A stretch of DNA of 64,000 bases from Prauserella muralis (GTDB taxonomy: Bacteria; Actinomycetota; Actinomycetes; Mycobacteriales; Pseudonocardiaceae): the NCBI RefSeq assembly GCF_003202285.1, contig NZ_MASW01000002.1, positions 1,116,001 through 1,180,000 of the forward strand, given 5' to 3'. Numbering within the stretch: the first letter of the stretch is position 1; each line of letters begins with the position of its first letter. The notes under the pieces were generated by a model that made no database searches, had not been told where the DNA came from, and worked only from the letters and a program-made list of their open reading frames with translations. Both the position numbers and the translations under genes were made by a program. This document shows, in pieces, positions 1 to 64,000 of this stretch.

Positions 1-1022
1 TGCCGCTCGCCGACCTCGTCGATCTCGTGAACTACTGGCGCACCGGGTATGACTGGCGGTCGTTCGAAGAGCGCCTGAACCGGATCGGCCAGTTCCGCAC
101 GACCATCGACGGTCTGGGAATCCATTTCCTGCACCGTCGATCCGCGCGCGCGGAGGCCACTCCGCTGATCCTGACGCACGGCTGGCCAGGCAGCATTGCC
201 GAGTTCGTCGACGTCGTCGACGAGCTGGCGGATCCGGAAGACGCGGACGCGCCGGCGTTTCACGTCGTGGTTCCCTCGCTGCCGGGCTTCGGCTACAGCG
301 ACAGGCCGGCCACCACCGGGTGGGGGACCGAGAAGACCGCGGCCGCATGGGTGGAACTGATGGGACGGCTCGGCTACCGCACATTCGTGGCCCACGGCGG
401 TGACTGGGGCGGCAATATCACCACGGTGCTGGGCGGCAGGTTCCCGGCCCACGTCCTCGGCATCCACACCACGTTCGCGGAGGGGCCGCCCGGGTTGGCC
501 ACGGACGGGTTGACGGCGGTCGAGCGCAGATGGACCGAGGAAACCCGCGACTTCTACGAGGGCCCCCGCGGGGCGTACGCGAAGCAGCAGGCGGCCCGGC
601 CGCAGACCATCGGTTACTCGCTCGTCGACTCACCCGTCGGGCTTCTGGCCTGGATCCTCGACAAGTTCGCCGAGTGGTCGGACACCGAAGACAGTCCATT
701 CGAGACGATGTCCCGGGACAGGATCCTTGACGACGTCACCCTGTATTGGCTGACGCGGACCGGCGCATCCGCGGCCCGCATCTACTACGAAAGCCACAAC
801 GCACTCGATCCCGAACTCCGGGTCGACGTCCCGTCGGCCATCACCATCTATCCCCGCGACATCGAGAAGTGTCCCCGCCCCTGGGCGCAGGAGCGGTACC
901 GGCAGATCGTCCGCTGGAGGTCGCCCGACGTCGGCGGACACTTTCCGTCGCTGGAGGTTCCCGAGCTCTTCGTCAGGGACCTTCGGGAGGGCCTCGCGGC
1001 GGTGCTGGCCGCCCATCGGTGA
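1..1022 (+). CDS. Epoxide hydrolase family protein (5' end outside window)
   Basis: An alpha/beta-hydrolase of the microsomal-type epoxide hydrolase family, which opens epoxides to diols through an aspartyl ester. The reading frame is open back to base 3, and the residues before the GTG at 27 continue the end of the EHN domain (LVDLVNYWRTGYDW), so the gene starts upstream of the window. Visible motifs are the oxyanion segment HGWPGS, the nucleophile motif HGGDWGG with its Asp codon at 402-404, and the catalytic His in VGGHFPSLE near the C-terminus. The catalytic domain appears complete. It stands alone here, followed by 208 bases without a gene. The substrate is not predictable. Confidence 0.88.
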   Translation, partial: PLADLVDLVNYWRTGYDWRSFEERLNRIGQFRTTIDGLGIHFLHRRSARAEATPLILTHGWPGSIAEFVDVVDELADPEDADAPAFHVVVPSLPGFGYSDRPATTGWGTEKTAAAWVELMGRLGYRTFVAHGGDWGGNITTVLGGRFPAHVLGIHTTFAEGPPGLATDGLTAVERRWTEETRDFYEGPRGAYAKQQAARPQTIGYSLVDSPVGLLAWILDKFAEWSDTEDSPFETMSRDRILDDVTLYWLTRTGASAARIYYESHNALDPELRVDVPSAITIYPRDIEKCPRPWAQERYRQIVRWRSPDVGGHFPSLEVPELFVRDLREGLAAVLAAHR

Positions 1023-1203
1023 GTACGGCCGGGCGCCAGTACATCTGCGGACGTGTCCGCGACCGCGAAGCACGTCGACGGAACTCACCAGACGAGGCTC
1101 TCGCGCCGGTTGTCCGGTGGCCGCCGCTGCTGTCGTCGACGGCCTCGCGAGCACCATGATCGAAGGAGTAGCGGCGAGGGCCCGCGTCGCGGTGATAGCG
1201 TTG

Positions 1204-1231
1204 TGCTTGCAGCGGGACTAGAATGCTTGCA
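1204..1231 (+). promoter_or_regulatory. Leaderless vapBC promoter with direct-repeat operator
   Basis: A -10 box TAGAAT at 1219-1224 lies six bases before the vapB ATG, so the transcript probably begins at or next to the start codon. The 8-mer TGCTTGCA occurs at 1204-1211 and again at 1224-1231, exactly 20 bases apart and bracketing the -10. VapB-type antitoxins autoregulate their operons, so these repeats are a reasonable operator; that role is inferred. Confidence 0.5.
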
Positions 1232-1467
1232 TGTCGACCATTCATGTACGCGAGGTCTCGGAGGAGACCGTCACCACGCTGCGGGTGCGCGCCGCCCGGA
1301 ACGGGCAGTCGCTGCAGGCGTATGTGCGTGGGCTCCTGGAGGCCGAGGCGGAGACGCTCACTCCGGACGAGGCGGTCGACCGCGCGCGAGAGATCGCGCA
1401 GCGGTCGGCGGTCACCGCGGATGACGTGGTGGCCGCCATCGAACAGGCGCGTGAGGCGCGCGAGTGA
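1231..1467 (+). CDS. vapB: VapB-type antitoxin
   Basis: A 78-residue antitoxin of the ribbon-helix-helix/FitA-like kind. The N-terminus (MSTIHVREVSEETVTTLRVR) fits an RHH DNA-binding strand and helices, with the typical phrase ARNGQSLQAYVRGLLEAEA. The acidic and alanine-rich C-terminal half should wrap the toxin. The ATG at 1231 is chosen because a -10 box is placed for leaderless expression and there is no Shine-Dalgarno sequence. The stop overlaps the GTG start of the next gene (GTGA), the usual arrangement for a toxin-antitoxin pair. It should neutralise the PIN toxin and repress its own promoter with it. Confidence 0.85.
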   Translation: MSTIHVREVSEETVTTLRVRAARNGQSLQAYVRGLLEAEAETLTPDEAVDRAREIAQRSAVTADDVVAAIEQAREARE

Positions 1468-1856
1468 TCGTTCTGGACACGTCGGCGCTGGTCGAGTTCC
1501 TCGTCGGCCGGGACGCCGTGGCGGAGAACGTGCGCGCTGTCACCGCGGGCGAGCGGTGGGCGGCGCCGTACGCCGCTGATCTCGAATGCGCCTCGGCACT
1601 GCACGGGCTGGTGCGCGGGGACAAGCTGGCCGCTGATGAGGCGTACCGGGCGCTGAACCTGTGGCGCGTCGTCAGCGTCAGGCGTTTCGATCATGTACCC
1701 CTGCTGCCGCGCATCTGGGAGCTGCGGCACAACATGTGGCCGTACGACGCTGCGTATGTGGCTCTGGCCGAGCTTCTGGATGTCGAGCTGGTGACGGTCG
1801 ACGGCAAGTTCCAGCGGGTCCCCGGCGTGAAGTGCGTCATTCGCGATCTCCGGTAG
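1464..1856 (+). CDS. vapC: VapC-type PIN-domain ribonuclease toxin
   Basis: A 130-residue PIN-domain RNase, the expected length of VapC. The four acidic residues of the metal site are visible: Asp5 in VLDTSALVE, Glu41 in DLECASALH, Asp95 in MWPYDAAYVA and Asp113 in VTVDGKF. Toxins of this family cleave tRNA or rRNA and are held inactive by the antitoxin. Translation starts at a GTG overlapping the antitoxin stop, so the two are coupled. All catalytic residues are present, so the toxin looks active. The RNA target cannot be read from sequence. Confidence 0.88.
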   Translation: MIVLDTSALVEFLVGRDAVAENVRAVTAGERWAAPYAADLECASALHGLVRGDKLAADEAYRALNLWRVVSVRRFDHVPLLPRIWELRHNMWPYDAAYVALAELLDVELVTVDGKFQRVPGVKCVIRDLR

Positions 1857-1893
1857 CAGCGAGGACCGGCGCTCGTCCACCGCCGGGTCCCGA

Positions 1894-2640
1894 TCACGAC
1901 ACGAGCTGGTCGAGCGTGCAGGCCGGGATCGCGATCCAGCCCTCCGTCCGGGCCCTCGATCGCTCGGTCTCGGTGGGTGTAAGGGTGAGCCCCAGGGCGG
2001 CGGCGCGGGCGATCAGCGCCGCGATCACCGCGTCCAGCACATGGTCGTGCCGCCGGCACAGGTGCTCGTGTTCGGACAGGTCGAGCCAGGGGGCCGCCTC
2101 CTGGAGTGCGGTGACGAGGCTTGCCAAGGCCGCGAGGTGTTTGCCGCCCTTGTAGCGGCGGTGGGGGAGGTGCCAGTGGTGGAGGCCGGCGGCGGGGTAG
2201 ACCTCGACGACGGTTCCACTCCCGGCTCGATCGACAGTGTGTCCGCGCTCGGCCAGCAGGGACAACAGTCGCACTGCGCGCATCGCGGTGAGGCCGATCC
2301 GGTCCGTTGCCACGCTGAGCGGCACCAGGCCGGTCAGTGCCCGCACTCTCTCGTCGGTGTGGCGGTAAGCCAGCGACCGGCGCCACGCCGCGCCCGGCGG
2401 CTCGCTCGCGAGCCGGGCCACGTTCTCCCTCTGGGCGCGGAGGAAGTCGACGAAGGTGTCCGGCCAGCCGAGCGGGCAGTCGATGCCGGTCTTGCCGGCG
2501 CGCGCCGCATGGCGCAGCACCGCGTCGTCGTCAGCGGGGAACTCGGTGGCGACGATCCGCGCGCCGGACGAGTCCCATTCGAGCACGGCCACCGCGGTGG
2601 ACGGTGGCTCCGTCGCGAGATCGACGCCGACGGTCCGCAT
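1894..2640 (-). CDS. DUF429 domain protein
   Basis: A 248-residue protein of the DUF429 family, which has an RNase H-like nuclease fold but no firmly established function. Typical family phrases are MRTVGVDLATEPPSTAVAVL at the N-terminus (first acidic residue of the fold), KTGIDCPLGWPDTFVDFL, and the C-terminal HDHVLDAVIAALIARAA segment. The ATG at 2640 is chosen because it begins the conserved VGVDLA strand; the frame stays open upstream, but that extension is low-complexity arginine-rich sequence typical of a shadow frame. It is convergent with vapC, with 37 bases between them, and unrelated to its neighbours by function. Confidence 0.8.
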   Translation of the reverse strand: MRTVGVDLATEPPSTAVAVLEWDSSGARIVATEFPADDDAVLRHAARAGKTGIDCPLGWPDTFVDFLRAQRENVARLASEPPGAAWRRSLAYRHTDERVRALTGLVPLSVATDRIGLTAMRAVRLLSLLAERGHTVDRAGSGTVVEVYPAAGLHHWHLPHRRYKGGKHLAALASLVTALQEAAPWLDLSEHEHLCRRHDHVLDAVIAALIARAAALGLTLTPTETERSRARTEGWIAIPACTLDQLVS

Positions 2641-2702
2641 GGCGCCCCATTCTGCCCGCCACGATCGCCCCCGTGGCCGGTCGGGCCGCGCGGCGGCGAC
2701 GA

Positions 2703-3581
2703 TCACGGGGTGGTGTCGTGGGCGAGCCGCTGGACGGTGGCGCTGGCGTGTACCGCGGCCCGGAACGCTGCGACGGTGCCGCGGCGCTCCCGTCTCCGGG
2801 ACGCGATGGCGACGGTCGCGTGTGGTCCGTCCAGGGGCAGGTAGCGGACACCCGGATGCGGGAGAAAACGTGCCGCGGGCTCGGCGTGCACGCCGAGATG
2901 GCCGGAGGTCGCCACCGCGACCGGGATGTGGGTCGGCGAGCGCACCTGCACCTGGTTCCTGAAGGCGTGCCCGCCTGCCCAGTTCGCGAGCCCGGGCTGC
3001 CCGACCGGCACGACCCACGGGCGATCGACGGCGTCGGACTCGGTCAGGTGGTCGGCGTCGGCGAGCTCCGATTCCGCCGGGACCACCGCGTAGCGGCGCG
3101 TGTCCATGACCGACTCGACGACGAGGTCGTCGGCCCCGCCGACGTCGTGCACGATCGCGATGTCGACCTCGCCGGTCCGGACGGCGTCGTACTGGTTGGG
3201 CCAATCCAGTTCGACGTAGGTGAGCACGAGATCGGGGCGGCACCGGCTGAGGATGGAACGAGCCGCGGGCCAGCGATCGGCCAGCCCGAAACCCAGCACA
3301 CCGACCCGGAGCACCGGCTCGGCGCGTTCGCCCTCGGCCGTCTCCAGGAGAGCGTCCAGCTGCGCCAGCACGCGGCGTGCGCGCGGCAGGAACCGTTCGC
3401 CTGCTTCGGTGAGCGAGACGCGGCGGCTGGTGCGCTCGAACAGCCGCGTCCCGAGCTCACGCTCCAGCTCCTGAATCCGGCGGCCGAACGGCTGGGCCGC
3501 GATGAAGTGCGCCCGTGCGGCGCGGCCGAAGTGCAGTTCCTCGGCCAGAGTGAGGGCATAGCGCAACGATCGGACATCCAT
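2703..3581 (-). CDS. LysR-family transcription regulator
   Basis: A 292-residue LysR regulator. Residues 1-60 form the winged helix-turn-helix (MDVRSLRYALTLAEELHFGR, then RRIQELERELGTRLFERTSR), followed by a periplasmic-binding-like effector domain. In its HTH, the usual AAxxLxxSQPA is replaced by AARAHFIAAQPFGRR. It is divergent from the amidohydrolase operon starting at 3716 with 134 bases between, the normal LysR arrangement, so it probably controls that operon in response to its substrate or an intermediate. Effector unknown. Confidence 0.9.
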   Translation of the reverse strand: MDVRSLRYALTLAEELHFGRAARAHFIAAQPFGRRIQELERELGTRLFERTSRRVSLTEAGERFLPRARRVLAQLDALLETAEGERAEPVLRVGVLGFGLADRWPAARSILSRCRPDLVLTYVELDWPNQYDAVRTGEVDIAIVHDVGGADDLVVESVMDTRRYAVVPAESELADADHLTESDAVDRPWVVPVGQPGLANWAGGHAFRNQVQVRSPTHIPVAVATSGHLGVHAEPAARFLPHPGVRYLPLDGPHATVAIASRRRERRGTVAAFRAAVHASATVQRLAHDTTP

Positions 3582-3629
3582 GGCCCATCACCTCTTCCAG
3601 GCGGCGGCCGGATTGTAACCCGCGACGAC

Positions 3630-3644
3630 GTTTCCGATCGCAAC
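3630..3644. promoter_or_regulatory. Candidate LysR-type box in divergent region
   Basis: The 134-base gap between the LysR gene and the amidohydrolase holds GTTTCCGATCGCAAC, a T-N11-A motif with GTT/AAC ends and a CGATCG core. It lies 49 bases upstream of the LysR start and 72 bases upstream of the operon start. The dyad is weak, so this is only a candidate. Confidence 0.3.
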
Positions 3645-3715
3645 TGATTCGGCTCATGATCGCGGCCCTCGGTTCGGTGACGCTGGCCGGAGCAACGATG
3701 CTTCGGAGGTCGACG

Positions 3716-5179
3716 ATGAGCTCACACCGCACCCTGGTACGCAACGGTCACGTGCTGACGATGGACCCCGACCTCGGGGACTTTCCCACCGGCGACGTGC
3801 TGATCGAGGACGGGGTCATCACGGCCGTGGGACCGTCCCTGCCCGTGGCCGACGCCGAGGTCCTCGACGCGACCGGGCACCTCGTGCTGCCGGGCATGGT
3901 CGACACACACCGGCACACCTGGCAGTCCCTGGTCCGCGGAATCTGCGCGGACTGGACGCTGGCGGACTACTACTTCGGCATCCGCCTCGGCATCTCCCCG
4001 GCCTACACCCCGGACGACGTCCGCCTGGGGAACCTGTACGGAGCCGTGGACGCGCTCAACTCCGGCGTCACCACCGTGCTGGACTTCTCCCACTGCAACA
4101 ACACCCCCGACCACGCCGACGCCGCGGTGCGTGGCCTTCAGGAAGCCGGGATCCGGGCCGCGTTCTGCTACGGCTTCTTCGAAAGCTCTCCCGAGCAGAC
4201 CCGCTTCGGTGACCACGCCGCCCGCGTCGCGGACTTCCACCGCATCGCCGACACGTACTTCGCCTCGGACGGCCTGCTCACGCTCGGAGTGTCGCTGTCG
4301 GAGCTGTTCGGCCTGCCGTGGGAGCACACCGTCGCCGAACTCGCCGCCGCCCGCGAGCGGAACGCCCTGCTCGTCAACCACGCGGGGTGCGTGTTCGGCA
4401 GTGTGCTGTGCACGGGGATCACCGAGATGGACGCGCTGGGCCTGCTCGGGCCGGACATGGTCCACGTGCACTGCAACACCTTCGGCGACGCCGAGTGGAC
4501 TGCCGTCGCGCAGAGCGGGGGCAAGGTCTCGATCTCGGTCGAGACCGAGCTCAACATGGGCTTCGGGCGCCCGGTCTTCGAACGCTGCCGGCGGCACGGC
4601 GTCGCCCCGACCCTGTCCGCCGACGTGGTCTCGCTCAACAGTGGCGACCTGTGGCACGAGATGCGGTTCGGACTTGCCTGCGCCCGGGAGGACGTCCTGG
4701 GGCCCATCAACCGTGCGGGCGCGATGCCCGACAGCGTCCAGATCCGGGCGCGCGAGGCACTGCGGTGGAGCACCAGCAACGGCGCCGAGGCACTCGGCCT
4801 CGGCGACCGGATCGGGTCACTGACCCCGGGCAAGCGCGCCGACCTCCTGCTCGTCGGCGGTCCCGCGATCGAGCAGCACCCGCGGATCGACCCGTACGCC
4901 ACCCTCGTCTTCCAGGCCACCGCGGCGGATGTCCGCACCGTGCTGGTCGACGGGCGGATCCTCAAGCGCGACGGGGTGCTGACCTCGACCGACCTGACCG
5001 CCCTCACCGCCGACGCCGACGCGGCCGCGGACCGCATCCTCGGCCGGGTGCGGGACGCCGGACGTGCGCTGCCCGGCACACCGGAGGGCGCTTGGGCCGC
5101 GATCGAGCCGACGGCACGGGAATATCAGCGCCAGGCCGCCGACGCCGGACGCCGCACCGCCGAAGGGGCGCGCCCGTGA
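3716..5179 (+). CDS. Amidohydrolase / deaminase (TRZ/ATZ type)
   Basis: A 487-residue metal-dependent hydrolase of the amidohydrolase superfamily, closest in feel to cytosine/S-adenosylhomocysteine deaminase and atrazine-type hydrolases. The beta-sandwich N-terminus (LVRNGHVLTMD, VLIEDGVITAVG) leads to the metal motif GMVDTHRHTWQS. Further metal ligands are likely in VNHAGC and MVHVHCNTF, with the Asp in TLSADVVS. The C-terminus returns to the sandwich (LTPGKRADLLLV). The ATG at 3716 is preferred over one at 3656 because GGAGG at 3705-3709 is well placed. It begins an operon with an FAH-fold hydrolase (GTGA overlap) and a cyclase-like hydrolase, suggesting opening of a cyclic amide or deamination of a heterocycle. 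Substrate unknown. Confidence 0.85.
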   Translation: MSSHRTLVRNGHVLTMDPDLGDFPTGDVLIEDGVITAVGPSLPVADAEVLDATGHLVLPGMVDTHRHTWQSLVRGICADWTLADYYFGIRLGISPAYTPDDVRLGNLYGAVDALNSGVTTVLDFSHCNNTPDHADAAVRGLQEAGIRAAFCYGFFESSPEQTRFGDHAARVADFHRIADTYFASDGLLTLGVSLSELFGLPWEHTVAELAAARERNALLVNHAGCVFGSVLCTGITEMDALGLLGPDMVHVHCNTFGDAEWTAVAQSGGKVSISVETELNMGFGRPVFERCRRHGVAPTLSADVVSLNSGDLWHEMRFGLACAREDVLGPINRAGAMPDSVQIRAREALRWSTSNGAEALGLGDRIGSLTPGKRADLLLVGGPAIEQHPRIDPYATLVFQATAADVRTVLVDGRILKRDGVLTSTDLTALTADADAAADRILGRVRDAGRALPGTPEGAWAAIEPTAREYQRQAADAGRRTAEGARP

Positions 5180-6117
5180 AGTGGGTGACCTACGAGGCAG
5201 GCACAGGCAGGCGTACCGGGATCCTCGACGGGCAGCACGTCCGCGGCCTCCGCGCCGGCGTCAGCCTGCTGTCGCTCCTCGAGGCCGGCGAGCATGCCCT
5301 CGCTGAGGCAGGAATCGACGCCCGCCGCGCCCCGGACGAGATCCGTCCCCTCACCGAGGTCCGGCTGCTGGCTCCCCTCCCGCGCCCGCCCTCGGTCCGG
5401 GACGGCCTGTGCTTCCTTGACCACCTGCGCGGCTCCTACCGCGCGCTCGGACGCAGCGAGCAGCTGCACCCCGCCTGGTCGGAGGTCCCGGCGTTCTACT
5501 TCACGAACGCCGGGGCCGTCGTGGGGCCTCACGACGACGTGCCGGTCGCCCCAGGCAGCCGCATGTTCGACTTCGAGCTGGAGGTCGGCGCGGTGATCGG
5601 GCGAGGCGGCAGCGACCTGGCCCCCGCCACCGCCGAGCGGCACATCGTCGGCTACACGCTCTTCAACGACTGGACCGCGCGCGACCATCAGCTCCGCGAC
5701 CTGGCATTGGGCCTCGGGATGGGCAAGAGCAAGGACAGTGCCGTCACGCTCGGTCCGGCGCTGGTCACCGCCGACGAGCTGGAGGAGCATCGCCGCGACG
5801 GCCGGCTCGCCATCGAGCTCTCCGCCACCGTCAACGGCGAGGAGCTCACCCGCGGCTCCCTCGACCGGATGGACTGGACGTTCGGGGAACTCGTGGCCTT
5901 CGTCTCCCGGGGCGTCGAGTTGTCGCCGGGAGAGGTGATCGGATCGGGCACCGTCCCCGGTGGTTGCCTGCTCGAACACGTCGACACTCCCGACCTGGCG
6001 GACGCCCGCTGGCTGCGGCCCGGTGACGTCGTCACCCTGCGCGGGCAGGGGCTCGGCGAGACCCGGCAGACCGTCGTCCCCGGCAGCGATGTCCTCCCGC
6101 TGTCCTCGGGGTTCTGA
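5176..6117 (+). CDS. Fumarylacetoacetate hydrolase family protein
   Basis: A 313-residue FAH-superfamily enzyme; members hydrolyse or decarboxylate 2,4-dioxo acids, often in degradation of aromatic or heterocyclic rings. The metal-binding acidic cluster is visible in MFDFELEVGAVIG, and the family phrases NDWTARDHQLRD, GMGKSKDSAVTLGPALV and IGSGTVPGGCLLE follow in order. The GTG at 5176 overlaps the stop of the amidohydrolase. The same frame stays open far upstream inside the amidohydrolase gene, but that part is a shadow. It probably acts after the amidohydrolase in one pathway. Confidence 0.86.
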   Translation: MKWVTYEAGTGRRTGILDGQHVRGLRAGVSLLSLLEAGEHALAEAGIDARRAPDEIRPLTEVRLLAPLPRPPSVRDGLCFLDHLRGSYRALGRSEQLHPAWSEVPAFYFTNAGAVVGPHDDVPVAPGSRMFDFELEVGAVIGRGGSDLAPATAERHIVGYTLFNDWTARDHQLRDLALGLGMGKSKDSAVTLGPALVTADELEEHRRDGRLAIELSATVNGEELTRGSLDRMDWTFGELVAFVSRGVELSPGEVIGSGTVPGGCLLEHVDTPDLADARWLRPGDVVTLRGQGLGETRQTVVPGSDVLPLSSGF

Positions 6118-6138
6118 GCCAACGAAAGGAGCACACCG

Positions 6139-6912
6139 GTGCGCAGGATCATCGACATCTCCGTGCCGCTGCAGGCCGGAATCGCCTCCGATCCGCCCGG
6201 CTTCCGGCCGGAGATCGACTACTACACCCACGAGCAGACCGCCGCCGACCTGCTGGCCTTCTTTCCCGGCGCGACCGTCGACGACCTCCCGGACCGGGAA
6301 GGCTGGGCACACGAATGGGTGCGCATCACCACGCACAACGGCACGCACCTCGACGCGCCCTACCACTACTCCGCCACGATGGACGGCGGCGCGCGGGCGA
6401 TCACGATCGACGAGGTTCCCCTGGACTGGTGCCTGCAGCCTGCCGTGAAGCTCGACTTCCGCCACCTCCCGGACGGCTACGTCGCGACCGCGACCGACGT
6501 ACGGGCCGAGCTCGATCGCCTCGGTCACGAGCTCTCCCCGCTGGAGATCGTCGTGGTCAACACCGCCGCGGGAGCCCGCTACGGCGAGGACGACTACGTG
6601 TCCTCCGGCTGTGGCATGGGCCGTGACGCGACCCTCTACCTGCTCGAACAGGGTGTCCGGCTGACCGGTACCGATGCCTGGAGCTGGGACGCGCCGTTCG
6701 TCCACACCGCCGCCCGGTACGCCGCCGAGCGCGATCCGTCGATCATCTGGGAGGGCCACCGGGCGGGCCGCGAGATCGGCTACTGCCACCTCGAGAAGCT
6801 GCACGCCCTGGAACGGCTCCCCGACAGGGGCTTCCAGATCGCCTGCTTCCCGGTGAAGGTCCACGCCGCCTCGGCAGGCTGGACCAGGGCCGTCGCGATC
6901 ATCGACTCCTGA
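6139..6912 (+). CDS. Cyclase-family metal-dependent hydrolase (kynurenine formamidase fold)
   Basis: A 257-residue protein of the cyclase family PF04199, whose known members include kynurenine formamidase and isatin or other lactam/amide hydrolases. The signature HNGTHLDAPYHY supplies the metal ligands; WSWDAPFVHTAARY and the C-terminal FPVKVHAASAGWTRAVAI are also typical. The GTG start at 6139 has AAAGGAG at 6125-6131. It is the third gene of the operon. A cyclase-type amidase next to an FAH-fold enzyme and an amidohydrolase supports stepwise hydrolysis of a cyclic nitrogen compound, which is inference. Confidence 0.85.
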   Translation: MRRIIDISVPLQAGIASDPPGFRPEIDYYTHEQTAADLLAFFPGATVDDLPDREGWAHEWVRITTHNGTHLDAPYHYSATMDGGARAITIDEVPLDWCLQPAVKLDFRHLPDGYVATATDVRAELDRLGHELSPLEIVVVNTAAGARYGEDDYVSSGCGMGRDATLYLLEQGVRLTGTDAWSWDAPFVHTAARYAAERDPSIIWEGHRAGREIGYCHLEKLHALERLPDRGFQIACFPVKVHAASAGWTRAVAIIDS

Positions 6913-6969
6913 TCGGCAGGGACGCTCCTGACGACCTGTGCGAACCCCCCGTGGCTGTCCGGAAGGCGC

Positions 6970-6975
6970 TAGCCT
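6970..6975 (+). promoter_or_regulatory. -10 element of leaderless Crp/Fnr gene
   Basis: TAGCCT fits TANNNT and ends seven bases before the GTG at 6983, so the mRNA probably starts at or next to that codon. No convincing -35 hexamer is visible at the expected distance. Confidence 0.45.
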
Positions 6976-6982
6976 GTCGAGA

Positions 6983-7678
6983 GTGGACACGGCGGGGATC
7001 CTGCTCCAGACCCCGATCTTCCGGGACCTGTCGGTGCAGGACGTCGAGGAACTGCTGCCCGACGTGCGGCAGCGGTCCTTCGGCCGCGGCCAGACCATCT
7101 GGATCGAAGGTGACCCGGCCGACGAACTCGTCGTCGTCGCGGAGGGACAGCTCAAGGCACACCGCGTGAACCTGGACGGCAGAGAGGTGATTCTCAGGGT
7201 CTATCCCGCGGTCGGGATCACCGGCGAAGTCGGACTGTTCCACCCGCGAGGCGCGCGCTGGCTCAGCCTGAGCGCGATGACCGCCAGTACGTGCCTGATG
7301 ATCCGCCGAGCGCCCCTGCTGGCCTTCCTGGGACGGCATCCCGCCGCCATGCAGCGGATGCTGGAGCATCTGAGCATCGCGGCCGTGCACGCCGCGTACT
7401 CGTTCAGTGGCGTGGCCTTCGGCGACATCGGCCACCGGGTCGCCGACCTGCTGGTCTCCCTGGTCGAGGAGTACGGCGAGCAGACACCGGACGGCATCCG
7501 GCTGCGCCTGCGGCTGTCGCAGAGCGAGCTCGCCAAACACGTGGCGGCCAGCAGGGAGAACGTCAACCGCGCCCTCGCGGCCCTCGTGGGCGCCGGCGTC
7601 GTCAGCCAACGCGGAGGCCACTTCTACATTCACGACCGGGCGGCGCTCGAGCAGGCCGCACGAGCCGCCGATCTGTGA
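6983..7678 (+). CDS. Crp/Fnr-family transcription regulator
   Basis: A 231-residue regulator with an N-terminal cyclic-nucleotide-binding-like domain (ILLQTPIFRDLSVQDVEELL, RSFGRGQTIWIEGDPADEL, LFHPRGARWLSLSAMT) and a C-terminal winged helix (LSQSELAKHVAASRENVNRALAAL). The ligand-domain RxS/T pair expected for cAMP is not clear. There are no FNR-type clustered cysteines, so an iron-sulphur oxygen sensor is unlikely. A GTG at 6938 is possible, but 6983 is preferred because of the -10 box. It follows the hydrolase operon by 70 bases and may be independent of it. Confidence 0.86.
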   Translation: MDTAGILLQTPIFRDLSVQDVEELLPDVRQRSFGRGQTIWIEGDPADELVVVAEGQLKAHRVNLDGREVILRVYPAVGITGEVGLFHPRGARWLSLSAMTASTCLMIRRAPLLAFLGRHPAAMQRMLEHLSIAAVHAAYSFSGVAFGDIGHRVADLLVSLVEEYGEQTPDGIRLRLRLSQSELAKHVAASRENVNRALAALVGAGVVSQRGGHFYIHDRAALEQAARAADL

Positions 7679-7722
7679 CGTGCGGCACTGCCGCCCACCG
7701 CAACCCGGTGCACGCTGCCCGC

Positions 7723-9162
7723 ATGACCCAGACAACGTCCCCACTGGACGCCGAGCCAGTTCCCGATCTCGGCCGGCTCCGCGCCGGGTTCTCCGGCGAG
7801 ATCCTCACACCCGCCGACGGCGAGCGCTACGACGACGCCCGTACGGTCTTCAACGCGATGTTCGACCGCCGCCCGGCCGTCATCGCCCGCGCCACCTGCG
7901 ACGGCGACGTCGTCGCGGCCCTGCTGTTCGCCCAGTCGGCGCGGCTGCCGATCGCCATCCGCGCCGGAGGCCATTCGGTCGCCGGCTATTCGGCCATCGA
8001 CGGCGGCGTGCTGCTCGACCTGCGGCCGATGAAGCAGATCCAGGTCGACCCGCTCGCCCGCCGCGCACGTGTCGGACCGGGCGTCACCTGGGGCGAGCTC
8101 GATCGAGCCACCCAGGAGCACGGCCTCGCCACCACCGGCGGCCGAATGACCACCACCGGCGTCGCCGGCTTCGTCCTCGGCAGCGGCAGTGGCTGGCTCG
8201 AGCGCCTGCACGGGTTCGCCTGCGACAATCTCGCCTCCGCACGCGTGATCACCGCGGACGGCCGGATCCTGACCGCAAACGAGACGGAGAACCCGGACCT
8301 CTTCTGGGGCCTGCGGGGCGGCGGCGGGAACTTCGGCGTCGTCACCGAGTTCGAGCTCCGCCTCCACCCGGTCGGGCCGACCATCTACGGGGGAATGCTG
8401 ATCCATCCCCGTGAGCGGGCATCCGAAGTGTTGCGGTTCTTCCGCGACTTCATGCACAGCGCGCCCAGGGAAGTCGCGGGCGGTGCGATCCTGATGACCG
8501 CCCCGCCCGCGCCGTTCGTTCCGCCCGAGCTCCGCGGACAGCAGGCGGTCAGCGTGCTCGCGGCCTACTTCGGTGACAGCGGCGAGGGCGCGGAGGTCCT
8601 CGCGCCGCTGCGCGCGTTCGGCGACCCGCCAGTCGACCTCGTCGGCCCGATGCCGTACCTGGACCTGCAGGCCATCACCGATGCGGGCAACCCGCCGGGA
8701 CGGCGCAACTACTGGACCTCGGACCTGCTCACCGGCCTGCCGGACGAGGCGATCGCGGCGCTCGTCGAACGCGCCAACGCGGCGACGTCGCCGGCGAGCG
8801 TGACGATCGTCGCCCCCTACGGCGGCGCGGTCGCCGAGGTGCCCGAGGACGCCGTCCCCATCGGCGGCCGGTCGGCACCCTGGTTCTACCACTGCTACGG
8901 CATCTGGACCGACCGCGACGACGAGCGCCACATCGGGTGGGTCAAGGCCACCACGGCGGCGCTGCGCCCATGGGCCCGCTCCGGTATGGCGCTCAACTTC
9001 TTCAGCGATGTCGACCGCGACCGGGTGCGAAGCGCGTTCGGCGACGGGAAGTACCGGCGCCTGGTCGCGCTCAAGGACCGCTACGACCCGGACAACGTCT
9101 TCCGGATGAACCAGAACGTGCGCCCTTCCAGCATGCGGCTGGACCACGGCCGGCTCCACTGA
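7723..9162 (+). CDS. FAD-binding oxidoreductase (berberine-bridge type)
   Basis: A 479-residue flavoprotein of the VAO/BBE class. The FAD-binding N-domain shows PAVIARATCDGDVVAALLFA and IRAGGHSVAGYS, whose His normally carries the 8-alpha covalent FAD link. The second, cysteinyl link used by bicovalent members appears absent: the segment GRMTTTGVAGFVLGSGSGW has no Cys. The C-terminus has the BBE motif (RYDPDNVFRMNQNV). Such enzymes oxidise alcohols, sugars or ring systems with oxygen. Upstream is the Crp-type regulator, 44 bases away. Substrate unknown. Confidence 0.86.
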   Translation: MTQTTSPLDAEPVPDLGRLRAGFSGEILTPADGERYDDARTVFNAMFDRRPAVIARATCDGDVVAALLFAQSARLPIAIRAGGHSVAGYSAIDGGVLLDLRPMKQIQVDPLARRARVGPGVTWGELDRATQEHGLATTGGRMTTTGVAGFVLGSGSGWLERLHGFACDNLASARVITADGRILTANETENPDLFWGLRGGGGNFGVVTEFELRLHPVGPTIYGGMLIHPRERASEVLRFFRDFMHSAPREVAGGAILMTAPPAPFVPPELRGQQAVSVLAAYFGDSGEGAEVLAPLRAFGDPPVDLVGPMPYLDLQAITDAGNPPGRRNYWTSDLLTGLPDEAIAALVERANAATSPASVTIVAPYGGAVAEVPEDAVPIGGRSAPWFYHCYGIWTDRDDERHIGWVKATTAALRPWARSGMALNFFSDVDRDRVRSAFGDGKYRRLVALKDRYDPDNVFRMNQNVRPSSMRLDHGRLH

Positions 9163-9207
9163 GGATGGGACGGGCTCGCCGTGCCTACTCGACGAGCCTG
9201 CCGCCGG

Positions 9208-10002
9208 TCACCCGGTGACGAAGAACTCGAGCAGCTCCGGGGCCAGCGACTCGGAGGCGACCGCGTGCGTCTGGCCCGGGAGCGTCCGGTACCGGGCGCG
9301 GGGCAGGCCGCCGGCGACCGCACGGGCGGCGGCAGGCAGCCAGCCGGGGCTGTGGTCACCGGCCATGACGAGCGTCGGCTGGGTCACGGCGGCGAGCAGC
9401 CCGGTGGGCAGGGCGTTGCCCGCGCCCAGGACAGCGGCCTCGTAGGCGAGGGTGTGGGCGAGGGCCTCGGCCTGCGCCCACACCGGCCCCGCTCGCATCG
9501 CCGCCACGATGTCCGCGGGGACCTCCGCCGCCTGGACCAGGAACCGTTCCACAGCCTCGCCCCGGCGGCCATCGGCCACGAGCGTCGTGAGGCGGTCCGC
9601 GAAGTCGTCCGGCAGGAAGGGGGCGCTGTCGTCGACGTGGTACGGCGGTTCCCACAGCGCCAGCTTCGTGATCGCCGGCAGCCGGGCGGCCGCCGTCAGC
9701 GCCAGCGCGGCTCCCGAGGAGCCGCCGAACACCATGGCCGAGCCGCCTGCCGCCTCGATGATCGCCGCGAGGTCGTCCACCTCGCGGTCCACCGCGTAGG
9801 GCGCGGTGTCGCCGCTGCCGCCGCGCCCGCGGCGGTCATAGTTGTGGACGGTGAACCACGGGGCGAGTGCCTCCGCGACCTCGCGCAGGATCGGGTGGGT
9901 GCGGTCGGTGAAGGCGCCGTGCACCAGCACGACGGCCGGGCCGGACCCGGAACGGTCGACGGTGAGGACCGTTCCGTCGGCCGACGTCACCGTGCCGGTC
10001 AC
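9208..10002 (-). CDS. Alpha/beta-fold hydrolase
   Basis: A 264-residue single-domain alpha/beta hydrolase. The oxyanion motif VLVHGAFTD and the nucleophile elbow FGGSSGAA (Ser) are visible, followed by the acid in VMAGDHSPG and the His in GQTHAVASE. The GTG start at 10002 overlaps the stop of the VOC gene upstream (GTGA), so both are translated from one message. Substrate unknown; this type includes many esterases and lactonases. Confidence 0.85.
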   Translation of the reverse strand: MTGTVTSADGTVLTVDRSGSGPAVVLVHGAFTDRTHPILREVAEALAPWFTVHNYDRRGRGGSGDTAPYAVDREVDDLAAIIEAAGGSAMVFGGSSGAALALTAAARLPAITKLALWEPPYHVDDSAPFLPDDFADRLTTLVADGRRGEAVERFLVQAAEVPADIVAAMRAGPVWAQAEALAHTLAYEAAVLGAGNALPTGLLAAVTQPTLVMAGDHSPGWLPAAARAVAGGLPRARYRTLPGQTHAVASESLAPELLEFFVTG

Positions 10003-10391
10003 GACTCCTCCGGCGGCAGCAGGCACAGCACCGACCACTGATGGCCGTCGAGGTCGGCGAAGCCGCGCTGGTACCGGCCGTGCGCGCGGGCCGGCTCGCC
10101 GATCTCGGTCGCGCCCGCCGCCAGCGCCTTCTCCATGAGCTCGTCGACCTCGGCGGGGTCGCCCATGCCGAGGACGAGGATCAACTGCGTGGTCTCGGCG
10201 GGATCGGCGACCCTCGTTCTCGCGTAGCCGGCGAAGGTGGGCTCGGTCAGCAGCATCACCTGGGCGTCCTGGCTGATCACGACGGAGGCCATGTCGTCGG
10301 TCATGCCGAAGAAGTCGAAGCCGAGGTCGCCGAAGAACTTCTTGGCTCGGTCCAGATCCTTGACCGGCAGGTTGACGAACAGTGCGGGCAT
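9999..10391 (-). CDS. VOC (glyoxalase/bleomycin-resistance fold) protein
   Basis: A 130-residue vicinal-oxygen-chelate protein built of two beta-alpha-beta-beta-beta units (MPALFVNLPVKDLDRAKKFF, then TQLILVLGMGDPAEVDELME). Members bind a metal or small hydrophobic ligand and range from lyases to drug-binding proteins; the C-terminal FADLDGHQWSVLCL is standard. The start has AAAGGAG upstream. It heads a two-gene transcript with the hydrolase. Confidence 0.82.
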   Translation of the reverse strand: MPALFVNLPVKDLDRAKKFFGDLGFDFFGMTDDMASVVISQDAQVMLLTEPTFAGYARTRVADPAETTQLILVLGMGDPAEVDELMEKALAAGATEIGEPARAHGRYQRGFADLDGHQWSVLCLLPPEES

Positions 10392-10496
10392 CGGAGTGCT
10401 CCTTTCGAGGTGGCTTGTGTGCCACGGAGTCTGCCGGTTCCCAGGGCCCGCGGGTTGCCCGCGCGCGCCGGGCGGTTGACCGTCCGTGCCAGCCCG

Positions 10497-11456
10497 TCAG
10501 CCGACGGCGTCGCGCCGGTACTCGGCGGGCGAGACGCCGTAGGTACGGCTGAACAGCCTGCTGAAGTGGGCGAGGTTCGCGAATCCCCACCGTGCACAGA
10601 CGACGCTCACCGGGGTGTTGCGCGCCGACGGGTCGCCCAGCTCGCGCCTGCAGCGTTCGAGCCGCCGATGCCGGATCCACGCGGCCACCGTCATGTTCTC
10701 GGGCTCGAACAGGCGGTGCAGCTGCCGCAGCGACACGTGATGCGCGGCGGCGAGCGTCGATGGCGTCAGCGCGGGGTCGCCGAGGTGCTGCTCGACGAAG
10801 GCGTGGATCCGCAGCAGCAGGGTCCGGTCGCGCGCGTCCTCGGGGATCACGTCGAGCCGCTCCGCCCGTTCGGCGATGGTCGTGCTGATCAGATCGGTCA
10901 CCACGGTCGCCAGCCGCGCCGCGCTGGCGGGCCGGTAGTCGTCGAGGTCGGCGGTGACGCGGCGCAGCAGCGGAACGGTGAGCGAGCCCGCCCCGGTGTC
11001 GGTGGCGACCGGGGTGGCGGTCAGGTGCGCCACCGTGCCCGCGGGGACCGCGATCGAGGATCGCGGCAGGCTGAACACCGCGAGGTGCACGGGCGCGTCG
11101 TAGCGAAGCTCGTAGGGCCTGCAGAAGTCGTAGATCACGAACTCGCCCTGCCGCAGCCGCGCCGACCGGCCGTCCTGGGCGACGAGGAGGCTGCCCGACA
11201 TCGCCAGTACCACGCGGTAGAGCTCGGGGCTCTCCCGGCGGATCAGCCCGCGGGTGCGGTGGACGCTGTGCGGCGTCGACGTGCGCACCCGGCCGACGCC
11301 GAGCGGGCCGAGCAGGCCCGCATCGATCTGCCCCCGCAGCGGGGCATCCCGGTCGATCCGCAGGTCCAGCGGGCCGAGGGTGTCGCAGACAACGCCGCGC
11401 CACGCGTCGTGCCGCCGTGCCGCGGGCACGTCGCGCGTGCGTATCAAGACCGCCAC
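10497..11456 (-). CDS. AraC-family transcription regulator
   Basis: A 319-residue regulator with an AraC-type ligand-binding domain in the first half (QGEFVIYDFCRPYELRYDAP) and a C-terminal double helix-turn-helix from about residue 210 (LTPSTLAAAHHVSLRQLHRL, then VSVVCARWGFANLAHFSRLF and TYGVSPAEYRRD). The GTG at 11456 is chosen because the frame upstream is arginine/proline-rich shadow sequence and would run into the proline dehydrogenase promoter. It is divergent from proline dehydrogenase, with 146 bases between, but AraC regulators of this subtype usually control enzymes of secondary carbon use; the VOC/hydrolase pair behind it is an equal candidate. Confidence 0.88.
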   Translation of the reverse strand: MAVLIRTRDVPAARRHDAWRGVVCDTLGPLDLRIDRDAPLRGQIDAGLLGPLGVGRVRTSTPHSVHRTRGLIRRESPELYRVVLAMSGSLLVAQDGRSARLRQGEFVIYDFCRPYELRYDAPVHLAVFSLPRSSIAVPAGTVAHLTATPVATDTGAGSLTVPLLRRVTADLDDYRPASAARLATVVTDLISTTIAERAERLDVIPEDARDRTLLLRIHAFVEQHLGDPALTPSTLAAAHHVSLRQLHRLFEPENMTVAAWIRHRRLERCRRELGDPSARNTPVSVVCARWGFANLAHFSRLFSRTYGVSPAEYRRDAVG

Positions 11457-11602
11457 GCCCCACCCCTCCGTCCCGCCGCTGCCGGAGCCCGCTGCCCGTG
11501 CCCGTTCAGTCGGCAAGACCGGCGCCCTCGTTACCTGCCACGCCGACGGCACCGGGCGCGGACAGACCGGAGCAGCGCCGCCGGTTCTGCCAGGATGTGG
11601 CC

Positions 11603-12481
11603 ATGTCGATCGATCGCACCGTCCTGTTCCGGTTGGCCACCAGCACTCGCCTGGAACGGGCCGTGCGGTCCGTGCCGCGCGGGGAGGATCTGGCATGGCG
11701 GGCGGCGTCGCGCTACGTGGCGGGCACGTCGGTCGCCGACGCCGTCCGGCTGGTCCGGCGGTTCCAGGAACAGGGGGTGGCCGCGAGCATCGACCAGTTC
11801 GGCGAGCTGGTCGGCGATCCGGCGCTCGCGCGGCGCGTCGCGGACGACTACGTGGGCCTGGCAGGCGAACTCGCGCAGCTGCCGGACGATGCGTGGCTGG
11901 CGATCGACCTGTCCCACCTCGGCCTCGACGTCGATCCGGCGCGCTGCGCCGACGCGCTGGCCGCGATCGCGCACGCGCTGCCGGAGGGGCGGCGCATCCA
12001 GGTCGGCGCCGAGGATCACGCGCGCGCCGACGCTGTCCTGTCCTGTGTGCTCACCGTCGCGGGCAGGGGACTGGCGGGCCGGCTCGGCGCCACCGTGCAG
12101 GCGAACCTCCGCCGCACACCCGACGACCTGCGGCGGCTGCTGGCCGCCGGTGTGCACATCCGGCTGGTCAAAGGGGCCTACGTCGAGCCATCCGGTGTGG
12201 CTCTGCCCTACGGCGAGCCCACCGACGTCGCCTTCCTGCGCCTGGCGCACCAGCTGGCCGAGGCCAGGGCACCGTTCGCGCTGGCCACGCACGACGGTGT
12301 CCTCCGTGAGGCACTGATCGCCGCGCACGGTCCGGTACCGGTCGAGCAACTGCTGGGCGTGCGGCCGGACGTGGTGACCGAGCTCGTCGCCCGTGACGTG
12401 CCCGTGCGCGTGTACGTGCCCTTCGGCCACGACTGGTTCCGCTACTGGATGCGCCGGGTCGCCGAGTCACGCGGCTCCTGA
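11603..12481 (+). CDS. Proline dehydrogenase
   Basis: A 292-residue monofunctional proline dehydrogenase, the first step of proline catabolism (L-proline to pyrroline-5-carboxylate, FAD-dependent). The TIM-barrel motifs RLVKGAYVEP, LATHDGVLREAL and YVPFGHDWFRYWMRRVAES are present, the last with the paired arginines that hold the proline carboxylate. CAGGAT at 11591-11596 would allow leaderless expression from the ATG. No pyrroline-5-carboxylate dehydrogenase gene lies next to it. Its 3' end overlaps the convergent LysR gene by 40 bases. Confidence 0.88.
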   Translation: MSIDRTVLFRLATSTRLERAVRSVPRGEDLAWRAASRYVAGTSVADAVRLVRRFQEQGVAASIDQFGELVGDPALARRVADDYVGLAGELAQLPDDAWLAIDLSHLGLDVDPARCADALAAIAHALPEGRRIQVGAEDHARADAVLSCVLTVAGRGLAGRLGATVQANLRRTPDDLRRLLAAGVHIRLVKGAYVEPSGVALPYGEPTDVAFLRLAHQLAEARAPFALATHDGVLREALIAAHGPVPVEQLLGVRPDVVTELVARDVPVRVYVPFGHDWFRYWMRRVAESRGS

Positions 12482-13377
12482 GCGTCTTCCCGGGACGCGG
12501 TGCGCAGTTCCCGCGCCGTGTCGCGGACGAGTTGCCGGACGATGCGGGCAGGCCGGGAGGGCTGGCTGTCCTGGCGCTGGGTCAGGCACAGGTGGATCGG
12601 GTCCGCGTCGCGCAGAGGGATCCAGGTCAGGCCGGTGATGTCCGCGGAGGTGTCGAGCCGGGCGAGAATCCCCAGCCCGACTCCCTGGCCGACCATGACC
12701 TTGACGGTCCGGGCCGACATGGCCTGGACCACGACGTCCGGACTGGGCACGTGCTGATGCAGGATCTCCCACATCACCGTCCCGCCGCGCATGGTGACGA
12801 GCGGCCAGGTGGCGAGGTCGCGCCAGTGGACGTGGTCCCTGCCCGAGAGCGGGTGATCGAGGCGCAGGTACACGCCGAGCGGAGCCGTGACCAGGGGCAC
12901 GCGCTGCAGTCCCTCCGGCGCCGGGCCCGTCGGCATGGTGATCACCCCGAAGTCCAGCTCGCCCGCCAGCACGGCGGCCTCGATGTCGGTCGACGAACCT
13001 TCGCGGACGGTGAACCGCAGGCCGGGATGGTGTTCGCGCAGCCGTCCCACGACCGGCGCGATGATGATCTCGGCAGTGACCGAGACTCCGCCGATGTGGA
13101 CCCGCCCCCGGTAGGCGCCGCTCGACTCCATGGCCGCCTCCCGGACGGCATCCTCCGCCTCGACCAGCCGGTGAAGTGGGTCGAGCAGGGCCTGACCGGC
13201 CGCCGTCGGCCGCACGCCGTGGCGGCTGCGGATCAGCAGGACGACGTCGAGGTCCTCCTCGAGCAGCGTGAGCTGCTGGCCGAGGGCGGGCTGGCTGACC
13301 CCGCACCGCTCCGCCGCCGACCGCAGTGACCCCGTCTCGACGGCGGCCAGGAGGTACCGCGCTCGTTCTACCCGCAC
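12442..13377 (-). CDS. LysR-family transcription regulator
   Basis: A 311-residue LysR regulator with HTH at the N-terminus (ARYLLAAVETGSLRSAAERC, VSQPALGQQLTLLEEDLDVV) and an effector domain. The GTG at 13377 is supported by TATGGT (13384-13389 on this strand) placed for leaderless transcription. It is divergent from the CoA-transferase/MatC-like carrier operon and probably activates it in response to a dicarboxylate or related acid. Its last codons overlap the end of proline dehydrogenase on the other strand. Confidence 0.9.
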   Translation of the reverse strand: MRVERARYLLAAVETGSLRSAAERCGVSQPALGQQLTLLEEDLDVVLLIRSRHGVRPTAAGQALLDPLHRLVEAEDAVREAAMESSGAYRGRVHIGGVSVTAEIIIAPVVGRLREHHPGLRFTVREGSSTDIEAAVLAGELDFGVITMPTGPAPEGLQRVPLVTAPLGVYLRLDHPLSGRDHVHWRDLATWPLVTMRGGTVMWEILHQHVPSPDVVVQAMSARTVKVMVGQGVGLGILARLDTSADITGLTWIPLRDADPIHLCLTQRQDSQPSRPARIVRQLVRDTARELRTASREDAQEPRDSATRRIQ

Positions 13378-13383
13378 TGGCCA

Positions 13384-13403
13384 ACCATAAAGGAAAAACC
13401 TTT
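13384..13403 (-). promoter_or_regulatory. LysR promoter -10 and overlapping inverted repeat
   Basis: On the minus strand TATGGT (13384-13389) precedes the LysR GTG by six bases. Directly upstream and sharing one base is AAAGG-N5-CCTTT (13389-13403), an AT-rich dyad of LysR-box size. Binding there would cover the -10/-35 gap, so negative autoregulation is plausible. Confidence 0.4.
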
Positions 13404-13511
13404 CACCGATGAGCTGTTCCGCCGTCTTCCCGCGGGCTGCGCCGCAGGGCACGGTGATCGGGCGTCGTCGCGGCTCGTGCGGTGACTCCCTTCGTGAAAG
13501 GAAAATGTGTG

Positions 13512-14699
13512 GTGACCGACGGTCCATTGAGCGGGGTGCGGGTGCTGGATGTGTCGACCATCCTCGCCGGTCCGCTGGCGTCCTCGCTGCTCGGTGAGTT
13601 CGGCGCCGAGGTGATCAAGGTCGAGCATCCCGCCGAGGGCGACCCCGCTCGCCACTACCCGCCGCTCGACGGCGGCGTGTCGGCAGGCTGGGCCAGGCTC
13701 GGCCGCAACAAGCGCAGCGTGACGATCGACCTGCACCACCCGGACGCCGCCGGGCTCGTCGGCAGGCTGGCCGCGCACACCGACGTGGTGGTCACCAACT
13801 TCCGCCCGGCCACGTTGCGCCGCTTCCGGATCGACTTCGACGATCTCCGGGGCCACCGGCCGGACCTGGTGATGGTGCACGTCAGCGCCTACGGCCGCAC
13901 CGGTCCCTACGCCGATCGCCCCGGGTTCGCTCGCGTGGCGGAGGCCTTCGCCGGGCTGACCTACCGGACGGGCGAGCCCGGCCGCCCCCCGGTCTTCGCG
14001 GGCTATCCCGTCGCCGACGGGGTCACCGGCATCTATGCCGCCTTCGCGGCCCTGCTCGCACTCCGCCAGCGTGATCGCACCGGCCAGGCCCAGCTCGCCG
14101 ACATCGCCCTCTACGAACCGTTGCTGCGGATGATGGAGGACTTCATCGTCGACTACAGCGTCACCGGCGAGAGCCGCGAGCGGCAGGGCAACCGCAACCC
14201 GCACATCAGCCCCAACAATCTGTACCGCACCCGGGACGGGCGCTGGCTCGCCCTGCCCGCCTCGACCGAGCAGATGTGGTGGCGGCTGGTGAAGGTCATG
14301 GACGCCGCCGACCTCGCCGTCCACGACTCGATGACCGCACGGCTGGAGCACCGTGAGGAGATCGAGTCCCGGGTCGCGGACTTCGTGGCCGCCCACGACC
14401 TGGAACCGCTGATGTCCCGGCTTCTCGAGGCCGGCATCGCCGCCGGTCCGGTGAACTCGGCGGCGGACATCTGCGCCGACCCGCACATCCGGGCCCGCGG
14501 GTCGGTGGTGGAGGTGGCCGACGACAGGGCGGGACGCTCGTATCTCATGCAGGCGCCCGCGGGCCGGTTCTCCGGCTTCGACGGCTCGATCAGCCGCCCG
14601 GCGCCCGTCCTCGGCGAACACACCACCGAGGTGCTGCGGGAACTTGCCGGGCTCCACGGTGCGGAGATCGACGACCTGCGCCGCCGCGGCGTGGTCTGA
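13512..14699 (+). CDS. CaiB/BaiF-type (class III) CoA-transferase
   Basis: A 395-residue class III CoA-transferase, moving CoA between carboxylic acids. The N-terminal phrase GVRVLDVSTILAGPLASSLL, then LGEFGAEVIKVEHP and NKRSVTIDLHHPDAAGL are standard. The usual catalytic Asp after the RPGF motif seems to be Ala here (DRPGFARVAEAFAGLTY), a departure shared by some subfamilies I recall but worth checking. AAAGGA at 13497-13502 precedes tandem GTG codons at 13509 and 13512. Only 17 bases separate it from a dicarboxylate carrier, so it likely activates an imported acid. Confidence 0.85.
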   Translation: MTDGPLSGVRVLDVSTILAGPLASSLLGEFGAEVIKVEHPAEGDPARHYPPLDGGVSAGWARLGRNKRSVTIDLHHPDAAGLVGRLAAHTDVVVTNFRPATLRRFRIDFDDLRGHRPDLVMVHVSAYGRTGPYADRPGFARVAEAFAGLTYRTGEPGRPPVFAGYPVADGVTGIYAAFAALLALRQRDRTGQAQLADIALYEPLLRMMEDFIVDYSVTGESRERQGNRNPHISPNNLYRTRDGRWLALPASTEQMWWRLVKVMDAADLAVHDSMTARLEHREEIESRVADFVAAHDLEPLMSRLLEAGIAAGPVNSAADICADPHIRARGSVVEVADDRAGRSYLMQAPAGRFSGFDGSISRPAPVLGEHTTEVLRELAGLHGAEIDDLRRRGVV

Positions 14700-14716
14700 C
14701 CAGAAAGGACCCATCA

Positions 14717-16045
14717 ATGACGATGGCCTACGTATCCATCATCGTCCTGGTCGTCCTGTTCGCGGCGACCCTGCTGCCCGCCTTCGACCTCGGACTGGCC
14801 ACCCTGTCCGCGGCGTTCCTGCTCGGGATCGCCGCCGGAGTCCCGGCCGAGGAGGTGACGGGGTTCTTCCCGGCCGACTTCTTCGTGCTGATCGTCGGTG
14901 TGACGGCCCTGTTCGCCACGGCCCAGCTCAACGGAACCCTGGACTGGCTGCTCGACCTGCTCCTGCGGCTCGTGCGTGGCCGCGTGGTGCTGGTCGCCCT
15001 GGTCCCGTTCGTCGTCGGGGCCGTGTTGACCGCCATCGGCACGCTGCCGGCCGCCGCCACCGCGATCGTCGCCCCGATCGCGCTCGGCCTCGCCGCGCGC
15101 CACGGGACATCGCCGCTCGTGGCGGCGGTGCTCGGCATCACCGGCATCATCGGCGGACTGCTCTCGCCGCTGGCCGTCTACGGCGTCACGGCCAGGGAAC
15201 TGAGCGACAACCTCGGCCTCGCGCTGCCCGCGTCGGCGCCGGTGACGTTCCTGCTCGGCGGGCTGCTCGCCGGACTCGTGGTGTGCGGGGCGTGCCTGCT
15301 GGTCGGGCTGCGGATCGGTGCCGTGCCACGCGGGCGCGTCCCCCGCGGCACACCCGCACGCACCGCCACTCCACCGCAGGACACCGTTTCCGGGCCCGGC
15401 GTCGCGGCACAGGCGCCGGCCGCGACAGCCGTCGCCACCGCGCCCGCGGTCACCGGCGGGGAACGGAAAGCCCGTACGGTCACGGTGTTGTGCCTGCTCG
15501 CCGTCGTCGTGCTCTCGGTCGGGTTCGACCTGAACGTCGGCTACCTCGGCCTGACGGCGGCGCTGATCCAGCAGGTGGTGTTCCGGCTGGAACCCAGCCA
15601 GATCGTGTCGAGGATCCCGTGGACAGTGGTGTTGCTGATCGGCGGTCTGCTCACCTATGTCGGGCTGATGCAGCACCTGGGCGCCTTCGAGCGCATCAGC
15701 GAGCTGCTCCAGGTCGACGGATCGCCCATGCTGAGTCTGCTGGTGCTCTGCTACATCGCCGGTGTCACCTCGTTCGCCGCCAGCTCGATCGCGGTGTTCG
15801 TCACCGTCATGCCCCTGCTGCCGCCCTTGGTGGAGGCCGGGATCTCCCCGGTCGGCGGGGTGCTCGCCCTCGCTGTGGCCTCCGTGCTCGTCGACATCAA
15901 CCCGCTCGGCATCACCGGAGGGCTGATTCTCGGCGCCGCCGAACCGTCGGTGAGGGCACGGCTGTTCCGCCAGCTGCTCACCTACGGTCTGGTCTCGGTC
16001 GCCGTTGCGCCGCTGGTGGCCTGGGCGGCCTTCGGCTCGTGGTGA
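14717..16045 (+). CDS. MatC-like dicarboxylate carrier
   Basis: A 442-residue integral membrane protein with about 11-12 hydrophobic segments, resembling MatC (malonate/dicarboxylate carrier) and the wider ion-transporter superfamily. The N-terminal ATLLPAFDLGLATLSAAFLL, FPADFFVLIVGVTALFATAQ and the paired re-entrant-like segments GITGIIGGLLSPLAVYGV and DINPLGITGGLILGAAEP support this. A hydrophilic, alanine/proline-rich loop of about 70 residues splits the two halves. It follows the CoA-transferase in one operon with GAAAGGA upstream. Its stop codon abuts the stop of the convergent TetR gene with no base between. Confidence 0.82.
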   Translation: MTMAYVSIIVLVVLFAATLLPAFDLGLATLSAAFLLGIAAGVPAEEVTGFFPADFFVLIVGVTALFATAQLNGTLDWLLDLLLRLVRGRVVLVALVPFVVGAVLTAIGTLPAAATAIVAPIALGLAARHGTSPLVAAVLGITGIIGGLLSPLAVYGVTARELSDNLGLALPASAPVTFLLGGLLAGLVVCGACLLVGLRIGAVPRGRVPRGTPARTATPPQDTVSGPGVAAQAPAATAVATAPAVTGGERKARTVTVLCLLAVVVLSVGFDLNVGYLGLTAALIQQVVFRLEPSQIVSRIPWTVVLLIGGLLTYVGLMQHLGAFERISELLQVDGSPMLSLLVLCYIAGVTSFAASSIAVFVTVMPLLPPLVEAGISPVGGVLALAVASVLVDINPLGITGGLILGAAEPSVRARLFRQLLTYGLVSVAVAPLVAWAAFGSW

Positions 16046-16711
16046 TCAGCCGGCCGCGGTGTCCCCGGAACGGCCCGGCCGCGTGGCGATGCCGCCGATG
16101 AGCAGATCGACGATCCGGCCTGCCAGGCTGCCGACGGCCTCGGCAGGCTGGTCGTCGATCTTGCGGTACCACATGTCCACGGCGTTGAGGCTGCTGAGCA
16201 GGGTGCGGGTGGCCAGTGCGGCGTCGACGGTGCGCAGCGAGCCGTCGGCGATGCCCTCGGACACCACCTGGTGGAACATCTGCTCGTAGTCGCGCCTGAG
16301 TTTGTTGAGTGCCTTCAGCGCGTCACGTTGCCGCTCTTTCAGCGCCGTCGACGACTGAGCGCGCACCCCCTCGTGCACGACGTTGTGATAGGCGAGATCG
16401 GTCATCAGGTTCGTCACGTGGGCCACCGACATCGCGACCAGCCGCTCGCAGCCGGTCCCCTCACCGCGAGCGTGCGGCTCGACCTTGGCCCTGACCCGCC
16501 GCATGCCTTCCTCGTACACGGCGAGGAAAAGATCGAACTTCGATCGGAAGTGGTAGTAGATCAGGCCCTTGGTCGCGCTGACCTGTTCGGCGACGTCGTC
16601 GATCGTGGTGCTGCCGAAACCCTGGACCTGGAACGCCTCCGCCGCGGCGTCCAGAATGCGCTCCCTGGCGCCGGTGTCCGCACCGGGACCTGTACTCAAC
16701 TGTGCCTCCAT
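16046..16711 (-). CDS. TetR-family transcription regulator
   Basis: A 221-residue TetR regulator: N-terminal HTH (RERILDAAAEAFQVQGFGST, VSATKGLIYYHFRSKFDLFL) and an all-helical ligand domain that resembles those of acyl-CoA-responsive regulators such as the KstR2/FadR type in layout. It is divergent from the sodium/solute symporter at 16986, with 274 bases between holding a strong promoter and a dyad, so it most likely represses that transporter. Ligand unknown. Confidence 0.9.
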   Translation of the reverse strand: MEAQLSTGPGADTGARERILDAAAEAFQVQGFGSTTIDDVAEQVSATKGLIYYHFRSKFDLFLAVYEEGMRRVRAKVEPHARGEGTGCERLVAMSVAHVTNLMTDLAYHNVVHEGVRAQSSTALKERQRDALKALNKLRRDYEQMFHQVVSEGIADGSLRTVDAALATRTLLSSLNAVDMWYRKIDDQPAEAVGSLAGRIVDLLIGGIATRPGRSGDTAAG

Positions 16712-16772
16712 CGATCAGGGTGCCGCACCATCATGGCACCGCCGCAGGGCCCGTGCCGGTCCCGGCGAACGG

Positions 16773-16813
16773 TTGACTTCGCGTGTCCGCGCTCACATAA
16801 TACCGGGTAGTAT
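16773..16813 (+). promoter_or_regulatory. Strong promoter with overlapping operator for the symporter
   Basis: TTGACT (16773-16778), a 17-base spacer and CATAAT (16796-16801) form a near-consensus vegetative promoter pointing to the symporter. Starting in the last base of the -10 is TACCGGGTA (16801-16809), nested with ATAC-N6-GTAT (16800-16813). A repressor there would block polymerase; the divergent TetR protein is the obvious candidate. Confidence 0.6.
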
Positions 16814-16985
16814 CGCTGATGAGAGGCCTTTCCGCTGTGTGTGCGAACTCGTCTGGCACCGTCGCCGGCCCCGACCGCCCGTGGCAGGGAACTGCTGACG
16901 GGAGATGCGGACGGAGCGGTCCGGCTCGGTAGCGGCGTGCCAGATCCGCCGTTCGTCTCTCGTACTCCGTCGCAAGGGATTGAGC

Positions 16986-18470
16986 ATGACACCTGTCGTC
17001 GTCATCGTGCTGGTCTACTTCGCCATCATGTTCGCGGTCGGCTACTGGGCGAAGTCCCGGATGAAGTCGTCACGGGACTTCCTGGTCGCGGGCCAGACGC
17101 TGGGCTTCTTCGTGATGGCCATCGGCACGTTCTCGTCGATCCAGAGTGGATTCGGCATGATCGGCCACACGGCCAACACCTACTCCTGGGGCGTGCAGGC
17201 CGTGGTGGCGGCGGCGTTCCTGGTCCCGTTGGCCTTCGCCGTCTCGTGGTTCCTGCTCGGGTCCCGGCTGTACCGGCTGGCGCGGAAGTACGACGTGTAC
17301 TCCATCCCCGACGTCATCCGCATCAGGTATCCCGGCCGGGCGGCGCACCTTTCGATGTCGGTGGCCATGTTCGTGGGCTCGGTGGCGTACATGACCGCAC
17401 AGGTCACCGCGACCGGCGTCATCATGAGCCTCATCTTCGGCACGTCGGTCACCACCGGTGCCATCATCGGGTCCGCCGTGGTCGCGCTCTACACCGTCGC
17501 GGGCGGCATGCTGGCCGGTGCCTGGACCGACTTCCTGCAGGGACTGCTGATGGTCGTCATGTCCATCGGGACGTTCTTCGTGGCGACCAGCACGGTCGGC
17601 GGCTGGAGCACCATGCTCGAGACGATCGCCAGCCACGACGTCGACTTCCTTCGCCTGGACGCGTCACAGCCGCTGACCTACGTCTACACGTTCATCGTCA
17701 TGGCGGTGCTGGGAACCGTGGCGCAGCCCCAGCTGATCACCAAGTTCCTGATGTTGCGCTCGTCGTCGGAGCTGAAGTGGGGAGCGCTGGTCGCCTCGGT
17801 CGCCTACGGGATCACGACACTGTTCGCCCTCAGCGTCGGCCTGTCGATGCGGGCGCTCACCATCGAGGGCCGGGCGCCCGAGCTCGCCAACATCGACAAC
17901 ACCACGACCTGGTTCTTCGACAACATGGTGTCGCCGGTCTTCGCAGGGTTCGTTCTCGCGGGCCTGCTCGCGGCCATCATGTCGAGCGCCAACTCGTTCA
18001 TCGCGGTGGGGGCGTCGTCGTTGATGCGGGACCTGACGAGCGCGCTGGGCATCACGGTGCGCAACGAGGTCCGGTGGGCACGGCTGGCGAGCGTCTTCGT
18101 CGTCGTCTGTGCCCTGGTCTTCGCCCTGTACCTGTCGCAGGTCGTGTTCCTGCTGGGAGCCATCGGCTGGGCGGCGTTCGCGGCGGCCATCTTCGGGCCG
18201 CTCGTCCTGGGGCTGTACTGGCGGCGCGGAACGGCGCTGGCGACCACGGTGGCCATCGCGTTCGGCATCGTGTCGAACCTGGCCGCGACCATCCTCACGG
18301 CTCAGGAAGTGATCACCCTGCCTGCCTACATCCAGACCGGCGGCCTCATCACGTGCCTCGGGATCGTGGTCTTCATCGTCGTGTCGGTCGCCGTGCCGTC
18401 ACGGGAGTCGTTCGACCGGTTCGCCGACATGAACCGGCCGCGCGAGGGCAAGGACATGAACCTGGTGTAG
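16986..18470 (+). CDS. Sodium:solute symporter family transporter
   Basis: A 494-residue transporter of the SSS family (proline/pantothenate/acetate-type LeuT-fold symporters) with about 13 membrane segments. Family features are GYWAKSRMKSSRDFLVAGQT at the end of TM1, GTFSSIQSGFGMIGH, DVIRIRYPGRAAHL, LYTVAGGMLAGAWTDFLQG and LLAAIMSSANSFIAVGASSL, which holds Na+-site serines. The ATG at 16986 with AAGGGA upstream is preferred to an in-frame start at 16905. The small membrane protein following by 54 bases may be an accessory subunit, as in some SSS systems. Substrate not predictable; an organic acid is likely from context. Confidence 0.88.
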   Translation: MTPVVVIVLVYFAIMFAVGYWAKSRMKSSRDFLVAGQTLGFFVMAIGTFSSIQSGFGMIGHTANTYSWGVQAVVAAAFLVPLAFAVSWFLLGSRLYRLARKYDVYSIPDVIRIRYPGRAAHLSMSVAMFVGSVAYMTAQVTATGVIMSLIFGTSVTTGAIIGSAVVALYTVAGGMLAGAWTDFLQGLLMVVMSIGTFFVATSTVGGWSTMLETIASHDVDFLRLDASQPLTYVYTFIVMAVLGTVAQPQLITKFLMLRSSSELKWGALVASVAYGITTLFALSVGLSMRALTIEGRAPELANIDNTTTWFFDNMVSPVFAGFVLAGLLAAIMSSANSFIAVGASSLMRDLTSALGITVRNEVRWARLASVFVVVCALVFALYLSQVVFLLGAIGWAAFAAAIFGPLVLGLYWRRGTALATTVAIAFGIVSNLAATILTAQEVITLPAYIQTGGLITCLGIVVFIVVSVAVPSRESFDRFADMNRPREGKDMNLV

Positions 18471-18524
18471 GCGCGCGCGTCGCCGAGCACACATCGCAAC
18501 CGAAGTCGATCGAAGGGTGAGGGT

Positions 18525-18929
18525 ATGCGTGTCGATCGCGTTGACCGGCTGGTCCTGCTCTGTTTCGTCGCCACGGCCGTCGCCGTCGTCGGCATGGTCT
18601 TCGACTACTGGCAGCTCGTCTACTACGCCATTCCGGTGCTGACGGCACTGTTTCTGTTCATGGCCGCGCTCGACAGGCGGGACGCCTGGTCCACGCCGGT
18701 TCTCGCCGGCGTCGCCGCGTTCGGCGGCGTGCTGCTCGCATTGTTCGTGGCCGGAAACGTCCTGCTGCACACCGACGGCTGGATCGGCGGGCTACCCGCG
18801 GCCACCGCGGTGTTCCTGTACGCGGTCTGGCCCGTCACCACCGTGGCGGCGCCGCTGCTGTACGCCTGGGTGTACCACACGTGGCTCCGCCACGACGTCG
18901 AGGACGCCGAGCCCGAGTCCGCAGCGTAG
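18525..18929 (+). CDS. Small four-helix membrane protein
   Basis: A 134-residue protein I do not recognise as a named family. It has four clear hydrophobic segments (about residues 10-30, 33-50, 58-82 and 90-118) and a charged tail ending EDAEPESAA. It lies 54 bases after the symporter on the same strand with a purine-rich GAAGGGTGAGGG upstream, so it is co-transcribed. By position it may be a transporter accessory protein, comparable in principle to the small partner subunits of some SSS carriers. Confidence 0.7.
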   Translation: MRVDRVDRLVLLCFVATAVAVVGMVFDYWQLVYYAIPVLTALFLFMAALDRRDAWSTPVLAGVAAFGGVLLALFVAGNVLLHTDGWIGGLPAATAVFLYAVWPVTTVAAPLLYAWVYHTWLRHDVEDAEPESAA

Positions 18930-18943
18930 TCGCGTGTGGACGG

Positions 18944-19621
18944 TCATGCGGGCGACGTGCCGTTCGGCGCCGGATGCCGGGCGACAGAGCTCGCCGTGGT
19001 CACCATCCCCCAGGCGAGCTCGGCGTAGAAGTCGCCGAGCTGTTCGGGGGAGTCCGGCCCGTCGAGGCGGTACCAGCGGACGAGGTCGACGCCCAGAGAG
19101 AGGACGGCGCGCACGACGCGGTGCGCGTCGACCGTGCCGAACGCTCCTTCGTGGACGCTCCGGACGACGGCGTCGTGGAACACCGCCGTGGCCTGCTGGC
19201 GCAGCCCGACGATCACCTCGTAGTGCTGCGCCGTCAGCGCGGACAGCTCGTACTGGCTGACGCGGCCCGCGACGTGGTGGCGAGCGTGCCAGGCGACGAA
19301 CCGCGCGACGAGTGCCTTCAGGTGGGCCGCCGGGTCCCCGGCGGACTGCGTCTCACGCAGCACCGCGAGCGAACTCCGGTGCGCGGCACGGGTGATCTCG
19401 AACAGCACCTCTTCCTTCGAGGTGAAATGCACGTACAGCGCCGCGGGGGACAGGCCCGCGGCCGTGGTGATGTGCCGGGTGGTCGTGGCGTGGAAACCGT
19501 TCCTGGCGAAGCACCGCACTCCCGCCGTCAGCAGCTTCCTGGCGACCTCCCCGAACCCGGCGTCCCACAGCTGAGGCGAGTCGTCCACCAGTTCGGGAAG
19601 CAGGGAATGCTTGGCGCCCAT
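18944..19621 (-). CDS. TetR-family transcription regulator
   Basis: A 225-residue TetR regulator whose HTH starts unusually late, at about residue 25 after a leader of charged and aromatic residues (LLPELVDDSPQLWDAGFGEV); the HTH reads FARNGFHATTTRHITTAAGL, SPAALYVHFTSKEEVLFEIT. The ATG at 19621 has AAGGAG. It is divergent from the LLM flavoprotein operon at 19808 and two palindromes lie in the 186 bases between, so it is the likely repressor of that operon. The ligand is probably an acyl-CoA or the pathway substrate. Confidence 0.9.
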   Translation of the reverse strand: MGAKHSLLPELVDDSPQLWDAGFGEVARKLLTAGVRCFARNGFHATTTRHITTAAGLSPAALYVHFTSKEEVLFEITRAAHRSSLAVLRETQSAGDPAAHLKALVARFVAWHARHHVAGRVSQYELSALTAQHYEVIVGLRQQATAVFHDAVVRSVHEGAFGTVDAHRVVRAVLSLGVDLVRWYRLDGPDSPEQLGDFYAELAWGMVTTASSVARHPAPNGTSPA

Positions 19622-19701
19622 CGCCGTCTCCTTCCATTCATCGCCCCGAAAAGGGGTAACGCACCGGCGGCGCCCCGTTTGGTCTTGCTCCGCGAAGGTG
19701 A

Positions 19702-19749
19702 TCTGTGTACTGTGCCACACAGACCGCTTGGTGACTATGCGCTTAGTCA
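19702..19749. promoter_or_regulatory. Two palindromic operators between TetR gene and LLM operon
   Basis: Operator 1 at 19702-19723 is TCTGTGT-N8-ACACAGA with perfect 7-base arms. Operator 2 at 19732-19749 is TGACTATGCGCTTAGTCA, palindromic except for one mismatched pair. Their centres are 28 bases apart. Both lie between the divergent genes; different sequences suggest two regulators or two binding modes. Confidence 0.6.
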
Positions 19750-19807
19750 TTTCCGCTGGCCAGGCGGACGCGAAGGAGCGATCGGCCTCGATCGGGAGGA
19801 GGACACA

Positions 19808-20794
19808 ATGGATGTGTCTTGCGCTTTTCCCACCGCTCTGGACTCCCCGGACAACATCGCGCTGGCCGAACGGCTGGGCTATCACCGCGCGTGGGTCTAC
19901 GACACCCCCCAGCAGAGCCCGGACGTGTGGATGACGCTGGCGCTCGCCGCCGAGCGCACCGAGCGCATCGGGCTCGGCCCGGGTGTGCTGGTCCCCAGCC
20001 TCCGCCATCCGATGGTCAACGCGGCCGCGACGGCCACACTCGCCGCACTCGCGCCGGGGCGCGTGGCGGTCGCGTTCGGCACCGGGTTCACGGGGCGCAG
20101 GGCCATGGGCTACGGAGCCATCCGGTGGTCCTACATGGAGTCCTACATCCGCGCCTACCGGGGTCTGCTGCGTGGCGAGATCGTGGAATGGGAAGGCGCG
20201 CAGATGCGCATGCTGCACCCCGACGGTCACGCCCCGCAACGCCCGATCGACGTCCCGATCCTCGTCGGCGCCCTGGGACCGAAAGGCAACAGGGTCGCGC
20301 GGGAGCTCGCCGACGGACTGTTCGCCACGTTGCAGCCACCGGAGTTCATGACCGAGCACTCCTGGGTCGCCTACCTCGAGTGGGGCACCGTGCTCGACGA
20401 CGGCGAGGACCACGGCTCGGAGCGCGCCCGCGTGACGGCCGGTCCGGGCTGGGCCCTGTCGTTGCACGGGGCCTACGAGTTCGGCGGGCCGGACGCCGTG
20501 CGGGCGCTTCCGGGAGGGCAGGAATGGCTCAAGGTGGTGGAGGCCTCGCCGCAGGAGCACCGGCACCTCGCCGTCCACTCCGGCCACTGCGTCGCGCTCA
20601 ACGCCGCGGACGAGGCGGCCTGGCGTGCGGGCGGAAGCAGCACGCTCGGCAACGTCACGCTGAGCGGGACACGCGAGCAGGTCCGGCGCAGGATCGACGA
20701 CTACCGTTCCCGCGGCGTCACCGAGATCGTCTTCCAGCCCTGCGGCCCCGACATCGAAGCCGAGCTGGAGCGGTTCCTCGAGGCCTGCGCCTGA
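19808..20794 (+). CDS. LLM-class flavin-dependent oxidoreductase
   Basis: A 328-residue luciferase-like monooxygenase/F420-dependent reductase. The TIM-barrel is recognisable from NIALAERLGYHRAWVYDTPQ, ERTERIGLGPGVLVPSLRHP, GRVAVAFGTGFTGRRAMGYG and PILVGALGPKGNRVARELAD. Whether the cofactor is FMN or F420 cannot be decided. GGGAGGAGG sits just before the ATG. It heads an operon with an SMP-30 type lactonase and an acyl-CoA ligase: oxidation (perhaps ring-forming), lactone opening and CoA activation would be a coherent order. That pathway is inference. Confidence 0.85.
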   Translation: MDVSCAFPTALDSPDNIALAERLGYHRAWVYDTPQQSPDVWMTLALAAERTERIGLGPGVLVPSLRHPMVNAAATATLAALAPGRVAVAFGTGFTGRRAMGYGAIRWSYMESYIRAYRGLLRGEIVEWEGAQMRMLHPDGHAPQRPIDVPILVGALGPKGNRVARELADGLFATLQPPEFMTEHSWVAYLEWGTVLDDGEDHGSERARVTAGPGWALSLHGAYEFGGPDAVRALPGGQEWLKVVEASPQEHRHLAVHSGHCVALNAADEAAWRAGGSSTLGNVTLSGTREQVRRRIDDYRSRGVTEIVFQPCGPDIEAELERFLEACA

Positions 20795-20837
20795 CGAACC
20801 GCCGGCATCGCACAGCACATCGTCCGATGGGGAGATC

Positions 20838-21731
20838 ATGAGCCGTGACATCAGCACCGCCATCGAAGGACTCGCGTACCTGGAATGTCCTCGCTGGCAC
20901 GAAGGGCGGATCTGGTTCGCCGACTTCTACACCTACCGGGTGTACTCGGCCGCCGAGGACGGCGGCGACCTCCGGGTCGAGGCCGACATCGCCCAGCAGC
21001 CGTCCGGACTGGGCTGGCTGCCGGACAACCGGCTCCTGGTGGTCTCGATGCGGGACGCCAGGGTGCTGCGCCGCGAGCCCGACGGTTCCCTGGTGACCCA
21101 TGCCGACCTGTCCGGCAAGGTCAAAGGTCACCCGAACGACATGGTCGTCGACGCCCGCGGCAGGGCGTTCGTCGGCGAGTTCGGCTTCGACCTGATGGGC
21201 GGAGCGCCGGTGGAGCCGGCCGTCCTGCTGCGTGTCGACCCCGACGGCGCCGTCACCACGGTCGCGGACGAGCTCTGGTTTCCCAACGGCAGCGTGATCA
21301 CCGACGATGGCGTGCTCCTGGTCTGCGAGACCTTCGGCAACCGCGTGACCGCGTTCGACATCGCCGACGACGGTGCCCTCGTCAACCGCCGCACCTGGGC
21401 CGAGTTCGGCCCCCTGCCCACGGACAAGGACCTCAACGTGGCGCTGCGCCAGCTCGTGATCGCCGCCGACGGGTGCTGCCTCGACGCCGAAGGTTCACTG
21501 TGGATCGCCGATGCCGTGGGCGGGCGGGTCCTGCGGGTGCACGAAGGGGGCGAGATCAGCGAGGAGATTCCCACCGGGACCGGTGTCTTCGCCTGCATGC
21601 TCGGCGGTGCCGACGGCCGCACCCTGTTCCTGTGCGCCGCACCCGATTTCCACGAGGAGGCGCGCAGGAACGCCCGGGAGGCACGCCTGCTGACCACCCG
21701 CGTCGAGGTGCCGCACGCGGGCAGGCCCTGA
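20838..21731 (+). CDS. SMP-30/gluconolactonase family protein
   Basis: A 297-residue six-bladed beta-propeller of the SMP-30/gluconolactonase/LRE-like family, calcium-dependent lactonases. The N-terminal acidic metal ligand lies in EGLAYLECPRWHEGRIWFAD, and further ligands are expected in GHPNDMVVDARGRAFVG and SLWIADAVGGRVLRV. The start has GGGGAGATC. It is 43 bases after the LLM enzyme and 43 before the acyl-CoA ligase, so the three form one transcript. Confidence 0.87.
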   Translation: MSRDISTAIEGLAYLECPRWHEGRIWFADFYTYRVYSAAEDGGDLRVEADIAQQPSGLGWLPDNRLLVVSMRDARVLRREPDGSLVTHADLSGKVKGHPNDMVVDARGRAFVGEFGFDLMGGAPVEPAVLLRVDPDGAVTTVADELWFPNGSVITDDGVLLVCETFGNRVTAFDIADDGALVNRRTWAEFGPLPTDKDLNVALRQLVIAADGCCLDAEGSLWIADAVGGRVLRVHEGGEISEEIPTGTGVFACMLGGADGRTLFLCAAPDFHEEARRNAREARLLTTRVEVPHAGRP

Positions 21732-21774
21732 CCCTGTCCTGGCCGCCGACGACCGGAGGTAGAGGAGCCCGAGC

Positions 21775-23421
21775 GTGCTGAGCACGATGCAGGACAGCGA
21801 CCTGTCGATCGCCCAGCTGCTGCGGCACGGCAGCACCGTGCACGGCGACCGGACCGTGACGACCTGGACGGGGTCGGGATCACGAGCCGACACCTACCGC
21901 ACGACCGGGCACCGTGCCGCCCAGCTCGCCCACGCCTTGCGGGCACTGGGGGTGACCCGCGACGAGCGGGTCGGCACGTTCCTGTGGAACAACAGCGAGC
22001 ACCTCCAGGCGTATCTGGCGGTCCCCGCCATGGGCGCGGTGCTCCACACGCTGAACATCCGGCTGTCGCCCGAGCAGGTGGCCTTCGTCGTCAACCACGC
22101 CGCCGACCGGGTGGTGATCGTGGACGGTCACCTGGTGCCCCAGTTCAACCGGGTGCTGCCGCTGCTGGAGACGGTGCGGCACGTGCTCGTCGCCAACGGT
22201 GCGGCGGAGGCGCTGGACGTGCCCCCCGGTGTGCGGGTGCACTCGTACGAGGACCTGCTCGGCGGGCAGCCTGGCGAGTTCGGCTGGCCGGTCGTCGACG
22301 AGCGGCGCGCGGCCGCGATGTGCTACACGTCGGGAACGACCGGTGCACCCAAGGGCGTGGCGTACTCGCACCGGTCGATCTGGCTGCACTCCATGCAGCT
22401 GTGCATGACCGACGGCATGCGGCTGGCCCAGCAGGACTCGGCACTGGCGATCGTGCCGATGTTCCACGCCATGGCGTGGGGCCTGCCGTATGCGGCGATG
22501 ATGGTCGGGGCCTCGCTGGTCCTGCCCGACCGTTTCCTGCAGCCGGGCCCGATCGCGGAGATCCTCGCCGCGGAGAAGCCGACGTTCGCCGCGGCGGTGC
22601 CGACGATCTGGCAGGGCCTGCTCCAGCACCTGGAGGCTCACCCGCAGGACATCTCGCACCTGCGCGAAGCGGTCGTGGGCGGGTCGGCATGCCCGCCGTC
22701 GCTGATGCGGGCGTTCTCGGAGAACCACGGGGTGCCCCTCCTGCACACCTGGGGCATGACCGAGATGTCACCGCTGGGCAGCGTGGCCCGGCCCCCGGCC
22801 TCCGCGGCCGGTGACGAGGCGATGGCCTACCGGATGACGCAGGGCCGGTTCCCGGCCTCCGTGCGGGCCAGGCTGATCGACGCCGACGGTGCCGAGGTGC
22901 CGTGGGACGGCACGAGCGTCGGTGAGCTGGAGGTGTCCGGGCCGTGGATCGCGGGCGCGTACTACACCCCGCAGGGTCCGGCCGCGGCACCCGAGAGCTT
23001 CCACGACGGCTGGCTGCGAACCGGCGACGTCGGCCGCATCTCGCCCGACGGCTTCCTCACCCTCACCGATCGCACGAAGGACGTCATCAAGTCCGGTGGC
23101 GAGTGGATCTCCTCGGTGGAGCTGGAGAACGCCGTCATGGCGCACCCCGCGGTCGCCGAGGCGGCCGCCATCGCGGTGCCCGACGAGCGATGGCAGGAGC
23201 GACCGCTGGTCGCCGTGGTGCTCAGGGACGGCGAGTCCGTCACCGCCGCGGAGCTACGGGACTTCCTGGCAGGCACGCTCGCCCGCTGGCAGCTGCCCGA
23301 GAACTGGTCCTTCGTGGACGAGGTCCCGAAGACCAGTGTCGGCAAGTTCGACAAGAAGCGGCTGCGGGCACGCTACGAGGAGCACGGTCTCGACGTTCGC
23401 CGAGTCGGGCACCACGACTGA
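21775..23421 (+). CDS. Fatty-acid/aryl-CoA ligase (AMP-forming)
   Basis: A 548-residue ANL-superfamily acyl-CoA synthetase of the medium/long-chain AlkK-like type. The P-loop-like motif CYTSGTTGAPKGVAYSHRS, the adenylate motif LLHTWGMTEMSPLGS, the GWLRTGDVG hinge region and the C-terminal catalytic Lys in KTSVGKFDKKRLR are present. The GTG at 21775 is preferred because AGAGGAG precedes it. It closes the LLM/SMP-30 operon and would attach CoA to the acid they produce. Confidence 0.88.
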   Translation: MLSTMQDSDLSIAQLLRHGSTVHGDRTVTTWTGSGSRADTYRTTGHRAAQLAHALRALGVTRDERVGTFLWNNSEHLQAYLAVPAMGAVLHTLNIRLSPEQVAFVVNHAADRVVIVDGHLVPQFNRVLPLLETVRHVLVANGAAEALDVPPGVRVHSYEDLLGGQPGEFGWPVVDERRAAAMCYTSGTTGAPKGVAYSHRSIWLHSMQLCMTDGMRLAQQDSALAIVPMFHAMAWGLPYAAMMVGASLVLPDRFLQPGPIAEILAAEKPTFAAAVPTIWQGLLQHLEAHPQDISHLREAVVGGSACPPSLMRAFSENHGVPLLHTWGMTEMSPLGSVARPPASAAGDEAMAYRMTQGRFPASVRARLIDADGAEVPWDGTSVGELEVSGPWIAGAYYTPQGPAAAPESFHDGWLRTGDVGRISPDGFLTLTDRTKDVIKSGGEWISSVELENAVMAHPAVAEAAAIAVPDERWQERPLVAVVLRDGESVTAAELRDFLAGTLARWQLPENWSFVDEVPKTSVGKFDKKRLRARYEEHGLDVRRVGHHD

Positions 23422-23443
23422 CGCCCCGTCCGGCCGGTGCCGG

Positions 23444-24121
23444 TCAGAGCAGGTCGCGCGCCTGGTCGCGCAGCGCGGCCAGGGACCGGCGCACGGCGGC
23501 GGTGTCGGGCAGCACGGCCAGGAGCAGGGGATTGTGCTGGTCCTGATCCGTGGCCAGCATGCGCCGGATCCACTCCATGCCGTCCTTCAGTTCGGCATAG
23601 GCGTCCACGGTGCCGTCGCTGCGCGCGAAGTCCCCGAGCGCCGAGCGGTGCATCGCGTCGATCAGGGCGGCCAGGGCCACCGGCAGGAACGACGGACCGT
23701 CCGCGGGCAGGTGCCTGCGGAGGTAGGCGGTGGTCAGGGCGAGGTAACGCTCGTGCTCGAGGACTTCGCGGCTGCGCAGCTCGGGCACGAGCCGCGTCAG
23801 CTTGTAGCGCCGGAGAACCAGCTCGGGCCGGCTGAGGAAGTCGAGCATCACCGCCTCGGTGGCGGCGATGACGACGTCCACAGCCTGCCTGCCGCTGGTC
23901 GGACTCACCAGGTTGCGCGCCAGCAGGTCCAGGCGCGCGGAGTGGTCGGGGAAGGCCAGCTCGTCCTTGCCGTCGAAGTGGCGGAACACCGTCCGCCGGG
24001 ACACCTGTGCCGCGTCGGCGACCGCCTCCACGGTGACGCTGTCGTAGCCCCGCTCCAGAAACAGCGCCATGGCCGTCTCCGCGATGCGGTACTTGGTCTC
24101 CAGTGCCCGATCGACAGCCAA
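23444..24121 (-). CDS. TetR-family transcription regulator (TTG start)
   Basis: A 225-residue TetR regulator: HTH in YRIAETAMALFLERGYDSVT and VSRRTVFRHFDGKDELAFPD, then a helical ligand domain. The only upstream start is TTG at 24121, because an in-frame TGA lies three codons before it. It is convergent with the acyl-CoA ligase (22 bases between) and has the esterase gene behind it, so no divergent target marks its role. Confidence 0.86.
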   Translation of the reverse strand: MAVDRALETKYRIAETAMALFLERGYDSVTVEAVADAAQVSRRTVFRHFDGKDELAFPDHSARLDLLARNLVSPTSGRQAVDVVIAATEAVMLDFLSRPELVLRRYKLTRLVPELRSREVLEHERYLALTTAYLRRHLPADGPSFLPVALAALIDAMHRSALGDFARSDGTVDAYAELKDGMEWIRRMLATDQDQHNPLLLAVLPDTAAVRRSLAALRDQARDLL

Positions 24122-24174
24122 GGTCCCTCACTCTCCGACGTCGGGGGAGCGGATGCGGCGATCGCGCCGGCTCG

Positions 24175-25833
24175 TCATCCGCCGTGTGCCGCCGAGGGTG
24201 CCTGCCGTTCGACCGAGCCCGGGCGGGCCGTCGCCTTGCGGTCCCCGGCGTCGAACATCATGCTACGGGGCCACTGCTCCCACGTCGCGCCGAGTCCGGC
24301 GTGCTGCGGTGTGCCGGTACGGACGAAGGTGCGCACGCTGTCGATCATCAGGTCGGACAGCCGCAGCCGTCCGGGTTCGTTGCGGTGGCTGAACGAGAAC
24401 GAGAAGAACCCGTCGTCGAAGGTGTGGAAGAGGAACGGCAGGTCGATGGCGTGCACGGCGCCGTAGACGGTGTCGAACGGCGCGGGTTGCTGGTTCCAGC
24501 CGAACTGGTAGTAGAAAAGCTTGTCGCTTCCGGCGGCCCGCACCGAGTTCATCGAGTCGTGGATCAGGCCCGTGAAGATGCTGTCGGTCAGTTCGTCTGC
24601 CGCGTCGTTCCACCCGCCGGGCCGGGTGGCAGGCAGGTAGCGGTCGACGATGAAGTCGCGCACCGTCAGCCGGGAGCGCCGGTTGGGGTCGAACTGGTAC
24701 TGCACGGTGAAGCGCTCGTAGTCGGTCGGGCGGAAGGCCCCGATCGCCGACCCGAAGAGCTTGCCCTCCTCCAGGGTGTTTCCGGCCAGCACGGGGATGT
24801 CGCGGTAGTCGCCCGCCGCGATGGCGGCATGGTAGTCCTCGGGCAGCACCACGCCGTCCGCGATGACCCTGGGCGGGTCTCCCGCCGCCGCGCCACGCCG
24901 GACCTGGGCGCGGATGATCTCCTCGGCGGGCATCGACCTGAGGCGGCGCACGGTGTCGGCTGCGTCGCCGTCCGAGCCGGCCGCCTCGTCGGCGAAGGCC
25001 TCGGCATAGGTTCGTGCCGCCGACGGCGCCGAGAACTGCAGGCCGCCGCTGAGCGGGATCGCCTTGTCGATGAGTCCCTTGCTCAGCGGGGAGACCATGA
25101 GCGCCCAGACGTTGACCGCGCCCGCCGACTCGCCCATCACGGTGACGTTCGAAGGATCGCCGCCGAAGGCCCGTGCGTTCCGGTTGACGAAGCGCAGGGA
25201 CTCGACCTGGTCCAGCGTGCCGAAGTTGCCGGAGTCGTTGTGCGGGTCGCCGGTCTTGAGCCCGGGCAGGTCGAGCCACCCGAAGACGCCGAGCCGGTAG
25301 TTGACCGTGACCACGACCGCGTTGGCCTTGCGGGCCAGCGCTCGCCCGTCGTACATGGGATCCGCGGAGTAGCCGACCATGTTGCTTCCGCCGTGGATGA
25401 AGACGATGACCGGCAGGTCGCGCTCCCGTGTCGACGGGCGGAAGACGTTGAGCGTCAGGCAGTCCTCCGCGCCGACGGGCTTCTTGAGACCGTCGCGGAT
25501 GTCCAGCCCGTAGTGCGGCCCGCTCGGTGCCGGGCTGAACATCCGTCCTTCTTGGATGCACCCGTCCCCGAACTCGCGGGCGTCACGGACTCCCTGCCAC
25601 GGCCGGTGTGGTACGGGGGCGCGCCAGCGCAGCTCCCCGGTCGGCGGCTCGGCATAGGGGATGCCCAGCCACGCGAGGGTTCCGGTGGACCGGCTCTGGT
25701 CGACGCCCCGGACGAGCCCGAGGCTGGTGCTGCGGATGGTCTGGTCGTCATGTGCGTGCGCGGGCGCGATCGCGCTCAGCACGCCGGCCAGCAGAACGAC
25801 CTCGAGCAGAATGGTGACGAAGCGGCTGCGCAT
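24175..25833 (-). CDS. Secreted type-B carboxylesterase
   Basis: A 552-residue carboxylesterase with a signal peptide (MRSRFVTILLEVVLLAGVLS followed by AIAPAHA, likely cut near residue 27). The oxyanion motif IHGGSN, the nucleophile Ser236 in VMGESAGAVN and the likely catalytic His in GAVHAIDLPFLF are present. The ATG at 25833 has AAGGAGTGAG just upstream. It probably hydrolyses an ester outside the cell; the downstream organic-acid transporter and beta-oxidation genes could use the freed acid. That link is inferred from position only. Confidence 0.88.
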   Translation of the reverse strand: MRSRFVTILLEVVLLAGVLSAIAPAHAHDDQTIRSTSLGLVRGVDQSRSTGTLAWLGIPYAEPPTGELRWRAPVPHRPWQGVRDAREFGDGCIQEGRMFSPAPSGPHYGLDIRDGLKKPVGAEDCLTLNVFRPSTRERDLPVIVFIHGGSNMVGYSADPMYDGRALARKANAVVVTVNYRLGVFGWLDLPGLKTGDPHNDSGNFGTLDQVESLRFVNRNARAFGGDPSNVTVMGESAGAVNVWALMVSPLSKGLIDKAIPLSGGLQFSAPSAARTYAEAFADEAAGSDGDAADTVRRLRSMPAEEIIRAQVRRGAAAGDPPRVIADGVVLPEDYHAAIAAGDYRDIPVLAGNTLEEGKLFGSAIGAFRPTDYERFTVQYQFDPNRRSRLTVRDFIVDRYLPATRPGGWNDAADELTDSIFTGLIHDSMNSVRAAGSDKLFYYQFGWNQQPAPFDTVYGAVHAIDLPFLFHTFDDGFFSFSFSHRNEPGRLRLSDLMIDSVRTFVRTGTPQHAGLGATWEQWPRSMMFDAGDRKATARPGSVERQAPSAAHGG

Positions 25834-25867
25834 GCTCACTCCTTGTTTGCCGCCGAGAGATCGACTA

Positions 25868-25919
25868 TGTGGCACTGAATGACAAATAGGTGTCACTCGG
25901 TGCCATCGACTGTGGCACA
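25868..25919. repeat. Repeated TGTGGCAC elements upstream of esterase
   Basis: The 129-base gap before the esterase holds TGTGGCAC at 25868-25875 and 25911-25918, plus the inverted partner GTGCCA at 25900-25905, giving GTGCCA-N7-TGGCAC. The same 9-mer TGTGGCACA is found inverted at 19711-19719 inside the first operator before the LLM operon. A shared regulator is possible. Confidence 0.35.
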
Positions 25920-25962
25920 CCTGGTGTTCCGGGACAAGGCCCGGCCGTGTCCCCGTGCTCGG

Positions 25963-27489
25963 TCAGGAACGGGACTCGTCGCGAGCCTCGCGCCGGGCTG
26001 CGAGACGCGCCCGCCGTCGCGAGCCCAGTGCCCGGCGCGTGGACAGCACGATCGCCACGACCACCAGTGCGAGGATCGCCATCGCGACGGGCCGTCCCAG
26101 CAGATAGCCGGGGTCGCCCGCGGAGTAGGCCATGGTCTGGCGCAGCGAGACCTCCAGGGTGGGCTGGAGGACGACCGCCAGCACGAACGGGGCCATGCTG
26201 AAGCCCGATCTGCGGAGCAGGAACCCGAGCAGGCCCGCGACGAGCATGACCACCACGTCGAACATCGAGTTGCCCTCGGCGTAGACGCCGACGATGCACA
26301 ATCCGATCACGAAGGGCATCAGCGCCTGCGGCGGGATGGCCAGCAGCCGGGTGAACAGGCCGACCAGCGGCAGGTTGAGCACCAGCAGCATGAAGTTCGC
26401 GATGTACATCGCGGCGATCACGGTCCAGAACAGCTCCGGCTGGTCGTCGACGAACGTCGGGCCGGGAACGATGCCGTTGAGCAGCAGCGCCGCGAGCACG
26501 AGCGCCATGGTCGGCGCGAACGGGATGCCGAGCACCAGCAACGGGATGAACGCCGCGCCGGCCGCGGCGTTGTTCGCCGCCTCCGGGCCCGCCACTCCCT
26601 GCACGGCCCCGGCGCCGAACTTCTCGGGACGTTTCGAGATCTTGCGTTCGGTGACGTAGGAGGCGAACGTCGACAGCACCGCCGCCGGACCCGGCACCAA
26701 GCCGAGCAGGAACCCGATCGTCGAGCCGCGCAGCGCCGCGGGCGCCGCGTCCCGCGACTCCTGCCGCGAGGGCAGCAACTCCCGCAGCCTCGGCGCCCGG
26801 ACGGGCTCCGGTCGCCACCGCCTGCCAGCCAGCGTCAACGCCTCCGCCACGCCGAAGACGCCCATGACGAGCGCGATGAAGCTGAACCCCTCCGCGAGCG
26901 CGTCCGAACCGAACGTGAACCTCAGATCGCCGGCCGCCGGATCGATGCCCACCGTGCCGATCGCCAGCCCGGCGCAGATCATGACGACGGCCTTGGCGGT
27001 GGACCCGCTGGACAGCGCCGCCAGCAGCAGCAGACCGGCGACGCAGAGCGCCGCGTACTCCGGCGGCCCCAGCAGGACGGCCACCCCGCTCAGCCACGGA
27101 GCGAACATCATGAGCCCGAAGATCGCCACGGTCCCGGCCACGAACGACGAGACCGCCGCGATCGTCAGCGCGGGCCCCGCCCTGCCCCGCTTCGTCATCG
27201 CGTGCCCGTCCAGAGCGGTGACCACGGAGGAGGCCTCGCCGGGCACGTTGAGCAGGATCGACGTCGTCGAGCCCCCGTAGGTGGAGCCGAAGTAGATGCC
27301 GGCGAACAGGATGAGCGAGCCCGCCGGCCCCAGTTGCGTGGTCATCCCGAGCAGGACCGACATCGCGCCGATGGGCCCGATGCCGGGCAGCACGCCGACC
27401 AGCGTGCCGAGCACCACCCCGGCCACCGCGAGGAGCAGGAACGTCGGGTCGGCGAAGGCGCCGAAACCCGCCCAGAGGTTGTCGAGCAC
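25963..27489 (-). CDS. tctA: Tripartite tricarboxylate transporter permease TctA
   Basis: A 508-residue large permease of the TTT family with about 11-12 membrane segments. The two family motifs are clear: GTLVGVLPGIGPIGAMSVLL near the N-terminus and GSTIGFLLGLVPGPAAVLST in the middle; IYFGSTYGGSTTSILLNVPG and ALDGHAMTKRGRAGPAL are also diagnostic. The C-terminus is strongly basic (RRRARLAARREARDESRS). With TctB and TctC it forms a complete solute-binding-protein-dependent uptake system for a carboxylate. Confidence 0.9.
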   Translation of the reverse strand: MLDNLWAGFGAFADPTFLLLAVAGVVLGTLVGVLPGIGPIGAMSVLLGMTTQLGPAGSLILFAGIYFGSTYGGSTTSILLNVPGEASSVVTALDGHAMTKRGRAGPALTIAAVSSFVAGTVAIFGLMMFAPWLSGVAVLLGPPEYAALCVAGLLLLAALSSGSTAKAVVMICAGLAIGTVGIDPAAGDLRFTFGSDALAEGFSFIALVMGVFGVAEALTLAGRRWRPEPVRAPRLRELLPSRQESRDAAPAALRGSTIGFLLGLVPGPAAVLSTFASYVTERKISKRPEKFGAGAVQGVAGPEAANNAAAGAAFIPLLVLGIPFAPTMALVLAALLLNGIVPGPTFVDDQPELFWTVIAAMYIANFMLLVLNLPLVGLFTRLLAIPPQALMPFVIGLCIVGVYAEGNSMFDVVVMLVAGLLGFLLRRSGFSMAPFVLAVVLQPTLEVSLRQTMAYSAGDPGYLLGRPVAMAILALVVVAIVLSTRRALGSRRRARLAARREARDESRS

Positions 27490-27526
27490 GTCTGTCCTTT
27501 CCGGTCGGTGCTCCTCGGCCGCTCGC

Positions 27527-28021
27527 TCAGACGAGCCCGAGCGTCCCGGCGGGCAACGGCACGTACAGCCAGCGCACGAAGATCAGCCAGGTCGCGGCGC
27601 CGAACGCGACACCGAGGATGAGCGCGCTGCTCCACCGGGCCAGGCCCATGATCTTGGCGATCAGCACGAGTGAGACCGACAGCGTCACGATCATGCCGAC
27701 GGTGGTGCCGAACAGCGGGACGAGCAGGGCGACGAGCACGACGCCGACCACCCGCCACCAGTGCACGGTGCCCGCGAAGTCCTCCCCGTCGTCGTCGGCG
27801 GGTGCGCCGGAGTCGGGCTCGGCGCGGCGGTCGCGCACTCCGACGGTGATGCTGGAGGCGACGAGCACGAGCGCCACGACGAACGGGAAGAAGCCGGCGC
27901 CGGTGTCCGCCATCGTGCCGAGCCCCTCGTTCAGGGCCAGGAAGCCGTACAGCAGGCCCATCCCCAGCAGCGTCGCGGCCGCGATCAGGTCGGCGTTGAC
28001 GCGTATCCGCCCCACGCTCAT
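27527..28021 (-). CDS. tctB: Tripartite tricarboxylate transporter small permease TctB
   Basis: A 164-residue membrane protein with four predicted helices in the TctB arrangement: LIAAATLLGMGLLYGFLAL, GAGFFPFVVALVLVASS, an acidic cytoplasmic loop (about residues 64-82), then two long C-terminal helices. The ATG at 28021 is preceded by GAGGTGAGGACG. It follows tctC by five bases and precedes tctA by 37, the standard order C-B-A. Confidence 0.87.
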   Translation of the reverse strand: MSVGRIRVNADLIAAATLLGMGLLYGFLALNEGLGTMADTGAGFFPFVVALVLVASSITVGVRDRRAEPDSGAPADDDGEDFAGTVHWWRVVGVVLVALLVPLFGTTVGMIVTLSVSLVLIAKIMGLARWSSALILGVAFGAATWLIFVRWLYVPLPAGTLGLV

Positions 28022-28026
28022 CGTCC

Positions 28027-29010
28027 TCACCTCGACGGAGCCAGCAGATCCGCCGCCGCGGCGGACTTGTCGGTAAGGCGTTTCGCGGCCGCCGCACCGT
28101 CGGCGCCGCTCACGACCAGTCCCAGCTTCTTCGCCGCCTGCCTGAACGGCGCGCTCGTGACGGCCGAAGCGAACACCTCGGACAGCTTCGTGCTGATGGC
28201 GTCGGGCAGCCCCGGCGGCGCGACCACGACGTTGTACGCCTCCCACTCGAGGTCGACACCCTGCTCGGCGAACGTGGGAACGTCCGGGGCGAGGTCGATC
28301 CGCTCCGCGGACGCGATCCCCAGCGCGCGGACCTTGCCGGACTCCAGCTGCGCGAAGGCGCCGGCCAGTTGCATGACGCCGACGTCGAGGTTCTCGCCCA
28401 GCAGTGCCGTCGTCGTCGCCTGGTCGCCGTCGAACGACACGTGCCTGAACCGGGTGTTCGTCAGCTGCTCGAACTTCTCGGCGGGCACCGCGTAGTTCAG
28501 CGGGCCTTCGCCGAGCGTGATCGAGCCGGGCCGGGCTTTCGCCGCGTCGATCAGATCGCGCAGGTCCCGGTACGGAGAGTCCGCGGGCACCACGAACAGC
28601 ACCGGCGAGATGGTGACCTCGCTGAGCACCGAGACGTTGCGGGGATCGTACGAGACCTCTTCGGTGTGGGGGACCAGGGTGAGGGGGCCGTCCGGCAGGA
28701 TGCCGACGGTGTAGCCGTCCGGCTTGGCGTTGAGTGTGGCGGTGGTGCCGACCGATCCGGCGCCGCCCTCCCTGTTCACCACCTGGACGCGTTTGCCGAG
28801 CTTGCCCTGGTCGTTGATGACCTCGGCCAGCGCCCTTGTCGTCGTGTCGATGCTGCTGCCCGCCGGGTAGGGGACGACGATCTGGACGTCGCGTGCCGGG
28901 TAGGCCGCCTGACCGGGCGGCCCGCCGCAGGCCGCCGCGGCGAGGACACCCGCCGCGAGGATCGCGGGCATCGCGGCACGGCGGCGCATCCGGACCTGAC
29001 GAATACTCAT
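28027..29010 (-). CDS. tctC: Tripartite tricarboxylate transporter binding lipoprotein TctC
   Basis: A 327-residue Bug/TctC-type solute-binding protein. It begins with a lipoprotein signal (MSIRQVRMRRRAAMPAILAA, then lipobox LAAAACGG), so it should be anchored outside the membrane. The binding-protein motifs PARDVQIVVPYPAGSSIDTT, ALAEVINDQGKLGKRVQVVN and DLIDAAKARPGSITLG are typical. Its ATG overlaps the stop of the acyl-CoA dehydrogenase (ATGA), linking transport and catabolism in one operon. The carboxylate ligand is unknown. Confidence 0.88.
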   Translation of the reverse strand: MSIRQVRMRRRAAMPAILAAGVLAAAACGGPPGQAAYPARDVQIVVPYPAGSSIDTTTRALAEVINDQGKLGKRVQVVNREGGAGSVGTTATLNAKPDGYTVGILPDGPLTLVPHTEEVSYDPRNVSVLSEVTISPVLFVVPADSPYRDLRDLIDAAKARPGSITLGEGPLNYAVPAEKFEQLTNTRFRHVSFDGDQATTTALLGENLDVGVMQLAGAFAQLESGKVRALGIASAERIDLAPDVPTFAEQGVDLEWEAYNVVVAPPGLPDAISTKLSEVFASAVTSAPFRQAAKKLGLVVSGADGAAAAKRLTDKSAAAADLLAPSR

Positions 29011-30131
29011 GGTGCAACTCCCGTGTGCGAGGTGGCGCCCGCCCCGATGGCGGCCGCCGTGATGATCGGGTCGTGCCAGTCGGCATCGCCGAAGTCGTAG
29101 GCGTCCCGGTGAAGCCGGGCGAAGAGCAGACCCGCCCGGTGCTCCCAGGCGAGGCCGGCGGCACCGTGGAACTGGACCGTCGCCGCGGACATCCGCAGAG
29201 CCAGCTCGGCGGCGCGGCTCTTCACCACGGACGTCATGAACGCGGCATCGTCCAGGCCCGCGTCCTGGCTGTGGGCGGCGTACCACACCGCGTGCGTGAG
29301 GATCGTCCACTCGAGATACAGCTCCGCGAGTTCGTGCTGGACGGCCTGGAAGCTGCCGACCGCCCGCCCGAACTGCCTGCGCTGCCGGAGATGGTCGACG
29401 GTGAGCCGCAGCGCGGTCCCCGCCGCGCCCACGAGGTCCGCGGACACCAGCACGGTCAGCCGCCGCACGATCCGCTCGAAGAGCCCGTCGTCCGCGTGGC
29501 GCAGCCGCTCCGCCGCCACGCCCGCGAGGCGCACCCTCGCCGAACGCAGCGTCCTGTCGACGGGGTCGGCCGCGTCGATCGACACACCGGGATGGCCCGT
29601 CTCCACCACATACAGGCCCACCCCGTCGGCGGCGGTGGCGGCGACCACGAGAATGCCCGCGTCGGCGGCGTGGTCGGCCAGTCCCGCGTCGCCGTCCAGC
29701 ACGCCACCGGCCGTGGCCGTGACGCCGACGCCACGGCGGTCCCACGCGCCGCCCGGGGCGCGCAGGGCCGTCGCCGCGGCGAGGTCGCCGGAGACCACCG
29801 GCGCGAGCCAGCGGCCGAGTTGTTCCGGGTCCGCGGACTGCGCGAGGACGTCGGCGGCGGCCATCCTCGTCCCGACACCGGCGGGCGCCAGCGTCGCGCC
29901 GAGTGCCTCGGCGACGACACTGAGGTCGAGCAGGCCGAGGCCGAGTCCCCCCGCCGCCTCCGGCGCGGTCACACCCAGCCAGCCGAGGCCGGCCGCCGCC
30001 CGGTACAGCGCGGGGTCCACGGCCGGCGCACCGGCGTGCTCCCGTCCGGCCGTCAGGTCCGCCCTGCGCTGCATCCACTGCCGCACAGCGCTGCCCATCG
30101 CGAGCTGCTCGTCACTGAGCCGAAAGTCCAT
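29007..30131 (-). CDS. Acyl-CoA dehydrogenase family protein (small/beta-like subunit)
   Basis: A 374-residue ACAD-fold protein. It starts MDFRLSDEQLAMGSAVRQWM and ends with ATVQFHGAAGLAWEHRAGLL, the pattern of the smaller partner in alpha2beta2 FadE-type dehydrogenases. The FAD/substrate middle domain is degenerate compared with the dehydrogenase across the divergent promoter at 30361, which suggests the two form a heteromeric enzyme. It leads the operon into tctC. The ATG at 30131 is preferred to an upstream GTG/ATG because it begins the conserved N-terminus. Confidence 0.83.
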   Translation of the reverse strand: MDFRLSDEQLAMGSAVRQWMQRRADLTAGREHAGAPAVDPALYRAAAGLGWLGVTAPEAAGGLGLGLLDLSVVAEALGATLAPAGVGTRMAAADVLAQSADPEQLGRWLAPVVSGDLAAATALRAPGGAWDRRGVGVTATAGGVLDGDAGLADHAADAGILVVAATAADGVGLYVVETGHPGVSIDAADPVDRTLRSARVRLAGVAAERLRHADDGLFERIVRRLTVLVSADLVGAAGTALRLTVDHLRQRRQFGRAVGSFQAVQHELAELYLEWTILTHAVWYAAHSQDAGLDDAAFMTSVVKSRAAELALRMSAATVQFHGAAGLAWEHRAGLLFARLHRDAYDFGDADWHDPIITAAAIGAGATSHTGVAP

Positions 30132-30182
30132 GACCCGTCCACTCCGTCGAGGTGTCACACAGTCCACAACGCACGACTCAGT

Positions 30183-30279
30183 ACGTCAAAGACGTGAATT
30201 CAAAGCGATCCATTGTGTAACGCAATGAGTGAGGTATTGCGCCACACAATGGGTCGCGTTCGATTTTGCTCTTTGACGT
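30183..30279. promoter_or_regulatory. 97-base dyad with divergent promoters and paired operators
   Basis: The 229 bases between divergent acyl-CoA dehydrogenases hold a nested inverted repeat centred on 30231. Outer arms ACGTCAAAGA (30183-30192) and TCTTTGACGT (30270-30279) carry a TTGACG -35 hexamer for each direction. Inner arms pair GCGA, CCATTGTGT and CGCAAT with ATTGCG, ACACAATGG and TCGC (30205-30257). Each inner half is itself a palindrome of form ATTGYG-N3-CRCAAT (30212-30226, 30236-30250). Candidate -10s are GAGGAT at 30297 and, on minus, TGGACT at 30161-30166. Confidence 0.65.
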
Positions 30280-30360
30280 GCTACGTCGGGTCTCCCGAGG
30301 ATGGGGTCGCGTGGCCGGCGACGCCACGACCGGAGCCCACAGCAGGGGAGTGACCACGGC

Positions 30361-31563
30361 ATGGATCTGCGCTACTCACCGGAGGCCGAACGGTTCCGGA
30401 AGGAGATCCGGCGCTGGCTGGACGAGTCGGTCCCCCCTGCGTGGCGCGTGCCCGGGTTCTGGCTCGAGCGCGACGGCACCACCGAGTCGCTCGACCTGCG
30501 GCGGCGGTGGGAACGGGACCGCTTCGACAACGGGTTCGCCGGGGTCGACTGGCCGGTCGAGCTCGGCGGGCGCGGGGCGGGCCACGAGACGCGCGCGGTG
30601 CACGACGAGGAGATGGCGCGAGCACGGGCCCCGATCGGTCCCTACCTCGGCCTGACCTACCTCGGCACGACCCTGCTCGGGCCGACGCTGCTGCGGTACG
30701 GGACCGCCGAGCAGAAGCGCAGGCTGCCGGGCATCCTCTCCGGTGACACGATCTGGTGCCAGGGATTCTCCGAACCGGAGAGCGGCAGCGACCTCGCCGG
30801 CCTGAGGACCACCGCCGTGCGCGACGGTGACGCGCTGGTGGTCACCGGTCAGAAGATCTGGACCTCCATGGCCCGCTACGGCGACGCGATGTTCGCCCTG
30901 GTGCGCACCGGGCCGCCGGACTCACGCCACCGCGGCATCACGTTCCTGCTGATCGACCTGACGTTGCCCGGCGTCGAGGTGCGGCCGATCCGCCAGCTGT
31001 CCGGATCGTGCGATTTGGGGCACGAGTTCCTCGACGCCGTGCGCGTACCGATCGAGGGCAACGTGGTCGGCGAGATCGACGGAGGGTGGGAGGTGGCCAG
31101 GTACCTGCTCTCGGTCGAACGGCAGGCCTCGCCGATCGGCCAGTACGTGGAGTTCCTGCACGAGCTGGACGACGTGATCGCCGCGGCCCGCCGCACGGCC
31201 AAGGATGGTCGCCCCGCCATCGAGCACCCGTCGATCCGGGCGCGGATCGCCCGCTGCAGGGCCGATCTCGAACTGCTGCGCGTGCGCGCCTACGACACGA
31301 TGACCCGGCTCGGCCGGGGCGAGGATCCGGGCAGCGAGGCCTCGGTCACCAAGCTGCTGTGGTCGCGGACGCGCCTGGCGATCGCCGACCTCGGTGCCGA
31401 CGTGCTGGGTGTGGACGGCCAGCGCAGCTCGGCGCCCGCGGGCGAGCGGGCAGGCCACCTGCGCTGGCGGCACCTGCAGGTGCGGGGTCAGCGCATCGCG
31501 GGCGGCACCGCCCAGATCCAGCGCACGCTGGTCGCGCGTGACCTGCTGGGGCTGCCCCGATGA
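30361..31563 (+). CDS. Acyl-CoA dehydrogenase (large/alpha-like subunit)
   Basis: A 400-residue FAD-dependent acyl-CoA dehydrogenase. Motifs are WCQGFSEPESGSDLAGLRTT, the FAD-binding VVTGQKIWTSMARYGD, GHEFLDAVRVPIEGNVVGEI, and the C-terminal RIAGGTAQIQRTLVARDLLG. The start has GGGGAG. The stop overlaps the enoyl-CoA hydratase start (ATGA). With the divergent dehydrogenase-like protein it could form a two-subunit enzyme acting on a branched or cyclic acyl-CoA, as in steroid or terpenoid side-chain breakdown. Confidence 0.88.
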   Translation: MDLRYSPEAERFRKEIRRWLDESVPPAWRVPGFWLERDGTTESLDLRRRWERDRFDNGFAGVDWPVELGGRGAGHETRAVHDEEMARARAPIGPYLGLTYLGTTLLGPTLLRYGTAEQKRRLPGILSGDTIWCQGFSEPESGSDLAGLRTTAVRDGDALVVTGQKIWTSMARYGDAMFALVRTGPPDSRHRGITFLLIDLTLPGVEVRPIRQLSGSCDLGHEFLDAVRVPIEGNVVGEIDGGWEVARYLLSVERQASPIGQYVEFLHELDDVIAAARRTAKDGRPAIEHPSIRARIARCRADLELLRVRAYDTMTRLGRGEDPGSEASVTKLLWSRTRLAIADLGADVLGVDGQRSSAPAGERAGHLRWRHLQVRGQRIAGGTAQIQRTLVARDLLGLPR

Positions 31564-32387
31564 GCGGCACCGCGATCGGCTCCGGAACCGCGCTGTTCGC
31601 GCTCGGCGGCGACGTCGGCACGGTGACCCTGAACCGGCCGCAGCGCCGCAACGCCATCTCGTGGCAGCTCGTCGAGGACCTGCTCGCCGCTCTGGAGCGG
31701 GCCAGGGCCGCCGAGGGACTGCGCGTTCTCGTCCTCACCGGAGCGGGCGGTGACTTCTGTGTCGGTGCCGACCTGGCCAGGGTCGGCTCGCGGCACGCGC
31801 AGGACCAGGAGACGCGCACGCTGCGAGGGCGCTCCGTGGCCGACGACCGCGCGCGGCTGGCCGTGGCGTCGACGGTGGTGGAGTCGATCGTGTCATTTCC
31901 CATGCCGACGATCGCCGCCGTCGACGGTGCCTGTGCCGGTGCCGGGCTGTCGCTGGCACTGGCCACCGACTTCCGGCTCGCCGCCCCCGCGGCGGTGTTC
32001 AACACGGCGTTCGTGAGCGCGGGCGTGTCCGGCGACCTGGGCAGCGCCTGGCTGCTCACGCGCGTGGTCGGCAGTGCCCGCGCGCGGACGCTGCTGCTCG
32101 ACCCTCGCAAGCTGACGGCGGCGGAGGCGCTGGATGCCGGGCTCGTCACCGAGGTCGCGGCGGATCTGCCCGCCCGGGTCGGCGAGCTGGCGGGCAAGCT
32201 CGCGGGCCAGGCGCCGAAGGCGATGCGGTACGCGAAGGAGAACCTGGCCGACGCCGGGCGGTACACGTTGGCCGACTACCTGCAACGCGAGGTGCCGCGC
32301 ATGGTGGACTGCGCACGCAGCGACGACGCGCGCCAGGCGGCACGCGCCTTCGTGGAGAAACGCCGACCGGTGTTCACCGGAGAGTAG
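31560..32387 (+). CDS. Enoyl-CoA hydratase/isomerase family protein
   Basis: A 275-residue crotonase-fold enzyme. The oxyanion-hole motifs are GGDFCVGADL and AVDGACAGAGLSLALATDFR. The two glutamates of typical hydratases are not obvious: the second motif reads FVSAGVSGDLGSAWLLTRVVG, where the usual ENLG/D position is SGDLG. It could therefore be an isomerase or other crotonase rather than a hydratase. It is translationally coupled to the dehydrogenase and lies nine bases before the CoA-transferase. Confidence 0.86.
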   Translation: MSGTAIGSGTALFALGGDVGTVTLNRPQRRNAISWQLVEDLLAALERARAAEGLRVLVLTGAGGDFCVGADLARVGSRHAQDQETRTLRGRSVADDRARLAVASTVVESIVSFPMPTIAAVDGACAGAGLSLALATDFRLAAPAAVFNTAFVSAGVSGDLGSAWLLTRVVGSARARTLLLDPRKLTAAEALDAGLVTEVAADLPARVGELAGKLAGQAPKAMRYAKENLADAGRYTLADYLQREVPRMVDCARSDDARQAARAFVEKRRPVFTGE

Positions 32388-32395
32388 GAGCGGGA

Positions 32396-33526
32396 ATGAC
32401 CACCCCACTGGCGGGCGTCCGGGTCGTCGAGTTCGGTCACTACATCGCGGCACCGGCGGCGACCCAGCTGCTGGCCGATCTCGGCGCCGACGTCGTCAAG
32501 GTCGAGCCTCCGGCCGGCGACCAGGCCCGCACCATCGGCGCGTACGGCGAGGGCATCGTGCTGGCGTTCAACCGCGGCAAGAGGTCGGTCGTGCTCGACC
32601 TCAAGCGAGCCGACGACAAGCGCGCGGCGCGGCAGCTGATCGCCGAGGCGGACGTGGTCGTCCAGAACCTCCGCGCCGGAACGCTGGCCCGCCTCGGCCT
32701 CGGTGCCGAGGATCTCCTGCCGGAACACCCCCGGCTCGTCCACGTCTCGGTCAGCGGATTCAGCTCCAAGGGACCCTCGGCCTCGCGGGCGGGCCTGGAC
32801 ATCGCCGCGCAGGCGGAAAGCGGCCTGATGTCGATCAACGGGGAGCAGGACGGCGACCCGCTGCGCGTCGGGTTCCCGATCGCCGACGTCGCCGCCAGCT
32901 ACGCGGTCGTGCAGGGTGTGCTCGCCGCGCTGCTGCGCCGGGAACGCACCGGCCGGGGCGGTGTCGTGGAGGTGTCGCTGGTTGACGCGATGATCCACAT
33001 GCAGTCCGCGATGTGGGGTGAGTGGCACGCCTCCGGCCACGAGCCGCGGCGCAAGGGCAACGGTCAGGCGACGGTGGCCCCGGCGGCGGATCTGATCCAC
33101 ACCGCCGACGGAGCCATCGTGCTGTCGGCCTACACCGCCGAGCACTTCGCCCGGCTGTGTGAACTCATGGGCAAGACGTGGATGCTCGAGGACCCGCGCT
33201 TCGCCGACAACCCGTCCCGGGTGGCGAACCGGGACGTCCTGCTGGCCGAGATCTCCGAGGCGTTCGGCACCCTCGGCACCGACGAGTGCCTTGCCGCGCT
33301 GGGCGAGCGCGGTCTCGTCGCGGCGGCGGTACGCACGTACCGGGAGGTGGCCGCGGCGCCCGACACGCGCTCCAGCGGGATCCTGACCACCGGGGTGAGC
33401 CCCGACGGCGAGCGCTACGCCATCCCTTCGCTGCCGTTCACGCTCGACGGCGTCGATCCCGCACCGGACCGGGCGGTGCCAAAGGCGGGCGCGGACACCG
33501 GCACCCTCCCGAGGCACCAGCCTTGA
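32396..33526 (+). CDS. CaiB/BaiF-type (class III) CoA-transferase
   Basis: A 376-residue class III CoA-transferase. GVRVVEFGHYIAAPAATQLL and LGADVVKVEPPAGDQAR form the CoA-binding N-terminus, and the catalytic Asp is present in ASRAGLDIAAQAESGLMSIN, unlike the paralogue at 13512. It is likely to charge the carboxylate imported by TctABC with CoA, feeding the two dehydrogenases and the crotonase. It shares their transcript. Confidence 0.88.
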   Translation: MTTPLAGVRVVEFGHYIAAPAATQLLADLGADVVKVEPPAGDQARTIGAYGEGIVLAFNRGKRSVVLDLKRADDKRAARQLIAEADVVVQNLRAGTLARLGLGAEDLLPEHPRLVHVSVSGFSSKGPSASRAGLDIAAQAESGLMSINGEQDGDPLRVGFPIADVAASYAVVQGVLAALLRRERTGRGGVVEVSLVDAMIHMQSAMWGEWHASGHEPRRKGNGQATVAPAADLIHTADGAIVLSAYTAEHFARLCELMGKTWMLEDPRFADNPSRVANRDVLLAEISEAFGTLGTDECLAALGERGLVAAAVRTYREVAAAPDTRSSGILTTGVSPDGERYAIPSLPFTLDGVDPAPDRAVPKAGADTGTLPRHQP

Positions 33527-33558
33527 CCGCCAAGGCGAGGCGGGCTTTGGATCACACG

Positions 33559-34596
33559 ATGAAGGTCCACGAACTGGAGTGCTTCCTCGCCGTCGTCGAT
33601 CACGGCAGCATCACCCGGGCCGCGTCGGCCCTCTACCTGGCCCAGCCTTCCCTGTCGCAGATCATCCGCAGGCTGGAAGCGGAGCTCAGCGTCGAGCTGT
33701 TCCGCCGGGTGGGGCGCGGGCTGGTGCTCACTCCAGCGGGTGAGGCGCTCGTCGGCCCGGCGCGGCAGGTGATTCGCGACCTCCAGCACGCTCGCCAGGT
33801 CGCCGACGAGTACCGCGGGCTGGAGCGCGGCAGGGTCGACCTCGCGATCTCCGCCTCGCTGACGTCGAACTTCCTGGCCGCGTGGGTGGGCCATTTCCGC
33901 CGCAAGCATCCGGGCCTCACCGTCCGTCTGATGCAGCACTACGGCGACACCGAGGACATCGTCGGCCTGATCAGATCGGGGGAGGCCGAGCTCGCCTACA
34001 CCGTGACGCCCGTGTCGCGGCACGGGATCGAGTGCATCCACGTCGGTGACGGGGAGGTCGTGCTGGCGCTGCCGCCCGGCTGGCGCACCGAGTTTCCCGA
34101 CCCGGTCCCCATCGCGATGCTCGACGGCCTGCCCATGATCATCGATCGGGGGTTCGGGCGGTCGTACCTGCAGTCGATTCGTGACGCCAGCGGGGTCGAG
34201 CCCGCCGTGGTCGTCGACGTCTCCGAGTCCGCGGGCCTGGTTCCCCTGATCGTCGCGGGAGCCGGTGCCGCGTTCCTGCCGATGCGCCAGGCCCTCGATG
34301 CGCGGCGGCGGGGAGCGAACCTGCGCCTGCTCGACCCGCTCACCTTCCGGCCGATCTACGCCATCATGCCTGCCACGCCGCTCTCGGTTCCGGCCCGCAA
34401 GTTCCTGGAACTCAGCAAGGAGAACCTGGAGCGGTGGCGGCGAGCCGTCGCGCGGCGCACCGATGAGGGGCGCAGCCTGCTGGAGGCCGCCGTCGAAGCC
34501 GACAACGTGATCGAGGCCGCCTACCAGCGCCTGGGGGAGCGGCCGAGTGAACCGGCCGGCCACCCGGAAACCGGCGACCGGTTCAGCCCGCTCTGA
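33559..34596 (+). CDS. LysR-family transcription regulator
   Basis: A 345-residue LysR regulator with HTH (MKVHELECFLAVVDHGSITR, LYLAQPSLSQIIRRLEAELS) and an effector domain (VGDGEVVLALPPGW, GLVPLIVAGAGAAFLPMRQA). It is about 40 residues longer than usual, ending in a charged tail (VEADNVIEAAYQRLGERPSE). The ATG at 33559 is chosen for the conserved MKVHELECF start; a TTG at 33523 overlapping the previous stop is possible. It ends the acyl-CoA operon and is a candidate ligand of the large dyad at 30183-30279. Confidence 0.88.
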   Translation: MKVHELECFLAVVDHGSITRAASALYLAQPSLSQIIRRLEAELSVELFRRVGRGLVLTPAGEALVGPARQVIRDLQHARQVADEYRGLERGRVDLAISASLTSNFLAAWVGHFRRKHPGLTVRLMQHYGDTEDIVGLIRSGEAELAYTVTPVSRHGIECIHVGDGEVVLALPPGWRTEFPDPVPIAMLDGLPMIIDRGFGRSYLQSIRDASGVEPAVVVDVSESAGLVPLIVAGAGAAFLPMRQALDARRRGANLRLLDPLTFRPIYAIMPATPLSVPARKFLELSKENLERWRRAVARRTDEGRSLLEAAVEADNVIEAAYQRLGERPSEPAGHPETGDRFSPL

Positions 34597-34659
34597 GCCC
34601 GCGGACGGTGACCCCTGCAGACCGCCGGCGGCGCGCCGCGTGCGCGACTCGGCACACAC

Positions 34660-34676
34660 TTTCCGTGTAGCGGAAA
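34660..34676. promoter_or_regulatory. Candidate IclR operator upstream of IclR gene
   Basis: TTTCCG-TGTAG-CGGAAA is a perfect 6-base inverted repeat in the 171-base gap before the IclR gene, about 100 bases upstream of its predicted transcript start. TACGCT at 34755-34760 is the likely -10. A related sequence lies before the acetoacetyl-CoA synthetase gene. Confidence 0.5.
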
Positions 34677-34767
34677 CCCGCACGCGTCCGGATGGCGCGG
34701 TGCGGGCTGGGCGTCGCCCGCCGTCGTGCTCCGGGCCCGGCGCCGTCGGTCGGCTACGCTGGGCGGT

Positions 34768-35577
34768 GTGGCCAAGGAGGGCGGGACGGGCGGAGACGGT
34801 CGTCGGTCGGTCACGGTCCGGGCGACGTCGCTACTGAACGCGTTCGACACCGAGCATCGGGCCCTGAACCTGTCCCAGCTGTCCCGTCGCAGTGGACTGC
34901 CACTGGCCACCGTGCACCGGCTGGCCGCCGATCTGGTGGAAAGCAGGCTGCTGGTCCGCAGGCTGGACGGCCGCTACGAGATCGGGGCGCTGTTGTGGCG
35001 GCTGGGCCGGCTCGCGCCACCCACCGAGCTTCGTGAGCTCGCCCTGCCCCATCTGCAGGACGTCGTCGTCACCACGGGCCACACGGTGCATCTCGCGGTG
35101 CTGGAAGGTACCCGTGCGCTCGTGATCGAGCGGCTGGCCGGCACGAAGACCGTCCCGACACGGCACAGCCCCGGCGACGACGTTCCGCTGTACTGCACCG
35201 CCGTCGGCAAGGCCCTGCTGGCGTATGCCGACCCCGCGCTGATCGACAGGGTCGCGGGCGAGCTCAGCCCGCACACGGCCTACACCATCACCAGCCCGGC
35301 CGTGCTGCACCGGCAGCTGGACGAGATCCGCAGAACCGGGCTGGCCCGCAGCGCGCAGGAGCACCGGCTCGGGGTGTCGTCACTCGCCGTACCCGTGCAC
35401 GGGCACGACGGCGTCGTGGCCGCGCTCGGCCTGCTGGCGCCCCTGCGGGCGCCCCGCCTCGCCGACGCGCTGCCGCATCTGCGTGCCGCGTCGGCCTCCG
35501 TCAGCGCCGACTTCCTGCGCAGCGGGCTCGCCGTCGCGTCCTCCGGCGCGGACGGATCGCGAAACGCTTCCGGATAG
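34768..35577 (+). CDS. IclR-family transcription regulator
   Basis: A 269-residue IclR regulator: winged HTH in the first 75 residues (TSLLNAFDTEHRALNLSQLS, GLPLATVHRLAADLVESRLL) and a GAF-like effector domain (TRHSPGDDVPLYCTAVGKAL, RSAQEHRLGVSSLAVPVHGH). The GTG at 34768 follows a TACGCT -10 by seven bases, so the message is probably leaderless. It sits 49 bases before acetoacetyl-CoA synthetase on the same strand, and IclR-like sites precede both genes, so it most likely controls the putative carboxylation cluster. Confidence 0.9.
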   Translation: MAKEGGTGGDGRRSVTVRATSLLNAFDTEHRALNLSQLSRRSGLPLATVHRLAADLVESRLLVRRLDGRYEIGALLWRLGRLAPPTELRELALPHLQDVVVTTGHTVHLAVLEGTRALVIERLAGTKTVPTRHSPGDDVPLYCTAVGKALLAYADPALIDRVAGELSPHTAYTITSPAVLHRQLDEIRRTGLARSAQEHRLGVSSLAVPVHGHDGVVAALGLLAPLRAPRLADALPHLRAASASVSADFLRSGLAVASSGADGSRNASG

Positions 35578-35596
35578 TGAAAGGGTCTTGTTGTCC
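35567..35596 (+). promoter_or_regulatory. IclR-like site and promoter of the carboxylation cluster
   Basis: CTTCCGGATAGTGAAAG (35567-35583) matches the palindrome at 34660 at 11 of 17 positions, keeping TTCCG, TAG and AA. Just downstream are TTGTCC (35591-35596), a 17-base gap and GACCAT (35614-35619), seven bases before the ATG at 35627. The site is then centred near -52, a usual activator position. The site overlaps the IclR stop codon. Confidence 0.5.
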
Positions 35597-35626
35597 CGCG
35601 GCCCGTGCTCGGTGACCATCTGGCGC

Positions 35627-37642
35627 ATGTCCAGCACGGTGACGCACCAGCGAGCAGGCCGGGGCCCGGTCCACGAGGGCGACCTGCTGTGGACGCCGCC
35701 GCCCGAGCGCGCCGAGAGCACGGCGCTCACCGCCTTCACCCGCTTCGCCGAGCAACGCACGGGCCGCACCTTCGCCGACTACGCGGCGCTGTGGCGCTGG
35801 TCGACCACCGAGCCGGCCGAGTTCTGGCAGCTGGTCTGGGACTTCTTCGACATTCGCTCCTCGGCACCGCACACGGCGGTGCTGACCGAGCCGGCGATGC
35901 CCGGCGCGCGGTGGTTTCCCGGCGCCCGCCTCAACTTCGCCGAGCACATCCTGCGCAGGGAACACCAGGACGGGCCTGCCCTGGTGTACGCCGCCGAAGC
36001 CGGGCCCGTGCACGAGCTGTCGCGGACGGACTTCGCCGGCCAGGTGCGAGCACTGGCGACCCAGCTGCGGTCGAGGGGGGTCGGTCCAGGCGACCGGGTG
36101 GTGGCCTACCTGCCCAACGTGCCGGAGGCGATGGTCGCGATGGTCGCGACTGCCTGCGTCGGTGCCGTGTGGGCATGCGTCTCCCCGGACTTCGGCGCGC
36201 GCGGCGCGCTCGACCGGCTCGCCCAGCTCAGCCCGAGGGTGCTGTTCGCCGCCGACGGCTACCGCTACGGCGGACGGGAGTTCGACCGGCGCGGCGAGGT
36301 GGCCGACCTGGTGGCGGGGCTGCCCACGCTGCGCGAGATCGTGCGGGTGCCGGTGCTGGGACTCGACGTACCCGGCACGACGTGGAACGACGTCGTGGAC
36401 ACCCGCGCGGTCGCCGCCGGCGAGTTCGCCTGCGAGCAGGTGCCCTTCGACCACCCGCTGTGGGTGCTGTTCACCTCGGGAACCACCGGCCTGCCCAAGC
36501 CGATCGTGCAGGGCCACGGCGGCATCCTGCTGGAGCAGCTCAAGACACAGGCCTTCCACGCGGACCTCCGCCCCGGCGACCGGGCGTTCTTCTTCACCAC
36601 CACGGGATGGATGATGTGGAACTTCCTGGTCGGCACCCTGCTGTCCGGCAGCGTTCCCGTCCTCTACGACGGCAACCCGACGCACCCCGGCGTGGACGAG
36701 CTCTGGCGGATCGCGCAGGACAGCCGCGCGAGCCTGTTCGGTGCGAGTCCCACGTTCGTGGAACTGATGCGCAAGAACGGGGTGGTTCCCCGGGAACGCT
36801 TCGACCTCTCCAGCCTGCGGACGGTGATGCCGGCAGGTTCCCCGGTCTCGCCGGCGATCACCGCCTGGTTCTACGAGAACGTCAAGGACGAGCTGTGGGT
36901 CGCCACCGGCAGCGGGGGAACCGACGTCTGCACCGGTCTGGTCGGAGGGGTACCCACGCTGCCGGTGCGTGCGGGAGAGATCCAGGGCCGGTCGCTCGGC
37001 GTCGCCGCCGAGGCGTGGGACGACGCGGGAAACGCCGTCATCGGCAAGCCCGGCGAGCTGGTCGTCACCCGGCCAATGCCTTCCATGCCGCTGTACCTCT
37101 GGGGCGACGAGGACGGTGAGCGGTACCGGGCCAGCTACTTCGACGTCTTCCCGGGGGTCTGGCGGCACGGCGATGTCCTGGAGATCAACGAGCGGGGTGG
37201 CTGCTTCGTGCGCGCGCGTTCCGATGCCGTGCTCAACCGGCACGGCGTCCGCATCGGCACCGCCGAGATCTACCGGGTCGTCGAGGACGATCCGGCGGTG
37301 TCGTCGTCGCTGGTGGTCAATCTGGACCTGCCGGACGGAGGGTTCTTCATGCCACTGTTCGTCGAGCTCGCCCCCGGGTCCGAACTGGACGACACGGTGC
37401 GCGCGCGCCTGCGCAGGCGGCTGCGCGAGGAGTACTCGCCGCGACACGTCCCCGATCGGATCATCGGCGTGCGCACGATCCCGCTGACCCGCAGTGGCAA
37501 GAAGATGGAGGTGCCCGTTCGCAGGCTCCTGCTGGGCGCCGAGGCCGGCTCGGTCGCCGACCCCGCCGCCATGGCCGACCCCGGGGCGCTGGCCGACTTC
37601 GTCGAGTACGCCCGCCACCAGCGGGACTTTGCCCTCGCCTGA
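35627..37642 (+). CDS. Acetoacetyl-CoA synthetase (acetoacetate-CoA ligase)
   Basis: A 671-residue AMP-forming acetoacetate-CoA ligase, about the expected length. Family features are the WSTTEPAEFWQLVWDFFDIR and AMPGARWFPGARLNFAEHIL N-terminal segments, the adenylate motif FTSGTTGLPKPIVQGHGG (from about residue 282), the acetoacetate-specific TTTGWMMWNFLV, and the catalytic Lys region TRSGKKMEVPVRRLLLG. It converts acetoacetate, ATP and CoA to acetoacetyl-CoA. Being the first gene of the phosphotransferase/carboxylase operon, it indicates that acetoacetate or a close beta-keto acid is the pathway product. The next gene starts 26 bases later. Confidence 0.92.
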   Translation: MSSTVTHQRAGRGPVHEGDLLWTPPPERAESTALTAFTRFAEQRTGRTFADYAALWRWSTTEPAEFWQLVWDFFDIRSSAPHTAVLTEPAMPGARWFPGARLNFAEHILRREHQDGPALVYAAEAGPVHELSRTDFAGQVRALATQLRSRGVGPGDRVVAYLPNVPEAMVAMVATACVGAVWACVSPDFGARGALDRLAQLSPRVLFAADGYRYGGREFDRRGEVADLVAGLPTLREIVRVPVLGLDVPGTTWNDVVDTRAVAAGEFACEQVPFDHPLWVLFTSGTTGLPKPIVQGHGGILLEQLKTQAFHADLRPGDRAFFFTTTGWMMWNFLVGTLLSGSVPVLYDGNPTHPGVDELWRIAQDSRASLFGASPTFVELMRKNGVVPRERFDLSSLRTVMPAGSPVSPAITAWFYENVKDELWVATGSGGTDVCTGLVGGVPTLPVRAGEIQGRSLGVAAEAWDDAGNAVIGKPGELVVTRPMPSMPLYLWGDEDGERYRASYFDVFPGVWRHGDVLEINERGGCFVRARSDAVLNRHGVRIGTAEIYRVVEDDPAVSSSLVVNLDLPDGGFFMPLFVELAPGSELDDTVRARLRRRLREEYSPRHVPDRIIGVRTIPLTRSGKKMEVPVRRLLLGAEAGSVADPAAMADPGALADFVEYARHQRDFALA

Positions 37643-37668
37643 TCCGTCCGCACGAAGAGGAGACAACG

Positions 37669-39489
37669 ATGTCCCAGCCACCCGGCGAGCGATCGTTCCC
37701 GCTGCCGTCCCAGGTTCCCACGGTCCCCGGCGCGGAGGGCTGGCAGGAGATGTATCCCTACTTCAGCCGCTTCCAGCCCGAGGACGACCATCGGTTCTGG
37801 TTCTACAACTCGATGCACTTTCCCGAGGCGGTCCCGGCGTTCGACAGCATCACCTCCGAGATCCCGTACACCGCGATCGGCGCGAACACCGCCCGGCTGT
37901 TCTCGTTCCCGACGACGATGGGCATCGAGTACCGGATCGTCAACGGCCGCGTCTACATCACCGCGAACCCTGTCGTCGACGAGGCGGAACAGGCCGAGCG
38001 GCTGGAGCACTTCCAGGAGCGGGCGGGGCACTACTACTCCCACTGGGACCGGCTCTACGCCGAGTGGCAGCAGCGGATCGACGCGCTGATCGCCGAGATC
38101 GAGGCCATCGAGGTCCCGCGGCTCGGTGAGCTCGAGGACCTCGCGGTCATCACCGAGGCTCGCGGCGTCGCCTCGAACCACTTCCTGCGGGAGAACTTCC
38201 ACCGCTGCATCGACCTCTACTCCAAGATGTGGCACCACCACACCGAGTTCCTGATGCTCGGGTACGGCGCCTACGTCGTGTTCTTCGAGTTCTGCACCAC
38301 GGCGTTCCCGGAGATCGGTGACCAGACCGTGGCGCGCATGGTCGCCGGCATGGACGTCACGATGTACCGGCCGGACGACGAGCTCAAGAAGCTGGCGGCC
38401 TTGGCCGTGGAACTCGGCCTCGGGGACCTGTTCGCCGAGGGCGGCCACCCGGGCACCGTGCTGAGCTCGCTGCGTGAGCGCGGTGACGCGGGCGCGAGGT
38501 GGCTGGAGGCGCTGGAGGCGGCGAAGAACCCGTGGTTCAACGTCTCGGTCGGTGACGGCTTCTACCATCACCACCTGTCCTGGGCCGACGACCTCAGCGT
38601 GCCGTTCTCGGCGCTGTCCGGCTACGTCGAGCAGGTCGCCAACGGCGAGGACCTCAGGAGGCCGACCGGCCGGCTGGCCGAGGAGCGGGACCGGATCGCC
38701 GCGGAGTACCGCGCCCTGCTGCAATCGGAGGAGGAGAAGGCAGCCTTCGACCAGATGCTCGGACTCTGCAGGCAGGTGTTTCCCTACATCGAGTCCCACA
38801 AGTTCTACTGCGAGCACTGGTTCACGACCCGCTTCTTCCAGAAGATCCGCGCGTTCGGTCAGCTGCTCGCCGAGCGCGGTGTCCTCGAGCAGGCCGACGA
38901 CGTCTTCCACCTCCGGCACGTCGAGGTCGAGGACGCGCTCGCCGACGTGATGCTCGCCTGGGCCTCCGGCGGGAGGGAGCTCGGCGCACGGCACTGGCAG
39001 CCGATCGTCGCCCGCCGCAAGCAGATCGTCGACGCACTGGCTCAGTGGTCACCTCCGCCCGCGCTCGGCCCGGTGCCCGAGGCGCTCAACGACCCCGCGG
39101 TGCGGATGCTCTGGGGCGTCACCGACGAGACGATCGAGACCTGGCTCGGCGACCAGGAACTCGACGAACACACCGTTCGCGGGAACGCGGCCTCGCCCGG
39201 CGTCGTGGAGGGCACCGCCCGGGTCCTGATGAACGTCAACGAGATCGGCCGCATCCGCGAAGGCGAGATTCTCGTCTGTCCGGTCACCGCCCCCAGTTGG
39301 GGCCCGGTGTTCGGCAAGATCGCCGCGGCCGTCTCCGACATCGGCGGCACGATGTCGCACGCGGCGATCGTCGCCCGCGAGTACGGCATGCCCGCCGTCG
39401 TCGGTACCGGCAAGGCCACGAGCGTCATCAAGACCGGCGACCGCGTCCGCGTCGACGGTGACCGTGGCATCGTCACGGTCGTCGGCTGA
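37669..39489 (+). CDS. PEP-synthase-like phosphotransferase, swivel-His subunit (PpsA-like)
   Basis: A 606-residue protein ending in a PEP-utilizer swivel domain (about residues 505-606): AASPGVVEGTARVLMN and GGTMSHAAIVAREYGMPAVV, with the phosphohistidine at His564. The first 500 residues are helical, rich in Trp, Tyr and His (MYPYFSRFQPEDDHRFWFYN, YSKMWHHHTEFLMLGYGA) and match no domain I know; they replace the pyruvate/PEP-binding barrel of PEP synthase. Size and layout resemble the larger subunit of phenylphosphate synthase. It should pass a phosphoryl group from the partner at 39501 to a small acceptor bound by the N-domain. RBS is AGAGGAG. Confidence 0.82.
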   Translation: MSQPPGERSFPLPSQVPTVPGAEGWQEMYPYFSRFQPEDDHRFWFYNSMHFPEAVPAFDSITSEIPYTAIGANTARLFSFPTTMGIEYRIVNGRVYITANPVVDEAEQAERLEHFQERAGHYYSHWDRLYAEWQQRIDALIAEIEAIEVPRLGELEDLAVITEARGVASNHFLRENFHRCIDLYSKMWHHHTEFLMLGYGAYVVFFEFCTTAFPEIGDQTVARMVAGMDVTMYRPDDELKKLAALAVELGLGDLFAEGGHPGTVLSSLRERGDAGARWLEALEAAKNPWFNVSVGDGFYHHHLSWADDLSVPFSALSGYVEQVANGEDLRRPTGRLAEERDRIAAEYRALLQSEEEKAAFDQMLGLCRQVFPYIESHKFYCEHWFTTRFFQKIRAFGQLLAERGVLEQADDVFHLRHVEVEDALADVMLAWASGGRELGARHWQPIVARRKQIVDALAQWSPPPALGPVPEALNDPAVRMLWGVTDETIETWLGDQELDEHTVRGNAASPGVVEGTARVLMNVNEIGRIREGEILVCPVTAPSWGPVFGKIAAAVSDIGGTMSHAAIVAREYGMPAVVGTGKATSVIKTGDRVRVDGDRGIVTVVG

Positions 39490-39500
39490 GAGGAGTGCCC

Positions 39501-40589
39501 ATGAACACCACGCCACCGATCCTGCACTTCACCGAGCTCGGCCGGGACGATGCCGGGGTCGCGGGCGGCAAGGGTGCCAGCCTCGGGGAACTGCTGCGCG
39601 CGGGCATCCGCGTGCCCGACGGCTTCGTCGTGACCACCGCGGCGTTCCGGTCGGCGGTCACGGCACTGGACCTCGGATCCCGCGTCGCGGCGCTCGACCC
39701 CGCCGACGCCGACGGCCTCGCCGCGACGTGCGCCGAGCTGCGGTCGGTCGTCGAGTCGGCGCCGCTGCCCTCCGACGTCGCCGAGGCCGTTCTGGGCGCC
39801 TACACCGAGTTCGCCGCCGGTTGCGGTGACCGGTACCTGCCGGTGGCCGTTCGCTCCAGCGCCACCAGCGAGGACTCCGCCGAGGCCAGCTTCGCGGGGC
39901 TGCAGGACACCTACCTGTGGATCCGCGGCGAGGACCAGGTCCTCGACCATGTCCGGCGCTGCTGGGCGAGTCTGTACAGCGCCGAGTCGGTGACGTACCG
40001 GTTGCGCCGCGGTGTTGCCGAGGACGAGCTGGCCATGGCTGTCGTCGTCCAGCGGATGGTCGCCGCACGCACCTCCGGCGTCATGTTCACCCGCAGCCCG
40101 CTCACCGGCGACCGTTCGGTGGTCGCCATCGACGCCAGCTGGGGTCTCGGGTCGGCCGTGGTCAGCGGGGACGTCACCCCCGACTCGTTCGTGGTCAGCA
40201 AGGTGACCGGCGACATCGTTCGCCGGACGGTGTCGGTCAAGACACGCTGGCACCAGCCCGGCCCCGGCGGCGACGGCACGGTGGACGGTGACGTTCCGGA
40301 GCACCTGCAGGCCGCGCCGTCGCTGTCGGACGACGAGATCGCCGAGCTGGTCGCGCTCGCGCGGAGAGTGGAGGACCACTACGGGTGCCCGCAGGACATC
40401 GAATGGGCCGTGCCGAGAACGGCACCGCCCGGCGAGAACGTCGTCGTGCTGCAGAGCCGCCCCGAGACGGTGTGGAGCGGACGAGACGCGACCGCGGACC
40501 GGCCCAAGGCCGCCGTGCCCACGGCGCGCGCCTTCGACCACGTCTTCAACCTGCTGCGCGGTACCCGCGCCGGGGGACGGCGGCCATGA
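39501..40589 (+). CDS. PEP-synthase-like ATP-binding subunit (PpsB-like)
   Basis: A 362-residue protein equal to the N-terminal ATP-grasp-like domain of PEP synthase/PPDK. GVAGGKGASLGELLRAGIRV, LPVAVRSSATSEDSAEASFA, GLQDTYLWIRGEDQVLDHVR and the C-terminal DIEWAVP and VVLQSRPETVW match that domain. It should use ATP to phosphorylate the histidine of the swivel subunit encoded 11 bases upstream. Such stand-alone halves are known from phenylphosphate synthase and a few related kinases. The ATG has GAGAGGAG; its stop overlaps the carrier-protein start. Confidence 0.87.
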   Translation: MNTTPPILHFTELGRDDAGVAGGKGASLGELLRAGIRVPDGFVVTTAAFRSAVTALDLGSRVAALDPADADGLAATCAELRSVVESAPLPSDVAEAVLGAYTEFAAGCGDRYLPVAVRSSATSEDSAEASFAGLQDTYLWIRGEDQVLDHVRRCWASLYSAESVTYRLRRGVAEDELAMAVVVQRMVAARTSGVMFTRSPLTGDRSVVAIDASWGLGSAVVSGDVTPDSFVVSKVTGDIVRRTVSVKTRWHQPGPGGDGTVDGDVPEHLQAAPSLSDDEIAELVALARRVEDHYGCPQDIEWAVPRTAPPGENVVVLQSRPETVWSGRDATADRPKAAVPTARAFDHVFNLLRGTRAGGRRP

Positions 40590-41110
40590 CGCTGAGCCCC
40601 GACGACGTCCGCGACGTGCTGCGGGCGCTGGATTCCAGCGGCCTCGACGAGCTCCATCTCGAGCTGAGCGACTTCACGCTCACCGTGCGGCGGCACGGCA
40701 CGAGTGGCTGGACCGCCGAGCAGCAGGTGCTGCGCACACCCTCGGTCGAGCAGGCCACCACCGCGCCGGCGGGGGCCGCTGAGCGGCCGCGGCACCGCGC
40801 AGCGGACCACGACGGGGCCGTGGCGGTGCGGCCGCCGCTGCCGGGCACCTTCTACCGGGCGCCGCAACCGGGTGCGCCACCGTTCGTGGACGTCGGCGAC
40901 GACGTCGACGAGGACACCGTCGTCGGCATCGTCGAGACGATGAAGATGATGACACCGGTGCACGCCGGTGTCCGGGGAACGGTCGTGGAGTTCCGCACGG
41001 ACAACGGCGAGCTCGCCGACACCGAGGCGGTGCTGCTTCTCGTGGAGCCCGCGCCCGGCTCGTCCGGTGAGGACGGCACCGGCGGCGACGGCGATGGGGC
41101 GGGCCGATGA
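40586..41110 (+). CDS. Biotin carboxyl carrier protein
   Basis: A 174-residue carrier. Its C-terminal biotinyl domain has the acceptor Lys120 in the motif IVETMKMMTPVHAG. An N-terminal element (DELHLELSDFTLTVRRHG) as in AccB-type carriers is joined by a Pro/Ala/Arg linker, and a Gly/Asp tail (about residues 158-174) follows the domain, which is unusual. A similar LTVRRH element ends the carboxyltransferase at 42468. It overlaps both neighbours by ATGA, so the stoichiometry of carrier, kinase half and carboxylase is coupled. Confidence 0.9.
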   Translation: MTLSPDDVRDVLRALDSSGLDELHLELSDFTLTVRRHGTSGWTAEQQVLRTPSVEQATTAPAGAAERPRHRAADHDGAVAVRPPLPGTFYRAPQPGAPPFVDVGDDVDEDTVVGIVETMKMMTPVHAGVRGTVVEFRTDNGELADTEAVLLLVEPAPGSSGEDGTGGDGDGAGR

Positions 41111-42468
41111 GGATCCGCCGCCTGCTCATCGCCAACCGCGGCGAGATCGCCGTGCGGGTGATCCGCACGTGCCGGCGGCTCGGGATCGAGTCGGTGCTCG
41201 CCGCCTCCGACGCGGATCTGGACGGTCTGCCCGCACGCCTGGCCGACCGGGTCGTCCGGCTCGGTCCCGCGCCCGCTTCGGAGTCCTATCTGGACATCGA
41301 CGCGGTCGTCGCGGCGGCGCGGTCGGTGAGTGCCGATGCGGTGCACCCCGGATACGGCTTTCTGTCGGAGAACGCGGCGCTGGCGCGCGCGTGCGCCGCC
41401 GCGGACGTCGTCTTCGTCGGCCCGGCACCGGATTCCCTGGAAGCGGTCGGCGACAAGCTCTCCGCCCGCCGGCATGCCGTCGCCGCCGGGCTCGACGTGA
41501 TACCCGGCGGGCAGGCCACCGACCTGGCGGAGGCGCGCGCACTGGCCGAGGCGATCGGATATCCGCTTCTCGTCAAGGCGGTCGGCGGTGGCGGCGGCCG
41601 GGGCATGAAGCTCGTGCGCTCCGCGGGCGAGCTGTCGCGGACGCTCGATCTCGCGATCTCCGAGGCCGCGGCCGCCTTCGGCGACCCGCGGGTGTATCTG
41701 GAACGCTTCGTCGCCTCCGGCAGGCACGTCGAGGTGCAGGTCCTCGGAGACGGCAGCAGGGCGGTGGCTCTCGGGGATCGCGACTGCTCGGTGCAACGCC
41801 GCTACCAGAAGCTGGTCGAGGAAGCGCCGGCGCCGCTGCTCGCCGAACAGACGCACACCGCGATGGCACGAGCGGCCCTCGCCCTGGCGACCCACCTTCG
41901 TTATCGCGGGCTCGGCACCGTCGAACTGCTCTACGACAGGCAGCTGCGGACGTTCTACTTCCTGGAGATGAACGCCCGGATCCAGGTCGAGCACCCCGTC
42001 ACCGAGATGGTCACGGGGCTGGATCTGGTGGCGGAGCAACTGCGGGTCGCCGAGGGATTGCCGCTGCAGCTTCGCCAGGAGGACGTCGTCCTTTCCGGAC
42101 ACGCGGTCGAGTGCCGGATCAACGCCGAGGACTGGACGCGAGGCTTCCGGCCGTCCCCGGGGCGGGTCGACCGGGTCGTGCTGCCCGCCGGTGACGGCAT
42201 CCGCGTCGACACCCACGTGCAGGGCGGCTCCGTCGTGCCGCCGCACTACGACTCGTTGCTGGCCAAGCTGATCGTGCACGGGACGGACCGTGCCGACGCG
42301 CTCGCCCGGGCCCGCGCCGCTCTGGGGCTGCTGTCGATCGACGGCGTGGACACGACGGCGCCGATGCACGAGGCGCTGCTGGCCGACCCCGAGTTCACCG
42401 CCGGGGGAGTGGACAGCACGTTCTTCGACCGGTTCGCCGGCAAGACCCGCCTTCTGGAGGTGTCGTGA
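41107..42468 (+). CDS. Biotin carboxylase subunit
   Basis: A 453-residue biotin carboxylase, the full length of AccC. MRIRRLLIANRGEIAVRVIR opens the biotin-carboxylase N-domain; the ATP-grasp glycine loop reads GGGGGRGMKLV; the catalytic segment FLEMNARIQVEHPVTEMVTG and C-terminal DSLLAKLIVHG are intact. It carboxylates the biotin on the carrier using ATP and bicarbonate. Because the partner carboxyltransferase is of the pyruvate-carboxylase type, this subunit is not part of an acyl-CoA carboxylase. Start and stop overlap neighbouring genes. Confidence 0.92.
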   Translation: MRIRRLLIANRGEIAVRVIRTCRRLGIESVLAASDADLDGLPARLADRVVRLGPAPASESYLDIDAVVAAARSVSADAVHPGYGFLSENAALARACAAADVVFVGPAPDSLEAVGDKLSARRHAVAAGLDVIPGGQATDLAEARALAEAIGYPLLVKAVGGGGGRGMKLVRSAGELSRTLDLAISEAAAAFGDPRVYLERFVASGRHVEVQVLGDGSRAVALGDRDCSVQRRYQKLVEEAPAPLLAEQTHTAMARAALALATHLRYRGLGTVELLYDRQLRTFYFLEMNARIQVEHPVTEMVTGLDLVAEQLRVAEGLPLQLRQEDVVLSGHAVECRINAEDWTRGFRPSPGRVDRVVLPAGDGIRVDTHVQGGSVVPPHYDSLLAKLIVHGTDRADALARARAALGLLSIDGVDTTAPMHEALLADPEFTAGGVDSTFFDRFAGKTRLLEVS

Positions 42469-43949
42469 TGGCCGAGGTCGGGCTGGTCGACGTGTCACTG
42501 CGGGACGGCAACCAGAGCCTGTGGGGCGCGGCGGGCCTGCGCACCGGGCACGTCCTGCAGCTGGCACCGCTGCTGGAACGTGTCGGGTTCCGCGCGCTCG
42601 ACTACAGTTCGAGCACCGCCATGGGGATGCTCGTGCGGGTACACCGAGAGAACCCATGGGACCTGATCCGGCGCACCAGGGCGGTGATGCCGACGACCAA
42701 GCTGCAGTTCATCGGCACCGGGTTCCGGTTCATCTCCTGGCAGAACTCGCATCCGGACACCATGCAGCTGGTCTACGACCGGCTGGTCGCCTGCGGGATC
42801 GACCGGGTCGTCGTACTCGACCCGATGCACGACATGGAGGCCGTCCGAGCAACGGCCCGCAGGCTCAAGAAGGCCGGGGTCGACGAGGTGGTCGGCGCGC
42901 TGACGTTCACGATCAGCGCTGTCCACGACGACGCCTTCTACGCCGACCTCGCCCGGCAGCTGCGCGAGTGCCCTGACGTGGATCGCGCCTACGTCAAGGA
43001 CCCGGCGGGCATCCTGACCGCCGAGCGGGCCCGCACTCTGCTGCCCGCGGTCAGGAAACAACTCGGTGACACCCCGCTCGAACTGCACTCGCACGCCACG
43101 ATCGGCCTGTCGGCGCTGACCTACTCGATCGCACCGGAGCTCGGCGTCGAGGTCGTGCAAACGGCCTGTGGCGCGCTGGGTAACGGCTCGTCGTTGCCGG
43201 AGGCGCGGCGGACGGTCGCCAACCTGCGCGAGATGGGCCACCGGGTGGACATCGACGACCGGGCTCTCGGCCTGGCGTGCGACTTCGTCACGCGGCTGGC
43301 CGGCGCGGAGGAGCTTCCCGCGGGACAGCCGCAGGAGTTCGACGCCGCGTTCCTGCATCACCAGACCGCGGGCGGAGTGCTGACGACGACCAGGCGGCAG
43401 CTCCGCGAGATCGGCATGGAGGACCGCTTCGGCGCGCTCATCGAGGAGGTCGGCCGCGTTCGCGCGGAGCTGGGACATCCGATCATGGTGACCCCGTTCC
43501 CGCAGATGGTCGTCTCCCAGGCACTGTTCAACGTGATCGGGCAGCGCTACTCCAACGTCCCGGACCAGGTGATCCGGTACGCACTGGGCAGTTTCGGCCG
43601 CCCGACGGCGCCGATCGACGCGGATGTGCTCGACCGCATCCTCGACCGGCCGCGTGCGCGGGAGCTGCGCGCGGAGCCTCCGCCTCCGTCCCCTGCCGAG
43701 CTGCGCCGCCGGTTCGGTCCGGCGATCAGCGACGAGGAACTCCTCCTCCGGGCCCACATGCCTGCCGAGCAGGTCGACGCGATGATCGCCGCCGGGCCGC
43801 CGAGCAGGCACTACAACCCCGCCGTGACGCCGGTGCTCGCCCTGCTCGACGGGCTCGGGCAGCGCAGGACGATCCACGACCTCACGGTGGACAAACCCGG
43901 GCTGCGCCTGACCGTGCGGCGTCATGCGGAAGGAACCACCCGTGCCTGA
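42468..43949 (+). CDS. Carboxyltransferase subunit of pyruvate-carboxylase/OadA type
   Basis: A 493-residue TIM-barrel carboxyltransferase of the HMGL-like/PYC_OADA class. DVSLRDGNQSLWGA (Asp8, Arg12, Gln16), the carbamylated-lysine motif VKDPAGILT (Lys177) and the metal histidines LELHSHATIG (His207, His209) are visible. The class moves CO2 to the methyl carbon of enolpyruvate, so a methyl ketone is a chemically close acceptor. Several positions differ from true pyruvate carboxylase (LWGA for LLAT, DPAG for DMAG), in line with a different substrate. ATG at 42468 follows GGAGG. Confidence 0.85.
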   Translation: MAEVGLVDVSLRDGNQSLWGAAGLRTGHVLQLAPLLERVGFRALDYSSSTAMGMLVRVHRENPWDLIRRTRAVMPTTKLQFIGTGFRFISWQNSHPDTMQLVYDRLVACGIDRVVVLDPMHDMEAVRATARRLKKAGVDEVVGALTFTISAVHDDAFYADLARQLRECPDVDRAYVKDPAGILTAERARTLLPAVRKQLGDTPLELHSHATIGLSALTYSIAPELGVEVVQTACGALGNGSSLPEARRTVANLREMGHRVDIDDRALGLACDFVTRLAGAEELPAGQPQEFDAAFLHHQTAGGVLTTTRRQLREIGMEDRFGALIEEVGRVRAELGHPIMVTPFPQMVVSQALFNVIGQRYSNVPDQVIRYALGSFGRPTAPIDADVLDRILDRPRARELRAEPPPPSPAELRRRFGPAISDEELLLRAHMPAEQVDAMIAAGPPSRHYNPAVTPVLALLDGLGQRRTIHDLTVDKPGLRLTVRRHAEGTTRA

Positions 43950-44796
43950 CTCTGACCCCGCGGCCCTGGACCGCCTGGGCCACGTACGTGGCTTCGTCCT
44001 CGACCTGGACGGAACCCTGGTGATGGGCGACCGCGACAACCGGGGCCTGCGCCCGCTGCCGGGGGCCCTGGATCTGGTGCACCTGCTGCTCGAGAGGGGC
44101 CTGCCGTTCTGCGTGTTCACCAACGGCACGGTGAAGACACCGCGGCAGTGTGCGGACGCGCTGCGGGACGCGGGGTTCCCGATGGCCGAAGAGGCGGTCC
44201 TCACGCCGGCGATCTCCGCGGCTCAGGTCTTCCGCCAGCGGGGGCATCGAAGGGTCATGGTCCTCGGTGGCAAGGGCATCACCGAACCACTGGAGGCAGC
44301 CGGCATCGACACCCTGCCCCCGCTGCGGGGTACGAGCGTCGATGCCGTGTTCGCGGGCTGGTATCGCCACGAGCTCACGTTCGAGTCGCTGGAGGCGGCC
44401 TGTTTCGCGGTGTTCGAGGGAGCCGCCTTCTACAGCGCCTCGGAGTCGCTGTTCTTCGCCACCTCCGAAGGGCCCACGCTCGGCACCTCGCGGGCGATCA
44501 GTGCCGTCGTGCGTGACGTCACCCGCACCGAGGTGACCGTCGTCGGCAAGCCTGCCCTGCCTGCCCTGCGGGCGGCGGAAAGCCTGCTCGGCATCCCGGC
44601 CGCCGAGCTGGCGGTCGTCGGCGACGACCCGGACCTCGAGGTGCCGATGGCGCACCGGGGCGGTGCGATGGCCGTCGCCGTGCACACCGGCATCGGCCAC
44701 GCGCAGTCGTTCACCGGCCTGCCCGACGACGCCCGCCCTCACCTGGACGTGGCCGACGTGGGTGTTCTCGCGAGGCTGCTCGCCGGTTCCGGCTGA
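43942..44796 (+). CDS. HAD-IIA (NagD-like) phosphatase
   Basis: A 284-residue HAD-superfamily hydrolase with the IIA cap. The nucleophile motif FVLDLDGTLV gives Asp21/Asp23; motif II is CVFTNGTVKTP; the Lys motif is VVGKPALPAL and the last acidic motif VVGDDPDLEVP. GTG at 43942 is preferred to ATG at 43924 because GGAAGGA lies seven bases before it; it overlaps the carboxyltransferase stop. As last gene of the cluster it may remove a stray phosphorylated intermediate, or dephosphorylate a product; this is inference. Confidence 0.85.
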   Translation: MPDSDPAALDRLGHVRGFVLDLDGTLVMGDRDNRGLRPLPGALDLVHLLLERGLPFCVFTNGTVKTPRQCADALRDAGFPMAEEAVLTPAISAAQVFRQRGHRRVMVLGGKGITEPLEAAGIDTLPPLRGTSVDAVFAGWYRHELTFESLEAACFAVFEGAAFYSASESLFFATSEGPTLGTSRAISAVVRDVTRTEVTVVGKPALPALRAAESLLGIPAAELAVVGDDPDLEVPMAHRGGAMAVAVHTGIGHAQSFTGLPDDARPHLDVADVGVLARLLAGSG

Positions 44797-44863
44797 CGCG
44801 CGTCGTGATCCGGCTGGGACGACGCCTCGTTGTTCGCCTCGCGGGAGTGGTTTCGGTGGGAAG

Positions 44864-45751
44864 ATGACCGGCGTGGAGTCCTACGTCGAGCGCCCGCCGC
44901 TGCCGGAGCTGGCCGGTGTGGTGCGGACGGTCTGGATCCAGCGCACCGGTGAGGCCGCCTACGTGCAACGGCACCTGCCCACGGGCGGGGTCGAGCTCCA
45001 CTGCCCGATCGGTGGCCGTCCCCGCCTGGCCGGGCCACTGACCGGTCCGCGGATCGAGCTCATCCCGGCGCACACCACCCTCGTCGGTGTGCGTTTCCAG
45101 CCAGGAGCCGCGCCGCCATTCCCGGCGGCGCTCGACGACCTGGCTGACCAGTGTGTGGGCCTGGGGCAGCTGTGGGGCAGCGCCGCGGAGCGTCTCGCGG
45201 AGGAGACGGCCCTGGCCGAAACGCCCGAGCAGGCGCTTCGGGTGGTGCAGCACCATCTGGTGCGGGAGCTCCGGAGTGCGCCCGGCGTCGATCCGCTGGT
45301 GCGCGAAGCGGTCCGGGCGCTCATGCCGTGGAACCCGGTCGACATCGACACCCTGGCCGCTCACCTGGCGCTGTCCGCGAGCCAGTTGCGCCGCCGCTGC
45401 CTGCACGCCGTGGGGATGAGTCCCAAGGTCCTGCAGCGGACGCTGCGATTTCAGGGGTTCCTCGCGCTGGCCCAGGCCGGCGCTGTCGCCTCGGGCAGGC
45501 GCGGCGGGGACGGCATGGCGGGTCTGGCGGTGGACGTGGGCTATGCCGACCAGGCACACCTGAGCCGGGAGTGCCTGCGCCTGACGGGGCTCAGCCCGCG
45601 CAGGCTGCTCGGCGGCGATCTGGACCGCTGCGCCTGCGGCCACGAGCACTCCGCCTCCTACCGGCCGTTCCTGGCCACGCGCAGCAGGCCGCCGCTGGCG
45701 CGTGGTGACCCTGCGCGATTCGTTCAAGAACCGTCGCCGCGCCGCCGCTAG
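44864..45751 (+). CDS. AraC-family transcription regulator
   Basis: A 295-residue regulator with an N-terminal DUF6597-like sensor (ELAGVVRTVWIQRTGEAAYV, LPTGGVELHCPIGG, RIELIPAHTTLVGVRFQPGA) and a C-terminal AraC HTH (DIDTLAAHLALSASQLRRRC, GYADQAHLSRECLRLTGLSP). A GTG at 44873 is an alternative start, since GAAGAT at 44860-44865 would serve as a leaderless -10 for it. It lies just before the flavoprotein/reductase operon and is the probable regulator of it. Confidence 0.87.
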   Translation: MTGVESYVERPPLPELAGVVRTVWIQRTGEAAYVQRHLPTGGVELHCPIGGRPRLAGPLTGPRIELIPAHTTLVGVRFQPGAAPPFPAALDDLADQCVGLGQLWGSAAERLAEETALAETPEQALRVVQHHLVRELRSAPGVDPLVREAVRALMPWNPVDIDTLAAHLALSASQLRRRCLHAVGMSPKVLQRTLRFQGFLALAQAGAVASGRRGGDGMAGLAVDVGYADQAHLSRECLRLTGLSPRRLLGGDLDRCACGHEHSASYRPFLATRSRPPLARGDPARFVQEPSPRRR

Positions 45752-45754
45752 CGT
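45749..45754 (+). promoter_or_regulatory. -10 element of leaderless FAD-oxidoreductase gene
   Basis: TAGCGT fits TANNNT and ends seven bases before the GTG at 45762. It overlaps the AraC stop codon and supports 45762 over the upstream in-frame GTG at 45702, which would overlap the AraC gene. Confidence 0.45.
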
Positions 45755-45761
45755 CGATCTC

Positions 45762-47084
45762 GTGCTCGACCTGGCCGAGTTCGGCGATTCCCTCGACGGC
45801 GAGTTGTTCCACCCCGACTCGCCGGGCTACGACGCCCTGCGCCGCCCGGCCAATGCCGCCTACCGCGAGGTGCGTCCGCAGCTGGTGGTGCTGTGCCGCT
45901 CGGTCGCGGACGTCACGCGCGCCGTCCGGTACGCGACGGCCACGGGCAACCGCATCACCCCGCGCGGCGGGGGACACTGTTTCGCGGGCCGGTCGTCGAG
46001 CGGCGGGATCGTGCTCGAACTCTCCGCGCTCGACGGGATCTCCGTGGCGGCCGGAGGGGTCGCCACGATCCACGCCGGCGCCCGCCTGCGCCAGGTGTAC
46101 GCGGCGCTGCACGCCTCCGGCCGCACCCTGCCCGCCGGCTGCGGCGCGGGCGTCGGCATCACCGGCCTCGCCCTGGGCGGAGGCATCGGCCTGCTGGGGC
46201 GCGAGTACGGGCTGACCTGCGACCGTCTCGTCGGTGCCCAGGTCGTGCTCGCGGACGGCAGCGTCGTGGACTGCGACCACGACCACGAGCCCGACCTGTT
46301 CTGGGCCCTGCGTGGCGCGGGCGGCGGCCAGTTCGGTGTGGTCACCGCGCTGCGCTTCGACACCATCAGGGAACCGGCGACCAGCCGCATCGAAGGACGG
46401 TGGTCCGGAATCGCCCTCGAACGGCTGGTCTCGGCCTGGCAGGCCTGGGCACCGGACGCCCCGGAGCAACTCACCGTCAACCTCAGCGTGGTGTCCGAGC
46501 CGGGAGCACCTGTCGAGGCCATCCTGTCCGGAGCGTCGACGCTCGCGGAGCGGTCGACCAGGGAGCTGCTGCGGGAGTTCCTCGGCCGGGCGGGCGTGGC
46601 CCCCGCGATCGCGGTCCGTGCCGGCCTGCCCTACCACCGGCTCAAGGGCAGCTTCGCCGACCCCCGGGAGGTGTCCGAACGCGCACGGAGGATCAGGTCG
46701 GAGTTCTTCACCCACCCGCTGGCCCCCGGCACTCTCGCCTCGCTGCTCGCCCAGCTCACCGGACCGCGGACGCGGGGCAGGCGGCAGCTCACCTTCACCG
46801 CGATGGGCGGCGCCTACAACAAGATCGCCGCCGATGCCACGGCGTTCGCTCATCGCGGGGAACGGTTCCTGCTCGAGCACTGCGCCGATGTGGACGATCC
46901 GTGGCTCGACGCGTCGTGGACGACCGCCCACTCCGGCGGGTCGGGACACGTCTACCCCAACTTTCCCGATCCCGCCCTGGACGACTGGGCCGCGGCCTAC
47001 CACGCGGGCAACCATCCCCGGCTGGCCGCGGTCAAGAACACCTACGACCCGCACCGGCTCTTCGACTTTCCGCAAGCCATCTGA
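45762..47084 (+). CDS. FAD-binding oxidoreductase (bicovalent BBE type)
   Basis: A 440-residue VAO-fold flavoprotein. RGGGHCFAGRSSSGG supplies the histidyl-FAD site and AGCGAGVGITGLALGGGIGL has a Cys at the position of the second, 6-S-cysteinyl link, so unlike the enzyme at 7723 this one can carry bicovalent FAD. The C-terminal KNTYDPHRLFDFPQAI is the BBE motif. It leads an operon with a DHFR-fold reductase, an SDR-like protein and an F420-type oxidoreductase. Substrate unknown. Confidence 0.87.
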   Translation: MLDLAEFGDSLDGELFHPDSPGYDALRRPANAAYREVRPQLVVLCRSVADVTRAVRYATATGNRITPRGGGHCFAGRSSSGGIVLELSALDGISVAAGGVATIHAGARLRQVYAALHASGRTLPAGCGAGVGITGLALGGGIGLLGREYGLTCDRLVGAQVVLADGSVVDCDHDHEPDLFWALRGAGGGQFGVVTALRFDTIREPATSRIEGRWSGIALERLVSAWQAWAPDAPEQLTVNLSVVSEPGAPVEAILSGASTLAERSTRELLREFLGRAGVAPAIAVRAGLPYHRLKGSFADPREVSERARRIRSEFFTHPLAPGTLASLLAQLTGPRTRGRRQLTFTAMGGAYNKIAADATAFAHRGERFLLEHCADVDDPWLDASWTTAHSGGSGHVYPNFPDPALDDWAAAYHAGNHPRLAAVKNTYDPHRLFDFPQAI

Positions 47085-47099
47085 TCGACGAGGAGGATC

Positions 47100-47705
47100 A
47101 TGAGCAAGGTCATCAGCGGCCACGCCGTCTCGGTCGACGGCTACATCAGTGGCCGCACGCCCGACGGGGACGAGGAGTTCGGACGCGGTCTCGGTGACGC
47201 GCCGATGCTCTTCGACTGGTACTTCGACGGGGACACGCCGAGCCGGGTGTTCGACGGGTTCCGGCTCAGTGAGCCCAGCGCCCGGTTGTTCGACGCCCTG
47301 GCGGCCCGGCTGGGGGCGGTCGTCGCGGGACGCGTCACCTACGAGCACTCGAGCCGGTTCGGAGGCGGTAGCCCGCATCCGGCGGCACCGCTCGTCGTCG
47401 TCAGCCACCGGCCCGTGCCCGGGATCGGCGAGGCGCAGACGCTGGTCACCACCGGCATCGGGGACGCCATCGCCGCGGCCCGCGCGGCCGCAGGCGGCAA
47501 GGACGTCGGCCTGATGGGTGGCGGTGCGCTGACCTCCGCACTGGAGGAGGGTCTCGTCGACGAGCTGGTCCTGCACCAGGTGCCCATCCTGCTGGGTGCG
47601 GGGCGCCGCTTCTTCCAGCAGCTTCCGAAACACGTGCGCCTCCGGCTGCTGCAGGCCGTCCCGGCGCCCGGCGTGACCCACCTGCACTACGAGGTGCTCC
47701 GATGA
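47100..47705 (+). CDS. Dihydrofolate reductase family protein (RibD C-terminal fold)
   Basis: A 201-residue RibD-C/DHFR-fold reductase ([69 protein letters not shown]). Members of this non-classical group reduce pteridine- or flavin-like substrates with NADPH; true folate reduction is unlikely. AGGAGG is next to the ATG. Its stop overlaps the next start (ATGA). Confidence 0.87.
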
Positions 47706-48622
47706 TCCTCGTCACCGGAGGACTGGGCATGATCGGCGCCCACACCGCCCGCGCACTGGCCGACCTCGGACACGAGGTGCTCGTGACCGCGCACCGCAGG
47801 ACCGAGGTCCCGTCGTTCCTCGCAGGCAAGGTCACCGTGGAACCCCTCGACGTCACCGACCGGGACGCCTTTCTCGCGCTCGGCGACCGCCACGCCATCA
47901 GCGACATCGTCCACCTCGCCGGCACCATCCCCGGGGACGACCCGGTCGGCTTCTTCCGCACGGACACGATCGGCCTGCTGGGCGCGCTGGAGGCCGCCCG
48001 CACGTGGCGCGTCCGCAGGTTCGCCGTCGCCAGCAGCCTCGGCGTGTACCTCGGGCGGACCGAGATCCCCTGGCACGAGGACCTCGCGCTGCCCACGGCG
48101 CAGCTGCCCCACCTGATCATCGCCTTCAAGAAGGCCGTCGAGCCACTCACCACGCACAGCCTGGCCGGCAGCGGGGTCGAGCCGATCGTGCTCCGGATCG
48201 GGAGCATCTGGGGCCCGCTGATGGATCCGGACTCGCCGTTCAACCACATCCCGCCCTACCTCAGCGCCGTACTCCGGGGTGAGCGGCCGCGGCCGCTGCA
48301 CGCCGACGACGGCGGGGACAGCTGCTACGCACCCGACGCCGGGCGAGCGATCGCGCTGCTGACGACCGCGGACACCCTGCGGCACACCACGTACAACGTC
48401 TCCAGCGGCCGTCCGTTCACCAACCGCGAGCTCGCGAACGCCGTGCAGGCGATCACCCCCGGACTGCGGCTGGATCTCCTGCCGGGGCGGCAGGGCGGCC
48501 CCGGCGAGGACCCCTACCTCGACATCACCCGGCTCACCCACGACACCGGTTTCGTGCCGGCTTTCGACGTCGCCGCGGCGGTCGCCGACTACGTCGCGTG
48601 GCGCGCCGACAACCCACGCTGA
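47702..48622 (+). CDS. NAD-dependent epimerase/dehydratase-like protein (Tyr missing)
   Basis: A 306-residue extended SDR. The nucleotide motif [18 protein letters not shown] and the DVTD and LAGTIP elements are normal, but the YxxxK active site is replaced: [13 protein letters not shown] keeps the Lys and has Ile where Tyr is expected. It may be catalytically altered or a binding protein; loss of Tyr occurs in regulatory SDRs such as NmrA. It is translationally coupled to the RibD-like reductase. Confidence 0.83.
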
Positions 48623-48635
48623 AGGGAGCACACGC

Positions 48636-49019
48636 ATGCTGGAACCCGACGTGCGACGCGTACTCGAGGGCACCTCCATCGCGCACCTCGCCACCGTCCT
48701 CCCGGACGGCTCGCCGCATGCCGCTCCCGTCTGGGTCGGCGTCCACGGCGACCGGATCGTCTTCCTCACCGGGCCGGGGACGCGCAAGGCGCGGAACCTG
48801 CGCCGCGATCCCCGGCTGGCGCTGTCGATCGCGCCCGCGGACAACCCGTTCGAGCCCGTCATCGTTCGCGGGCGGGTCGTCGAGTGGCTCGACGGCGAGC
48901 TCGCGTGGGAGATCATCGACCGGCTGTCCGCGAAGTACATCGGTGCGCCCTATCCCCGGGAACAGGAGCGTGTCGTGGGGGTGATCGAGCCGGAACGGCA
49001 GACAGTGGGGGTCCGCTGA
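48636..49019 (+). CDS. PPOX-class F420-dependent oxidoreductase
   Basis: A 127-residue split-barrel protein of the pyridoxamine-oxidase-like class, the size of actinobacterial F420-dependent oxidoreductases. LEGTSIAHLATVLPDGSPHA, VWVGVHGDRIVFLTGPGTRK and ARNLRRDPRLALSIAPADNP are typical; RK and R residues there bind the cofactor phosphate. F420 rather than FMN use is likely but not certain. It closes the four-gene operon. Confidence 0.82.
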   Translation: MLEPDVRRVLEGTSIAHLATVLPDGSPHAAPVWVGVHGDRIVFLTGPGTRKARNLRRDPRLALSIAPADNPFEPVIVRGRVVEWLDGELAWEIIDRLSAKYIGAPYPREQERVVGVIEPERQTVGVR

Positions 49020-49055
49020 GCAGCTCCGCGCCGGCGCACGGGGTTGCGCTGCCCC

Positions 49056-49104
49056 TTGACCCGCGATATCGGTAAGCCGTAACTTACGTAAGTGTCCACT
49101 TACG
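49056..49104 (+). promoter_or_regulatory. ArsR promoter with a chain of overlapping palindromes
   Basis: TTGACC (49056-49061), 18 bases, then TAACTT (49080-49085), six bases before the GTG start. Three overlapping inverted repeats of the GTAAG/CTTAC unit follow: GTAAG-N6-CTTAC (49072-49087 region), ACTTACGTAAGT (49082-49093) and CGTAAGTG-TC-CACTTACG (49087-49104). The last covers the transcription start and start codon, as expected for self-repression by the ArsR protein. Confidence 0.65.
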
Positions 49105-49403
49105 CAGTCGATGCGTGGACCGCACTCGGTGACCCGAGCAGGCGGCGCATCGTGGAGTTGCTCGCCGAGCGGCCCCAGTCGGTGACCGAGATCGCGCGGG
49201 TTCTGCCGATCAGCAGGCCCGCGGTCTCCCAGCATCTGCGGGTGCTCAGGCAGGCGTGTCTGGTGCAGGTCCGGTCGGAGGGCACCCGGCGCATCTACCA
49301 GGTCGACCCGGAAGCCCTGGCGGCGTTGCGCGAGGAGCTGGACGGGTTCTGGGGCAAGGCCCTGCAGAACTTCAAGCGGATCGCGGAACAGGAAACGGAG
49401 TAG
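49092..49403 (+). CDS. ArsR-family transcription regulator
   Basis: A 103-residue winged-helix regulator (YAVDAWTALGDPSRRRIVEL, VTEIARVLPISRPAVSQHLR, VRSEGTRRIYQVDPEALAAL). It lacks the CxC metal motif, so it belongs to the group paired with SRPBCC proteins rather than metal sensors. The GTG at 49092 coincides with the predicted transcript start, so the message is leaderless and lies inside its own operator. The SRPBCC gene begins five bases after its stop. Confidence 0.9.
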   Translation: MSTYAVDAWTALGDPSRRRIVELLAERPQSVTEIARVLPISRPAVSQHLRVLRQACLVQVRSEGTRRIYQVDPEALAALREELDGFWGKALQNFKRIAEQETE

Positions 49404-49408
49404 CGCGC

Positions 49409-49891
49409 ATGACCACCACCTCCACGGAGACGTCCGTACGCCGCGAGATCGAGGTTGCCGTCCCGATCGAGCGAGCGTTCACCGTCTTCACCGAGCAGTT
49501 CGACCGGATCAAGCCCCGCGAGCACAACATGCTGGCGGTGCCGATCGCCGAGACCGTCTTCGAGACGCATGTGGACGGTGCCGTCTACGACCGTGGCGAG
49601 GACGGATCGGTGTGCCGCTGGGCCAGGGTGCTCGCCTTCGAGCCGCCGCACCGGTTCGTCATCAGCTGGGACATCTCGCCGCGCTGGGAGATCGAGACCG
49701 ACCCCGACCGGTGCAGCGAGGTCGAGGTGCGGTTCGTGCCGGCGGGGCCGGATCGGACCCGCGTCGAACTGGAACACCGGCACCTGGACCGCCACGGCGA
49801 CGGCTGGCAGGGCGCGCGGGACGGTGTGGCCGGAGACGGCGGCTGGCCGCTCTACCTGCGGCGGTTCGCCGACGTGGCTGCCACCGACTGA
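49409..49891 (+). CDS. SRPBCC-family protein (AHSA1-like)
   Basis: A 160-residue START/Bet v1-fold protein (VRREIEVAVPIERAFTVFTE, CRWARVLAFEPPHRFVISWD, VEVRFVPAGPDRTRVELEHR), which binds a small hydrophobic ligand in a deep cavity. ArsR-SRPBCC pairs are common in actinomycetes; the ligand and role are usually unknown. It is followed by a strong hairpin that ends the transcript. Confidence 0.88.
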   Translation: MTTTSTETSVRREIEVAVPIERAFTVFTEQFDRIKPREHNMLAVPIAETVFETHVDGAVYDRGEDGSVCRWARVLAFEPPHRFVISWDISPRWEIETDPDRCSEVEVRFVPAGPDRTRVELEHRHLDRHGDGWQGARDGVAGDGGWPLYLRRFADVAATD

Positions 49892-49900
49892 GCCCGGTGA

Positions 49901-49955
49901 CGAGCCCAAGGGCCCCGTGGGTACACGGTGTGTACCGAAGGGGCCCTTGGGCTCG
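49901..49955. terminator. Two-stage bidirectional terminator hairpin
   Basis: CGAGCCCAAGGGCCCC (49901-49916) pairs perfectly with its complement at 49940-49955. Inside, GGTACAC (49920-49926) pairs with GTGTACC (49930-49936) around a three-base loop. The stem lies between the convergent SRPBCC and tautomerase genes. There is no T-tract, which is usual in this GC-rich group. Confidence 0.85.
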
Positions 49956-49979
49956 GGGCGACGACGTGCCGGTGCGGCA

Positions 49980-50186
49980 TCAGCTGCGGCCGAGGACCTG
50001 CTCGTTGAGGATGGTGCCGCCCAGGCTCCATCCGCCGTCGGCGACCTCCTCCAGGATCACCAGCGTTGTCGCCCGCGCGCGTTCGCCGTACACGTCGGCG
50101 AACGCGTCGGTGACGGCGTCCTGCAGCGCCTTCTTCGACTCGGGGGTGAGGGTGTCCGCGGGAACCTTGAGGTTGGCGAAGGGCAT
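49980..50186 (-). CDS. 4-oxalocrotonate tautomerase-like protein
   Basis: A 68-residue tautomerase-superfamily protein. Met is followed by the catalytic N-terminal proline (MPFANLKVPADTLTPESKKA), and the length fits 4-OT monomers, which assemble as hexamers. EDVAD-like segment LVILEEVADGGWSLGGTI matches the family C-terminus. It lies 32 bases after an SDR gene and is probably co-transcribed with it. Confidence 0.87.
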   Translation of the reverse strand: MPFANLKVPADTLTPESKKALQDAVTDAFADVYGERARATTLVILEEVADGGWSLGGTILNEQVLGRS

Positions 50187-50218
50187 GGTGGATCCTTTCC
50201 GATGGCTGGCGGTCTCGG

Positions 50219-50977
50219 TCAGTGGGTGTGCGGGTCCGCGGCGTTGAGCGTGGCGACGACCTTGTCGTAGTCGCCGCGTACCTCGCCGAAACGCAGGAAC
50301 TTCACGCGCTCGACGAGAACCTCGGGCGCGCCGGGGTCGGTCTCCAGCAGGGCCATCACCTCGTCGGCGAACTCGTCGAGCGGCATGGCGAAGTCGGAGG
50401 TCTCCTGTCCCGGCAACAGCGCGGTGCGGACGGCTGGTGGCACCAGTTCGATCACCTGGACACCGGTGTCCGCGAGTTGCAGGCGCAGCGTCTCGCTGAG
50501 CATGTGGATCGCGGCCTTCGTCGCGTTGTAGCTGGGCGTGACGCGCAGTGGAGCATGGGCCAGGCCGGACGAGACCGTCACGATCGCCGCACCGGGCCGG
50601 GTGCTCAGGTGCTCGGTGAGGGCGGCGATCAGCCGGATCGGGCCGAGCAGGTTGGTGGTGACGATCTCCTCGGCGTCGGCCAGGAACCCGGGTGTGCGCC
50701 AGTCCTCGACGCGCATGATGCCGGCCATGGCGATGAGCACGTTCAGGTCCGGGTGGCGGTCCAGGACCTCCCGGACGGCGGCGGTGACCGACGCGGGGTC
50801 GGCGGTGTCGATCCGCACCGTGGCGAAGCCGTGCTCGGCGGCCAGCTTCTCCAGCAGTTCGGTCCGCCGCCCGCCGACGACGACGGTGTTGCCCTTCGCC
50901 TGCAACCGCAGTGCGAGGGCGAGCCCGATGCCGGACGTGGCGCCCGGGATGAAGATCGTGTTTCCGGTGATGTTCAT
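50219..50977 (-). CDS. Short-chain dehydrogenase (DltE-like)
   Basis: A 252-residue classical SDR: GATSGIGLALALRLQAKG for NAD(P) binding, AMAG in place of NNAG, catalytic Ser in TVSSGLAHAPL and YNATK. The loop after the active site resembles DltE/YvaG-type oxidoreductases. ATG at 50977 is chosen since the sequence before it in frame is shadow-like. It is divergent from the XRE regulator at 51078 with 100 bases between, which likely controls it. Confidence 0.87.
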   Translation of the reverse strand: MNITGNTIFIPGATSGIGLALALRLQAKGNTVVVGGRRTELLEKLAAEHGFATVRIDTADPASVTAAVREVLDRHPDLNVLIAMAGIMRVEDWRTPGFLADAEEIVTTNLLGPIRLIAALTEHLSTRPGAAIVTVSSGLAHAPLRVTPSYNATKAAIHMLSETLRLQLADTGVQVIELVPPAVRTALLPGQETSDFAMPLDEFADEVMALLETDPGAPEVLVERVKFLRFGEVRGDYDKVVATLNAADPHTH

Positions 50978-51077
50978 GCGTCCACTCTGGGTGCGCGCCG
51001 GGCAGGGTGGAGAGGCCTGACGATCGGGGGATCGGCGATCCCTGGCTGGGCGCATCGGGCGCACGCATCATGGAGGC

Positions 51078-51932
51078 ATGAACCGTGCCGCACTCGCAGA
51101 CTTCCTGCGCCGCCGCCGCGAGGGGCTGCGCCCGTCCGACGTCGGTCTGGTACCCGGACCGCGCCGCCGGACCCCCGGACTGCGGCGCGAGGAGGTGGCG
51201 ACGCTGACCGGGATGTCGGTGGACTACTACGCGCGCCTGGAGCAACAGCGCGGCCCGCAGCCCTCGGAGCAGATGCTCGCCTCGCTCGTGCGCGCGCTGC
51301 GCCTGACCGCGGACGAGCGCGACTACCTGTACCGCCTGGCGGGGCACAACGTGCCACGCCGCACGCTGGCCGACACCCACGTGGCGCCCGCGCTGCTCCG
51401 GGTCCTGGACCGGCTGGAGGACAGCCCGGCACTGATCCTCTCGGCGCTCGGCGAGGTCCTCGTGGCCAACCGGCTGGCGACGGCGATCTTCGGCGATCAC
51501 TCCGGGCGCACCGGCTGGGCGCGCAGCGACGTGTACCGCTGGTTCACCGACCCGGCGGCGCGGGCGGTCTATCCGCCCGACGACCACGACCGCCAGGGGC
51601 GCAGCATGGTCGCCTCGCTGCGCGCCGCCTACGGCGCGTCGGGAGCCCGTTCCCGCGCGGGCGAGCTGGTGCGCGTGCTGCTCGCGGAGTCGGAGGAGTT
51701 CCGCGAGCTGTGGGAGCGGCACGAGGTGGCCCAGCGCTTCGCCGACCACAAGGTGCTGGTGCATCCCGAAGTGGGGTCGATCGAGGTCGACTGCCAGGTG
51801 CTGTTCACCGAGGACCAGTCCCAGGCGCTGCTGGTGCTGACGCCCGCGCCGGGCAGCGAGGCCGAGGACAAGATCCGCCTGCTGGCCGTGCTGGGCCACG
51901 AGGACTTCGCGGAGCCGGTGGGCGATCGGTAG
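51078..51932 (+). CDS. XRE-family regulator with MmyB-like ligand domain
   Basis: A 284-residue regulator. The XRE HTH (ALADFLRRRREGLRPSDVGL, LRREEVATLTGMSVDYYARL) is followed by a PAS-like MmyB ligand-binding domain (LDRLEDSPALILSALGEVLV, FTDPAARAVYPPDDHDRQGR). CATCAT at 51066-51071 would give a leaderless transcript from the ATG. In actinomycetes such regulators typically sit next to a single SDR or reductase they repress, here the SDR at 50219. Confidence 0.88.
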   Translation: MNRAALADFLRRRREGLRPSDVGLVPGPRRRTPGLRREEVATLTGMSVDYYARLEQQRGPQPSEQMLASLVRALRLTADERDYLYRLAGHNVPRRTLADTHVAPALLRVLDRLEDSPALILSALGEVLVANRLATAIFGDHSGRTGWARSDVYRWFTDPAARAVYPPDDHDRQGRSMVASLRAAYGASGARSRAGELVRVLLAESEEFRELWERHEVAQRFADHKVLVHPEVGSIEVDCQVLFTEDQSQALLVLTPAPGSEAEDKIRLLAVLGHEDFAEPVGDR

Positions 51933-51962
51933 GGGCGCCACGCCGGGCCCGGCCCCGCGAGG

Positions 51963-52856
51963 TCACGGCTGGTCGTAGTGGCCGGCGGCGATGTCGTCCA
52001 GCAGGGTGGGACCGGTGGGGCGCCAGCCGAGCAGGTCTCGGGTGATCTCGCTGCTGGCGGGGATGTCGGCGGCCAGGAACCGGCCGACGAAGGGGATCTC
52101 GTCGGCGATCTGCTCCGCAGGCGCGGATTTCGCCGGCACACCGAGGCGATCGGCGAGTGCTTCGGTGATCTGCCGGATGGAGACCCCCTCTTCGGCGACG
52201 GCGTGCAGGATCGTGCCCGCGGGGGCATTCTCGAGTCCGAGACGGACCAGGCGTGCGGCGTCGGACTGGTGCACGGCGGGCCAGCGATTGCCTCCCTCGC
52301 CGGGGTAGACCGATGCTCCGCGTCGCCGGGCGGCTTGGGCGATGATGGAGATGAAGCCGTGGTCGCCTTCGCCGTGGACGATGGGGAAGCGGGCGGGAAC
52401 GACGCGGACGCCCTGCTCGGCGTAGCTCAGGGCGAGGTTCTCGGCGCCGCCGCGTGGTGCGTCCGGGCCGACAGCCGGATTGAGATCCCGCTCTGTTGCC
52501 GGGCGTCCCAGTCCGGGCAGCGCGACGCCGGAGGCGAGCACGAAGGGCCGGCCGGAACCCGCGAGGGTGTCGCTGATGGTCTGGACCGCGGCCCGCTCGG
52601 CGTGGTTGGACACGTCGGGGCGGGTCCAGTCGTGCTTGTTCGCGAGGTGGATCACGCCGTCGGCCGCCGCCGCGGCCTGGCGGATCTCGTCGAGATCGTC
52701 GAGGTCGCCACGACGGACGGACGCCCCGAGATCGGTGACGACGGACGCTGATGCCTCGGAGCGCGCCAGGCCGGTCACCTCGTGCCCGGCGGCGAGGAGT
52801 TCGGCGACGACGGCGCGGCCGATGAAACCGGATGCTCCGGTGACGAAGACGTGCAT
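51963..52856 (-). CDS. NAD-dependent epimerase/SDR family protein
   Basis: A 297-residue extended/atypical SDR with the nucleotide motif MHVFVTGASGFIGRAVVAEL. The active-site region (GAENLALSYAEQGVRVVPAR) lacks a canonical YxxxK: the position is held by GGAENLAL, as in several actinobacterial SDR a5-like proteins. It is divergent from a TetR gene at 52961 with two operators between, so expression is repressor-controlled. Function unknown. Confidence 0.84.
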   Translation of the reverse strand: MHVFVTGASGFIGRAVVAELLAAGHEVTGLARSEASASVVTDLGASVRRGDLDDLDEIRQAAAAADGVIHLANKHDWTRPDVSNHAERAAVQTISDTLAGSGRPFVLASGVALPGLGRPATERDLNPAVGPDAPRGGAENLALSYAEQGVRVVPARFPIVHGEGDHGFISIIAQAARRRGASVYPGEGGNRWPAVHQSDAARLVRLGLENAPAGTILHAVAEEGVSIRQITEALADRLGVPAKSAPAEQIADEIPFVGRFLAADIPASSEITRDLLGWRPTGPTLLDDIAAGHYDQP

Positions 52857-52871
52857 GAGTGCTCTTCACTC

Positions 52872-52932
52872 CCTCGGTGATGTCAGAGGCTGACATCACC
52901 GAGGATAGCGCTGATGTCAGTCTCTGTCATCA
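52872..52932. promoter_or_regulatory. Paired TetR operators between SDR and TetR genes
   Basis: Operator 1 (52872-52904) has perfect 15-base arms, CCTCGGTGATGTCAG, around a three-base centre. Operator 2 (52912-52932) is TGATGTCAG-TCT-CTGTCATCA with one mismatch. The shared core is TGATGTCAG-N3-CTGACATCA, centres 34 bases apart. Operator 2 overlaps the -35 zone of the TetR gene, whose -10 is TACGAT (52949-52954), six bases before its ATG. Confidence 0.75.
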
Positions 52933-52960
52933 CCTGGTTCGGCCCGGCTACGATGCGGGC

Positions 52961-53539
52961 ATGGCACGGTGGGCACCGGGGGCATCGGATCGGCTCCAGC
53001 GGGCGGCGATGGAGCTGTTCGCCGAGGACGGCTTCGAGGCGACGACCGTGGCCGCGATCGCCGAGCGGGCCGGGGTGACCGAGCGGACGTTCTTCCGCTA
53101 CTTCACGGACAAGCGCGAGGTGCTGTTCGCGGGGGAGGAGGAGTTCGAGGGGGTCTTCGTGGACGCGATCGCCGCCGCGCCGGAGGGCACGTCCCTGAAT
53201 GGCCTGCTCGTCGCGGCGCTCGATGCGGGAGGAAGGGTGTTGCAGGACCTGCGGGGTCGCGACTTCGCCCGGGCACGCAACGACATCATCACCGCGAACG
53301 AGCAGCTCCAGGAGCGCGAGCTGCTCAAGCTGGCGAAACTCTCCCGTGCTGTGACCGCCGCTCTTGTCGCCCGCGGAGCGGGGCAGGTGCCCGCGCGCCT
53401 GGCGGGCGATCTCGTCGTGTCCGTGTTCGGCGCGGCCTTCGCCAGGTGGGTCGCTCCCGGCGAGACCCGCGACCTGGTCGAGCTGCAACGTGACGGCCTC
53501 GCCGCGGTCAGCGAGCTGACTCCGGTCGAGGCTGGGTAG
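52961..53539 (+). CDS. TetR-family transcription regulator
   Basis: A 192-residue TetR protein: RLQRAAMELFAEDGFEATTV, AGVTERTFFRYFTDKREVLF, then a C-terminal ligand domain of the TetR_C_7-like kind. The ATG at 52961 has a -10 placed for leaderless transcription; a longer in-frame start at 52859 would span both operators and is rejected. It very likely represses itself and the divergent SDR gene. Confidence 0.9.
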   Translation: MARWAPGASDRLQRAAMELFAEDGFEATTVAAIAERAGVTERTFFRYFTDKREVLFAGEEEFEGVFVDAIAAAPEGTSLNGLLVAALDAGGRVLQDLRGRDFARARNDIITANEQLQERELLKLAKLSRAVTAALVARGAGQVPARLAGDLVVSVFGAAFARWVAPGETRDLVELQRDGLAAVSELTPVEAG

Positions 53540-53600
53540 CGGTCACGGTGCGGACGAGAGCGGCGACGGCGGTGGAGCGCCGGCCGCGCGGGCCGGCGGG

Positions 53601-54185
53601 TCACGTCTCGGTGGCGAGGTGCCGGGCGGCGGTCATCACCGCCGCCCGGCGCTGCGCGGTGTCCGCGCGGCCGGTCCCGGTGGCCATGCGCGCGATGTGC
53701 GGCGCGGCGTGCCACCAGGCAGCGAGCGCCATGATCGAGAACAGCAGGACCCCGGGGGTGAGGTCGTCGCGCAGGACGCCGTTGGCCTGCGCCTCGGCGA
53801 ACCGCTCGACCTTCGCCCGGTAGTACTCCGCGCGCGCGGCCTCGTCGACGACCTCGTCGGGCGTGGTCAGGCCCTCCCAGAGCAACAACCGGACGAGCTC
53901 CGGGTGGGCCGTGTGGTAGTCGAAGATCCGGCCCGCGTAGTCGCCGACGGGATCGTCGTGTGCCGGGTCGAACACGACGGAACCGGCGATGCGTTCGCTC
54001 TCGGCCGCCAGCACCCTGGTGAACAGGGCACGCTTGTTGCCGAAGTAGTTGTAGATGCGCTCCTTGTTGACGCCGGCGCGACCGGCGATCCGGTCGACGG
54101 TGGTGCCCGCGGGTCCGTGTTCGGCGAACTCCTCCAGCGCGGCGTCGAGGATCTTCTGCTTCGTCGCGGCGGTGTCCCAGGCCAT
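53601..54185 (-). CDS. TetR-family transcription regulator
   Basis: A 194-residue TetR regulator with HTH KQKILDAALEEFAEHGPAGT and AGVNKERIYNYFGNKRALFT and a ligand domain with WHAAPHIARMATG near its end. TATGCT (54192-54197 on this strand) lies six bases before the ATG at 54185, so the transcript is leaderless. It is divergent from an MFS exporter, with matching palindromes on both promoters, the classical drug-efflux arrangement. Confidence 0.9.
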   Translation of the reverse strand: MAWDTAATKQKILDAALEEFAEHGPAGTTVDRIAGRAGVNKERIYNYFGNKRALFTRVLAAESERIAGSVVFDPAHDDPVGDYAGRIFDYHTAHPELVRLLLWEGLTTPDEVVDEAARAEYYRAKVERFAEAQANGVLRDDLTPGVLLFSIMALAAWWHAAPHIARMATGTGRADTAQRRAAVMTAARHLATET

Positions 54186-54191
54186 GGGCTC

Positions 54192-54263
54192 AGCATAATT
54201 CCAACTTGCGCGTTGGAGTTCGGGCGTGGCAGGGTTGATACCAACGAATTCGTTGGAAATGAT
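54192..54263. promoter_or_regulatory. Divergent promoters and twin operators of TetR/MFS pair
   Basis: Two copies of CCAAC-N6-GTTGG lie 40 bases apart: 54201-54216 (within TCCAAC-N6-GTTGGA) and the perfect palindrome CCAACGAATTCGTTGG at 54241-54256. The second fills the spacer of the exporter promoter TTGATA (54235-54240) - 17 bases - AATGAT (54258-54263). The first lies just upstream of the TetR -10 (TATGCT, minus strand). Confidence 0.75.
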
Positions 54264-54288
54264 TCGCTCCCTGCCTGGAGGCACCTCT

Positions 54289-55497
54289 GTGACCACGTCA
54301 TCCCTGACCGGTCCCGCCCGGACGACCGCGCCGCCGGGTGGCCGGATCGGGAGCCCCGCCGGCGTCGTCGGCGTTCTCGTCGCCGCCGCGTTGCTCGCCG
54401 TCTCGCACATCTACGTGACCATTCCGCTCGTCTCCGCCGTCGCGGACGGCTACGCCACGGCCGTGACGGCCGCCGCCTGGATCGGCAGCGGCTTCGGCTT
54501 CGCGTTCGCCGTGGGCAACCTGGTGTTCCCGACGATCTCGGACTACGTCGACCCTCGGCACGTCATGGCGGCAGGCCTCGGCGCCGTCGCCGTCGCCGGA
54601 GTCGTCGCTGGCCTGGCCCCGAACCTGCCGGTCCTGGTCGGCGCCAGAGTCGTCCAGGGGTTCGTCGCACCGGCGGTGCCGCCCGTGGCGCTGGCCTACC
54701 TGCCCCGCGTCCTGCCCGAGCGGTTCCGGGGGACCGCGCTGGCGGTGCTGTCGAGTTGCTTCCTGCTGTCCGGGATCCTGGGCCAGGCGTGGTCGCTGTC
54801 GATCGGCTCCGCCTTCGGCTGGCGCTGGGCGTTCTGGGGCCTGGTGCCGCTGCTGCTCGCCGTCGCGGCTCTGATCCCGATGCTGCCCGCGGCTCCACGG
54901 CCGACCGCGCCGGGATCGTTGCCCGCGGTGTTCGGCACTCTCGCGCGGATGGTGCGCCGTCCGCGAATGCTGGCCGCCTACACCGCGGCGTTCACCTTCC
55001 TGCTGGCGTTCGTCGGCATGTACGTCGCCCTGCAGGCTTCCGGCACCGAACTCGGCGCGGACGATCCGGTGACCAGTCTGCTGCTGCGCCTGCCCGGACT
55101 TCCGGGGATCGTGGTGGGCCTGTTCGGAGGCGTGTTCATCCGTCGCTGGGGTCCACACTGGACCGGTGCCGGCGCGTTCCTGACGGCCGCCGCCGGTCTC
55201 GGCATCGAGGCGGCAGGCGGCCCGCTGTGGGTCACCCTGGCCGGCAGCGCCGTGTTCGTCGCCGGGCTCGCCGTCGCCGTTCCCGCCGCGGTCACTCTCG
55301 TCGGCCTGGCGAGCGGTCCCGCGCGCGGTGCCGGCATGGCCGGGTACGCCTTCCTGGTCGGAGCCGGTGCGAGCCTCGGGCCGCTGCTGGCCGGAGCCCT
55401 TGCCGGGGGCGGGTTCGCCCTGACCTGCGGGGTGCTGGCCGCGATCCTGCTCGTCCCCGCCTTTGCGTTCGCCGTGTCCCGCCCGGCCCGGGCCTGA
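54289..55497 (+). CDS. MFS transporter
   Basis: A 402-residue major facilitator with 12 predicted helices (GVVGVLVAAALLAVSHIYVT, FGFAFAVGNLVFPTISDYVD, GARVVQGFVAPAVPPVALAY). The motif-A-like loop after TM2 reads DYVDPRHVMAAG. GTG at 54289 is chosen because GGAGG lies seven bases before it; upstream in-frame ATG at 54259 lies within the promoter. Control by the divergent TetR points to inducible export of a toxic compound, or uptake of an inducer. Confidence 0.87.
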   Translation: MTTSSLTGPARTTAPPGGRIGSPAGVVGVLVAAALLAVSHIYVTIPLVSAVADGYATAVTAAAWIGSGFGFAFAVGNLVFPTISDYVDPRHVMAAGLGAVAVAGVVAGLAPNLPVLVGARVVQGFVAPAVPPVALAYLPRVLPERFRGTALAVLSSCFLLSGILGQAWSLSIGSAFGWRWAFWGLVPLLLAVAALIPMLPAAPRPTAPGSLPAVFGTLARMVRRPRMLAAYTAAFTFLLAFVGMYVALQASGTELGADDPVTSLLLRLPGLPGIVVGLFGGVFIRRWGPHWTGAGAFLTAAAGLGIEAAGGPLWVTLAGSAVFVAGLAVAVPAAVTLVGLASGPARGAGMAGYAFLVGAGASLGPLLAGALAGGGFALTCGVLAAILLVPAFAFAVSRPARA

Positions 55498-55512
55498 GCC
55501 CGGCGGAGAGCC

Positions 55513-56385
55513 CTACCGCTGTCCGGTGTGGTCGGCGGGCTTGGCGGTCAGTGACCAGCTGGCGAGCAGGCTCATGGCCCGCCGGGAGGGCGAGTCGGGC
55601 TCGGTGGTGTAGACGAACAGTGTGGTGTCGGGGTCGCCGGGCAGGGTGAGGGTCTCGTACTCGACGGTGAGGTCACCGACGATGGGGTGACGCAACCGCT
55701 TGGAGCCGTGGGTGCGCTGGTAGACGCGGTGTTCGTCCCACCAGGTGCTGAACTCCGGGCTGCGCTCGCGCAGCTCGGCGATCAGTTCGGCGGTGGCCCT
55801 GTCGTCGGGGTCGGCGCCGGATTCCAGGCGCAGGTTCTCGACGGCGGCGCGCGCGTGGGTCTCCCAGTCGAGGAAGAGGGACCGCGACTCGTCGTCGAGC
55901 AGCATCCATCGGGCGTAGTTGCGTTCGGTGGCCGGGAAGCGCTCGAAGTCGGTGAACAGCGCCTTGGCCATGCGGTTCTGGGCCAGCACGTCGGCGCGGC
56001 GGCCCAGGATGAGGGCCGGTTCGCCGTCGAGCGCGTCCAGCAGCTGGTAGAGCCCTGGCCGGACACGCTGCACGGGGCGGGCCCGCAGCGTGCCGGGGGA
56101 GGAACCCGAGCCGATCAGCGCGGCCAGGTGGGCGCGCCCGGCGGCGTCGAGGCCGAGGGCCCTGCCGATGGCGTCCACCACGGCCGGTGAGGGAATGATG
56201 CGCCTGCCCTGTTCGAGGCGGGCGTAGTAGTCGGTCGACACACCCGCGAGCAGCGCGACCTCCTCGCGGCGCAGCCCGGGCACCCGCCGGATGCGGCCAT
56301 CGGCGGGCAGCCCGGCGCGGGCGGGGTCGCACTGGCTGCGTGCGCGGCGCAGGAAGTCGGCGAGCTCGGTGTTCTTGTCCGGCAT
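55513..56385 (-). CDS. XRE-family regulator with MmyB-like ligand domain
   Basis: A 290-residue paralogue of the regulator at 51078, with HTH LRREEVALLAGVSTDYYARL and the MmyB-type domain (LDALDGEPALILGRRADVLA, RMAKALFTDFERFPATERNY, THARAAVENLRLESGADPDD). CACAAT (56392-56397, minus strand) lies six bases before the ATG. The SDR at 56576 is divergent with 190 bases between and is its probable target, repeating the SDR/XRE layout at 50219-51932. Confidence 0.89.
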   Translation of the reverse strand: MPDKNTELADFLRRARSQCDPARAGLPADGRIRRVPGLRREEVALLAGVSTDYYARLEQGRRIIPSPAVVDAIGRALGLDAAGRAHLAALIGSGSSPGTLRARPVQRVRPGLYQLLDALDGEPALILGRRADVLAQNRMAKALFTDFERFPATERNYARWMLLDDESRSLFLDWETHARAAVENLRLESGADPDDRATAELIAELRERSPEFSTWWDEHRVYQRTHGSKRLRHPIVGDLTVEYETLTLPGDPDTTLFVYTTEPDSPSRRAMSLLASWSLTAKPADHTGQR

Positions 56386-56575
56386 GCGCTCATTGTGCGT
56401 GCCGCGTTGCCGGTTCGGCCACGCCTTACCTAGGACTGGCAGTCCTCGTCACGCGAGTGCGCGGTCTCGCAGGGCCGGAGATGACGTCCCGTGCCCGGGT
56501 TCGCGGAGCCAGGCTGGTCCTCGACGTCGCCGGCACGCGGCGGCGACCACGGATACGCGGCAAGGAAGCGAGATC

Positions 56576-57439
56576 ATGATGAACTACCCGACACAGCGTC
56601 CCGCGACATGGCTGGTCACCGGCACCTCCCGGGGGCTGGGACTGGAACTGGTGACCCAGCTGCTGCGGCGCGGGGACAACGTCGCGGCGACCACCCGTTC
56701 GGCGCAGCGCCTGCTCGCCGCGCTCGGCGACCTCGACACGTCGCGGCTGCTGGCGCTCGAGCTGGACCTGGGCGACGAGCAGGCCGTCGCGGCAGCGGTG
56801 GAGCAGACCACCGACCGCTTCGGCTCACTGGACGTCGTGGTCAACAACGCGGGCTACGGCTTCCTGGCGGCCGTCGAGGAGACCACCGACCGCGACGTGC
56901 GGGCGATGTTCGACGTCCAGGTCTTCGGCGTCTGGAACGTGCTGCGCGCCGTGCTTCCGGTTCTGCGCAAGCAGAACGGCGGTCACGTCGTCAACGTCTC
57001 GTCGGTCCTGGGCATGACCGCGGTGCCGGGCTGGGGCCTCTACAGCGCCGGCAAGTTCGCTCTCGAGGGGCTCACGGAGGCGCTCGCCGGGGAGGTCGCC
57101 GACTTCGGTGTCGGTGTCACGCTCGTCGAGCCGGGTTACTTCCGCACGTCGTTCCTGACCCGGGATTCCCTCGCGCTGCCCGAGAGCACCGTCGACGCCT
57201 ACCCGGCGTTGCGCGAGATGGTGGCCAACCACCTGGAGCTCCAGGGAAACCAGCCCGGGGACCCGGTGAGGGCCGTCGAGCAGATCATCGCCCGCGTCAC
57301 CGCCGGCACCACCACGCCGCTGCGCCAGGTGCTGGGCTCGGACGCGCACGCCTACGCCACGGCGAAGGTGGCCGCGCTCCAGGACAACCTCGACCGGACG
57401 CGGGACAGCGCACCCGTCACCGACTACCCCGCCGCCTGA
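56576..57439 (+). CDS. Short-chain dehydrogenase/reductase
   Basis: A 287-residue classical SDR with TGTSRGLGLELVTQLLRRGD, VVVNNAGYGF, NVSSVLGMTAVPGWGLYSAGK (Ser and YxxxK intact) and EPGYFRTSF. It resembles the large group of actinobacterial SDRs acting on ketone/alcohol metabolites. Tandem ATG codons at 56576/56579 follow CAAGGA. It is likely repressed by the divergent XRE protein. Confidence 0.88.
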   Translation: MMNYPTQRPATWLVTGTSRGLGLELVTQLLRRGDNVAATTRSAQRLLAALGDLDTSRLLALELDLGDEQAVAAAVEQTTDRFGSLDVVVNNAGYGFLAAVEETTDRDVRAMFDVQVFGVWNVLRAVLPVLRKQNGGHVVNVSSVLGMTAVPGWGLYSAGKFALEGLTEALAGEVADFGVGVTLVEPGYFRTSFLTRDSLALPESTVDAYPALREMVANHLELQGNQPGDPVRAVEQIIARVTAGTTTPLRQVLGSDAHAYATAKVAALQDNLDRTRDSAPVTDYPAA

Positions 57440-57499
57440 CGGGCACGCACCGGGCCGGGTCACGTGCGGGAGGAAGCGAGGCCGCGCGGACCCGGCCGG

Positions 57500-57898
57500 T
57501 CAGGCGCTCGGTGCCAGGCGCAGCCGCAGGCAGTCCTCGGGCAGCCAGCGACCGGCGATCCTGCGCCGCAGTCCCGGCGCCGCGGCCAGGGTCTCGGCCT
57601 TGTCGGCGAACCCGGGTTCGGAGACGGTGAAGGTCCTTCCCTTCCACACCAGCGTGCCCTCGCCCGCGGCCTGGAGGTTGCGGACCCAGTCGGTGCCGCG
57701 GCCCCACGGCAGCGCGATGTACACGCTCTGCGGGGTGAAGCCGACGATGGCGATCGGTGTCGTGTAGGACCTGCCGGACTTGCGGCCGCGGTGCTCCACG
57801 AGCGCCCAGAGGGGCATGAACCGGCGGCCGGCGACCTTGCGCGCGGCCTTGTTGAACTGCTGTGCGGCCCGGGGGGCCTGGCGGTTGTCGGTGCTCAT
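57500..57898 (-). CDS. Deazaflavin (F420)-dependent nitroreductase family protein
   Basis: A 132-residue split-barrel protein of the Ddn family, whose members use coenzyme F420 to reduce quinones or nitro compounds. HRGRKSGRSYTTPIAIVGFT, VYIALPWGRGTDWVRNLQAA and TLVWKGRTFTV are family signatures; the RKSG and WVRNL elements contact F420. CATAGT (57905-57910, minus strand) sits six bases before the ATG, suggesting leaderless expression. It is convergent with the SDR gene. Confidence 0.87.
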   Translation of the reverse strand: MSTDNRQAPRAAQQFNKAARKVAGRRFMPLWALVEHRGRKSGRSYTTPIAIVGFTPQSVYIALPWGRGTDWVRNLQAAGEGTLVWKGRTFTVSEPGFADKAETLAAAPGLRRRIAGRWLPEDCLRLRLAPSA

Positions 57899-57956
57899 AG
57901 CCCGACTATGCCCGGATCCGCGCAGAAATTCCACATCCGTTGAAGAACTGCGGCGA

Positions 57957-58745
57957 CTACCGAACCCGCTCGCCCTGCAGGCCGACGACGGCGATGCCGA
58001 CACCGCGCGCGCGGAACGGCTCGAGCGCGGCCTCCTCGACGCTCTGATCCGTGACGAGGGTCCAGTGCCGGGGCATGGGTGCCCAGGCGTGAAAGGGCGC
58101 CCTGCCGATCTTGGCGGCATGCACGAGCAGGTACACCTGCTTGCCCTGCCGGGTCATGAGTTCCTTGAGCCGGGTCTGGCGGACGTCGGCCTCGCAGATG
58201 CCGCGGTCGGCGGTGACGCTGTCGGCTCCGAGGAAGACCCGGTCGAAGGTGCGGCGTTCCAGCGCCGCCTCGGTCGCCGGGCCGAGGAAGGCCTGACTCA
58301 ACTGCCGCAGCGTGCCGCCGAGGCACTCGACCTCGACGCCGTCCGCCGAGGCGAGTTCGTTGAGGACGGTCATTCCCGGCGTGACCACGGTCAGGCCCTC
58401 GCGGTCCCGCAGCTCGTGCGCCACGGCGGCGGTGGTCGTGCCTGCGTCGAGGAGGATCGTCTCGCCGGGCCTCACCTGTGCGGCGGCCCAGTGGCCGATA
58501 GCACGCTTGGCCTCGTGCGCCTCGCCGAGCCGCTGCCGGAGGTCGGCCTCGGGGTGGGCGAGGATCGCCCGCGCACCGCCGTAGGTGCGGGCGAGCTGCC
58601 CGGACTGCTCGAGCTGAGCCAGGTCGCGGCGGATGGTCGACGCGGTGACCCCGAACCGCTGGGAGAGCTCGTCCACACTGGCCAGTCCGCTGGTCGAGGC
58701 GAGCTCCACAATGGCCTGACGTCGCGCGTGGTTGTCACGACGCAC
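57957..58745 (-). CDS. DeoR-family transcription regulator
   Basis: A 262-residue DeoR regulator: HTH VDELSQRFGVTASTIRRDLA and the sugar-phosphate sensing domain (ETILLDAGTTTAAVAHEL, DRVFLGADSVTADRGICEAD, HAAKIGRAPFHAW). GTG at 58745 is chosen because GGAGG lies six bases before it; it overlaps the PdxA-like gene by 11 bases. Being last in the kinase/dehydrogenase operon, it probably senses a phosphorylated sugar acid and controls both arms of the divergent locus. Confidence 0.9.
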   Translation of the reverse strand: MRRDNHARRQAIVELASTSGLASVDELSQRFGVTASTIRRDLAQLEQSGQLARTYGGARAILAHPEADLRQRLGEAHEAKRAIGHWAAAQVRPGETILLDAGTTTAAVAHELRDREGLTVVTPGMTVLNELASADGVEVECLGGTLRQLSQAFLGPATEAALERRTFDRVFLGADSVTADRGICEADVRQTRLKELMTRQGKQVYLLVHAAKIGRAPFHAWAPMPRHWTLVTDQSVEEAALEPFRARGVGIAVVGLQGERVR

Positions 58746-59808
58746 CGGGAACCTCCTCGAGACCGGGTCGGCGCGCACCCGGGACGGGCGCCAGCTCGGC
58801 CGCCTGCCGCAGGGCCTCGATCATGCTACCGGCCTCGGCCTTGCCCGTTCCGGCGATGTCGAACGCGGTTCCGTGGTCCACCGAGGTGCGGATGACGGGC
58901 AGCCCCACGGTGATGTTCACCCCCGCGTCGATGCCGAGGACCTTGACCGGGCCGTGGCCCTGGTCGTGGTACATCGCCACGATCAGGTCGTAGTCGCCGC
59001 GGCCCGCCAGGAAGAACGCCGTGTCGGCGGGCAGTGGGCCACGCGCGTCGATGCCGTCGGCGCGCAGCCGCTGCAGCGCGGGAACGATCTTCTCCTCTTC
59101 CTCGCCATAGCCGAAGAGGCCGTTCTCGCCCGCGTGCGGGTTGATGCCGAGGACGCCGATGACGGGCTCGGCCACCCCGGAGGCGACGACCGCGGCGTGG
59201 CCCCGCCGCACGGTGCGTTCGACCAGGCCGGGCTCGATCCGGCGCACGGCGTCGATGAGCCCGATGTGGGTGGTCACGTGAATGACCTTGAGCCGGGACG
59301 ACGACAGCATCATCGACACCTCTTCGGTGCCGGTGAGGTGTGCGAGCAGTTCGGTGTGGCCGGGAAAGGCGTGCCCGCCGGCGTGCAGCGCCTCCTTGTT
59401 GAGCGGTGCCGTGCAGATCGCCTGGACGTCACCGCGCACCGCGAGCTCACACGCCACGCGAACGTAGTGGTAGGCGGCGTCGCCCGCGACCGCCGACACC
59501 GTGCCCCACGGCAGGTCGGGCGGCAGCAGCGCCAGATCGATCACGTCGACGACGCCGGGTGCGAAACGCGCCTCGCCGATCGAGGTCACCGGGTGGATCT
59601 CCGTGTCCAGGTGCAGGATCGACGCCGCGAGGCGCAACCGGGCCGCGTCGCCGATGACCACCGGCCGGCACCGGCGCGTGGTGGCGGCGTCGGCGAGGGC
59701 GCCGACCACCACCTCGGGTCCGACACCGGCTCCGTCCCCCATGGTGACGGCCACGATGGGCGCGTGCTCCCCGGCCGGACGCGTCGCGGGAGCGTGGAGA
59801 CTGTTCAT
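58735..59808 (-). CDS. PdxA-family dehydrogenase (PdxA2-like)
   Basis: A 357-residue PdxA-family NAD-dependent oxidative decarboxylase. PIVAVTMGDGAGVGPEVVVG, ICTAPLNKEAL, FPGHTELLAHLTGTEEVSMM, TTHIGLIDAVRRI and AMYHDQGHGPVKVLG carry the metal and substrate ligands. Coupling by ATGA overlap to a DUF1537 kinase marks it as the catabolic PdxA2 type, which acts on 4-phospho-D-threonate or -erythronate to give dihydroxyacetone phosphate, rather than vitamin B6 synthesis. That assignment rests on family knowledge and context. Confidence 0.87.
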   Translation of the reverse strand: MNSLHAPATRPAGEHAPIVAVTMGDGAGVGPEVVVGALADAATTRRCRPVVIGDAARLRLAASILHLDTEIHPVTSIGEARFAPGVVDVIDLALLPPDLPWGTVSAVAGDAAYHYVRVACELAVRGDVQAICTAPLNKEALHAGGHAFPGHTELLAHLTGTEEVSMMLSSSRLKVIHVTTHIGLIDAVRRIEPGLVERTVRRGHAAVVASGVAEPVIGVLGINPHAGENGLFGYGEEEEKIVPALQRLRADGIDARGPLPADTAFFLAGRGDYDLIVAMYHDQGHGPVKVLGIDAGVNITVGLPVIRTSVDHGTAFDIAGTGKAEAGSMIEALRQAAELAPVPGARRPGLEEVPGAS

Positions 59809-61076
59809 GACTGACCTTCCGTCGAGTGGTGCGCGGCTGTCGGGGCTGGGGTTCGTGGTGGCGGGGCGAGCGCCGCGCCGAGGTGGCGGGCGAGCAGGGT
59901 GAGGCTGTCGGGCCCTCCGTGGCTGCCGGGCCGGGTCACGATCTCGCGGCCGTCGCCGGTGCCGAGGTGCACGGCGCCGGGGTGCACCTGGCACCGCAGG
60001 CGCAGTGCGCCGGCTCCCAGCCGGGTGAGCACGGCGCGTGCCGTGGCACCACCGGTGAGCACCGCGCGGATGCGCGGATCCCGTTCGAGCACGGTGGCCG
60101 CCGCGCTCGCCAGGCTCGCGAGCACCTGCCCGGACCGGCTGGGCTCCATCGGGCAGGGCGCCACCCGCAGCACGGCGCACCCGTCGCGCAGCGCCGTTTC
60201 GACTCCGTGGGCGGCCTCCGCCGCGGCCCGGCGCTGTGCGGGATCCAGGGTCTCGACGCGGGCCCCGGCCCGCTCCAGCCGCGCGATCTGCGCGTGCGAG
60301 GAGGGTTCGGCGGTGCCCGCGACGACGAGCACGGGGCCGTCGGGGGTGTCCGGTCCGGAACAGCAGGCGGGGGACGGCCCGTCCGGGCCGGTGCGCTCAC
60401 CGCGGAGCACGCGGCCCAGCGCGGCGGCGATGCCGCCCGCGCCCACCACGACCGGATGCCGGTGTCGCACCGCCGCGGCCGCGATCGCGTCGAGGTCCTC
60501 GTCGGTCTCGGCGTCGCACACCGCGACCATGCCGTCGCGGGCCAGCCGCGCGAGGCGGGTGCCGAGCGCGTGCGGGCCCGCGCGCACGACGCCCAGGCCG
60601 ACCAGCGCGGCCGGGCGCTCCGCCGCGGCGGCGACGTCGGTGCGTGCCCCCTCCAGCGAACCGGGCAGCGGCCCCGTCGCCTCGGCGAGCCGCACCCTGC
60701 CCCCGACGGTGTGCCGCCCCTGCGCGGGCAGCGCGGGCGCGAGGACGACCGGCCGTCCGGGCGCGGGGGAGACGGCCGCGAGGGCGGCGGCGACGTTGCC
60801 GCGCAACAGCGAGTCGATCTTGAGCAGCAGGACGCCGGGGTGGCCGTCGCGCAGCGCGCGCCCGGCAGCCGCCTCGTAGCGGGCGCGTGCGGTGTCCCGC
60901 GGGAGGTGGCGGACGTCGAGATCGAGAGTGTCCCAGCGCCGGGCCGCGGGGGACGCCTCGTGTTGCGCGAAACGCGCACGGAAGCTGTCGACGGTGAGAT
61001 GAACCCACGCCTCCGTGTGCCCGCTCAGCGCGGCGGCCAGCGCCTCGCTGGTACCGCTCAGGTCGTCCCCGACCAC
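59805..61076 (-). CDS. Four-carbon acid sugar kinase (DUF1537/OtnK-like)
   Basis: A DUF1537-type kinase of at least 423 residues, phosphorylating C4 sugar acids. The Asp motif GDDLSGTSEALA, LLLKIDSLLRGNVAAALAAV, APALPAQGRHTVGGRV and C-terminal AVLTGGATARAVL and VTRPGSHGGPDSL are typical. The start is unclear: GTG at 61076 removes the first beta strand; the in-frame residues before it (ERALIV) look real, but only CTG codons (61082, 61112) are available before a stop. Its stop overlaps the PdxA-like start. Confidence 0.83.
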   Translation of the reverse strand: MVGDDLSGTSEALAAALSGHTEAWVHLTVDSFRARFAQHEASPAARRWDTLDLDVRHLPRDTARARYEAAAGRALRDGHPGVLLLKIDSLLRGNVAAALAAVSPAPGRPVVLAPALPAQGRHTVGGRVRLAEATGPLPGSLEGARTDVAAAAERPAALVGLGVVRAGPHALGTRLARLARDGMVAVCDAETDEDLDAIAAAAVRHRHPVVVGAGGIAAALGRVLRGERTGPDGPSPACCSGPDTPDGPVLVVAGTAEPSSHAQIARLERAGARVETLDPAQRRAAAEAAHGVETALRDGCAVLRVAPCPMEPSRSGQVLASLASAAATVLERDPRIRAVLTGGATARAVLTRLGAGALRLRCQVHPGAVHLGTGDGREIVTRPGSHGGPDSLTLLARHLGAALAPPPRTPAPTAAHHSTEGQS

Positions 61077-61200
61077 GATCAGGGCGCGTTCGCCTGCGGG
61101 CGTGGCGCCCAGCTGGGTAGTCGCGATCTCGGCTCACTCCCTCCGGGTCCTCCTGGCGCGTCACGCGTCGCGAGCCACGTGTCCCTCACCCTAGCTCCTA

Positions 61201-61257
61201 TGCGCAAAACACGCGAGACGTCTTGCGCGATTCACGCATTGATGAGAGAGTGCGTGA
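61201..61257. promoter_or_regulatory. DeoR-type direct-repeat operator of divergent sugar-acid locus
   Basis: TGCGCNANNCACGC occurs at 61201-61214 and 61224-61237 (23-base period). TCACGCA-N12-TGCGTGA (61232-61257) overlaps the second. TTGCGC (61223-61228), 17 bases, GAGAGT (61246-61251) may be the plus promoter; TAGGGT at 61189-61194 on the minus strand the other. Direct repeats suit a DeoR protein. Confidence 0.5.
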
Positions 61258-61293
61258 CCGTTGCCACACGGCCCGGACACCGAAGGGACCCCG

Positions 61294-62301
61294 ATGAGCG
61301 CTACCAGTACGAGCACCGCCCCGTTGCCGGGCTTCCGGGTTCCGGGCGTCGACGTGCCGGTCTCGGGCCTGGTGCTCGGCACGATGACGTTCGGCGACAC
61401 CGTGGACGCCGACGGCGCGCAGCGCATGCTCGACGTGGCACTGGATGCGGGCATCACCGCGGTCGACACCGCCAACGGCTACGCAGGCGGGCGGACCGAG
61501 GAGATCCTGCGCCCGCTGCTCGCGGGCAGGCGCGACCGCATCGTGCTCGCGAGCAAGGCGGGAATGCCGCACCCGGACGCGGGTGAGGCGTCGCCGCTGT
61601 CGGCCGCGGGGCTGCGCGCGGCGGTCGAGGGCAGCCTGCGCCGCCTCGGTGTCGACCACCTGGACCTGCTGTACCTGCATCAGCCCGACCGCGCGGCGAC
61701 GCTGCACGAGACCTTGACCGAGGTGGCGGCGCTCGTCGCGGAGGGCAAGGTCGGCGCACTCGGCGTTTCCAACTACGCGGCCTGGCAGATCGTGCGGCTC
61801 GGCACGGTCGCCGACGAGGTCGGCGCTCCCCGGCCCGCCGTGGCGCAGCAGCTGCATAACCTGCTCGCGCGCAGGCTCGAGGAGGAGTACGCCGAGATGG
61901 CCCTGTCCAGCGGCCTGCGGACCATGGTCTACAACCCCCTGGGCGGAGGGCTGCTCGCCGGCGGGCACCGGTTCGACGAGCACCCGCGCGAAGGCCGCTT
62001 CGGCGACTCCCGGCTGGCCGAGATGTACCGGCGCCGGTACTGGAACGAGCAGCTCTTCGACGCCGTCGCCGAGCTGACACGGATCGCCGGACAGGCGGGG
62101 ATGCCGCTCGTCGAGCTGGCGCTGAGGTGGCTGCTGTCCCGGCCGACCACCGACGCCGTCCTGCTGGGTGGCTCGCGCCCCGCCCACCTGGAGTCCAACA
62201 TCGCGTGCCTGGCGCGCGGCCCGCTGGCGGCCGACGTGGTCGAGGCCTGCGACCAGGTCGGCGCCCGGTTGCGCGGACCCATGCCCGCCTACCACCGCTG
62301 A
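61294..62301 (+). CDS. Aldo/keto reductase
   Basis: A 335-residue aldo/keto reductase with the catalytic tetrad in order: Asp and Tyr in AVDTANGYAGGRTEE, Lys in VLASKAGMP and His in LLYLHQPDRA. NADP-binding GGSRPAHLESNIACL is near the C-terminus. AAGGGA precedes the ATG. As first gene of the plus arm it would reduce or oxidise a sugar or sugar-acid intermediate. It is separated from the aldolase by 26 bases. Confidence 0.88.
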   Translation: MSATSTSTAPLPGFRVPGVDVPVSGLVLGTMTFGDTVDADGAQRMLDVALDAGITAVDTANGYAGGRTEEILRPLLAGRRDRIVLASKAGMPHPDAGEASPLSAAGLRAAVEGSLRRLGVDHLDLLYLHQPDRAATLHETLTEVAALVAEGKVGALGVSNYAAWQIVRLGTVADEVGAPRPAVAQQLHNLLARRLEEEYAEMALSSGLRTMVYNPLGGGLLAGGHRFDEHPREGRFGDSRLAEMYRRRYWNEQLFDAVAELTRIAGQAGMPLVELALRWLLSRPTTDAVLLGGSRPAHLESNIACLARGPLAADVVEACDQVGARLRGPMPAYHR

Positions 62302-62327
62302 CCGGCGACCCTTTTCCGGAGCTTCCC

Positions 62328-63095
62328 ATGACTGCACTCGAGTTCGCCCGGCGTCTGCGCGGCAGGCAGCGGACCATCGGCTACTGGGTCGTGCTGGACG
62401 ACCCGGTCGCCACGGAGCGGCTGGCCCGCCTCGGCTACGACTACGTCGCCATCGACGCCCAGCACGGCCTGCTCGGCTACGAGGGGGTCCGCAACGGCAT
62501 CCTCGCCATCGACGCGGGAAACCAGGCCGCCGCGGTCGTCCGCGTCGAGCAGAACGACCCGTTCGCCATCGGCCGGGTTCTCGACGCGGGCGCCACCGGC
62601 GTGATCGTGCCGCTCGTCGACGACGTGGAGGGAGCCGAGCGAGCCGTCGCCGCCACGCGCTACCCACCCCGCGGCAGGCGCTCGTACGGGCCGATGAGGG
62701 CACAGTTGCGCGTCGGCCCGGCCCCCGCGGAGGCGGATGAGGCCGTGGTGTGCCTTGCGATGATCGAGACACCCGAAGGCCTGCGCAACGTCGAACGGAT
62801 CTGCGCGGTCGACGGCCTCGACGGCGTCTACGTCGGGCCATCGGACCTGCGGCTGGCCGTCGGCGGCAGCACCTCGACCGACCCCGCCGTCGACGAGGTC
62901 TTCGAAGACGCCGTCCGCCACATCGCCGAGGTCGCCCGTGCCGGCGGTGTCGCGGCGGGCATCCACACGCCGGACGGTGCCACCGCGGCCCGGCGCCTGG
63001 CGCAGGGCTACACGTTCGCGACCGTCGCCTCCGATCTGGTCCACCTGCAACAGGCGGCCCTGAGCCACCTCGAGACGGCGCGGAGGAACGCATGA
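62328..63095 (+). CDS. HpcH/HpaI-family aldolase
   Basis: A 255-residue class II aldolase of the HpcH/HpaI/garL type, splitting 2-keto-3-deoxy acids to pyruvate or tartronate semialdehyde plus an aldehyde. Catalytic His in DAQHGLLGY (Gln replaces the more usual Glu), Arg in VVRVEQND, metal Glu in AMIETPEGLRN and Asp in YVGPSDLRLAVGG are visible. Its stop overlaps the next start (ATGA). It links the reductase to central metabolism. Confidence 0.88.
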   Translation: MTALEFARRLRGRQRTIGYWVVLDDPVATERLARLGYDYVAIDAQHGLLGYEGVRNGILAIDAGNQAAAVVRVEQNDPFAIGRVLDAGATGVIVPLVDDVEGAERAVAATRYPPRGRRSYGPMRAQLRVGPAPAEADEAVVCLAMIETPEGLRNVERICAVDGLDGVYVGPSDLRLAVGGSTSTDPAVDEVFEDAVRHIAEVARAGGVAAGIHTPDGATAARRLAQGYTFATVASDLVHLQQAALSHLETARRNA

Positions 63096-64000
63096 ACAGC
63101 CTGCCGGGCACGCCGGCGGCGCCGTCCCACGACGTCCTGCCCGCGCCGACGGTGCAGTGTCACGCCGCGAACCTCGTGCTGCTGCCGGACGGCGCGCTCG
63201 GCTGCGCGTGGTTCGGCGGTACGCAGGAGGGCCTTTCCGACATCGCGATCTGGTTCTCCCGCCTCGCGCCGGACGGGTCCTGGACGCCGCCCGTGCAGGT
63301 CAGCGACGACCCGGCGCGTTCGGAGCAGAACCCGGTGCTCTTCGTCGCCGGACCGGGCGAGCTGCGCCTGTTCTACACCGCGCAGAGCGCAGGACGGCAG
63401 GACACGGCAGAGGTACGGCTGGCGGTCTCGCACGACGGCGGCCGGTCGTGGGAGCCGGGGCGGACGGACGTGCCCGCCAGGCCCGGGGTGGGCGTCTTCA
63501 TCCGGCAGCCCCCGGTGGCGCTCGACGACGGCAGGCTGGTCCTGCCGGCGTTCTTCTGCCCCCGGCCGGACAGCGGCCGCTGGGTCGGCGACGACGACTA
63601 CAGCGGCGTGCTCGTCTCGTCCGACGGCGGCTCGACGTGGACGGCACGGGACGTCCCCGCGAGCACGGGCTGCGTGCACATGAACGTGCTGCGGCTTCCC
63701 GGCGGCTCGTTCCTGGCCCTCTTCCGCCGCAGGCAGGCCGACGCCATCCACCGCAGCCACTCGCCCGACGGCGTCACCTGGAGCGCGCCGGTGCCCACCG
63801 AACTGCCCAACAACAACTCGTCGATCCAGGCGATCGTGGTCCACGACGGCCGCGTCGTCGTCGCCTACAACCACAGCAGCGCCGCGGACGCGGTCGAACG
63901 TCGGTCCTCGCTCTACGACGAGATCGAGGACCCCGGCCAGCCCGATCTGTCCGATGAGGACACGGCGGCGAGGCCGGGGCTCGCCTTCTGGGGCGCGCCG
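63092..64000 (+). CDS. Sialidase/BNR-repeat family protein (3' end outside window)
   Basis: The first 303 residues of a sialidase-fold (exo-alpha-sialidase-like) protein, open to the window end. Asp-box repeats are clear: SHDGGRSWEPG, SSDGGSTWTAR and SPDGVTWSAP; RQPPVALDDGRLVLPAFF and ELPNNNSSIQAIVVHDGRVV are conserved in the family. There is no signal peptide, so it seems to be cytoplasmic. Members without secretion signals often lie beside sugar-acid genes and may act on small glycosides or lactones rather than sialic acids. It overlaps the aldolase stop. Confidence 0.84.
   Translation, partial: MNSLPGTPAAPSHDVLPAPTVQCHAANLVLLPDGALGCAWFGGTQEGLSDIAIWFSRLAPDGSWTPPVQVSDDPARSEQNPVLFVAGPGELRLFYTAQSAGRQDTAEVRLAVSHDGGRSWEPGRTDVPARPGVGVFIRQPPVALDDGRLVLPAFFCPRPDSGRWVGDDDYSGVLVSSDGGSTWTARDVPASTGCVHMNVLRLPGGSFLALFRRRQADAIHRSHSPDGVTWSAPVPTELPNNNSSIQAIVVHDGRVVVAYNHSSAADAVERRSSLYDEIEDPGQPDLSDEDTAARPGLAFWGAP

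Follow-up and report, generated by a model that had tools for sequence, protein, structure and literature searches.

A single operon of Prauserella muralis joins the genes of a biotin-dependent carboxylase with a gene pair resembling phosphoenolpyruvate (PEP) synthase, which raises the question of what substrate such a combination serves. The operon lies in a stretch of 64,000 nucleotides, hereafter called the window. The first-pass annotation proposed a new system in which acetone or butanone is first converted to its enol phosphate; carboxybiotin then carboxylates this to acetoacetate (3-oxopentanoate from butanone), which is linked to CoA. Judging by the sequence, the operon is very probably of the Hpe/Acv type and serves p-hydroxyaryl methyl ketones, for example, 4-hydroxyacetophenone or acetovanillone. 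The hydroxyphenylethanone (Hpe) pathway, by which soil bacteria consume plant-derived hydroxyphenyl ketones, was published in 2022 (PMC9618137).

Organization and conservation of the operon

Gene content, gene order and conservation were observed directly. All eight genes were found on the forward strand between positions 34768 and 44796, in the following order:

34768..35577, + strand: IclR-family regulator with HTH_IclR and IclR_C domains (PF01614 and PF09339; profile scan from 34774)
35627..37642, + strand: HpeE-like acyl-CoA ligase of the acetoacetate--CoA ligase family, 671 aa (TIGR01217)
37669..39489, + strand: HpeH-like dikinase subunit, substrate-binding part and swivel His domain, 606 aa (NF006153, PF00391, motif, fold)
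39495..40589, + strand: HpeI-like dikinase subunit, ATP-grasp PPDK_N, 364 aa (PF01326, 343.8 bits)
40586..41110, + strand: HpeC-like biotin carboxyl carrier protein, 174 aa, with the ETMKMM biotinylation site (PF00364 over cut-off)
41107..42468, + strand: biotin carboxylase subunit, 453 aa (PF00289, PF02786, PF02785)
42465..43949, + strand: carboxyltransferase subunit, PYC_OADA, 494 aa (PF02436 over cut-off)
43924..44796, + strand: HpeD-like HAD-IIA phosphatase, 290 aa (PF13344/PF13242)

Given the start codons adopted for this analysis, the ligase gene lies 26 bp from the first kinase gene and the two kinase genes are 5 bp apart, while the genes downstream of the pair overlap successively by 4, 4, 4 and 26 bp. 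The operon is thus nearly as first described.

Sixteen loci of Geodermatophilaceae and Pseudonocardiaceae (L037–L053 without L041, located on a short contig) were searched by tblastn for the ORFs lying between window positions 20001 and 60000. One of these loci, L037, belongs to the type strain Geodermatophilus tzadiensis DSM 45416. The carrier, biotin carboxylase, carboxyltransferase and HAD phosphatase genes are each present in all 16 loci; 15 loci have both kinase genes, 12 the ligase gene and five the IclR gene, while genes outside the operon are matched in at most one. The grouping of the genes is therefore not due to chance. Wherever they occur in these loci, the kinase, carrier, carboxylase and HAD proteins share about 67–87% identity with their window counterparts. 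No conservation with the operon is seen for the flanking genes encoding acyl-CoA dehydrogenase, enoyl-CoA hydratase, CoA transferase, LysR, AraC and berberine-type oxidase. None of the flanking genes in the window points to hydroxyacetophenones, and this, like the absence of the ligase gene beside the operon in four of the 16 close relatives, is a point against the Hpe-type reading. In the L038 locus, a kinase gene is truncated, and a run of N occurs further downstream, between the carrier and biotin carboxylase genes.

A wider set contained 80 related loci, of which 62 had enough flanking sequence to be counted and 18 were dropped for short flanks. The HAD phosphatase is found in 60 of the 62 loci, the dikinase in 34 and an unrelated UPF0261 protein in 26, the last two never together; with short flanks included, the figures for all 80 loci are 75, 38 and 27, respectively. 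The near-universal phosphatase fits a phosphate that is kept through carboxylation, and not an enol phosphate consumed at that step, in which case the enzyme would be left without a role. In the UPF0261/Tm-1-like carboxylase clusters (P. putida YC-AE1, Sphingobium, Novosphingobium, Geobacter), the UPF0261 protein, a non-homologous kinase candidate, replaces the dikinase; the carrier, biotin carboxylase and carboxyltransferase are 55–65% identical to those of the window, a HAD gene is usually present, and the gene order is the same. We assume that these clusters are probably of the MarK type.

Relationship to the Hpe pathway and other known systems

The closest described system is that of Rhodococcus rhodochrous GD02 (hpeHICBADEF; PMC9618137, PMC12167813), with which the window shares the gene set except hpeF. 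In both, a two-component dikinase, a three-subunit biotin carboxylase, a HAD phosphatase and an AMP-forming CoA ligase are encoded in one operon of overlapping genes with regulator genes upstream, and the HAD gene follows the carboxylase genes. The GD02 kinase, carboxylase and phosphatase have been purified and assayed: in 4-hydroxyacetophenone or acetovanillone it is the phenolic OH that the kinase phosphorylates, the carboxylase accepts phosphorylated ketones only, and once these are carboxylated the phosphate is taken off by the HAD enzyme (PMC9618137). HpeCBA of GD02 could not be produced in E. coli (PMC9618137). By analogy with these homologues, the kinase pair probably does activate a methyl ketone and the biotin enzyme probably carboxylates the methyl carbon beside the carbonyl, as the first-pass annotation expected, and the capture of a beta-keto acid by the acetoacetyl-CoA-synthetase-like ligase also appears well founded. 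The proposed acetone or butanone substrate finds no support, since the homologous enzymes take phenols and phosphorylated aryl ketones (PMC9618137, PMC12167813). The same applies to phosphorylation of an enol oxygen, given the phenolic specificity in GD02 and the frequency of the HAD phosphatase, and to the novelty of the system, the same gene set having already been assayed (PMC9618137). The operon appears to be kin to the published Hpe pathway and would therefore be a new member of a known system and not a new acetone pathway.

Several differences speak against the Hpe-type reading. The ligase gene comes first in the window, whereas in GD02 it follows the phosphatase gene, and hpeF is absent beside the operon, with homologues elsewhere in the genome. 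However, Sphingobium sp. SYK-6 is said to lack both HpeE and HpeF homologues and to use VceA/VceB (PMC9618137), so the inclusion of hpeF defines the GD02 form of the operon only; the window, unlike SYK-6, has an HpeE-like ligase. The SYK-6 genes AcvABCDEF encode a kinase pair, a biotin carboxylase and a phosphatase, as in the window (PMC9618137, PMC13101465), and are homologous and syntenous with hpeHICBAD (PMC9618137). In Aromatoleum aromaticum EbN1, the biotin carboxylase XccABC, homologous to HpeCBA and clustered with hpeHI homologues, belongs to an anaerobic ethylphenol/4-hydroxyacetophenone route (PMC9618137). GD02, SYK-6 and EbN1 were likened to the window by description, and the rhodococcal cluster L117 on a plasmid of Rhodococcus sp. 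JS3073 served as the sequence stand-in for GD02. This cluster encodes, one after another, H, I, carrier, biotin carboxylase, carboxyltransferase, HAD phosphatase, ligase and hydrolase; in its kinase, S573, M579, C580 and H581 agree in residue and position with those published for HpeH. The identity between the window and JS3073 proteins is 49% for H, 40% for I, 53% for biotin carboxylase, 44–45% for carboxyltransferase, 35% for HAD phosphatase and 43% for ligase.

These levels of only 35–53% are a further point against the Hpe-type reading. They would be consistent with the same chemistry on another phenolic ketone, such as a longer-chain 4-hydroxyaryl ketone or an acetophenone with a 3-hydroxy group or more substituents, as would the placement of the window kinase in a well supported group of its own, containing 17 rows of the kinase tree. 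PMC13101465 also reports that the GD02 and SYK-6 kinases differ in preference. However, according to the same paper, acetosyringone is less preferred than 4-hydroxyacetophenone and acetovanillone, both of which are converted in each of the three pathways compared, and the neighbourhood gives no pointer to any particular alternative. Another phenolic ketone is possible but rather unlikely.

The kinase pair of phenylphosphate synthase, encoded on a plasmid of Azoarcus sp. KH32C (L118), is 44% (H) and 46% (I) identical to that of the window. Downstream of the Azoarcus pair lie ppc and UbiD-family genes, and downstream of the window pair those of a biotin carboxylase. Ring carboxylation of the phenylphosphate type was rejected, there being no UbiD-type gene in the operon.

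Features of the kinase and carboxylase

Motifs and predicted folds agree with the gene content. The description of the kinase genes as two halves of PEP synthase was correct as regards the pair, but the label is imprecise, since the first half is a subunit of the phenylphosphate-synthase/HpeH type, in line with the link to phenylphosphate synthase that had already been drawn. It matches the PRK08296-type model NF006153 with 791 bits (cut-off 578). At E ≤ 0.001, Pfam assigns a single domain to each subunit, PF00391 (mobile PEP-utilizers) to the first and PF01326 to the second; the pyruvate/PEP-binding domain of PEP synthase was detected in neither. This C-terminal domain is the enol-phosphate-forming part of PEP synthase, and its absence from the Pfam results argues against the acetone reading. 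The His motif of the first subunit is SDIGGTMSH, from which the catalytic His564 was assigned, with Met two residues before it, as is typical of phenolic kinases, where PEP synthase has a regulatory Thr. The HpeH motif given in PMC12167813 is T/SxxGGxxxH, also with Met two residues before His. All six PDB matches of the predicted model at E ≤ 0.001, a model weak at the catalytic loop (540–565), are rifampin phosphotransferase, which HpeH is likewise reported to match in that paper. The phmmer matches of the second subunit are chains named phosphoenolpyruvate synthase, including rifampin phosphotransferase entries.

A tree of 46 kinases, built by a quick method and having long branches, places the window kinase inside a carboxylase-linked clade of 40 rows (SH-aLRT 99). 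The JS3073 kinase lies outside this clade, next to phenylphosphate synthase on a long branch of unresolved placement, and thus the tree gives no demonstration that the window kinase is orthologous to HpeH itself.

The carrier scores below the TIGR00531 cut-off and over that of PF00364. The carboxyltransferase retains D14, K178, H208 and H210, which we take to be metal ligands. In an alignment leaving out rows that cover under 70% of the query, its Thr85 occupies the position of an Arg present in all 24 pyruvate-carboxylase rows, and 97% of the 86 Hpe-like rows, including JS3073, likewise have Thr there. This Arg belongs to the LLRG motif, 72 residues past the metal Asp (spacing measured in four pyruvate carboxylases), and is presumably a pyruvate-binding residue; a literature search found no pyruvate carboxylase paper naming Arg621. 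The predicted fold, weak around Thr85 (85–91), is nearest to transcarboxylase 5S and also resembles pyruvate carboxylase. Together with the Pfam class PYC_OADA, this would suit an ordinary pyruvate or oxaloacetate carboxylase working with PEP synthase in anaplerosis. However, the Arg-to-Thr difference, the kinase with neither a detected pyruvate domain nor the regulatory Thr, and a separate 1154-aa open frame at C3:245098, which has its own pyruvate-carboxylase-like carboxyltransferase region, make this explanation extremely improbable.

The lack of this Arg is also compatible with acetone as the substrate. With 761 bits against a cut-off of 520.9, the ligase matches the acetoacetate--CoA ligase model TIGR01217, the gene functions are formally compatible, and the Acx gamma subunit PF08882 has no match in the genome, although the 14 control genomes are silent too. 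On the other hand, we found no open-licence paper combining acetone, phenylphosphate synthase and biotin dependence, and searches for acetone carboxylase and biotin, with and without Rhodococcus, revealed no biotin-dependent acetone carboxylase gene set in the accessible texts. A Rhodococcus acetone carboxylase was reportedly described in a 1999 paper. In view of the phenolic substrates of the homologous enzymes, the acetone route is very improbable.

Proposed pathway and its significance

The reactions of an Hpe/Acv-type operon in P. muralis can be proposed from the kinase, carboxylase and phosphatase homologues described in the literature. The ATP-grasp subunit (39495–40589) would load a phosphoryl group onto His564 of its partner (37669–39489), which would swivel and phosphorylate the phenolic OH of the ketone. 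The biotin carboxylase, carrier and carboxyltransferase, using one ATP and bicarbonate, would then carboxylate the acetyl CH3 to give phospho-aroyl-acetate, from which the HAD phosphatase would strip the phosphate. The acetoacetyl-CoA-synthetase-like ligase would form the beta-keto acyl-CoA, and an HpeF/CouO-like hydrolase encoded elsewhere would release acetyl-CoA and 4-hydroxybenzoate or vanillate, which would enter the protocatechuate route.

HpeF-like proteins have five matches in the genome, all outside the window, and the best two share 61% and 55% identity with that of JS3073. A PobA-like protein (452.7 bits, below the family cut-off) and a protocatechuate dioxygenase beta subunit (over the cut-off) are also encoded outside the operon. 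The best NCBIfam model for the IclR regulator is PcaR/PcaU/PobR, with 112.9 bits, under the cut-off of 284.75. The beta-keto acid cleavage enzyme family PF05853 has two genome matches, both on contig C8.

It is hardly credible that the Geodermatophilaceae/Pseudonocardiaceae clade redirected the Hpe kinase and carboxylase to a non-aromatic ketone via an enol phosphate, independently of Acx; if true, ketones would be carboxylated by a second route besides that of Acx. As a caution for annotation, a HAD phosphatase and a PEP-synthase-like pair found beside a biotin carboxylase should be taken as a pointer to phenol phosphorylation and not to an enol phosphate. The operon would offer more divergent kinases and carboxylases for the upgrading of acetovanillone. 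If the Hpe/Acv-type reading is right, the range of an experimentally defined pathway for lignin monomers widens to Geodermatophilaceae and Pseudonocardiaceae, where the form of its operon is conserved.

Operon composition and correspondence with the Hpe gene set

The operon proposed in the first-pass annotation at 34768–44796 (+) was borne out: an IclR regulator is followed by seven closely spaced genes.

Operon genes within 34768–44796, strand +, in 5′ to 3′ order after the IclR gene
acetoacetate–CoA-ligase-like gene
37669–39489, +, kinase subunit of the PRK08296 type, mobile His domain at its C-terminus (H)
39495–40589, +, PPDK_N ATP-grasp subunit (I)
biotin carrier
biotin carboxylase (BC)
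42465–43949, +, PYC_OADA carboxyltransferase (CT)
HAD-IIA hydrolase (HAD)

With the start codons chosen in this analysis, the final five junctions comprise a gap of 5 bp, followed by overlaps of 4, 4, 4, and 26 bp. A cluster encoding acyl-CoA dehydrogenase, enoyl-CoA hydratase, a family III CoA transferase, and a LysR regulator lies just upstream (30301–34596); it is separate from the Hpe-type operon and is not jointly conserved with it.

The gene set matches that of the hydroxyphenylethanone (Hpe) pathway of Rhodococcus rhodochrous GD02 (hpeHICBADEF), with the exception of hpeF. In GD02, HpeHI phosphorylates acetovanillone and 4-hydroxyacetophenone, the biotin-dependent HpeCBA accepts only the phosphorylated ketones, converting one ATP to ADP, and HpeD, whose closest characterised homologue is NagD, removes the phosphate from the carboxylated product (PMC9618137). 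The roles of HpeE and HpeF, as AMP-forming ligase and beta-ketoacyl-CoA hydrolase respectively, are predictions in PMC9618137. The acvABCDEF genes of Sphingobium SYK-6, essential for its growth on acetovanillone, are homologous and syntenous with hpeHICBAD (PMC9618137). RHA1 was the recipient of three such pathways, and a related route in Novosphingobium starts with the single-component kinase MarK (PMC13101465).

For GD02, a cluster on a plasmid of Rhodococcus sp. JS3073 (L117) served as the stand-in in the sequence comparisons. It consecutively encodes H, I, the carrier, BC, CT, HAD, the ligase, and the hydrolase, and its H protein has Ser573, Met579, Cys580, and His581, the HpeH residues, at the published positions. 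In Table 1 of PMC9618137, HpeA ("biotin carboxylase") is 57.4 kDa and HpeB ("carboxyltransferase") is 49.3 kDa, whereas BC and CT of JS3073 (L117:8577-11518) are 48.4 and 57.5 kDa; the two labels may be interchanged in that table.

Several observations count against the Hpe reading. The identity of the window proteins to those of the stand-in is only moderate (H 49%, I 40%, BC 53%, CT 44–45%, HAD 35%, ligase 43%). The window operon lacks hpeF, which is part of the GD02 operon, and the ligase gene, unlike in GD02, leads the operon and is absent there in four of the 16 close relatives. A quick tree built from 46 kinases places the window protein in a 40-row carboxylase-linked clade, with the JS3073 kinase outside. 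Orthology to HpeH is therefore tentative, as is the assignment of a particular substrate. Other p-hydroxyaryl ketones as the substrate are a less favoured alternative, unlikely but worth keeping in mind.

Conservation and exchange of the kinase

The ORFs of window 20001–60000 were compared with 16 Geodermatophilaceae and Pseudonocardiaceae loci (L037–L053; the short L041 was excluded). All 16 loci have the carrier, BC, CT, and HAD genes; 15 have both kinase genes, 12 the ligase, and five IclR, while any flanking gene in this region recurs in at most one. In the four Actinomycetospora loci, the ligase is absent from this position and IclR lies on the opposite strand.

Querying genome_contigs with four aligned carboxyltransferases yielded 343 relatives; the best 80 were retained, a sample skewed toward the four queries. 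Neighbours were counted in the 62 of these loci with at least 6 kb upstream and at least 1.5 kb downstream, a gene being present when at least half of the query was covered. Both dikinase genes were found in 34/62 loci, a UPF0261/Tm-1-like protein instead in 26/62, and both kinds in none; the two loci with neither by this threshold are L053 (H present, I missed) and L038. The HAD phosphatase is present in 60/62, the ligase in 26/62, and an HpeF-like amidohydrolase in 6/62. If phosphate is carried through carboxylation, an exchange of the candidate kinase before the same carboxylase and a near-constant phosphatase is to be expected, as is seen here.

The UPF0261 protein (PF06792 and PF23189, "Tm-1-like ATP-binding"), which occupies the HpeHI position before the same carboxylase (L033:8883-10130, L034:4936-6168), is probably a MarK-type single kinase. 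Among its carriers are P. putida YC-AE1 and plasmids of Sphingobium; several of the carriers are probably bisphenol A degraders producing 4-hydroxyacetophenone. The MarK study reportedly surveyed such clusters. Kinase and carboxylase genes shared a single cluster in 52 of 836 cases (PMC13101465).

A second UPF0261 gene, with 30–32% identity to that of YC-AE1, lies between the CT and HAD genes in L058, L063, L064, and L088 (Geobacter, Desulfuromonadaceae, Geobacteraceae, and Telmatospirillum). In Pseudonocardia nigra (L038:6298-8339), the ATP-grasp kinase gene preceding the carrier and carboxylase is reduced to its final 92 residues (from 7592), with a reverse-strand frame, thiolase-like by eye, directly upstream; a 95-base N run lies between the carrier and BC, away from the remnant. 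A haloarchaeal plasmid (L136:4566-11954) has an HpeHI-like kinase pair adjoining metallophosphoesterase and ring-dioxygenase-like genes, and no carboxylase was found in the annotation of the stretch shown.

Kinase and carboxyltransferase residues

The motif of the window H subunit is SDIGGTMSH: its His is His564, and Met lies two positions ahead of it. At that Met position, PEP synthase carries Thr, whereas phenolic kinases and rifampin phosphotransferase carry Met; rifampin phosphotransferase is also the reported structural match of HpeH (PMC12167813). All six PDB matches (E ≤ 0.001) of the predicted H model (pLDDT 73.8, 16 sequences) were likewise rifampin phosphotransferase, with a TM-score (query length) of 0.41–0.55 and an rmsd of 8–17 Å; near the catalytic loop the model is poor (pLDDT < 50 at residues 540–565).

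The structures nearest to the CT model (pLDDT 80.9, 11 sequences) are transcarboxylase 5S and pyruvate carboxylases. CT retains D14, K178, H208, and H210, which we take to be metal ligands. The LLRG Arg of pyruvate carboxylase, present in 24/24 rows (those of L006–L032 with >70% query coverage), is presumably the pyruvate-binding Arg, and its spacing from the metal Asp, 72 residues in the four pyruvate carboxylases measured, would fit this (71 in window CT); a literature search found no paper on this role. Window CT has Thr85 instead, as do 97% of 86 Hpe-like rows (the window and L003 rows being one gene twice), in a stretch where the model is poor (residues 85–91). Therefore, pyruvate binding in the usual mode is unlikely. 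This suits an aryl ketone but, taken alone, would also fit acetone. The original proposal, that acetone or butanone is carboxylated via its enol phosphate, is possible in principle only and highly improbable. No match to the acetone carboxylase gamma subunit was found in the window's genome, nor in any of the 14 control genomes.

Plausible downstream route and novelty

The same genome encodes a 1154-aa open frame including a pyruvate-carboxylase-like carboxyltransferase region, and two HpeF-like hydrolases with 61% and 55% identity to that of JS3073, on contigs C3 (~180 kb away) and C2. It also encodes a PobA-like protein (452.7 bits, below the 538.7 cut-off) and a protocatechuate 3,4-dioxygenase beta subunit above its cut-off. 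Together, the hydrolases, the PobA-like protein, and the dioxygenase make a route from 4-hydroxyacetophenone via 4-hydroxybenzoate to protocatechuate plausible. At C3:1341401-1342246 (L131), an HpeF/CouO-like hydrolase adjoins a MaoC-type hydratase; by eye, the neighbouring frames are SDR-like and AMP-forming-ligase-like, a layout reminiscent of p-hydroxycinnamate (cou) catabolism.

This type of pathway, the reactions of its kinase, carboxylase, and phosphatase, and the fact that Actinomycetota carry it have already been published (PMC9618137, PMC12167813, PMC13101465). No mention of Geodermatophilaceae was seen in titles and abstract openings of the open-licence hydroxyphenylethanone literature, among the matches listed. 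What is new is confined to this genome's membership and to the conserved operon form found in its relatives.

Follow-up and report, generated by a model that had tools for sequence, protein, structure and literature searches.

This locus raises the question of what is encoded by an open reading frame (37669 to 39489) whose product carries a recognizable Pfam domain only at its C terminus, and in particular of what the preceding ~500 residues do. Within the window (i.e., the whole 64-kb stretch of DNA that was analyzed), the frame runs uninterrupted on the forward strand and encodes 606 amino acids; its GC3 of 0.94 is typical for coding sequence. The sole Pfam match is PEP-utilizers at residues 530 to 600, in agreement with an earlier reading made from the letters alone (the sequence-only reading), which had confined the known domain to a C-terminal swivel with His564. 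This histidine closes the motif SDIGGTMSH, an instance of the T/SxxGGxxxH criterion for HpeHI-type proteins. A Pfam scan of residues 1 to 494 of 29 homologues returned no family beyond two stray weak matches. In NCBIfam, NF006153 (named "hypothetical protein") spans residues 9 to 605 with 791 bits, above its cutoff of 578. We assign the product, with a probability of roughly 0.88, as the large (H) subunit of an HpeHI-type two-component phenolic dikinase, part of an Hpe operon and with a hydroxyphenyl methyl ketone as substrate. It is laid out as an acceptor-binding domain (~1 to 495) followed by a phosphohistidine swivel (~500 to 606), and represents a further example of an already described enzyme, not a new kind of enzyme. 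The Hpe assignment rests on observed gene content and order, homology, fold, catalytic residues, and clade.

The Hpe (hydroxyphenylethanone) pathway was described in 2022 to 2026 for acetovanillone and 4-hydroxyacetophenone (PMC9618137, PMC12167813, PMC13101465). In Rhodococcus rhodochrous GD02, HpeHI phosphorylates the phenol of either compound (PMC9618137, PMC12167813), HpeCBA carboxylates the phosphorylated ketone, HpeD then dephosphorylates the product, and the remaining side-chain steps have been proposed for HpeE and HpeF (PMC9618137). In the window, the large-subunit gene lies in a tight seven-gene operon (35627 to 44796; order E-H-I-C-A-B-D) with 4-nt overlaps at three junctions. The operon, its probable regulator, and the residues discussed below are as follows.

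34726 to 35577, forward strand: IclR-type protein (Pfam IclR_C and HTH_IclR), likely regulator of the operon.
35627 to 37642, forward strand: HpeE-like acyl-CoA synthetase of the acetoacetate--CoA ligase family, 671 aa (NCBIfam NF002937, 888 bits, and TIGR01217, 761 bits, both over cutoff), starting at the ATG at 35627.
37669 to 39489, forward strand: HpeH-like large subunit, 606 aa (NF006153 over cutoff, PEP-utilizers, RPH fold, carboxylase-linked clade).
38572 to 38574, forward strand: H302, a position where column counts show mainly His within the carboxylase-linked clade.
38791 to 38802, forward strand: E375 to K378, with E375 the probable counterpart of catalytic Glu667 and K378 that of Lys670 in rifampin phosphotransferase (RPH) by profile-profile alignment.
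39334 to 39360, forward strand: SDIGGTMSH swivel motif with catalytic His564, in the same register as HpeH S573 to H581 (PMC12167813).
39495 to 40589, forward strand: HpeI-like ATP-grasp subunit, 364 aa (Pfam PPDK_N, 1.4e-102).
40586 to 41110, forward strand: HpeC-like biotin carrier protein with an ETMKM biotin site, 174 aa (Pfam Biotin_lipoyl), its ATG at 40586 overlapping the stop of the ATP-grasp gene.
41107 to 42468, forward strand: biotin carboxylase subunit of the Hpe-type carboxylase (Pfam Biotin_carb_N, CPSase_L_D2, and Biotin_carb_C).
42465 to 43949, forward strand: PycB/OadA-like carboxyltransferase subunit of the Hpe-type carboxylase (Pfam PYC_OADA; NCBIfam PycB-like, below cutoff).
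43924 to 44796, forward strand: HpeD-like HAD phosphatase of the NagD family (Pfam Hydrolase_6 and Hydrolase_like).

This is an Hpe-type pathway operon: the three-part biotin-dependent carboxylase, the NagD-like phosphatase, and the acyl-CoA synthetase of the Hpe gene set are all present. Counting against the assignment, the operon holds no gene for HpeF (a CouO-like hydrolase), and HpeF of Rhodococcus JS3073 found no match as a query in the 64-kb window. A regulatory role for the IclR-type protein is likely because an IclR-type frame also lies upstream of the JS3073 kinase gene. Elsewhere in the window, positions 25963 to 33526 carry a separate set of genes that suggests an acid-degradation cluster unrelated to Hpe: two for acyl-CoA dehydrogenases and one each for an enoyl-CoA hydratase and a family III CoA-transferase; a TctA transporter gene is close by. 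Two berberine-bridge-type FAD oxidases (FAD_binding_4 plus BBE) are encoded at 45702 to 47084 and 7291 to 9162.

To place the large subunit among its relatives, we used a tree of 66 full-length homologues, in which clades were labelled by gene neighborhood and not by the CreH, PpsA, or GD02 sequences themselves. The groups track their neighbor genes. The window protein falls in a 15-member clade (99/98) together with JS3073 and 11 of the 12 carboxylase-linked proteins; the exception, a Nonomuraea kinase on a long branch, counts against the assignment. A carboxylase adjoins the kinase in 11 of the 15 members, and of the other four, one (L014) sits on a 4-kb contig. The E-H-I-C-A-B-D order recurs in Blastococcus litoris (kinase 84% identical to the window protein over 598 columns) and in two genomes of the host's family (72 to 73%), and H-I-C-A-B-D-E is found in Rhizobium leguminosarum BT01 and in JS3073, where the CouO-like HpeF follows HpeE. 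JS3073 is a fair stand-in for GD02, since Ser573, Met579, Cys580, and His581 of its H protein carry the same numbers as in published GD02 HpeH and the masses of its subunits lie near the reported values. In JS3073 (L002:11277-14475), the masses are 49.5 kDa for the biotin carboxylase and 57.5 kDa for the carboxyltransferase, while the GD02 paper lists HpeB (49.3 kDa) as the carboxyltransferase and HpeA (57.4 kDa) as the biotin carboxylase (PMC9618137); given these masses, the two names may have been swapped there. Some genomes carry two H-type copies close together (L021, L027, L070, and L076), and in the Sphaerobacter locus among them (L021), two H copies flank a single ATP-grasp gene (H-I-H). 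Deep-branching H-I pairs with no carboxylase, P450, or UbiD neighbor occur at two haloarchaeal loci (L006 and L061).

The sequence-only reading had left it to the N-terminal part to decide whether the acceptor is a ketone, a phenol, or something else. The operon goes most of the way to answering this and points to a phenol that carries a methyl ketone as the most likely substrate; its phenolic hydroxyl would be phosphorylated and the ketone side carboxylated next. Which ketone is a finer matter. Identity of the window protein to GD02-type H (JS3073 as stand-in) is only about 49%. HpeH shares nearly as much, ~45%, with CreH and PpsA, so the sequence does not fix which substrate is used. The same machinery might serve mainly another phenolic ketone (one with a longer side chain, a dimethoxy compound such as acetosyringone, or another natural aryl ketone) instead of 4-hydroxyacetophenone or acetovanillone, a possibility we take seriously but consider improbable. 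In its favor, positions conserved within the core of the clade differ from JS3073 HpeH (e.g., K378 versus Asn and R94 versus Tyr), and the preference for acetosyringone differs between published pathways (PMC13101465). Against it, His302 and further clade-typical residues are common to the window protein and JS3073 HpeH, the carboxylase, phosphatase, and ligase set is identical in kind to that of Hpe, and the genome has genes of the 4-hydroxybenzoate, vanillate, and protocatechuate types. At position 302, His predominates in the carboxylase-linked clade, Cre-type proteins have Asp, and PpsA-type proteins have Asp or Glu, which makes H302 a candidate specificity residue. A more specific proposal, which we rate as somewhat more doubtful still, is that the E-H-I-C-A-B-D type (the window, B. 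litoris, and the two same-family genomes) forms a distinct Hpe sublineage whose pocket (e.g., K378, H302, and D296) may be tuned to such another ketone.

A hydroxyphenyl ketone is also favored over an aliphatic one. An early idea, drawn from the acetoacetyl-CoA ligase and PycB-like genes, was acetone-type carboxylation, in which the kinase would convert an aliphatic ketone (e.g., acetone) to its enol phosphate, carboxylation would follow, and acetoacetyl-CoA ligase would act after that. The NCBIfam name of the ligase (acetoacetate--CoA ligase) and the PycB-like carboxyltransferase fit this scheme, but the kinase of the characterized pathway phosphorylates the phenol, and it is the phosphorylated aryl ketone that the carboxylase then uses (PMC9618137); moreover, the characterized relatives with this N-terminal domain (RPH, HpeHI, CreHI, and PpsAB) phosphorylate a hydroxyl group. 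A literature search found nothing linking acetone, biotin, and enol phosphate. Given the Hpe papers, the idea was dropped, and we regard it as very unlikely.

Phenylphosphate synthase and the cresol-phosphorylating enzymes, which the sequence-only reading had named for comparison, proved to be the right set. That the protein is itself the phenylphosphate synthase large subunit (PpsA) acting on phenol has even slimmer chances than the enol route: identity to UbiD-linked proteins is roughly 38 to 50% and the two-subunit organization is alike, but no gene for a CBS subunit, UbiD, or UbiX lies alongside (window positions 30001 to 50000), and the protein falls outside the UbiD-linked clades. The main UbiD-linked sets form their own clades, and two more UbiD-linked rows sit on unresolved branches, all outside the window clade. 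A cresol kinase of the CreH type feeding a P450 is just as improbable; the protein is 42 to 47% identical to P450-linked proteins, but P450, ferredoxin, and HD-phosphatase genes are absent from the same interval (30001 to 50000), and the P450/HD-phosphatase-linked (Cre) set forms one separate clade (100/100) outside that of the window.

For the N-terminal part itself, AlphaFold2 models were made of the whole large subunit (pLDDT 89.7) and of residues 1 to 494 alone (92.6). Structure prediction of the subunit by itself, a check suggested with the sequence-only reading, returned the fold of RPH: the whole-protein model aligns with RPH over 488 residues (Z 24.1, rmsd 4.2, 18% identity), and the N-domain model alone over 368 residues (Z 20.1, rmsd 4.0), with the next unrelated chain at Z 6.1. 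Foldseek gave six matches for the N domain under E 0.001, every one RPH. In these models the N-terminal part is mainly helical, as the sequence-only reading had noted, and adopts the predicted fold of the rifampin-binding domain of RPH. A PEP/pyruvate TIM barrel, named beforehand as the finding that would overturn the proposal, was seen neither in the N-domain fold searches, where RPH alone stands out, nor as PEP-utilizers_C by Pfam. The suggestion of a split PEP synthase or PPDK half, prompted by a swivel and an ATP-grasp partner homologous to their PEP synthase counterparts, is contradicted by this barrel-free, helical RPH fold with its C-terminal swivel and has a negligible probability. RPH itself was also rejected, as the window has two separate genes and NF041857 scores 113.6 bits against a cutoff of 999. 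The AlphaFold model of published HpeH is likewise related to RPH, its N-terminal part corresponding to the rifampin-binding domain, and HpeH by itself transfers phosphate between phenols (PMC12167813), which upholds the view that the N-terminal part must hold the acceptor site. In two-component phenolic dikinases (HpeH, CreH, and PpsA), these ~500 residues form the domain that binds the substrate. The description of this part as unassigned thus holds for Pfam only, given the NF006153 match, the RPH fold, and a domain already described in these enzymes and in RPH. Although its fold and role are known, the domain lacks a Pfam model, and proteins of this type are therefore easily mislabelled as PEP synthase-like.

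RPH residues were mapped by profile-profile alignment in both global and local form. The two agree in aligning E375 with Glu667, K378 with Lys670, and His564 with His825; outside the E375 and swivel regions the mapping is unsure, with global and local disagreeing at 523/527. Both E375 and H377 are invariant in 66 of 66 homologues, and the second transfer in RPH requires Glu667 (PMC4844700). Counting against the assignment, catalytic Arg666 of RPH is replaced by Ile374, a position hydrophobic in all 66 homologues. In the ATP-grasp subunit, K26, R120, T139, and E303 are conserved counterparts of RPH K22, R117, T136, and E297. GD02 HpeI was not recognizable among PDB sequence matches, the best of which were PEP synthases; 9goj (387 aa) is labelled PEP synthase.

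By analogy with the published homologues, the partner encoded by the adjacent gene would bind ATP and pyrophosphorylate swivel His564, from which the gamma-phosphate would be released. The swivel would then move to the helical N-terminal domain and pass the beta-phosphate to the phenolic hydroxyl of a hydroxyphenyl methyl ketone of the 4-hydroxyacetophenone or acetovanillone type. The biotin carboxylase from the operon would then carboxylate the acetyl group, after which the HAD phosphatase would remove the phosphate and the CoA ligase would activate the beta-keto acid. Release of acetyl-CoA, which leaves 4-hydroxybenzoate or vanillate, would fall to a CouO-like hydrolase whose gene lies elsewhere in the genome. 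The best match to JS3073 HpeF is a CouO-like protein, 61% identical, encoded outside the window (G000:C3:1341380) by a gene that adjoins an SDR gene and is near an acyl-CoA ligase gene. The host could use the products because the genome encodes PcaH (over cutoff), a VanA_C protein, and a PobA-like protein, though the last, below its family cutoff, counts against this.

This locus adds a further actinobacterial lineage to those that may degrade lignin-derived hydroxyphenyl ketones. Clusters that combine the kinase with the carboxylase are reported to be uncommon (PMC13101465), and a divergent natural version offers material for mapping specificity.

Among known systems, RPH of Listeria monocytogenes shares the acceptor domain plus swivel fold and the counterparts of Glu667/Lys670 and His825, but is a single chain with its own ATP-grasp domain and a large antibiotic acceptor, and its Arg666 is not conserved in the window protein. 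PpsABC of Thauera aromatica (phenylphosphate synthase) has the same type of large and ATP-grasp subunits, but adds a third, CBS subunit and a UbiD-type carboxylase and belongs to separate clades. CreHI of Corynebacterium glutamicum (4-cresol kinase) is of the same two-subunit dikinase family, but is paired with a P450 and an HD phosphatase and lies in a separate clade; Cre-type proteins have Asp at the position of His302. HpeHI of R. rhodochrous GD02 differs in its H subunit (about 49% identity, JS3073 as stand-in), in the residue before the catalytic His (Cys in HpeH, Ser in the window), in the place of the CoA ligase gene (downstream of D, whereas it is upstream of H in the window), and in the presence of HpeF; like the window system, it has two components, the same swivel motif and catalytic His register, an ATP-grasp partner, and a linked biotin-dependent carboxylase, NagD-like phosphatase, and acyl-CoA synthetase.
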